Origin: a virus
Direction: 5' to 3' (one strand)
DNA: 30,643 nt
Virus record (IMG/VR): IMGVR_UViG_3300006919_000261
Span: 1 to 30,643 of that record
In this document: piece after piece, positions 1 to 30,643 of the stretch
Numbering within the stretch: the first letter of the stretch is position 1
Layout: every line of letters starts with the position of its first letter
Program-made: the position numbers and the translations under genes
Notes under the pieces: model-generated
Database searches by the model: none
What the model was told of the DNA's origin: nothing
Seen by the model: only the letters and a program-made list of their open reading frames with translations

Positions 1-1315
1 CACGACGCTTTTCTTTTGATTTTCCTTCAAACTGTGGGGCATCGGATTTATAAAAATCTTTTACCACTTTCCCCATTTCTGCCTTTTGGAGATTTAATTT
101 CTCATCGAGTTCTAATCTCCAATTAGAAAAAGATTCATTTTTCTTACTAGGAGGAACTCTGATTGTTGTATTTCCTCCCGGTATTACATAAGTTCCATCA
201 GTTTCTTTCCACGGATGAACATTTACATTAAATGAGTCTAATTTTCTTAAGTTTTTTTTGCCTTGATCAATTACTTGTTGCCTAGTTTGTCCTTTTTTTC
301 TCATTGCAGAATTTCCACCACCAGCATTGTACTGTTGACGAACTACTCTAGATTGTTGTTGATACCAACCTTTTGGGTTATTTTTATTATCGTATGAAAA
401 TCTATTTGTTATTGCCGGTGGATCGTCAATGTTTTCTAAAACATCATAACCTTCTTTCTTAGTTTTATTTCCCCAGTTAGCAGCACCAACCTTACGACAC
501 TTAACTAATGCGCCAGATGCATAAGCAGATGGCCATACAGAATAGCGAGACTTGACCTTGTTATAACAAGCATCTTTTTTTCCTTCAATTATTTCATTTT
601 CTGGTTCATAATTGGATTCTTTAAATCCTTTATTTTTAATATATTTTTTTGTCCTTTCATCCTTAGTGGGATCAACATATATTGATGCTGGATAATTTTT
701 AGGAGGAATTGCTGTAGTAACAGGAACTAATTGTTCTGTCAATTCACTTCTCCAATTGGAAAAAGATGCTGAAATCATTTTTGCTTTACCTCTTCTATTT
801 GGATTTGGATCTTCTCTACGTTTTTTTCTTGCCCTTCTATTTCTTTCATCTTTACTCATCGCGGCTCTATCATCGGCATCACGACAAAATGGTTTAGTCT
901 TTTGTCCAGGTTGTTTTGCACAAGGTTTGCCATCATATTTGCCACCTGCTTGCACCCATCCACCACCTCTAAACCAGTCTTTTAAAGAATAATTTGGATC
1001 TTTCGCAGATTTTCCATCGCGATTTCCTTCGCCCATATAACTCGCAATAGCATCTGTATTGTGAGATGTATCTGTAGATTTTGCTTGAATCCATGCGGGT
1101 AAATTTTTTTCCTTTTTACCCACTTTTCTCAAAATATTATCAATATCTTTTTTAGATCCATTTAATTGGGATCTTAACATAGCAACTTCATGGTCTTGAT
1201 TTTTATCTTTTGCCTCGTTCATTCTTTTTTTACGTCCTTGACAATGGGCACGTTGACTAAAACCTTTTGGGTTGTTACAATCAATTAATTTTTTATATTT
1301 TTCAGACCAACCCAT
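1..1315 (-). CDS. Large basic marine-phage protein, 3' end cut by window edge
   Basis: An open frame runs from ATG at 1315 off the left edge with no stop; 438 residues are visible. Seen in order: a CNNPKGFSQRAHC segment at residues 13-25; LPAWIQAK at 72-79; a DWFRGGGWVQ...PC...FCRDADDR stretch at 112-150 followed by a very Arg/Lys-rich tract to about 178 (resembles the DUF5872-type motif, from memory); SFSNWRSEL at 184-192; a DACYNKVKSRYSVWPSAYAS...VKCRK block at 248-275; and a second SFSNWRLEL at 395-403. I recall the DACY...CRK block from many ocean-virus proteins, function unknown. Paired cysteines (13/25, 132/144, 250/273) could bind metal. It follows gp16 by 10 nt, where the large terminase gp17 is expected, and does not look like a terminase ATPase. 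A packaged head protein is my inference; see findings. Confidence 0.85.
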   Translation of the reverse strand, partial: MGWSEKYKKLIDCNNPKGFSQRAHCQGRKKRMNEAKDKNQDHEVAMLRSQLNGSKKDIDNILRKVGKKEKNLPAWIQAKSTDTSHNTDAIASYMGEGNRDGKSAKDPNYSLKDWFRGGGWVQAGGKYDGKPCAKQPGQKTKPFCRDADDRAAMSKDERNRRARKKRREDPNPNRRGKAKMISASFSNWRSELTEQLVPVTTAIPPKNYPASIYVDPTKDERTKKYIKNKGFKESNYEPENEIIEGKKDACYNKVKSRYSVWPSAYASGALVKCRKVGAANWGNKTKKEGYDVLENIDDPPAITNRFSYDNKNNPKGWYQQQSRVVRQQYNAGGGNSAMRKKGQTRQQVIDQGKKNLRKLDSFNVNVHPWKETDGTYVIPGGNTTIRVPPSKKNESFSNWRLELDEKLNLQKAEMGKVVKDFYKSDAPQFEGKSKEKRR

Positions 1316-1325
1316 TAGAAAAAAG

Positions 1326-1742
1326 TTACTCTTTATTATTTAGGAATCCTTGTTTAAGCATTTTTTGCAATTCGGAAGTTGATCCAACAAACACTGCATT
1401 ATTAGTTACATTATTAGTTGTTTTAATAGTATCTTCTTCAACATCTTTAAGTTTCTTTTGGAGATCAATTAACTTGTCAGTTGTATCTGCAACACTTTTA
1501 ATTAATTGTCCAGCAACTTCGTATGCTCTAGGACTTGCACCCTCTCCAGCAAGTTCCATGATTCCATTAATTGCCTCCTGTCCCTTTTCAATTAATGAAT
1601 ATAAATTTGCCCTTGTATATTCATAATCCTTCTCAATATCATTATCCTTTGACTTGGAAATTTGTATTTTATTAGTAGTTGTTTCTATAATACTACTTTC
1701 TGTATTCAGAGCCTTATCAAGACCATCATAATTACTAGACAT
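1326..1742 (-). CDS. gp16: Small terminase subunit, gp16-like
   Basis: The product is 138 aa, compared with 164 for T4 gp16. The small terminase recognises phage DNA and stimulates the gp17 ATPase/nuclease during head filling. The central part (about residues 43-101: YTRANLYSLIEKGQEAI, then GASPRAYEVAGQLIKSVADTTDKLIDLQKKL) has the long helical, coiled-coil-prone character and the SPRA(Y/F)EV signature I associate with this family in T4-like phages. The N-terminus is Ser/Thr/Asn-rich and acidic; the C-terminus ends in a short helix (SELQKMLKQGFL). A clear ribosome site (GAGGTAG) lies 5-8 nt before the ATG, overlapping the end of gp15. Position directly after gp13-gp14-gp15 supports the call. 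gp17 does not follow immediately, unlike in T4 where 16 and 17 overlap. Confidence 0.88.
   Translation of the reverse strand: MSSNYDGLDKALNTESSIIETTTNKIQISKSKDNDIEKDYEYTRANLYSLIEKGQEAINGIMELAGEGASPRAYEVAGQLIKSVADTTDKLIDLQKKLKDVEEDTIKTTNNVTNNAVFVGSTSELQKMLKQGFLNNKE
1338..1345 (-). promoter_or_regulatory. Weak late-promoter-like box, CCTAAATA
   Basis: The minus strand has CCTAAATA inside the end of gp16, 23-30 nt before the ATG of the left-edge gene. It matches TATAAATA at 6 of 8 positions. The spacing equals that of the better boxes in this window, but a chance match is quite possible. Confidence 0.25.
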
Positions 1743-1750
1743 AAACTACC

Positions 1751-2548
1751 TCAAATATCTTGTTGTTGAGTTGGACTATATGTTTTGGAATCGGAATAAT
1801 ATTCCCATTCTTCACTAAATCCAAAGTCATCTTCGGGACCAGCATCAATTGGATTTGGAGTTACTGTATATCTCATCTCTCTTTTGGCAGTGGAAATATT
1901 AGTACTTCCATAAGTATCAACTTGAACTTTTCTAATAAGTCCATCAGTAGTATCTGACACAGGACCAAATAAATATGTTTTAGCTGTAAAATTTAAAGTG
2001 TATATAAGTGCTCTTCTAGTAGAAAAATCACCTTCATAATCATCTTGAAATGAAATATTATCTAAAATTATCGGAACATCTCTTTTCTCACCAATAGAAT
2101 TTACTAAGTCTACAGTAAGATTAAAAGATGGTTGAAAATATGGTAAAATTTGCTCAACTATTTGAAGGGCATCGTCATTTAATTTTGATAATATATTTAA
2201 CTGAAATCCAATATTATATGGTACTGGCATGTAAACTTTTTTTAAATTTACCCCATCGGATGCCTTAAAAGTTTGTGTAACACCAGATTTTCTTGTCGAA
2301 TCATATTGTATTGAACTCATTTCAAAAGACATTCTTGGAAGTGTCGTTTGAACAGGTTTATTTAAATCTGCTTGTTGCTCTAGTCTTGCCAAAAACTTTT
2401 GAGAAGGTCCATATGCTAAAGGAACTTTAATTTCACTATAAGAATTTCCAGCACTATCATCATGCCTGATATGAATATCATTAAATAATGTTCCAAATGA
2501 AATAATAGTTTTTCTTATTATTTCATGATAGTAATAAGTTCCTAACAT
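1751..2548 (-). CDS. gp15: Tail completion / sheath stabiliser protein, gp15-like
   Basis: The product is 265 aa, close to the 272 aa of T4 gp15, which forms the hexameric ring that caps the tail tube and sheath and joins the tail to the neck. The N-terminus (MLGTYYYHEIIRKTIISFGTLFNDI) and the segment KVPLAYGPSQKFLARL at about residues 42-57 are typical of the family, followed by LPRMSFEMSSIQYDSTRK and PVPYNIGFQLNIL. The acidic C-terminal tail (DDFGFSEEWEYYSD) is also usual for marine relatives. Its start shares one base with the gp14 stop, so the two genes are probably translationally coupled. No repeat module invades this gene, unlike gp14. Confidence 0.93.
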   Translation of the reverse strand: MLGTYYYHEIIRKTIISFGTLFNDIHIRHDDSAGNSYSEIKVPLAYGPSQKFLARLEQQADLNKPVQTTLPRMSFEMSSIQYDSTRKSGVTQTFKASDGVNLKKVYMPVPYNIGFQLNILSKLNDDALQIVEQILPYFQPSFNLTVDLVNSIGEKRDVPIILDNISFQDDYEGDFSTRRALIYTLNFTAKTYLFGPVSDTTDGLIRKVQVDTYGSTNISTAKREMRYTVTPNPIDAGPEDDFGFSEEWEYYSDSKTYSPTQQQDI

Positions 2549-3966
2549 TAGTAATTACCGAATGGATTTGACTCTGTAAAATCTAAAATTTGATCAGCTT
2601 CTGCTTCTATCTCGCTGCTCTTGTCATATTTATCACTAAATTCGGCACTCTCAATATAATCCACACTGTATCTAGCAGAAGACGCTGATCCAACTATTAC
2701 ATCAGAAGAAACAAAAGTTCCATTGGTTGTTCCAACTTTAAGTATTTTATTTGGAGAATCCCATGTTTTGACTCTTGCCGTAGCACCTGAAATAGATCCA
2801 GTCACAACTTCATTAAATTGGAATGTTCCAATTCCGGTAATAATTGGTGGTGCAGAAATAGTTGCTATTCCTGTTCCTGCAGTATACCCAATACCTGCAT
2901 CTGAAAGTAATACTCCTGTTACCACATTTGTAGTACTGTTTATAGTAACTTGACCTATTGCAGTTCCTATGCCCGATATTGGTGTTTCAAAAGTAATTGA
3001 TGGTATAGAAACATAACCACTTCCAGGTGAAGTAATTGATACTGCCCCAATACCAGAATCTGATGTAACAAGAGTTGCTGTAGCTGCTGCGCCAACTCCA
3101 TAAGTTGTAGAGCCTTCAGTAGCACTAATAATATTTACAGTTGGGGTAATCGTATATCCTGCACCTGGATTTGTAAGTAGAATTTCTTTAACAGAATAAA
3201 CATTACCAATAGAGGTTGTAATTGCTACTGCAGTAGCATCTATACCTCCAGAAGGTGCTACAGTGATTGCAACAGTTGGGACTCTCGTGTAACCATATCC
3301 ATCATCTGTTAGGGTTATTTTTCTAATATAACCAGAAGCAGTTGAAATACCTACTGTTGCCGTTGAACCTATAGAAATAAGTTTTAGTGTTGTAATATAA
3401 CCCTGTGCTTCCAAAACATCGTCGATTTCTTCTGTTGTTGTACTAAGTTGATCCCAACCACCCATTTCATCTTCGTACTCAAAGAGTTCACATTTTAATT
3501 CATAAACATAATTTTTTCCAAGTTGATAAAAAGGTTTTTCGTGCTCAACAAATTTAACTTCAAATATTCTTCTACCTAAAGGAAAATAAATCAAATCACC
3601 TTCACTTGGTCTGGATACAACTTCAATTTCACTTGAAGGCATTTGTGCTAAAAAAGCACCTATAAAATCTTCGAATCTCTCTTTGGAGATGGTCAAAATT
3701 AATTCATCCTTTAAACTCATCCCAAATTTTGTTAATATATCACCAGCACCAGTGTATCCCTCATAATTATTGACATATGCTTCTAATAAAAAACTATCAT
3801 CAAATTTTGATGATTGAATTTCTGTTAGAATTGAGTCTTTTTTTACTATTTTTCTTGGCAAATATATTACTTCAACGCCATATATCTTGAGTTGCTCATT
3901 AATCAACTCTTGTACCAATCTTTGCTCTGATTCTGAGCCTTGTAAGAAAAAAGGATTAAGTGCCAT
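2548..3966 (-). CDS. gp14: Neck protein gp14 with a large repeat-rich insertion
   Basis: The product is 472 aa, against 256 in T4. gp14 forms the neck ring with gp13, closing the filled head and receiving the tail. Residues 1-175 carry the recognisable core: MALNPFFLQGSESEQ at the start, then YLPRKIVKKDSILTE, NYEGYTGAGDILTKFGM and IYFPLGRRIFEVKFVEHEKPFYQLG. The C-terminal tail (about 436-472, ending SNPFGNY) is also family-like. Between them, about residues 191-435 are an insertion of Gly/Thr/Ser/Ala-rich beta-type repeats: GYGYT at 223, GAGYT at 268, GSGYV at 315, GIGYT at 358, then a GSISGATARV module at about 380-430. The insertion is visibly richer in G+C than the core. The gene overlaps the gp13 stop by 1 nt and the gp15 start by 1 nt. 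Confidence 0.92.
   Translation of the reverse strand: MALNPFFLQGSESEQRLVQELINEQLKIYGVEVIYLPRKIVKKDSILTEIQSSKFDDSFLLEAYVNNYEGYTGAGDILTKFGMSLKDELILTISKERFEDFIGAFLAQMPSSEIEVVSRPSEGDLIYFPLGRRIFEVKFVEHEKPFYQLGKNYVYELKCELFEYEDEMGGWDQLSTTTEEIDDVLEAQGYITTLKLISIGSTATVGISTASGYIRKITLTDDGYGYTRVPTVAITVAPSGGIDATAVAITTSIGNVYSVKEILLTNPGAGYTITPTVNIISATEGSTTYGVGAAATATLVTSDSGIGAVSITSPGSGYVSIPSITFETPISGIGTAIGQVTINSTTNVVTGVLLSDAGIGYTAGTGIATISAPPIITGIGTFQFNEVVTGSISGATARVKTWDSPNKILKVGTTNGTFVSSDVIVGSASSARYSVDYIESAEFSDKYDKSSEIEAEADQILDFTESNPFGNY
2662..3396 (-). repeat. GxGY-type protein repeat block inserted in gp14
   Basis: The block encodes gp14 residues of about 191-435. Four units carry G-x-G-Y-(T/V)-x-x-P-(T/S)-(V/I) or a degenerate form, spaced about 43-47 residues apart, each followed by an Ala/Gly-rich strand. 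A different unit follows, with TGSISGATARV...KILKV...NGTFVSSDVIVGS. Hand counts of G+C in 60-base lines are 28 at 3241-3300 and 28 at 3061-3120, against 17 at 3841-3900 and 20 at 3721-3780 in the gp14 core. Confidence 0.8.
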
Positions 3967-4805
3967 TATCCAATAAGATCAAAAGGTGGTAATTCGTACT
4001 CTGATGCCATTGTTTGTTTGATAGATGCCAACTCTCTTTCAGCATCTTCATACAACTGCCTTCCATTTAATTCGATTCCTCCAGGAAGTTTAACTCCTTG
4101 GAATTTTATTAGATTTTGTCCCCACTGCCTTTTTATTAATGCAGTCAAATATAACTTTAAGAAACTATCGTTATAAACTTGAGTGAAAGAATTTGGATCC
4201 AGTGCTCTATAGCAATCTATAACTAGATAATTATCTGCAGTTTGTGCAGACCAGTCTATATCAAGATAGAGACGATCTTGTCTTTTATTAAATCGTACCT
4301 GTTTATCTGTAGTTAGTAAGTGATCAATATCCTCCAAATATGATTTGACCATTGAATATTGTAGCAATTCTATAGAATTAAAATAATATAAATCATTCAA
4401 AAATAATTGATATTTTATGCTAAACATTCCACCAGATATTGAACTTGTATCAAATTTAAATATTTTTTCTATTCCAATAACTGAATCTGGAACCTGAATG
4501 TAATTTGAGTTTTCATAATAATTAAATGTCGTTGCAGTCCCTACAATCGTTGAAGATGCTGATGTAGTTACTATTCCAACTCCTCCGGCACCACCTGCCT
4601 TTCCTCTATCAATATCGTCCTGAGTAATTTTATACTTTAAGAACATTCTTTCAACACCATCAAAATGACGCTCATTGAATAATTGGAGAGCGTCATCTAC
4701 CAAATCATCAATTTGGTCATCATCAACATTAATTTCTAATACTGGAGCACCAAGTCTCCTCAGACAATAATCAATAAGTCCTTGTCTTGTGCTTGGTTTT
4801 GCCAT
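3966..4805 (-). CDS. gp13: Neck protein, gp13-like
   Basis: The product is 279 aa; T4 gp13 is 309 aa. It forms the head-completion ring with gp14 after DNA packaging. The N-terminus STRQGLIDYCLRRLGAPV, then INVDDDQIDDLVDDALQLFNERHFDGVER, is the family's strongest signature, at residues 5-51. Further hallmarks are the segment around VPDSVIGIEKIFKFD, the FNKRQDRLYLDIDW stretch, and the C-terminal LKLYLTALIKRQWGQNLIKF...LPGGIELNGR with a terminal EYELPPFDLIG. A short Gly/Ala/Ser-rich linker (KAGGAGGVGIVTTSASST) sits near residues 68-86. A ribosome site GGAGGA lies about 10 nt before the ATG inside the end of the upstream fibre gene, and the intergenic gap is 1 nt. Confidence 0.95.
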   Translation of the reverse strand: MAKPSTRQGLIDYCLRRLGAPVLEINVDDDQIDDLVDDALQLFNERHFDGVERMFLKYKITQDDIDRGKAGGAGGVGIVTTSASSTIVGTATTFNYYENSNYIQVPDSVIGIEKIFKFDTSSISGGMFSIKYQLFLNDLYYFNSIELLQYSMVKSYLEDIDHLLTTDKQVRFNKRQDRLYLDIDWSAQTADNYLVIDCYRALDPNSFTQVYNDSFLKLYLTALIKRQWGQNLIKFQGVKLPGGIELNGRQLYEDAERELASIKQTMASEYELPPFDLIG

Positions 4806-4806
4806 T

Positions 4807-5820
4807 TCAGTATGATCCTCCGTCTATAAGTCCAGCAGTTAATGTTCCATCAATATTTACATTATTACTAAATGTTGATATACCAGTAAAAGTAGTGGCA
4901 CCACCAACTTGTAATTGTGAAATAGTAGTAATACCTAAAGTAGTAACACCAATTACATTAAGTTGGGTGAGGTTCCCAACACTCGTCAATGACGAATTAG
5001 TTACTCCTGAACCAAGAGTTGATTTATTTAGGACTGTTGTAAGACCAACAATAAATGATCCTTCAGAAGTAACAGCTAATCCAACTGAAGATTTTAAAGC
5101 ATCAACATTTACATCATATGTAAATGTCTTTAAAATATTGGCGGATCCAATTCCAATACCACCACCATCTAAGAGTTGATCTGTACCTACAGTTGTTGCA
5201 ATACCTACTCTGTGGTCTGCTAATTCGATAGTTTGAGAACTTATACTGGTTTCTTTACCAAGGACATATAAATCCCCTTTAATAGTAACAGAACCTCGAT
5301 TATCATCAATAACAGCTGGGTCAATAATTAAGTTTGATGGTCCAGTTATGGTAGAGATACCAATGTTTATAGCAGTTCCAACTGCTCCTGTTGAAAATGA
5401 AGTAGCAGTTACAATACCATTTGAGATTGTAACTGCCGTACCAACTTTTAATGTTGTTGTAGTTGTTACTCCACTTACATATAACTGAGAAGCAGTAGTA
5501 ACACCTAAAGTAGTAATACCACTCACTTGTAATTGAGAAGCAGTGGTAATTCCTAATGTAGAAATGCCAGAAATAAAGAGTTGTTGAGCAGTTACATCAG
5601 TAAGTGTAGTCACACCTAAAGTAGTAATGCCTGTTACTTGTAATTGGGAAGCAGTGGTAACACCTAAAGTAGTAATACCACTTACATGTAAGGAAGTTAC
5701 TGAAGCAATTCCGCCAATTACATTTGTTGCTTTATCGGCTGAAACTGCCCCTCCACCAACCGAAGCAATTACTTTTATAGCATCTGTTTGACCAACCCTT
5801 ACCTTTATATTATCGGGCAT
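4807..5820 (-). CDS. Repeat-rich fibre-like virion protein at the wac (fibritin) position
   Basis: The product is 337 aa. Residues 46-114 are near-perfect tandem copies of V-S-G-I-T-T-L-G-V-T-T-A-S-Q-L-Q (units of 16, 21, 16 and 16 aa), and a further copy lies near residue 290. The middle (about 168-260: NRGSVTIKGDLYVLGKETSI, IELADHRVGIAT, LLDGGGIGIGS, KTFTYDVNVDALKSS) matches a domain I know from fibre and structural proteins of cyanomyoviruses. The composition suggests a trimeric beta-helical shaft. The position immediately before gp13 is that of T4 wac, but no fibritin coiled coil or foldon is recognisable, so I do not give that name. The start overlaps the stop of the 112-aa gene; the ribosome site AAGGAG is about 10 nt upstream. 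An adhesion or whisker role is inferred. Confidence 0.85.
   Translation of the reverse strand: MPDNIKVRVGQTDAIKVIASVGGGAVSADKATNVIGGIASVTSLHVSGITTLGVTTASQLQVTGITTLGVTTLTDVTAQQLFISGISTLGITTASQLQVSGITTLGVTTASQLYVSGVTTTTTLKVGTAVTISNGIVTATSFSTGAVGTAINIGISTITGPSNLIIDPAVIDDNRGSVTIKGDLYVLGKETSISSQTIELADHRVGIATTVGTDQLLDGGGIGIGSANILKTFTYDVNVDALKSSVGLAVTSEGSFIVGLTTVLNKSTLGSGVTNSSLTSVGNLTQLNVIGVTTLGITTISQLQVGGATTFTGISTFSNNVNIDGTLTAGLIDGGSY
5479..5685 (-). repeat. Tandem 48-nt repeats encoding VSGITTLGVTTASQLQ units
   Basis: Four direct repeats are present, three of 48 nt and one expanded to 63 nt. On the plus strand the core acacctaaagtagtaatacc recurs with little change around 5508 and 5670, and the arms gtaattgagaagcagtggta and gtaattgggaagcagtggta differ at one base. 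A diverged fifth copy lies near 4905-4960. High DNA identity suggests recent duplication or slippage. Confidence 0.85.
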
Positions 5821-6158
5821 TATCTGGTTACTCCTTGCCTGATTATAACTGACCCCTCAACAACTTTACTTTTAATTCCAGATCTTTCAATAACTACATC
5901 ATATACATGTCTTCCCGGTTTAAGATTTATAGTTTGAGAAGATGTTAATGTAATAGTTATGATCCCCAACGTTGTAGGTTCTGAAATTAGTGTAGTAAAA
6001 TCTGTTGCAGTTGAACTTCCTGGGTGTTTTCTTATTTGAGAACTTACAGTGTAATTTGTCAAATCTAGTAAAGAATTGTCAGCATCTTGCAAAGTAAATT
6101 GCTGAGTAAAATCTTCCCCAGTGTTTATAACAATATTACTAACATATGTTGCCGACAT
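5820..6158 (-). CDS. Small beta-rich baseplate/fibre-like protein
   Basis: The product is 112 aa. It begins MSATYVSNIVINTGEDFTQQFTLQDADNS, continues LLDLTNYTVSSQIRKHPGSSTATDF and ends with GRHVYDVVIERSGIKSKVVEGSVII. This alternating-strand pattern (initial strand, D-LTxYxVxxQIRK, then YDVxIxxxxGxxxxVxxGxVxI) resembles the N-terminal immunoglobulin-like domain of phage upper baseplate proteins (BppU type). The resemblance is by eye only. The gene starts a short late unit: a perfect TATAAATA box lies 24-31 nt upstream of the ATG, and AGGAGT lies about 12 nt upstream. It is coupled by a 1-nt overlap to the 337-aa fibre gene, which suggests the two act together, perhaps as an anchor and a shaft. 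Confidence 0.85.
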   Translation of the reverse strand: MSATYVSNIVINTGEDFTQQFTLQDADNSLLDLTNYTVSSQIRKHPGSSTATDFTTLISEPTTLGIITITLTSSQTINLKPGRHVYDVVIERSGIKSKVVEGSVIIRQGVTR

Positions 6159-6170
6159 TTATCCAATAGC

Positions 6171-6176
6171 ACTCCT
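6171..6176 (-). promoter_or_regulatory. Ribosome-binding site of the 112-aa gene
   Basis: AGGAGT on the minus strand is followed by a long 12-nt spacer to the ATG at 6158. It sits in the short leader downstream of the late-promoter box. Confidence 0.6.
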
Positions 6177-6181
6177 AATGG

Positions 6182-6189
6182 TATTTATA
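6182..6189 (-). promoter_or_regulatory. T4-type late promoter, TATAAATA
   Basis: The minus strand reads TATAAATA, an exact match to the T4 late-promoter -10 box used by the gp55 sigma factor. It lies in the only gap (6159-6192) between the 57-aa gene and the 112-aa gene. Transcription would begin roughly 6 nt downstream, giving a leader of about 15-20 nt that includes AGGAGT. Function is inferred from the match and the position. Confidence 0.75.
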
Positions 6190-6192
6190 TGT

Positions 6193-6366
6193 TCATTTAA
6201 TACCAAGAAAAGAAACAACTTCTTGCTGTTTCAAATAAAGTTTGATATAAGACTTTGCAATATTTTTTAAATCCTCAATATTTTTAATTTCATCAATCAT
6301 TCTAGATTCTTTTTCATATGCAAACATTTTTGCCATAGTTTCCAATTCAATATCATTTGGATCCAT
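6193..6366 (-). CDS. 57-aa acidic/helical small phage protein
   Basis: An open frame of 57 codons plus TGA was found by reading the sequence. The protein starts MDPNDIELETMAKMFAYEKESR and ends IKLYLKQQEVVSFLGIK. It looks fully helical: one acidic/amphipathic helix, then LKNIAKSYIKLYLKQQEVV. The ribosome site AAAGGAG lies about 8 nt before the ATG. The start overlaps the end of the 66-aa gene by 14 nt, a sign of translational coupling. I recall similar small proteins (DPN..E.E.M.K.FA(Y/F)EK.SR) in marine T4-like phages, all without known function. A structural or chaperone role for the neighbouring fibres would be a guess. Confidence 0.8.
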   Translation of the reverse strand: MDPNDIELETMAKMFAYEKESRMIDEIKNIEDLKNIAKSYIKLYLKQQEVVSFLGIK

Positions 6367-6553
6367 TTACCAACTCCTTTATTAAAATTTTAAGTTCATT
6401 AATTTCTTTTCTCATAGTATCCAACTCTTTCTTTTGAGATTCTCTACGAGATGCTGAAGTCAAATAATTTATGTATGATGTAGAATCGCAATTAATTATA
6501 GCACCACTTTTTTCATCTCGATATAAATTTTGATACCCTTCTACTCTTATCAT
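6353..6553 (-). CDS. 66-aa small phage protein with C-terminal coiled coil
   Basis: The N-terminal half contains VEGYQNLYRDEKSGAIIN followed by CDSTSYINYL, a pattern I recognise from short conserved proteins of marine T4-like phages (xxGhxxLYRDexSGAIvNxD). The C-terminal half (about residues 36-62: RRESQKKELDTMRKEINELKILIKELV, heptad-like hydrophobics) should form a coiled coil. Its ATG overlaps the stop of the 2,391-aa gene by 4 nt (ATGA), so it is likely translated by re-initiation. The function is unknown. The location between a giant baseplate protein and the fibre genes suggests an assembly factor or small virion part, but this is inference. Confidence 0.85.
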   Translation of the reverse strand: MIRVEGYQNLYRDEKSGAIINCDSTSYINYLTSASRRESQKKELDTMRKEINELKILIKELVNGSK

Positions 6554-9500
6554 CGTTGGTAAGTTGCTATTGATCTAAGGTCTTTAAATCTTGGATATTT
6601 TGCCTGATTTGTACCAGACATTACTATCTTAATAGTATATCCAATAAACTCCCCGACATTATCGGCACTAAATTCATACTCCAAAAATTCATTTTCTAAA
6701 CTTGAGCGAACTTTATAATCCGCTCTTCCACTATTATTTGATGAATTTATTATTGTATACCCATTTTCATCAGTAAATGATAAATTATCATACCCAGGGA
6801 ATAATTCAAATTCTTGAGTTACTTCGCTTGAACCAGTTCTTATCAATTGATAAAGAGCTCTAAAATCAGCATCCTTATCCCTATAAGCAGAAACAAATAA
6901 TTTTAAACAATTTGCTGGATTATTTAATCTAACTGTATTAGAAACATAAATTGAAGCGTGTGGATCAAACTGTAAAGAATTTACTCTACCATCTGACGCA
7001 TAATTTGAGATTGGATTATTTAAACGTGCAGATCTAAATTCAGTTACTGGGAAAATTTCTCTACTATTTAAATAAATTATAGGAGATACGCTATCATTGT
7101 CAGATGAACGTGTTAAAGTTATTCCAGTTGTAAATGATTTATTTCTTGGCATATTGCTAAGATATTCTGTTTCATTTACTTCAGAACAAACAATTCTAGA
7201 AGATGACAATTTATTTAATTGATTAAGTTCGACGGGTTCAAATCCCTGATCAATAAATGGTATTTCCGAACCATCAACACTTGTTCCACTAATTGTTCTT
7301 ATAGATGCTGTTGAGGAAGTTTTTGATCCTGGTGTAAGTACATGATATTTTGGAATAAGTTCTGTAAATTCAATATTTTCAGAGGCAGTACAAGCATCTC
7401 CTCCTATATGAGATTCGTCAATAAATGACAATTCTGGGTAAAGAGATGTACTGTCAGATACTCTTGAGGCGCCGTCAGAAGATCTATCTACGGCAATATT
7501 GTACCCATCTATAGCGATGTTATTTGAATCTATTTGATGGGTTTTGTTTATCCTTCTTAAGGAGATTCCATTCAATTCATACTTATAAACTTCGGAATTG
7601 ATACTGTGCTTTGTTATTAATGTGCCATCCACTCCTCTTTGCGATATTGTGAGCGAATTTGCACCAACGTTACTATACTCGATGATTTCATTCTCAATTT
7701 TTATATATCCAAGATTGTTTGTGGGATCTATAGAAACACCCTCAAAGGAACTAAAAATAGACGAACTTAAGATATTAATTGTTCCTCCAGTAGAAGTATC
7801 CGCACTCAATTCTGATGATAAAGTTGTTGGAGCATAACTAGACTGAACATCATTTATTTTGACCTTATTTAAAGAAGAATACATTCCATGACCAAAATGA
7901 CGGACTCTGAAATAATTTCCTGAGAATTGCAAATCTGAAGGACCAGAAGATCTTGTTATAGTAGTATTTGCCAAACTTACTATTACCCCAGAATCATTGT
8001 AATAAAGTATTGGTACTGGTGGATTTGCTGTACCATTATCAAATGCCTTTCCGAATCCAAATTCGCCCTGAACACCTGCCAAGAATAATGTATCAATTCC
8101 TTCAATATCAGTAATAGTAAGTGTTCCATTTACGCCAAGATTATTACTAATATCGGCAGTTACAATTCCTACTACATCCCCTATCTGATAACCATTTCCA
8201 GGATTTGTAATACTCACAGATCCTGCAAGAGAACCCTCTGAAGGAGATAAAGTAACCTTTAAACCACTACCTTGTCCAATTACATTGAATGTTGATGCAT
8301 TCGTAATTGTTCCTGTATAATTAGATCCACCAGCAGTAACTTCAATATTTGAAACAGATGATCCTGTTCCTACAATAAAGGCAGAACTATTTGGTGTTGC
8401 ACCAGCAAGTTTTCTACCAACTCTAAGAATATCATCTCTCAAAACATCATAATTACTTTGACTTTCAAGGATTGTTGTAATTCCAATACTACCAGTTTTT
8501 GGTAAAGTCCTTATTGGATTATTTTCCAATTTGGGAACAAAATAATTACTTTCATTAAGGGTTGGATTATAGAAGAAAGCTGTGCCAGATGTCGCAGTAA
8601 ATTTTGCTTTATAGAGTTTAAATTTAAGATCTTGATATTGATTTGGTGTCCATGTGGACCCATTTTGAGACTTAAATAAACTTCCAAGAGCAAATTGTTT
8701 AGTATAAACTACAGACTCTGCATCTGGAAGAGATTGAATATTTGTTGCATCTTCTCCCATCTCAGCAATCCATAATTCATATTGATCTGTAGTTGGAGCA
8801 AGAGCAACAATTGCATATTCTTTGCCTGAAGAGAGATAAATTGGTTCTGGGAAAACTATATGAGTTGCTTCTTCTCCTGTTCTTGAAGTTTTTATATTAA
8901 TAACTTCAACCCCATTCTGATAAGTTCTTGGTCTTAATGTAACAGAATTGCCAACAACTTTTCTTGTTGGTATTCCAAGTTCAACCTCTCTAATTTCAAT
9001 AGTTATCTCATCATTTCCTGATGGAATATTTGCAAAGAATAAATCTATGGCAGTCAAAAAGGCGCCCTCAGTATCATCATTTATATTATCAATATTTTGT
9101 GATTGAGAATCTGAAATATTTCCGCCAACAGAAAATGTTTGAGCTAAAGGATCTCTATAAAATATTGGTGCTGGTGGTGGTGGATTTGTTCTTCCTATTT
9201 GAAGTTGTGTAACTTGCCATTGTCCTACGGAAGTGTATGAAGTCTCTGCAGAAGTTATTAATTTACTCCCTGGAAGTGGTTTTTCATTTGTAGGACTATT
9301 CGTTAATCTATAAGTCTTTGTTCCGGTAGAAATTCTAACGGAAGGAGGTGGACTTGTAAGTGGATTTCTCGTAAAGAATGTTCCGGTAAGATCTCCATAA
9401 TTATCAGAAATCAATCTCAAATCTTTAATATAAGCAATTGCGCCACTTGTTTGTCCAACCAGTAACATTCCTTTTGTCACATAACCAGAATATCTACCTT

Positions 9501-12500
9501 GAGCAAACTGTGCTAATGAGAAAGTATCAACATTTAATACTTCCGAAGATTGACTATACTCTGAGGGCATTTCTGCTTTAGTATATGGATTTATATTATA
9601 TGTTAATGTTGGTGAATTAAATGCACCTTCTTTATGATTTGAAGTTGCTAATCTGAACCTTATAAGATTTCTTCCATCAGAAGAACCAACAACATCTTCA
9701 CCAACAATAAAATTACCTGAAGAACCAGATGTTTCTAAGGTATCATCTGTTGCAATTTCAATTAATTTTGGAATAAAATCAACACCATTATTTCCATCAA
9801 GGAATTGATAAAATCTAGTTAGAGGTTTTAAATTAACAACTGAAAATTCAGTATTCCTAGACCTCATAAATTGTTCAGAACCAGAAGAAATGATAACCCA
9901 AGATGCAAAAGTTACAATAGAACCCCATCCTATATTAGCAACTCCTCCTCCAATTGTTCTAACCCAAGAATCACTTGCCGGAGTTAATTTTACTGTTCCA
10001 ATATATTCTACTACATGGAATGGATTTACATTTTCAACTCTAGTAGCAAGAGGTTGTTCTATCCACCCAATAGTTTCATACTTTAATGTGACCGCTTGTC
10101 CGGTTTTTTGTACGTTGGAATCTAATAAAGTATTATTTGAATATAGATCTAATTCTTGATCGGAAGATTCTTCTTTAAAAGATAATAAACTTTCTAAACT
10201 ATTTCTGCTTATAAATGGCGTTAATTCTTTATTTTCAGAATCAACACTGACGGAAGATTGATTCAAATTAATTAATGAATTATTTTTAAAATCATCTACA
10301 AAAAATCCACTCTTAAATCTATCATTGCCATTAGCATCTCTAATTTGAAGTGACTGCACACCTAATTCTAATAAAGATAATGATGTTACTTTTTCTAAGG
10401 TTTCTACTCGGTCTTCTATGATACCAATATCTCTCATAGTATATCTTTTGTTATCAACTAAAGATATTTCAATGTCTTTGGAATCATACAAATATGGTGG
10501 CAAGGTAATGGTTGCCAATTCCATTACATCGTCTGTATTTGTTATAGGAGATTGGGGAGATATGGATGATGTTCCTTTTTTAACGAATAAAGTTCCCAAT
10601 TTGTCGATGTAGAGTTTGTCAATTCTTCCAAGATAAAATTCATATCCTATAATTGAGTCTTCGTTTGGAGCTAAGAATCTTGTTGGTTCTGATGCAAAAT
10701 TTCTCGAATCAAAATCAAAAGGAGATGATGAAGGTGATGATGGATTAAAATAAGAAACTCTTGGGCGGAAATCTAAAGTATCACTTGCCCTAACTTTATT
10801 TGGACCAATTTCTGGGACATCTTCAGGGAATCTTTCTTTATCATAACTTAAAACTGTAAACACATCTCCACTATCCGAAGAATCTACATTATAATAATCA
10901 AAAATTATTGAGATTCTTTTTGATGGTACTGGTGCATTTAGATCTCTTACAATTCTAGAATAATCATAATACTGTTCTTTTTGTGCTTTATCCAAATAAT
11001 ATGAACTTGTAATATTCTTATACTTACCTACTGTTAATGTGCTAATATTCCTTAAAATATTAGATTCCTCAAAATAAACTTTCTCACCCTTTGCAAATCT
11101 ATCATTATTTAAATAAACAACAGCAACAGTATTTGATGGTAATGAACCATTAGTAGAACTATTTTGTATAATTCTAGCTACTGAATTACTACTATCACTA
11201 ACAATATTTTCGCCAACGATGCTATCACTTACGCTACTTGGAAATGTTATTTTATCGAAAACTGGATCTAAAGAATCGAGTGATTCGTATACTGCTAAAA
11301 CTTTTACAACATCTGGTCTATTTAAAGAAATTTCCTCGTCCTGAACTCTCAGTCCATAATAATTACTTGTTGTCAATCCACTTATAGAAGTTGTGACGCC
11401 AGAAATTGATTTGTCTACGGTCAATAATTCACTTCTTATATAAGTTTTTATTTTACTTTTTATACCATTTTTTATTAAAGTTGTGCTAGTAACTGCATCA
11501 TCCCCGTCAATCAGATTTCTAATTGTCACTTCATTCGTAGTATGATCAAAAGAATCTGCAGTTATTGTTCCAATTCCTCCTGCGGAATAATGAACTGAAT
11601 ATCTTTCTGCATCAAATCCTGCAAAATTTACACTAGATATTCCACTAAAATCAGTAGTAGAGTTTAAAACTAATTGATTTGAAGAAGTAGTTTTTGATAC
11701 TTGTTCTCTTATGTATAAATTTGATGTTGAAAGATTTATTGATGAAATATTAGATTCTGGAAGTTTTTCATACAAATATGAAGAATTATTATTTCTAGTT
11801 AATGGGACGCCTAGATTGACGGAATAAGTTCCATCTTCAATAGCACCATCAAACACATCTGTTACAGTTTGAATACCCGATAAATTTAAAGTCAATCCAT
11901 CAGCAGAAATAGATGAAACTCTGTTAAAAGTTTCGGTCTTAAATCCTGCAGTAGTTCTTTGATATATTATAATACTATCTGTTTTAATTCCAGTAAATAC
12001 TTTTCCTGGACTAGTAGCAGTTTGTCCACTAATCGTTAATTCGGAAACATTATTTGGAAATGATATTTTATCTAAAAATGTGTCTGCACTGAAATTAAAT
12101 GCCCCGGATCCCGCTTGACTTACTGATTTAATATCTTCTGTTCCATATGTTTTGACTGATGTAATAGTTCTAGAAATATCTGTACCATTTAGGGATATTT
12201 GTTCTCCTACAGAAAATGTTCCTGAAGTTTGAGTTAAAGTAAGTTCTGTTCCAGTACTAGAAGCAATTGTAAATCCATTAGCATTAGTATTCTTACCCTT
12301 TACATACGAAGATTTTGCTGCAACTAAAGATGTATTTAAACCTACAATAGTATAAGTTTGAATATCATAGAGATATAAATCCCATTTTGTTTGATTTCCT
12401 ACATATGCCGAATCAGTTAAATTAAAAGCATATAATCTTCCTTTTCCAATACCAACTCCAGATGCTCCATGTTGACTATGAAAATTGATTATGCTTCTTT

Positions 12501-13725
12501 GCGCAGGAATACCGGAAACATTATTAACTCTCAAAAGATTTCCCATAGTAAATGGGACATTAGCATTAGAAATTGATTTGGTATCCCTTGGCTTCTCTAC
12601 ATCAATAATTGTTGTTCCTGATGTTTGTACATCATATCCCTTTACATATGCCTTTCCTGGTGATACCATAACACACATCAAGTCATCTGATGGCGTATTC
12701 AATTGATCAGTTTTTTGATTTGAAAAATATAAACCATCACTTCCAATTTTATTGTTTAATGAATTATGTACAGACACATTAAATGGATTGACAGAATAAC
12801 TTCCAGATTCATCATTTGTTCTGTCTGCAATATAATCTTTAATCAAATTATATTGAGTTTTTGATTCGATAAATTTTTTCTTACCATCCTGAACTCTTAA
12901 AAGTTCCACAAAATCTGTATCATTAAGATCTGTTAGAAGTTTTTTGGAAAGAGTCAGAGTAATTTTTAGTCTATCTGCTCCAGGTGCGGCATAGTTTGAA
13001 AAACCTTTTGCATTATCATATAATGATGAGTCATCTTTTGCAGAAATGATGTCCTCATTAATTGATAATCCTATTCTATATGAAGGAAAATTTGTATATT
13101 CGTCTAATAAAATTGTTTGTTTTGAAACCTTTACAAAATGACCTCTAATAAAATAAATTCCATTATCTATAGAAGCTGATGATCCAATAAAAGTGGCATT
13201 TAAGTTAATCAGAGAAGCGAATGGAGTCCCTGCAGATATAGTAGTATTTCCATAAACAATATTCTCATCAGAAATCAAAGATTCTCCATCTTCAAACTGA
13301 TTGAAAATAAATTCGTTATTTGAATCAATATATTTGACATAAATTGTAATATCACTAATATTATTATTTTCTTCTGGAAATGCAATATATTGAATAGTTG
13401 CTGTTGTACCAGAGTTTTGTCCTATTATTTTTTTGCCAATATAATTTCTAATATAAAGAGAAATATCTATTCCAAAATTTGAAGAATTTAATTTTACAGC
13501 GTAAAATTGCCTATCATAAGAAATTCCACCAGGAGATACTACAGATCCTTCTTTAAATATGTGACTGCCAAAACTTTCTACTTGATTTTGTAAAATAGAT
13601 TGTAGTGTTGTTAGTTCTCTTGCTTGTACTGGAAATCCAGGTTTAAATAAAACCCTATAAAAATTATTATCAGAATTAAAATCATCATAATATGGGTTGA
13701 TATTTAAATTTCTTTTTTGTGCCAT
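6550..13725 (-). CDS. 2,391-aa baseplate/tail-fibre structural protein with DUF4815-like N-terminus
   Basis: A giant virion protein in the place of T4 genes 9-12. Residues 1-75 (NINPYYDDFNSDNNFYRVLFKPGFPVQARELTTLQ, then ILQNQVESFGSHIFKEGSVVSPGG) and about 185-265 (YFIRGHFVKV, PSYRIGLSINE, NAKGFSNYAAPGADRL) match the DUF4815 pattern of marine myovirus structural proteins, by memory. Around residues 1525-1660 is a DPLAQTFSV...GAFLTAIDLFFANIP...VFPEPIYLSSGKEYAIVALAP domain, beta-sandwich-like and possibly ligand- or fibre-binding. Around 1770-1810 there are GxNY/GNGY repeats, and around 1998-2036 an IENEIIEYS...QRGVDG module. The C-terminus (RLNNPISNYAS to FPGYDNL to KDLRSIATYQR) is typical of the family. 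It follows gp8 by 6 nt and has no strong ribosome site. The exact T4 counterpart (gp10-like or novel) is uncertain. Confidence 0.85.
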   Translation of the reverse strand: MAQKRNLNINPYYDDFNSDNNFYRVLFKPGFPVQARELTTLQSILQNQVESFGSHIFKEGSVVSPGGISYDRQFYAVKLNSSNFGIDISLYIRNYIGKKIIGQNSGTTATIQYIAFPEENNNISDITIYVKYIDSNNEFIFNQFEDGESLISDENIVYGNTTISAGTPFASLINLNATFIGSSASIDNGIYFIRGHFVKVSKQTILLDEYTNFPSYRIGLSINEDIISAKDDSSLYDNAKGFSNYAAPGADRLKITLTLSKKLLTDLNDTDFVELLRVQDGKKKFIESKTQYNLIKDYIADRTNDESGSYSVNPFNVSVHNSLNNKIGSDGLYFSNQKTDQLNTPSDDLMCVMVSPGKAYVKGYDVQTSGTTIIDVEKPRDTKSISNANVPFTMGNLLRVNNVSGIPAQRSIINFHSQHGASGVGIGKGRLYAFNLTDSAYVGNQTKWDLYLYDIQTYTIVGLNTSLVAAKSSYVKGKNTNANGFTIASSTGTELTLTQTSGTFSVGEQISLNGTDISRTITSVKTYGTEDIKSVSQAGSGAFNFSADTFLDKISFPNNVSELTISGQTATSPGKVFTGIKTDSIIIYQRTTAGFKTETFNRVSSISADGLTLNLSGIQTVTDVFDGAIEDGTYSVNLGVPLTRNNNSSYLYEKLPESNISSINLSTSNLYIREQVSKTTSSNQLVLNSTTDFSGISSVNFAGFDAERYSVHYSAGGIGTITADSFDHTTNEVTIRNLIDGDDAVTSTTLIKNGIKSKIKTYIRSELLTVDKSISGVTTSISGLTTSNYYGLRVQDEEISLNRPDVVKVLAVYESLDSLDPVFDKITFPSSVSDSIVGENIVSDSSNSVARIIQNSSTNGSLPSNTVAVVYLNNDRFAKGEKVYFEESNILRNISTLTVGKYKNITSSYYLDKAQKEQYYDYSRIVRDLNAPVPSKRISIIFDYYNVDSSDSGDVFTVLSYDKERFPEDVPEIGPNKVRASDTLDFRPRVSYFNPSSPSSSPFDFDSRNFASEPTRFLAPNEDSIIGYEFYLGRIDKLYIDKLGTLFVKKGTSSISPQSPITNTDDVMELATITLPPYLYDSKDIEISLVDNKRYTMRDIGIIEDRVETLEKVTSLSLLELGVQSLQIRDANGNDRFKSGFFVDDFKNNSLINLNQSSVSVDSENKELTPFISRNSLESLLSFKEESSDQELDLYSNNTLLDSNVQKTGQAVTLKYETIGWIEQPLATRVENVNPFHVVEYIGTVKLTPASDSWVRTIGGGVANIGWGSIVTFASWVIISSGSEQFMRSRNTEFSVVNLKPLTRFYQFLDGNNGVDFIPKLIEIATDDTLETSGSSGNFIVGEDVVGSSDGRNLIRFRLATSNHKEGAFNSPTLTYNINPYTKAEMPSEYSQSSEVLNVDTFSLAQFAQGRYSGYVTKGMLLVGQTSGAIAYIKDLRLISDNYGDLTGTFFTRNPLTSPPPSVRISTGTKTYRLTNSPTNEKPLPGSKLITSAETSYTSVGQWQVTQLQIGRTNPPPPAPIFYRDPLAQTFSVGGNISDSQSQNIDNINDDTEGAFLTAIDLFFANIPSGNDEITIEIREVELGIPTRKVVGNSVTLRPRTYQNGVEVINIKTSRTGEEATHIVFPEPIYLSSGKEYAIVALAPTTDQYELWIAEMGEDATNIQSLPDAESVVYTKQFALGSLFKSQNGSTWTPNQYQDLKFKLYKAKFTATSGTAFFYNPTLNESNYFVPKLENNPIRTLPKTGSIGITTILESQSNYDVLRDDILRVGRKLAGATPNSSAFIVGTGSSVSNIEVTAGGSNYTGTITNASTFNVIGQGSGLKVTLSPSEGSLAGSVSITNPGNGYQIGDVVGIVTADISNNLGVNGTLTITDIEGIDTLFLAGVQGEFGFGKAFDNGTANPPVPILYYNDSGVIVSLANTTITRSSGPSDLQFSGNYFRVRHFGHGMYSSLNKVKINDVQSSYAPTTLSSELSADTSTGGTINILSSSIFSSFEGVSIDPTNNLGYIKIENEIIEYSNVGANSLTISQRGVDGTLITKHSINSEVYKYELNGISLRRINKTHQIDSNNIAIDGYNIAVDRSSDGASRVSDSTSLYPELSFIDESHIGGDACTASENIEFTELIPKYHVLTPGSKTSSTASIRTISGTSVDGSEIPFIDQGFEPVELNQLNKLSSSRIVCSEVNETEYLSNMPRNKSFTTGITLTRSSDNDSVSPIIYLNSREIFPVTEFRSARLNNPISNYASDGRVNSLQFDPHASIYVSNTVRLNNPANCLKLFVSAYRDKDADFRALYQLIRTGSSEVTQEFELFPGYDNLSFTDENGYTIINSSNNSGRADYKVRSSLENEFLEYEFSADNVGEFIGYTIKIVMSGTNQAKYPRFKDLRSIATYQR

Positions 13726-13731
13726 TGGTTT

Positions 13732-15270
13732 TTAAAATTCCAGAATAATTTTAACGTCTTCTTTTTGTCTAGAGTCCCTACTTACAAGAGTTCTATTATC
13801 AATATAAATTATATCTCCTGTCTTTCTATTTATCTCTGGATTAGCAACACCATTTACAAAAGTTGCGCCTAAATTTATTCCATCAAAAATACTTGTTGGG
13901 GAAGAACTTCCAAAACTTGTGTCTATAGAAGCACTAAATGAGCTAGTTTTTCCAGTAATTGAACCGCTCATAAATGGTTGTAATTTTAGGTTAGAATTAC
14001 TATCTGTAGAATCTTTTGAATTTGAAAATGATAGAGACCTATCTACATAATATTTTAAAACACCTGTATCTTTATCATACGATGCAACGTACCCAAGAAT
14101 ATTTGATGAAGATCCTTGAATCTTTTCTCCTATAATTGGAAATACTGGTCCAGAAATATTTATTTTTAAGGCATATAAAGAAGAAAATTGATTTTCATTA
14201 AATATAGAATTTCCACTATAACTTTGTGGATTTTTTATAATTCCTATTTGGGCAAATTTTGAACTTGTTGGGAAATCTCTAGTCGAATCATCAAATCTTG
14301 CATAAATCAGTATTCTATCTGCCCCCAATTCTCGGTAAACATCATATCCGTGTCCTTTTGATGGGGGTATGATTGGTATAAGTTTGGCAAATGTTGTTGG
14401 ATTAATACCAGACTTTCTGACAGGATTTAAATCTAAAAATCCATATGTATAACCACTTCCACCGGAAACAACTTTTGCAGATTTTATTTTTCCTGTTCCA
14501 TCAGTTTTAACAACTACTTTTGCGCCAGATCCATCTCCATTTATATTGCAGGTTTCTTCTTTATTGAGCGCATAACCTGCACCTCCATTTTGAATATAAA
14601 CTTTTTTTATTTGATTTAAATTTACATCAGAATCACCAGATTCTCTAATAGTTTGTATTTGCGAATCTGTCGATGTACTCCAATTATTTGGAACAACGAC
14701 ATATTCTGTAGAATCAAATTTTATAATGTCTGATGGAGAAATTGAAAAAAGATACTTCCAAGTATATCCATCTGATAAAGTAGTGGGTTCTATGTCAGTA
14801 AATATTGGTTCTACTTCCGATACTTTTCCTTTTGGCAAATCTCCTGAAGAAACATTATCAATGCAAATATATACCCTATAATCACTATTTACTACATAAA
14901 AATTGCTATCATATAACCTCGGAAGACCTGAATTTGGTGTTGGATTTTTGCTACTGTAATCATGTCTATACATGTCATAGTTGGTATTCGCAGTCCAAGA
15001 AACTTTTCTAATTACTCTTCTAATATTAGATGATGTTATTTTCTTTCCAAAAAATGATGTTTCTTTATAGTGATTTAAATAATCTAAATTATCAATTGGA
15101 TTTTTTTCAACATCATTTTCGTTATTCCATGTATCAGTTCTACCAAATCCAGTAATAGTAGGATTTGCTAATCCAGCAAAAACATAATATGAATTACTAT
15201 CACTTAAAACAGAATTTATAAAGTTATCAGCATTTAATATCCTAAATTGATCCGTTACTACTGCTGCCAT
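13732..15270 (-). CDS. gp8: Baseplate wedge protein, gp8-like
   Basis: The product is 512 aa; T4 gp8 is 334 aa. gp8 binds gp7/gp10 and gp6 in each of the six baseplate wedges. Family signs are FRILNADNFINSV, YYVFAGLANP with FGRTDTW (compare T4 ITFGRSEPW), RVIRKVSWTANTNYDMYRHDY, YRVYICIDN, IEPTTLSDGYTWKYLFSISPSD and EYVVVPNNW (compare T4 NEYIVVPWP). PPSKGHGYDVYRELGADRILIYARF and the C-terminal NRKTGDIIYIDNR...RQKEDVKIILEF are typical of marine relatives. The extra length comes from a GxGY repeat pair (GAGYAL at 230, GGSGYTYG at 270) and a GEKIQGSSSN...LKYYV module at about 380-410, modules shared with gp14 and the giant proteins. A perfect late promoter lies directly upstream; no Shine-Dalgarno match is evident. 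Confidence 0.93.
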   Translation of the reverse strand: MAAVVTDQFRILNADNFINSVLSDSNSYYVFAGLANPTITGFGRTDTWNNENDVEKNPIDNLDYLNHYKETSFFGKKITSSNIRRVIRKVSWTANTNYDMYRHDYSSKNPTPNSGLPRLYDSNFYVVNSDYRVYICIDNVSSGDLPKGKVSEVEPIFTDIEPTTLSDGYTWKYLFSISPSDIIKFDSTEYVVVPNNWSTSTDSQIQTIRESGDSDVNLNQIKKVYIQNGGAGYALNKEETCNINGDGSGAKVVVKTDGTGKIKSAKVVSGGSGYTYGFLDLNPVRKSGINPTTFAKLIPIIPPSKGHGYDVYRELGADRILIYARFDDSTRDFPTSSKFAQIGIIKNPQSYSGNSIFNENQFSSLYALKINISGPVFPIIGEKIQGSSSNILGYVASYDKDTGVLKYYVDRSLSFSNSKDSTDSNSNLKLQPFMSGSITGKTSSFSASIDTSFGSSSPTSIFDGINLGATFVNGVANPEINRKTGDIIYIDNRTLVSRDSRQKEDVKIILEF

Positions 15271-15287
15271 ATTATTAGTTTTTTAAA

Positions 15288-15295
15288 TATTTATA
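15288..15295 (-). promoter_or_regulatory. T4-type late promoter, TATAAATA, upstream of gp8
   Basis: An exact TATAAATA lies on the minus strand inside the 26-nt gap between the giant 3,991-aa gene and gp8. The box ends 17 nt before the gp8 ATG, so the leader would be only about 10-12 nt. The leader is A/T-only near the start codon and lacks a Shine-Dalgarno sequence. It would let gp8 and downstream genes be transcribed without reading through the preceding 12-kb gene. Confidence 0.75.
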
Positions 15296-15296
15296 A

Positions 15297-18200
15297 TCAT
15301 TTGCCAAGAGCGCCAGTATATCTAACACCAAAAGATCCCCTTCTTTGAACGGATGGAAATGAAGATAATCCAGCATCAATAGTTAGACCAGTGACTCCTA
15401 TAGAAATTTGAGATATTGTAACATTTGACATTCTTCCCCAAGAGAATCTTCCTACCGGATTCTCTATACTTCCTGTAGATGTAATACCAACAACTGAAGT
15501 ATCTGGATGAATATAACATGTAACTATTCCAAGATTTCCTGTAATAGGTTGCCAATTTCCTATTGAATAATAAACATTGTCTATAAATGAAGTTCCTATA
15601 CCAACTGTATTAATTCCAGTCACATCCATAGAAGTTACTCCATTACCAACTCTAGTATCAAAAATATAGATTGGAGTTCCAGTTATTATTGATTTTCCTG
15701 TATTATCAATAATATCATCATTATCCGAATATATGCTAAACTCAATTCCCAAATTAGATCCATTGGAAGTTGTTCCAATGCCTGTAATTATTCCGGAGAA
15801 TCCAGTAATATTTGCTGTATTAATTCCAGTTATCATCTCATAATTTACATTTGGAGATGATACTAAAACCTTTGGTACAATTGAATTTGTATATCCGAAA
15901 CCAGGATTAACAATACTTACAGAATTTACTGATCCTAATCCATTTATGGATGCAGTTGCCGTTGCAGTAGTTCCAATACCTATGCCTATGATAGGTGGAG
16001 CAGAAATTGATATTGTAGGTGTAGATGTATATCCAGATCCTCCATCAATAATATCAACTAAAATAGTTCCACCAACACCGACAGTTGCTGTAATTGCGGC
16101 AGAAACTGGATCCGAAGATCCCTGAGAAACTATCAACAAATCAAATAAATTTCCATCAGTATCTTCTTTAAAAAATTCTGCATTGTCTAAGAATATATCA
16201 GTGGAACTAGTATTCAGATCTTTTATAATTCTTGCAGAAGGATAAATTTGTGATTGAATAGATTCTCTAATTTTTGATTCAAACACTCCATTTATTTTTT
16301 GATCTCTCTTTTGTTTTATTAAGTTGATAGGTCTATATGAAGTGCTTATGCCTTGATTATAATAAGTATTTGTCTCAACTTTATCGGAATACCTCAAATC
16401 ATATACAATTCTCTTATCTTGCTCTAAAATTTTATTGAAACCTGTAAGTTGAAGAGAATCTCCCACATGAATAAATTCTTTTATATCATCTTTATTGATA
16501 GTGTCTGAACCCTCTACTCCTTTATAGAAGAAAATATCAATATTATCTTCCGAACTCGGAGCCTCAAGAAAATCGAATGATGTTCCGCCATCAAATACGT
16601 AAGATTGTCCTGGTTTTTGTATTATTCCATTTATTATAATAAGCAAATGATTTGAAAAATCTATTTCTTTGCCATCCTTAGATTCAAAAGAACGTATCTG
16701 TTGATTATAATACAATGGGAAATTAGTTCTAGTACCATCTTGGTAATCTTTAATACTATCAATATAGTCAAAGTCTCCTAATTGCCATAGTGCAAAATCG
16801 TCACTGTAAACATCAAGAACCTCTAACGTAAATGGTTCTAAAGGTTCTGATAATCTTGCATCTGTTACTAATCCAACTAAAGTAAATTTATCACCTCTCT
16901 TGAATTCATACCCCTGTCTAGAAATATTAAAAGACTTAACTTCAAAATGAGTTGATCCAATACCAACAGTTGTAGAAGCTGCGCCAACTTCTACACTCAC
17001 TTGAAGACCTCTTCCAGTATCTGTAGTAGATCCTACTCCTAATCTAGAAATTCCTATAGGATTTAGATTACCATACGATGGAGAATCGACAAATATTTGT
17101 GGGTTTGTATATCCAGAACCACCATCAGTCACATTAAATGTTAATGTTCCACCAACACCTACGGTTGCAGTAATTTCTGCAGTATCTCCAGTATGTCCCT
17201 CTTCAAAGACACTGACACCAATAGGAACTATTCCATTATATCCAGAACCAACAATATCTGTAGATCCAATACCGATACTATTTTGAATAACACCACCACT
17301 AACCACTGCTGTTACAGAAGCGCCTACAAGTGGTGCATAACCTAATCCACCCGTAGATCCTAATGATACAACAAGACCTCCTCTAGGGACCTCATTTCTA
17401 TTAACATCAACTTCTGAAGAGAAGATACTTGTAGTATTTGGAACTGTTATACCACTGAATACAACCGTAGAAATTCCGGCAGTAGAATCACTGGTTATAA
17501 TAAAATTATTTGATGGATTATTATCAGTTTCTGGTGTTTGGAATAAACCATTTAAGAACAGAAGTCCATTTTGATTTTGTCCATCTTCTGTTCCAAGTCC
17601 AACTGCAGTATTTGCGCCACCAACCGTTAATGTAAATGTTCTACCAATTCCCGTAAATTGATCCGAAATATCATCATAAATCTGATTACTTGAGTAATCA
17701 CTTCTAAAGTAGACTCTACCAGTAAATTCAGATGTTGGTGTGTCAAGATTCATAATATTTTTATCTTCATTTGCATTACCTCTTGGAGCATCTGTAAAGA
17801 ATATATCCGATCCAACAATATTGTAAGATCCTTTATATACAGTTGCAATTCCTGTAGTATCATTATGTGATGTTGATATGCTACCAAGAATTCCTCTCTC
17901 AACCTCAACTAATGCAGTTGTTCCAATACCTGTTATTGGTCCTACACTAGTTGTTCCAAATCCTACATTTACAACTTTCATGTACTCATCATCAATTCTA
18001 ATAATACTATTTGCTGATATTGATGATATTCCACTCAAAGAGAACGTTGTTGCAGTTGTGCTAATTGATCCACCATTACCATCTAAAGGTTGATTGATTG
18101 GTGTAAAGATTAGTGGGTACTGTACAATATTATCTAATGTAATGACTGCCTTTTCATTTCTCTTTGCCATTTCAAATTGATGAGCATTACCTTCTCCCAC

Positions 18201-21200
18201 ACCAGTAAATGTAACCGCTGTTCCCGATCTTGTAGTTGAAATTTTGAATGAATTTTCATTTACAACAATAGCAAAAACATTAGATGGTAAAGTATCAACT
18301 ATGCCTGCAGATGAATTTTCATATTGCATCGGAGTAGATCCAACACCAACAAAAGTTGATTTTGGAGTATAAATTAGTTCTTCATTATTTCTAAAGAAGT
18401 GATTATCAATAGAAAATACTCCGGTAGAAAGATTTACTGTAGTGGAATCTGAAGGATTAAAAGTTTTTGCGAATATAGGAGTTCCATCTGTCTTTAGTGT
18501 AAATTGCTTCTTATTTCCAATGTCTCCATTAATACCTGCATATGTAGATACATATGTAGATTCTTTCATATTACCATAAACTAAATCATTTGGAATATTT
18601 ACATTATCAATATTCGTAAAGAATGCTTCATTATATGACTGAATATAAAGATTTTGTGGTGGTTGTAGGGTATCATCATAATCATTATATGCAGCAAATT
18701 TTAATTCAAAATTAGAACCAGAAAATTCAGTTGTAAAAGTACCTATACCAGCATAAACATAATCCTCAGCATCTGTAAAGAGGAATTCATTTGTTTGCAT
18801 ATACGTATTGGTAGAATCGTGTATAACTAATACCTGATAAAGTGCTACAGTATTCCCAACTGAAACCTGAACTAAAGACTTGACTGTGTTAAATTTTGAT
18901 GAATCTAAAGAGTAAACGATTGGTTCTGCAGTATATCCAGCAGGAGGATCATCCAGTTTATTAGAAACCCAATTGGTAAAATACTTAACACTCTCTACAG
19001 AATTGTCATCATCACTTTGACCAGTAGTTCTAAATCTATGAGTTCCATTGCCTAAAGAAGTAGTTCCAATTCCAATAATTCTTGAATTAATTAGAATATC
19101 ATTTGAAGATGAGTCATTAGTAAAGTTAAGACTTATCACTCCAGTATTTGTATCAATATCTGATCCAAATGATCCAATATTATTCCCACTAAATATTTTC
19201 CCAGTAGAATCATAATATGACTCTAACATATATGGCATTGATCCATCATGTGTGAGTTTAATATCAACAAAATTTAAATCTTTAGTTACAGTATCACGAA
19301 CTTCGGCACTAAATGCGATAGATCCAGTAGTAGTGGTTGTAAAACCTATAATTGTAGTTGTTATTCCAGAAGATACTAAATGTGTAGAATTTGTGAGATT
19401 TACAAATCCAAATGTTGTAGTTGCTACTCCAACAATAGAATCAATATTTTCTTTTTCAATGACTTTTATATTATAATCCCTAGTATATGGATCAACTGGT
19501 TCAAATATTAGGAAATTTCTACCAAAATCATCAGTAATAACAGAAAACTGTCCATAATTATTTTCTGATGTATGAATCGAATCTTCGTCTATATTTGATA
19601 GTTCTCCTTTATTGAGAAGAGAAATATCATCTCCATTATTCAAAATAACTAAATCTGACAATTGAATTTGAGTATTATTGTTGTCAGTAACTCTTACTAA
19701 TAGATTTTTATATCTATCATTTTCAGTAATTTGATAAATTTTTGCATACAAATCTGGATTATCTAAATCTTTTAAATTTGAAAACTCATTATTAATGTCA
19801 TCAATAGAATATACTAAATTATCTTGAATTTGTGTATATGAAGATAATGTAATATTCTTAAACTTGATAAATTTGCTCCTATTTGATAATATTTCCAAAT
19901 CCTTTGCAAAATCAAATCCATAAACAGTATCAACTCTATTATCACTAATCAAATCAATTATAGTGGTTGTTCCATCATCACTACCTATTCCAATTGATTT
20001 TGAAGAAATTATTTCAGTATCCGCAAAATTCTTCATTCCACTTGTATGTAATAAATCATTGATAGGTGTTTTTTGATTATCCCAAGTGATTGGACTCTTA
20101 ATAGAATAAGATAATGTTTGATAATAATCATTATTAGAAGTTCTTTGTTGATTATCATTCAATAATCCAACAGAATCAAACCATCCAAGATTTTTTTTAT
20201 TAGAATAATTCACATAAAATCTACCTTTATTAATATGAATTTTATCAATTACAGCTGAATTTTTAGATTGTTTTCCTAATAATAAATCAGATATTTTTAA
20301 ATCATGTCTATAAGAACCGGATAGTTTTACAAAATTATCATAACCAGAAATAATAAATAAATCTTTTTCTAATCCATTTACAAGTAACTGCTCTCCGTCC
20401 ATAAAATTTGATAGAGCAATTTTAACGTCAAATATTGGATAATCTGATTGTGGAATTATTGTAGCAAATGAATCCTGTATTGTTTTAGCAATACCAGTAT
20501 TTGTGGTCAATCCAGAAATATTTAAAGTTACTTTGGATGGATTATCACTTGTCCCTGGAGTTCCTACGTAATTACTAACTTCAAAGAATTTATATCCATA
20601 ATCCTCAGAATTAAATCCTGTTCCATCTGACCCATTTTTTATAATACCTTCTATAAAAACTTTTTGTCCTTGAACAAATGGAGATTCTGTAAATCCCAAA
20701 ATAGGTGTTGTAATATGACAAGTGAATATTCCAGTAGAATCTGATTCTACCTTTGTAATACTAATTCCATTAGTATTATTTGTCGCAAATAAATTTACAC
20801 CATTATCAGGCAATCCTTTCGGATATAAATCTATATCTATTTTTGAAATAGAAGAACCTACTAAAGTTGCTTTTAATAAACCAGTATCAATAACTTGATT
20901 AGTTTGAGAATCTGTAATTACTATGGATGGTGGAATAGAATATCCAATTCCACCATCTGTAACAGAAACGAATCCAATAGTATTTGAGTTTTTTGTTGTT
21001 ATAATTGGTGCTACAAAAGCTGATGGATTCAATGTCGGATCTGATGGATATTGGAATATATTATTAACTACTCTAACTTCTTTAGAATTTCCAATTGTAC
21101 TTGACTCTAAAGAAATATTTGCATTTTTGCCTTCACTGGTTTTAAATTTTAAAACTTTTGGTAGTTTTTTATATCCAGAACCTGTAGAAATAATCTTAAT

Positions 21201-24200
21201 ATTATCAATACCACCTTTTGAGTTCAATGAATTTGTTGAATACTCTAATATACTACACTCATTATTCGTATAAGAAGATCTTTCTGGGTTCTTATTCAAA
21301 ACTATATTGAAATAAGTATTTCCGACTCCAGATATTTTGTAAGTTCCAGTATAAACACTATCAATGTATATGATTTCATTATAATTTATTACTGTATTAT
21401 CAGATGTGCTAATATAACCAGATTTTTCTAAATTATAATAAAGTTTTGTAGGAAGTTTAGCATTATAAAGCGTAGTTAAAGTTGCTCCAGAATTTCCAGG
21501 AGTTCCTAAACCAATTACATTAAAATTATTTGATGAACCAGTTGATACAAATTCATTCTTAAATTCATTGTCGGTATATATTTTTAAATTATAACCTAAT
21601 AAAGAAGAATCTGAAAGATCAAAAACTAAATTATTTCCTTTAACTATTGTTATTTGCGAATTTATGAGAGAGATATTTTGATTTTCGCCACCAGTAGATC
21701 CAATAGCAATGATTGATGGTGGATTTAATTGCGTATCATAATATGTTTTTGATAATTGGAAAGTATCATCATCAACTTTATATACATAATAATCCGAATT
21801 ATTTAATCCTAATGGAAGTACATTGGAAGAGTATTTAATTTTATCGCCTGTCTTAAAATTATGAGAATTAATAACAATAGTACTATTTGAAGTATTGATA
21901 CCAGTAGAATTAAATCCTAAATTGTTTATTAATAGTTTTTCAGTATTTGTATCTCTAATCAATCTAATCGATGTAGAATTTCCAATGCCAGAATTTAGAT
22001 TTGATTGTAAAGATAAATTGATAGTATCACCATTAGACAGATAATGTGAAGTAGAAACTGAAACTTTGGTATTTACTTTTTTGATGTTTCCAATTACCTG
22101 AATTACATTACTTTCAAGTAAGTATTCATCACTATCGAGACCTCCTCCACGGAAAAATATTTTATTAGAGTCGATAGTTGTCTTTATTCCAATCAGATCT
22201 TTTCCTATATTTGAAACATAAACATTCGTTGTAAGACCTGACTGCGGAAGATTGAATGTTGGTCCATCACTAGAAGTTGATATTGAAATTGCCCCTCCGC
22301 TAGGAACTGTTAGTGTAATTAATTCATTATTTGCGAAAGAATGATTCTTAATATAAATTGACTGTGAAGGAATTTCTCTTGTTAAAGATGATATTCCAAA
22401 TGAGAAAGTTACTGAAGTAGATACGCCTACTTCCGTTCCAAATCCAATAGATTTTGTTGGATTAAAATATTCTTTATTATTGGGATATGAATTAAAATAA
22501 TTAGATTCTACTGGTATAGTAAAAGAATCTGGGATAAAGTTTATTAAGGCTCCGGTTGAGTGACCTACATTAATATCTCCTCTTTTAACTGTCAATATTT
22601 TTTCTTTTTTAAAAATATTTAAAATCTTTAGTGTTTCTGATCCAATAATTGCACTACTTCCAATAGATATTGGAGGAATCTCGGAAACATATATTTCTGT
22701 AGATCCTATACTCGATACGGATGGAATATTGAATGTTAAACTTGATGTATATGAAGATACACCTATATTAAATGATCCATTTAATGATGAATCTGTGCTA
22801 AATCCGGATATAGTTACACTATCTCCATCAACAAAATTATGATACGGAAATACATTTACTTGTACTTCATTTAAATTGTTCCAAACAAAAACTCCACTTT
22901 CATTTTGAGTTGTAGTCTCTACGGAAACAATATCTTTTCCTTTTATGGAAGATATTTTTGCAGACAATCCACTACCACTTGTTCCTGTATTGTCAATTTC
23001 TAACGTATCATTAACTTTATAATCAGTTCCAGAATAAACAATATTAATTTTATTTACTGAACCTTCACTTACTGATTCTATGATAGATTTTTGATTTGAT
23101 AATTCTACCGAATCTTCAACAAAGTCATAATCAGAAGTTCTATCCGACATATTGTACGGAAATGTGTTTCTAATCAAATTTGATGCTCTAAAGTCAAATG
23201 ATTGATTAATTGTAGAGTTTTCTGAAATATAGTCGGATCTATACTTATTCCCTATAAAATATGGAAATATTGGATTCAAATATTCGTCGATAGTTGCATA
23301 GTACGCATAAATCCCGTCAGGAAATTCGTCTGTTTTTGCAAATCTTCCATTATATTCATCTAAATGACAATCAGATGGATTTGTAAATACATAATCTTCA
23401 ACAAACATTCCAGATCCAAAATCATTAATAGAAGGTCTATCAATAATATTTGTTATATCGAGAGTATATCCAGTTTTTAATCTAGTTACATCGGACCTTA
23501 TTCCTGGATTATTATATCCATATGGTCCATATATTGGATTTCCATCATATGCCCATCCAATAATGGGGGAATGCTTAGAACTATTATCTATATTTAAATA
23601 ATCTAATGAATAACCAACAATTGAATATTGCAAATTATTGTCCGTTGCCATAACTATATCATTTTGTCCAAATCTCATCCTATTATTGATAGTCAAAGAT
23701 CTTACATTAGAATCGATGATAGCATTTGAACCTGAAGAAATTACTTTAATTGATGTTGATGTTGAAGAATAACCAATTCCGGCAGATATTATTTTTACAT
23801 CTGAAATTTTTCCATTATCAATAATTGCCCTCAATTTTGCACCAGATCCTGTGCCAGAAGAATCTATTACATCTAAAGTGGGAACTGAATAAAATTCTCT
23901 TCCACCATATTCAATACTTACAGAATTAATTTGACCATTTATAATATTTGGCACAAGTTTTGCATCAATGCCTGTTTTGATTGTTATAGTAGGTGTCTTT
24001 TCTAAATTTATAATCGAGGATCCATATCCTGTTCCTTCCTCATACAAGTATGCATCTATGATACTTCCACTAATTGAAGGAGTAAGATTAATAATTCTCT
24101 CTTGTGTTGTAGTGCCTAATCCAACATTGGTATAAACCAATGATGCAGTAATATTTGGATACTTAAAATATTGATAACCAGTACCAGTAGATTCTAATTT

Positions 24201-27200
24201 AATATATTCTTTTCTCTTAAAATTAGAAGTTATTGTTCCTCCAATGCCTGCGTCACACAATCTAAAAGTATTATGATCTTGTTTTAAAATAAAATATTGA
24301 TTTGTGGTAGTTAATCCGCTTATAGGAGAAGTTTCATAATCATATTCAATTAGATCACCATTATTAAAATTATGATTCTTAAAGTAAACTGTATCATAAG
24401 AAGTTGATATGCCAGATGGTTTGACAATTAACTTTCTATTTGTATATCCACTTCCATTTTTTATAACTTTAATTTCAGATACTGTGTTTTTTATCGATGA
24501 TGTTGTGAATTTATGAATTCCTGATGTATTTGCTGTAATAAATCCTACAGTATTAATTCCACTTATGTAATCTGATTTAGTTTCAAATAACTGAATTGCC
24601 TTATTATTGAGAATGTGGGCAAAATATTTGGAATTATTTGATAAAGTTAGAGTGGATGATTCTAAAGTACCTATACCAAGAGATGTATTTCCAGAATTAT
24701 TGTAAATAATTTCTTCACCACTACTAAAATTATGGTTGTCAATAAAAGTTAAAGTATTACCTACTGTATTAATTCCTCCACCATTTTCAACTGTTCTCGC
24801 ATCAAAAAATACTGATCTATTTCTTTTTGATACTACTGCTTCTAAAACAGCACCAGATCCATTTCCTCCCTTCAATGATACCGAAATAACTTTATCTATT
24901 TCAAAATCTTGAGAATCTACAAATACTTCTTTTACTGAACCACTAATAACTGGTTGTACTAAAGCAGTATTTCCAACTCCTCCCAATATTGAAATCTTGG
25001 GCAAATTAATTACATCATAATTTGTTCCGGAATTTAAAACTTTAACAGATTCTAGAGGACCATAATACACTTTATCATTAGACTTATAATTTGTAATTTC
25101 AACACCATTTATGAGCATTCCAATAGAACCAATTTCTGTTTCTTGGTTACTAGAATTTTTTATATTTGGATTTAATATAAATTTTTTCAGTAATTTTTGC
25201 GGACTTATATAATTATCTTTTTGTTTTGTTAGTGTAAAGACATCTTCAGAATTCGGTTGTTGTCCAGAAGACTTTCTCATTTTAACATAATTATTTGTAC
25301 CAATAAGAGAATTAGAAGTATAGAGTCTCATTTTATTTGAGTCTTTTAAAACTTCAACAAAATAATTTCCTGTCGATAATCCTATTATTGGATTGCCAGA
25401 AGGTTGATATGTAATTTGATCTCCACTTAAGAATGGAATATTATTTTCATTAGATAATGAAGCATAATATTCATTTTCCAATTCATCAATTAAGGATAGA
25501 TTATTAATTGATTTTACTGATATTGATGGTTGATATTCATAAGAATATATTCCATCTCCTACAGTTCCAGATGGTAAAGAATTTGAAGCAACATACATGT
25601 ATTCATTGCCGTCACTATAGACATTTTGAATGTCTGATACTGCCTTAGATTGATATTGCACACCAGAAATAATTGGGTTTCTGATTTTTCTTCTCAATCC
25701 ATAGTTAATGTTGCTATCATATTGAATTGATGGGTTAAATCCTCCAATATCGACAGTATATGCCCCATAGGAAATTTCATTCTCAACATAACCTGTGGCA
25801 ATTACAATATTTTTTACTTTATCAACAATTTCTAAAGGATCGCCTTTTTTTAAATTGGATTTATCTACAGGACTTGTTAATTTAAATTGAGATCCAGTAA
25901 AAGTTTCTACATTAAAAGTAGAACTTGTATTATAAATCCATGAATTTGCAAAAATTTCTTTTTTAGTGGGATTAGATCTTGGATTTCTTATCAATTCGCC
26001 CAAAGAATCTACAAAAATTTCATCTTGTTCATCAACTTTAAAAATATCAGAAGTTTGAATAAAATCTGATAATGAACCGGAAATTGAAAATTCTACCTTT
26101 TTTGTAATATCACCATTTTCATATCCATAATAAGTGTCATTGGATATTATATCTGATTTTATTTGTATAGGAGTAGTTATATTACTACAACCAAAAAATT
26201 GATTTATACTTTTACTTGAATATGTAATTTTATTTGATCCTGAAAAAATAGTTCCACTTTCTGGAAAACCTATAGTAGAATCTACCGTAATTACAGTATC
26301 TGATATATCTACATATTCCAATACTTTTGTTTTTGGAGTTATTGAAAACTCTCCCTGAATATTTGGAGAATCAGTATATCCAATAAACAAAGAAATTTTA
26401 AAATATTCGACACCATTCCTATTAAAAGGTTCAATCTCTGAAACAGATGCACTAACTGAAGAATCCAAAGATCTGTATATATTTTGTCCTTCTAAATTTA
26501 AAGGATTTGAAGAACTAGTTATAATATCAGCGAGTACAATTTCTCTTCTTATATAATTTGCACTAGATGGTTTTAATAAATAATTTTCTAAATTTATTAC
26601 CTTAGGTGTTACTCCATATAAAACATTAAAAAGAATTCTAAAAGATTCATTTGTACCTTTTGATTCATAAAAACCTCTTGCTTGTTTTATGAAATTTCCA
26701 ATATTAACATTATTTGCGAATGAAAGCTCTTCAAATCCTGGTAAAAATGTTTTCTTTATTTTTGCAAAAAATTCTTTAAGAAATAATGAACTTAAATTCT
26801 CTACAAAAGCATTTGCACTATGAGTAGATGCACTAGTCGTGTTAAAAACTAATTCCTCTCTATTTAAATCTTGCTTATATCTCTCAATTCCGCTAAATCC
26901 ACGAATACATCCTAAGAAAGAATTTTCTGTTTTTTCTGTATATGTAATAATTTCATTATCAATCTTTAACAGACCATATTTGTTAGGAAATCCTTTTGTA
27001 TTTGGAGAAACAATAATTGTAGTATCATTTGTACCAATATTTTCTACTAGAATATTTGAACCAGTTGTTATTTCTGGTATTAAATTGTCTGGTTTTAAAT
27101 ATTGATCTAAATTTTCGACAATATCAATGGGACCACCTTGATATTCTTGCGAAATATAATATTGTTCTAAAAATTTAGAAGCGTTTGGACTTTCGTCCAA

Positions 27201-27272
27201 TAAAAAACTTGGAAGTTGATTTTCAACAACTTCTTGTACTTTTACTCTTGATTCAAACCCGTTTCTTATCAT
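15297..27272 (-). CDS. 3,991-aa giant baseplate-region structural protein (gp7 position) with YHYH domain
   Basis: The largest gene in the window lies between gp6 and gp8, where T4 has gp7 (1,032 aa). The N-terminus (PSFLLDESPNASKFLEQYYI, QGGPIDIVENLDQYLKPDN, FIKQARGFYESKGTNESFRI) is shared with marine T4-like wedge proteins as I recall. Residues of about 1234-1346 hold a YHYH-type domain (IIGWAYDGNPIYGPYGY, HLDEYNGRF, FPDGIYAYYATIDEY, FPYFIG). The rest is largely repeated beta modules: at least fourteen GxGY-type units, seven NHxFxxGD units and four IDNEIxxY-type units. The C-terminus has GRFSWGRMSNV, SIGVTGLTID and FPSVQRRGSFGVR. It begins 1 nt after the gp6 stop, with AGAGAG as a ribosome site. 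Its role as wedge organiser in place of gp7 is inferred from gene order. No enzyme motif is seen. Confidence 0.85.
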   Translation of the reverse strand: MIRNGFESRVKVQEVVENQLPSFLLDESPNASKFLEQYYISQEYQGGPIDIVENLDQYLKPDNLIPEITTGSNILVENIGTNDTTIIVSPNTKGFPNKYGLLKIDNEIITYTEKTENSFLGCIRGFSGIERYKQDLNREELVFNTTSASTHSANAFVENLSSLFLKEFFAKIKKTFLPGFEELSFANNVNIGNFIKQARGFYESKGTNESFRILFNVLYGVTPKVINLENYLLKPSSANYIRREIVLADIITSSSNPLNLEGQNIYRSLDSSVSASVSEIEPFNRNGVEYFKISLFIGYTDSPNIQGEFSITPKTKVLEYVDISDTVITVDSTIGFPESGTIFSGSNKITYSSKSINQFFGCSNITTPIQIKSDIISNDTYYGYENGDITKKVEFSISGSLSDFIQTSDIFKVDEQDEIFVDSLGELIRNPRSNPTKKEIFANSWIYNTSSTFNVETFTGSQFKLTSPVDKSNLKKGDPLEIVDKVKNIVIATGYVENEISYGAYTVDIGGFNPSIQYDSNINYGLRRKIRNPIISGVQYQSKAVSDIQNVYSDGNEYMYVASNSLPSGTVGDGIYSYEYQPSISVKSINNLSLIDELENEYYASLSNENNIPFLSGDQITYQPSGNPIIGLSTGNYFVEVLKDSNKMRLYTSNSLIGTNNYVKMRKSSGQQPNSEDVFTLTKQKDNYISPQKLLKKFILNPNIKNSSNQETEIGSIGMLINGVEITNYKSNDKVYYGPLESVKVLNSGTNYDVINLPKISILGGVGNTALVQPVISGSVKEVFVDSQDFEIDKVISVSLKGGNGSGAVLEAVVSKRNRSVFFDARTVENGGGINTVGNTLTFIDNHNFSSGEEIIYNNSGNTSLGIGTLESSTLTLSNNSKYFAHILNNKAIQLFETKSDYISGINTVGFITANTSGIHKFTTSSIKNTVSEIKVIKNGSGYTNRKLIVKPSGISTSYDTVYFKNHNFNNGDLIEYDYETSPISGLTTTNQYFILKQDHNTFRLCDAGIGGTITSNFKRKEYIKLESTGTGYQYFKYPNITASLVYTNVGLGTTTQERIINLTPSISGSIIDAYLYEEGTGYGSSIINLEKTPTITIKTGIDAKLVPNIINGQINSVSIEYGGREFYSVPTLDVIDSSGTGSGAKLRAIIDNGKISDVKIISAGIGYSSTSTSIKVISSGSNAIIDSNVRSLTINNRMRFGQNDIVMATDNNLQYSIVGYSLDYLNIDNSSKHSPIIGWAYDGNPIYGPYGYNNPGIRSDVTRLKTGYTLDITNIIDRPSINDFGSGMFVEDYVFTNPSDCHLDEYNGRFAKTDEFPDGIYAYYATIDEYLNPIFPYFIGNKYRSDYISENSTINQSFDFRASNLIRNTFPYNMSDRTSDYDFVEDSVELSNQKSIIESVSEGSVNKINIVYSGTDYKVNDTLEIDNTGTSGSGLSAKISSIKGKDIVSVETTTQNESGVFVWNNLNEVQVNVFPYHNFVDGDSVTISGFSTDSSLNGSFNIGVSSYTSSLTFNIPSVSSIGSTEIYVSEIPPISIGSSAIIGSETLKILNIFKKEKILTVKRGDINVGHSTGALINFIPDSFTIPVESNYFNSYPNNKEYFNPTKSIGFGTEVGVSTSVTFSFGISSLTREIPSQSIYIKNHSFANNELITLTVPSGGAISISTSSDGPTFNLPQSGLTTNVYVSNIGKDLIGIKTTIDSNKIFFRGGGLDSDEYLLESNVIQVIGNIKKVNTKVSVSTSHYLSNGDTINLSLQSNLNSGIGNSTSIRLIRDTNTEKLLINNLGFNSTGINTSNSTIVINSHNFKTGDKIKYSSNVLPLGLNNSDYYVYKVDDDTFQLSKTYYDTQLNPPSIIAIGSTGGENQNISLINSQITIVKGNNLVFDLSDSSLLGYNLKIYTDNEFKNEFVSTGSSNNFNVIGLGTPGNSGATLTTLYNAKLPTKLYYNLEKSGYISTSDNTVINYNEIIYIDSVYTGTYKISGVGNTYFNIVLNKNPERSSYTNNECSILEYSTNSLNSKGGIDNIKIISTGSGYKKLPKVLKFKTSEGKNANISLESSTIGNSKEVRVVNNIFQYPSDPTLNPSAFVAPIITTKNSNTIGFVSVTDGGIGYSIPPSIVITDSQTNQVIDTGLLKATLVGSSISKIDIDLYPKGLPDNGVNLFATNNTNGISITKVESDSTGIFTCHITTPILGFTESPFVQGQKVFIEGIIKNGSDGTGFNSEDYGYKFFEVSNYVGTPGTSDNPSKVTLNISGLTTNTGIAKTIQDSFATIIPQSDYPIFDVKIALSNFMDGEQLLVNGLEKDLFIISGYDNFVKLSGSYRHDLKISDLLLGKQSKNSAVIDKIHINKGRFYVNYSNKKNLGWFDSVGLLNDNQQRTSNNDYYQTLSYSIKSPITWDNQKTPINDLLHTSGMKNFADTEIISSKSIGIGSDDGTTTIIDLISDNRVDTVYGFDFAKDLEILSNRSKFIKFKNITLSSYTQIQDNLVYSIDDINNEFSNLKDLDNPDLYAKIYQITENDRYKNLLVRVTDNNNTQIQLSDLVILNNGDDISLLNKGELSNIDEDSIHTSENNYGQFSVITDDFGRNFLIFEPVDPYTRDYNIKVIEKENIDSIVGVATTTFGFVNLTNSTHLVSSGITTTIIGFTTTTTGSIAFSAEVRDTVTKDLNFVDIKLTHDGSMPYMLESYYDSTGKIFSGNNIGSFGSDIDTNTGVISLNFTNDSSSNDILINSRIIGIGTTSLGNGTHRFRTTGQSDDDNSVESVKYFTNWVSNKLDDPPAGYTAEPIVYSLDSSKFNTVKSLVQVSVGNTVALYQVLVIHDSTNTYMQTNEFLFTDAEDYVYAGIGTFTTEFSGSNFELKFAAYNDYDDTLQPPQNLYIQSYNEAFFTNIDNVNIPNDLVYGNMKESTYVSTYAGINGDIGNKKQFTLKTDGTPIFAKTFNPSDSTTVNLSTGVFSIDNHFFRNNEELIYTPKSTFVGVGSTPMQYENSSAGIVDTLPSNVFAIVVNENSFKISTTRSGTAVTFTGVGEGNAHQFEMAKRNEKAVITLDNIVQYPLIFTPINQPLDGNGGSISTTATTFSLSGISSISANSIIRIDDEYMKVVNVGFGTTSVGPITGIGTTALVEVERGILGSISTSHNDTTGIATVYKGSYNIVGSDIFFTDAPRGNANEDKNIMNLDTPTSEFTGRVYFRSDYSSNQIYDDISDQFTGIGRTFTLTVGGANTAVGLGTEDGQNQNGLLFLNGLFQTPETDNNPSNNFIITSDSTAGISTVVFSGITVPNTTSIFSSEVDVNRNEVPRGGLVVSLGSTGGLGYAPLVGASVTAVVSGGVIQNSIGIGSTDIVGSGYNGIVPIGVSVFEEGHTGDTAEITATVGVGGTLTFNVTDGGSGYTNPQIFVDSPSYGNLNPIGISRLGVGSTTDTGRGLQVSVEVGAASTTVGIGSTHFEVKSFNISRQGYEFKRGDKFTLVGLVTDARLSEPLEPFTLEVLDVYSDDFALWQLGDFDYIDSIKDYQDGTRTNFPLYYNQQIRSFESKDGKEIDFSNHLLIIINGIIQKPGQSYVFDGGTSFDFLEAPSSEDNIDIFFYKGVEGSDTINKDDIKEFIHVGDSLQLTGFNKILEQDKRIVYDLRYSDKVETNTYYNQGISTSYRPINLIKQKRDQKINGVFESKIRESIQSQIYPSARIIKDLNTSSTDIFLDNAEFFKEDTDGNLFDLLIVSQGSSDPVSAAITATVGVGGTILVDIIDGGSGYTSTPTISISAPPIIGIGIGTTATATASINGLGSVNSVSIVNPGFGYTNSIVPKVLVSSPNVNYEMITGINTANITGFSGIITGIGTTSNGSNLGIEFSIYSDNDDIIDNTGKSIITGTPIYIFDTRVGNGVTSMDVTGINTVGIGTSFIDNVYYSIGNWQPITGNLGIVTCYIHPDTSVVGITSTGSIENPVGRFSWGRMSNVTISQISIGVTGLTIDAGLSSFPSVQRRGSFGVRYTGALGK
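23230..23573 (-). other. YHYH-type domain within the giant protein
   Basis: This is an internal domain at protein residues of about 1234-1346. The GWAYDGNPIYGPYGY segment corresponds to the G(Y/W)AxDGxPIYGPYGY signature of YHYH proteins. It is followed by a CHLDEYNGRF-like segment and by DGIYAYYATIDEY...PIFPYFIG, equivalent to the LDxxNGxxxxxGxYxYxxT core. The classical Y-H-Y-H tetrad is degenerate here (YAYYAT), so metal binding is doubtful. Recognition is by eye from family memory. Confidence 0.75.
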
Positions 27273-27273
27273 A

Positions 27274-29196
27274 TTACTCTCTTATTAAATTTCCGTTTGA
27301 ATAACTTGACGTATAGAAATCTTTAACAAATAATGTTCCAGAAATTTCATCTCCGGATGCAATTACATCCCTTACCATATTTATTGTACTTTTTGAAATA
27401 TCAAAACTAATATAAAGGTCATTCAATCCAATAACATCATTTGATTCGGGATATGCCTGAATTTCAATTACTTGACTACTTCTTAATGTGGATGTAATAT
27501 TTACCGTATTTAAAATTATTTCTCCTTTTTCATAATTGACAGTTCCTGCAGATTTAACAATTACCCTGTTGACATTATTTTCTAGCGGTTTTACTATTGA
27601 TATAGTTCCAGTTTTCCTATCCGAATTTGGAATATCGGTCAAATATACCACATCTGCTTCTCCAGAAATCTTAAATCCGGTAGATTTAATATTATATCCT
27701 TTTGGATCTACATGAAATTGATTGCCAAAACATAATTCGTATTGTGCAAATTGATTCAATGCAGGTTTTAAATCTCTTCGTATTCTTATTTTAGTGATAT
27801 TTGAAGTTATTGAACTGTCCGTATTATCAATAACTTGTAATAACTTACTATATTTCAATCTTCCTCCAAACTTATTCAAATCAAGTGATTCTGAATATTT
27901 TGTAAGAGAATTCACTACTTTTGTCTTTAATGAATTTTCTGTTGATATTTGCGAATAATTAAAATAAATCGAAGAATCAATTTCTACATAAAGTAATTTC
28001 AAGTCTATAATTTTTTGATTAATTCCAGATATACTATATTGTTTAAGTTGCGATAATATTCTTTGTTTTGTAAAATCTGATATAAACGTTCCATTTTTTG
28101 GTTTAATACTAATAGAAACAGTGCCAAATTCAGGTGGATCTAATTCTTCTCCACCAATAACTGAAACGGATTCTGTATCTGGGTAAATATTTTTGATAAT
28201 AGATTCATAATCTCTTGCAGTAACTGCTCTGTATTGTGAAGAATATAATCTTGGCGCAAAATATTTAATTGAATTGATTGATTCAGAATCAGATCCATTT
28301 TTTGCATTAGATTCTGTTATTATACTAACGTTTCCTGAAGATATGAATATAAAATTTTGAATATCTGTATTATCAGTTATGACGCCAGAAAATGAAAATA
28401 CATCTATAGAACCATCATTTCCACCTGCGCCATTTCCTTCTTTTCCATCAGTTACAATGTAATTTACAGTTATAATTGCTCCATTTTGCAATTTTTTGCC
28501 TATAAATCCATCTCCAAATAATAATTCGTATTTTTCATCTTGAATTTCTTGAATTAAATATATTTCCGAAGAAGAATTTATATTGAATATATTGTTTACT
28601 AAGGTATATTCTGATCCAAGAACACCTTCCTCATTACTAACATATACAGAAATAGTTGAAGTATCAATATATGAATTATCTAAAATAAATCTTTGGTCAA
28701 GTGATGCATCAACAACGAATGTTTTTTGAAGAAATGTTCCCTGATAAACCTCTACATTTCTAAATGATGCTGTACCATTATTTACTGGCGCCTGAACGTT
28801 GTTTGGCGACGCAAACGTATAGTTGCTATCATTTGCATCTGCGGTGCATACAAGACCTCTACGAAGCACTACAGAACTATAATCGGATGATATGTTATTT
28901 ACATCGAAAGATATTTCGGCCTTTGCCGCTCTTCTGGAGCGAGGAACATAACCAATATTTCTTGCAAGGGAAACAACATTTTCACGAAGAGTTGCCGAAT
29001 CCAGAAAGGATTCGTTTACAATCATATTCGAATTAAATGCGGTAATATAGGTATTATATGCTAATGTATCAATTAAAATCGAAAAATTAGACCCTTCAAA
29101 GTCAAAATCCGTAAATGTTGAATTAGCACGTAGATAATCTTTAATTGATACCTTTATTTGATCGAAATCTAGGTTTGTAAATTTAGTAAATGGCAT
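27274..29196 (-). CDS. gp6: Baseplate wedge protein, gp6-like
   Basis: The product is 640 aa; T4 gp6 is 660 aa. gp6 dimers form the continuous ring that links the six baseplate wedges and drives the dome-to-star change. The N-terminus (FTNLDFDQIKVSIKDYLRAN, FTDFDFEGSNFSILIDTLAYNT, FNSNMIVNESFLDSATLREN, LARNIGYVPRSRRAAKAEI) is the classical gp6/gpJ-like signature. The middle contains YELLFGDGFIGKKLQNGAIITVNYIVTDG, and near residues 325-345 PRLYSSQYRAVTARDYESII, all expected in this family. The ATG lies 1 nt after the gp25 stop and the stop lies 1 nt before the giant gene, so gp25, gp6 and the gp7-position gene form one tightly coupled unit. Confidence 0.96.
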   Translation of the reverse strand: MPFTKFTNLDFDQIKVSIKDYLRANSTFTDFDFEGSNFSILIDTLAYNTYITAFNSNMIVNESFLDSATLRENVVSLARNIGYVPRSRRAAKAEISFDVNNISSDYSSVVLRRGLVCTADANDSNYTFASPNNVQAPVNNGTASFRNVEVYQGTFLQKTFVVDASLDQRFILDNSYIDTSTISVYVSNEEGVLGSEYTLVNNIFNINSSSEIYLIQEIQDEKYELLFGDGFIGKKLQNGAIITVNYIVTDGKEGNGAGGNDGSIDVFSFSGVITDNTDIQNFIFISSGNVSIITESNAKNGSDSESINSIKYFAPRLYSSQYRAVTARDYESIIKNIYPDTESVSVIGGEELDPPEFGTVSISIKPKNGTFISDFTKQRILSQLKQYSISGINQKIIDLKLLYVEIDSSIYFNYSQISTENSLKTKVVNSLTKYSESLDLNKFGGRLKYSKLLQVIDNTDSSITSNITKIRIRRDLKPALNQFAQYELCFGNQFHVDPKGYNIKSTGFKISGEADVVYLTDIPNSDRKTGTISIVKPLENNVNRVIVKSAGTVNYEKGEIILNTVNITSTLRSSQVIEIQAYPESNDVIGLNDLYISFDISKSTINMVRDVIASGDEISGTLFVKDFYTSSYSNGNLIRE

Positions 29197-29197
29197 A

Positions 29198-29599
29198 TTA
29201 TCTCGTCGCCGTTAAGAGAAAAGTATATTCTTGGGTCGGAATTTCTTGTCCAATGATGTCAAATATGACTGTAACATCAAATGAGTTTTGATCTGGATTT
29301 GGATTTACAATAACTTGCAAATTATCCACTCTTGGTTCAAAATTTTCAATTGATGTTTGAATTTGATCTTGTATTATTGCTGCAGTACCAAAATCAACAA
29401 ATTCAAATAAACTATCTCTTACATCAGAACCTAAAGACGAATTAAAAAATCTTTCTGTAGGGATAGTTTCTACAATATTTCTTACAGATCTGCGAATTGC
29501 ATTCTCATTTTTTAATATCTGAAGATCATTTGTCACAGGATGAGGCACAAAAGACAAACTAATGTCCTTAAATGCTCTTGATATCCTTTTAATTGCCAT
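29198..29599 (-). CDS. gp25: Baseplate wedge protein, gp25-like
   Basis: The product is 133 aa, against 132 in T4. gp25 is the small wedge protein at the sheath-baseplate joint, related to TssE of type VI secretion, and it nucleates sheath assembly. Visible signs are DISLSFVPHPVTNDLQILKN at the N-terminus, ENAIRRSVRNIVETIPTERFFNSSLGSDVRD in the middle, and the conserved glutamate-proline-arginine (IENFEPRVDNLQV) at about residues 88-90, followed by the C-terminal strand EYTFLL. It starts the gp25-gp6-giant unit. A GATAAATA late-promoter-like box lies 21-28 nt upstream of the ATG, and no clear Shine-Dalgarno sequence is present. Confidence 0.96.
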   Translation of the reverse strand: MAIKRISRAFKDISLSFVPHPVTNDLQILKNENAIRRSVRNIVETIPTERFFNSSLGSDVRDSLFEFVDFGTAAIIQDQIQTSIENFEPRVDNLQVIVNPNPDQNSFDVTVIFDIIGQEIPTQEYTFLLTATR

Positions 29600-29619
29600 T
29601 GGACAAGAGATTTTTTATT

Positions 29620-29627
29620 TATTTATC
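29620..29627 (-). promoter_or_regulatory. Probable late promoter, GATAAATA, upstream of gp25
   Basis: The minus strand reads GATAAATA, a 7 of 8 match to TATAAATA. It overlaps the last bases before the gp25 leader, immediately after the stop of the 73-aa gene. The predicted leader is about 15 nt. Position is right for driving the gp25-gp6-giant unit, but AT-richness makes chance matches likely. Confidence 0.55.
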
Positions 29628-29628
29628 A

Positions 29629-29850
29629 TCATTCGTGCCATCTTTCGACAAAATCATCAAACCCATTTGCACCACCACAGGGTCTTGAAAGGCGATTTTC
29701 TGGAATATGATACTTATTATCTAAATCATCGTGCATAACCTCTTGCAAAACTTGTTTTGAAGGTAATGAATCATAATCTGTAACCAATTTTGTGGTTCCC
29801 CACATCTCTCTCATGTAGTTTTTGTTCCTATCGACTGGTAAATTTGACAT
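29629..29850 (-). CDS. 73-aa protein of unknown function
   Basis: I do not recognise this protein family. It starts MSNLPVDRNKNYMREMWGTTKLV, has an acidic central part (VMHDDLDNKYHIPENR) and ends PCGGANGFDDFVERWHE. A strong ribosome site (AGGAG, 5 nt spacer) supports the start. The site is partly enclosed in a 7-9 bp hairpin, suggesting controlled translation. It lies between a 198-aa conserved protein and gp25 and could be a minor baseplate or assembly protein; this is inference from location only. Length, clear ribosome site and tight spacing argue that it is real. Confidence 0.75.
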   Translation of the reverse strand: MSNLPVDRNKNYMREMWGTTKLVTDYDSLPSKQVLQEVMHDDLDNKYHIPENRLSRPCGGANGFDDFVERWHE

Positions 29851-29855
29851 TTTAG

Positions 29856-29876
29856 CTCCTGATTTGTGAAAATCAG
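29856..29876 (-). promoter_or_regulatory. Hairpin overlapping the ribosome site of the 73-aa gene
   Basis: In the minus-strand RNA, CUGAUUU (29876-29870) can pair with AAAUCAG (29865-29859) across a 4-nt loop. The stem extends by a G-U and an A-U pair into the AGGAG ribosome site at 29860-29856. No U-tract follows, so it is not a standard terminator. Likely effect is partial masking of the start. Confidence 0.5.
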
Positions 29877-29907
29877 AACTTTTAAAGGGGTTGCTATCCC
29901 TAAAAAT

Positions 29908-29915
29908 TATTTATT
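29908..29915 (-). promoter_or_regulatory. Possible late promoter, AATAAATA, upstream of the 73-aa gene
   Basis: The minus strand has AATAAATA, a 7 of 8 match to the T4 late box, overlapping the stop codon of the 198-aa gene and about 58 nt before the next ATG. The 29851-29910 gap is the longest between genes in the window, which favours a regulatory use, but evidence is weak. Confidence 0.4.
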
Positions 29916-30507
29916 TTATCCAAAAACCTTTGCGATAATAATCAGAATCACTTATATATTGGTAGTTTTTCATATCATTTGAAATTTCATTGTTCCATAC
30001 CGGAATTGCCTCATTATTTCCAAATCTAAAGTCGGGATTTTGCCTAAAATGAACCTCTATGAGACAATTTCCTATGAATTCGCAGTTAATCCATTCATAA
30101 TTACCATGCAAATTCTTTAAAATGTTTGGAAATTCTATATCTCTTTCTATTTTTTGCCATTTTTTCCACTTGTAAAGAGGATCTTGCTCATTACGAGTTC
30201 CTATTACTGCTAATTTTTGTTTCTGGTATTGATAATCAATACTTATATGTTCTCCATTAAATAATTCGCACCAAAATTCACCTGGATGATAGTTATCAGT
30301 AGTGTCATTAATATATTCAATACGAGCAAATCGCCCCATACCCAGAAGATTCATAGAAGGACGGATAATATAAAAGTCGGGTTTTGGGACTTGTGTTCCA
30401 ACAGGACCACATTTATATCCTAAAACCCGACTTAAAATTAATTTATTATAAACCCAAAGGTCATGAGGATGAATTTGATTCCATTCTTCATTTCCTTCTA
30501 GGTACAT
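29911..30507 (-). CDS. 198-aa conserved marine-phage protein of unknown function
   Basis: The N-terminus MYLEGNEEWNQIHPHDLWVYNKLILSRVLGYKCGPVG, then VPKPDFYIIRPSMNLLGMGRFARIEYI and HPGEFWCELFNGEHISIDY, is a pattern I recall from conserved, unassigned proteins of cyanomyoviruses and related ocean phages. The C-terminal half contains DPLYKWKKWQKIERDIEFPNIL, YEWINCEFIGNCLIEVHFRQNPDFRFG and ends YYRKGFWIK. The arrangement of IIRPSMNLLGMGR, WCELFNGEHIS and CLIEVHFR is faintly like an ATP-grasp fold, but I cannot show nucleotide-binding residues. There are no signal or membrane segments. It begins 5 nt after the preceding basic ORF stop, so the two are co-transcribed. Confidence 0.85.
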   Translation of the reverse strand: MYLEGNEEWNQIHPHDLWVYNKLILSRVLGYKCGPVGTQVPKPDFYIIRPSMNLLGMGRFARIEYINDTTDNYHPGEFWCELFNGEHISIDYQYQKQKLAVIGTRNEQDPLYKWKKWQKIERDIEFPNILKNLHGNYEWINCEFIGNCLIEVHFRQNPDFRFGNNEAIPVWNNEISNDMKNYQYISDSDYYRKGFWIK

Positions 30508-30512
30508 TTTAT

Positions 30513-30641
30513 TTAACCTTTACCTTGTCCCCGATACTTTTTCTTAGCCGAGTTACGAGAACTTGCGGACAATTTTGTGTGCTTCCCTTTTCCTTGACGA
30601 GACTTTTTAGGTTTGGCTTCGACATAATTACCCTTTCTCAT
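30513..30641 (-). CDS. 42-aa very basic small protein at the right edge
   Basis: An open frame from ATG at 30641 to TAA, found by reading the sequence. The protein is dominated by Lys, Arg, Gly and Ser (MRKGNYVEAKPKKSRQGKGK, then HTKLSASSRNSAKKKYRGQG). I recall comparable short KKSRQG...KYRGQGK proteins in marine T4-like phages, annotated as hypothetical. The charge suggests nucleic-acid binding. Only two bases are available upstream, so a longer gene starting outside the window cannot be excluded and the ribosome site is not visible. It is followed after 5 nt by the 198-aa gene. Confidence 0.7.
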   Translation of the reverse strand: MRKGNYVEAKPKKSRQGKGKHTKLSASSRNSAKKKYRGQGKG

Positions 30642-30643
30642 AA

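Follow-up and report, generated by a model that had tools for sequence, protein, structure and literature searches.

The open reading frame at the left edge of the window (the whole stretch of 30,643 nucleotides analysed here, IMG/VR record IMGVR_UViG_3300006919_000261) probably encodes a modular prohead polyprotein which, judging from its sequence and those of its relatives, is predicted to be cut by the T4-type prohead protease gp21. We observed a mosaic of modules, an enrichment of a protease-like site at the junctions between them, and the occurrence of modules as free-standing genes where a gp21 homologue is lacking. In the mechanism we propose, the gene product would be a precursor of internal head proteins, in which acidic and mostly disordered linkers connect small modules, most of them basic, with a putative recognition site [LIMV]xE for a gp21 homologue at most junctions. 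The uncut precursor would go into the prohead core, possibly docked there by F-x-x-aromatic linker peptides such as FSNWR, and gp21 would cleave behind Glu as the head matures; the freed modules would bind to the packaged DNA and remain there, perhaps to be ejected alongside it. The first-pass annotation, which had suggested a polyprotein-like internal head protein cut at two sites, is broadly right and understated: the basic character, the virion-associated relatives, the gp21-type sites and the presence of gp21 in relatives' genomes agree with it, whereas the number of sites has to be raised from two to about one per junction, amounting to six in the truncated window protein.

The window protein and its mosaic family

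The window is T4-like cyanophage DNA carrying gp16, gp15, gp14 and baseplate genes, and the closest named relatives of the phage belong to the Kyanoviridae. The polyprotein frame (2-1315, minus strand) encodes 438 amino acids and has lost its C-terminus, that is, its 3' end, at the contig edge; in relatives, a C-terminal CT module (DUF6321) follows. It adjoins the gene of the terminase small subunit gp16 (1326-1742, minus strand; PF11053 and phrog_445), which bears out its earlier placement beside packaging genes. The gene is labelled hypothetical in most records of the family. Searches of the C-terminally truncated window protein against Pfam and NCBIfam returned nothing significant, including no match above the Pfam gathering score to DUF6321 (PF19846) or DUF5661 (PF18905), both of which relatives carry as modules, and a PDB fold search with its structural model gave a single, meaningless match (E 7.3). 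Elsewhere in the window, two giant frames of 3991 and 2391 amino acids in the baseplate region (15297-27272 and 6550-13725) correspond by position to a virion structural protein and a 'virulence-associated' (VriC/VrlC) protein of S-SRM01.

All features of the protein lie on the minus strand. It begins with MGWSEKYKKLIDC and lacks an N-terminal targeting peptide with aromatics at positions 4 and 7. Its modules, recognised with our own profiles, are MGW (residues 1-31, 1223-1315; 76.9 bits, pLDDT about 90), HEY (residues 41-94, 1034-1195; 74.9 bits), the basic DWF (residues 108-179, 779-994; 92.5 bits, pLDDT 74-89) and the basic DACY (residues 246-284, 464-580; 93.5 bits, pLDDT 78-90). A further shuffled block (residues 298-380, 176-424) shares 34% identity over 87 columns with a block of the relative L012 (E 4e-10, pairwise comparison); it stands N-terminal of DACY in L012 and C-terminal of DACY here, and the window protein is therefore itself a product of shuffling. 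All six [LIMV]xE sequences lie outside the four profiled modules. Three follow the strict (L/I)xE form, namely LTE194 and LDE405, which end the two linker motifs FSNWRSELTE (residues 185-194, 734-763) and FSNWRLELDE (residues 396-405, 101-130) with a predicted cut after the Glu, and IIE244 (584-592), two residues ahead of DACY. The remaining three are the M or V variants MNE34 at the MGW/HEY junction (1214-1222), MGE96 at the HEY/DWF junction (1028-1036) and VLE294 C-terminal of DACY (434-442). The AlphaFold model places the sites mostly in stretches of low confidence (pLDDT below 50 at MGE96 and IIE244), E34 being the exception in a predicted helix with pLDDT 70-78; a second model, of an MGW-HRMD-...-CT polyprotein, was too poor for use (mean pLDDT 45.6).

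For the family as a whole, we annotated 270 non-redundant relatives drawn from IMG/VR with profiles built for 11 blocks. The same short blocks recur in varying order, at least 11 modules being shuffled into 80 architectures with 45 ordered neighbour pairs and up to 8 modules per protein. Six blocks (RYC, GYYW, DWF, DACY, CT and MGW) are clearly basic, at +8 to +28 per 100 residues, and KCW was counted as a seventh; of the others, one is acidic and three are close to neutral. Two or three Cys residues are present in several blocks, and the linkers are acidic (-4.4 per 100 residues). The CT block equals DUF6321 and the HRMD block DUF5661. DACY was found in 366 phage records, which are cyanophages nearly throughout. 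We also noted a DUF192 domain (PF02643) inserted whole as a module and flanked by candidate protease sites (L109:2673-4886, L121:3995-5929, L132 and L143).

Junction sites and the FSNWR linker

The T4 protease gp21 cuts after L/I-x-E, and Asp in place of this Glu blocks processing (PMC9026906). The earlier suggestion that the window protein follows this rule is supported by LTE194 and LDE405 themselves as well as by the family: of 585 non-redundant linkers, 485 contain [LIMV]xE, where shuffled sequences reach 304±10, and 372 contain [LIM]xE, where they reach 236±12, although such statistics exaggerate independence even after pruning, because linkers share descent. No matching rise was seen for [LIMV]xD (206 vs 188±9), and control motifs with D or K for E, or without a spacer, exceeded the shuffles hardly or not at all; lengthening the spacer to two or three residues ([LIMV]xxE and so on) left a smaller excess, and Ex[LIM] was also somewhat enriched. 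When up to 20 residues ahead of each module were taken and pruned to below 60% identity, [LIMV]xE preceded DACY in 44 of 48 contexts (21 in shuffles), DWF in 47 of 52 (15), KCW in 71 of 77 (34), KMFF in 31 of 32 (16) and CT in 57 of 67 (27), corresponding to 85-97% as opposed to 28-50% in shuffled contexts. Among Glu residues, 29% outside modules are the P1 residue of such a site, compared with 11% within modules, and per 100 residues, linkers contain 2.22 [LIM]xE, modules 0.44 and the frames of three complete genomes 1.05-1.19. At the junctions, M and V are frequent at P3 besides L and I, and Ala is 2.9-fold enriched directly behind the predicted cut. Less favourably, the site is often missing ahead of RYC and HEY, at junctions that may hold larger units together, and LH[TA]E is a frequent form of the KMFF-CT junction. 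The major capsid proteins of these phages have inferred sites of the same form, with a slash marking the cut (FLSE/A, FLAE/A, LLTE/A, ILTE/T), and small KMFF proteins encoded nearby begin with the T4-type targeting peptide MKSFKQFISE/S.

The FSNWRxELxE pair pointed out in the first-pass annotation is real, with SFSNWRSELTE at residues 184-194 and SFSNWRLELDE at residues 395-405. A degenerate DNA pattern for the motif, allowing up to two mismatches, matched the 30.6 kb only at these two places (101-130 and 734-763, both on the minus strand); after dinucleotide shuffling the mean was 0.01 matches, and none of 100 shuffles had two. The near-identity of the underlying DNA, 17 of 18 bases between 116-133 and 749-766, likewise exists, but both stretches code for one and the same peptide, SFSNWR, with AT-rich codons, and the codons that follow differ (AGT GAA TTG ACA GAA as opposed to TTA GAA CTC GAT GAG). 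The DNA match is thus no evidence of a recent duplication, which can be ruled out since the similarity ends at the conserved peptide; what is conserved is the peptide. The motif is internal, as had been said, and its two copies are two of many interchangeable linkers. FSNWRxELxE is indeed one interchangeable linker among several: the wider WR motif was seen at 12 junction types, and in a few polyproteins KTFSQFMVE/A or KSFDEFMSE/A occupies the equivalent position.

Whether FSNWR also targets the capsid is a separate matter. Compared with the T4 targeting peptide, FSNWRxELxE keeps the processing residues 8 and 10 (L and E) and the aromatic at position 4, and has E at position 7 instead of the F of T4. 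Aromatic pairs in linkers are clearly enriched for the i+3 spacing only, which, together with the resemblance of KTFSQFMVE/A and KSFDEFMSE/A to the N-terminal peptide of the KMFF proteins, makes docking by the FSNWR linker plausible. The idea is weakened by the lack of both an FSNWR-type motif and an FxxF peptide in 49 of 145 complete polyproteins, about a third, and we put capsid targeting forward as a tentative suggestion that is somewhat more likely to fail than to hold. Whole genomes were scanned for the motif in three phages, S-SRM01, S-SCSM1 and P-SSM2, the window phage being represented by its 30.6-kb fragment. Both matches in S-SCSM1 (gp029 and gp280) are annotated as virion proteins, the match in S-SRM01 lies in the polyprotein, and P-SSM2 has matches in PSSM2_123 and PSSM2_125 along with one probable chance match.

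Virion association, free-standing modules and alternative readings

Virion association is published for relatives of the window protein in S-CREM2 and S-SCSM1. Mass spectrometry of S-CREM2 virions detected ORF160, a DWF-KCW-DACY protein, with 7 peptides, as well as ORF136 and ORF137 (PMC10665884), of which the former starts with MQTFSMFFSE and the latter has KMFF and CT modules. S-SCSM1 virions have also been studied by mass spectrometry (PMC9602691), and gp029, gp280 and the NMNAT gp281 are all entered as virion proteins in the record of this phage. The NMNAT/cytidylyltransferases start with a T4-type targeting peptide, MKSFLQFLKE/A in S-SCSM1 gp281 (L355:4820-6049) and MKNFHQFITE/A in S-SRM01 gp258 (L356:5429-6751), which would account for the puzzling presence of this enzyme in virions. 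A further S-SCSM1 virion protein of 69 residues, gp279 (L355:7627-7836), has the targeting-peptide-like C-terminus TFKEFLEYIE. In addition, the N-terminal arm of the major capsid protein is copied in small proteins (GFTGAAAPEGPVAGYDPLM compared with GFTGAAAPGGPNAGFDPVM), namely S-CREM2 gp160 (L084:38343-39236) and an S-SCSM1 protein near positions 9122-9307 of L355 that is annotated 'major head protein'; this copy is perhaps a shell-binding element.

DACY or CT occurs as a free gene in five small phages. In Roseobacter phage CRP-7 (L363:46322-46968), three adjacent small genes beside terL, gp63-gp65, encode a DWF-like protein (by eye), a DACY protein (profile E 7e-13) and a CT-like protein (E 1e-8), and in phage DSL-LC04 (L358:1429-2636), CT comes directly after the genes for capsid and cement proteins, and frames resembling DACY and DWF lie nearby; in both, the module genes are small basic neighbours of the terminase or capsid gene. 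The gp21 family phrog_207 had no match in any of these five small phages. Among 12 records with a polyprotein it was present in 11, and the other one is a fragment; the window ends before the gp21 region. Fused modules with sites thus accompany a gp21-type protease and free genes its absence, in what is a small sample. Of 61 free CT copies in small-phage contigs, 3 carry the site, a control that is weakened by the seemingly Glu-poor flanks of these copies.

Several other readings have to be weighed against a precursor cut by gp21. The protein could remain whole, as a virion or core protein of several domains, in which [LIMV]xE would represent short scaffold- or core-binding motifs or helix caps in flexible linkers. 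Flexibly linked mosaic proteins are commonplace, and the acidity of the linkers together with the mild enrichment of other hydrophobic-Glu spacings would suit such a protein; it explains less well why the excess is sharpest at exactly one spacer residue and for E rather than D, why the same site form recurs in the capsid and targeting-peptide proteins of the same phages, and why free CT copies so rarely have it, and we regard this alternative as unlikely. Far less probable still is a non-virion protein for DNA packaging or host takeover that came to lie between gp16 and gp17 by coincidence and whose motif serves another function: relatives were found in purified virions of S-CREM2 and S-SCSM1, which outweighs in our opinion the adjoining terminase small subunit gene, the prevalent label 'hypothetical' and the variability known for the region between gp16 and gp17 (PMC3037559). 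That two similar decapeptides arose by chance or composition within an acidic low-complexity linker can practically be dismissed; the linkers are Glu-rich, but the shuffles refute this reading, with 0.01 matches expected in the window and 69 of the 585 linkers between modules containing [FY]xxWR, as opposed to 0.7±0.8 after shuffling.

Significance and comparison with known systems

If the polyprotein is cut as predicted, a tailed phage would use a Gag-like logic, in which several head-internal proteins are made as one precursor, in a fixed ratio, and are separated at maturation. We consider it an evenly balanced proposition that T4-like cyanophages carry a polyprotein of exchangeable cassettes, whose modules are separate genes of the head region in other phages and are here strung together with prohead-protease sites. 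A single gene would then supply several mini-proteins in fixed stoichiometry to the head, and possibly to the host, and new cargo such as DUF192 would be gained by inserting a module together with its own site. This would also provide a rule for spotting head-packaged cargo in marine phages, either by an FxxF[IL]xE start or by modules between [LIMV]xE sites. Our literature search, in which coverage of subscription journals was thin, found no description of a modular cyanophage prohead polyprotein.

Among described systems, the polyvalent proteins of phages and plasmids (PMC5512222), by their description, resemble the family in being long and multidomain with variable domain order; unlike them, it has short modules, mostly basic DUFs (DUF6321, DUF5661, in some cases DUF192), which are regularly separated by a protease-like site. 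The inner-body and ejection proteins of phiKZ-like and SPN3US-like giant phages are head-internal proteins with multiple protease sites after Glu, as predicted for the polyprotein, but there the sites lie in removable propeptide regions and the phiKZ motif is S/A-x-E (PMC9026906); a shuffled cassette of small modules was not found in the literature covered on these phages. Several gp21 cuts per core protein are known from T4 gp22 and gp67, some fragments of which are kept in the head (PMC9026906), yet these scaffolds are mostly removed as peptides, whereas the pieces between the predicted cuts of the polyprotein are conserved, recombining modules. T4 IPI, IPII, IPIII and Alt, whose targeting peptide gp21 removes, are basic proteins or cargo inside the head, the location proposed for the polyprotein; gp21-type L/I-x-E sites and aromatics upstream are common to both, and small proteins with the canonical peptide occur in the same cyanophages as the polyproteins. 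The T4 proteins have one N-terminal peptide and yield one product; proteins of the window type have internal sites at most junctions and several predicted products. Without an N-terminal peptide, the window protein is not of the T4 IP type by strict membership, although it probably operates on the same principle, multiplied many times.
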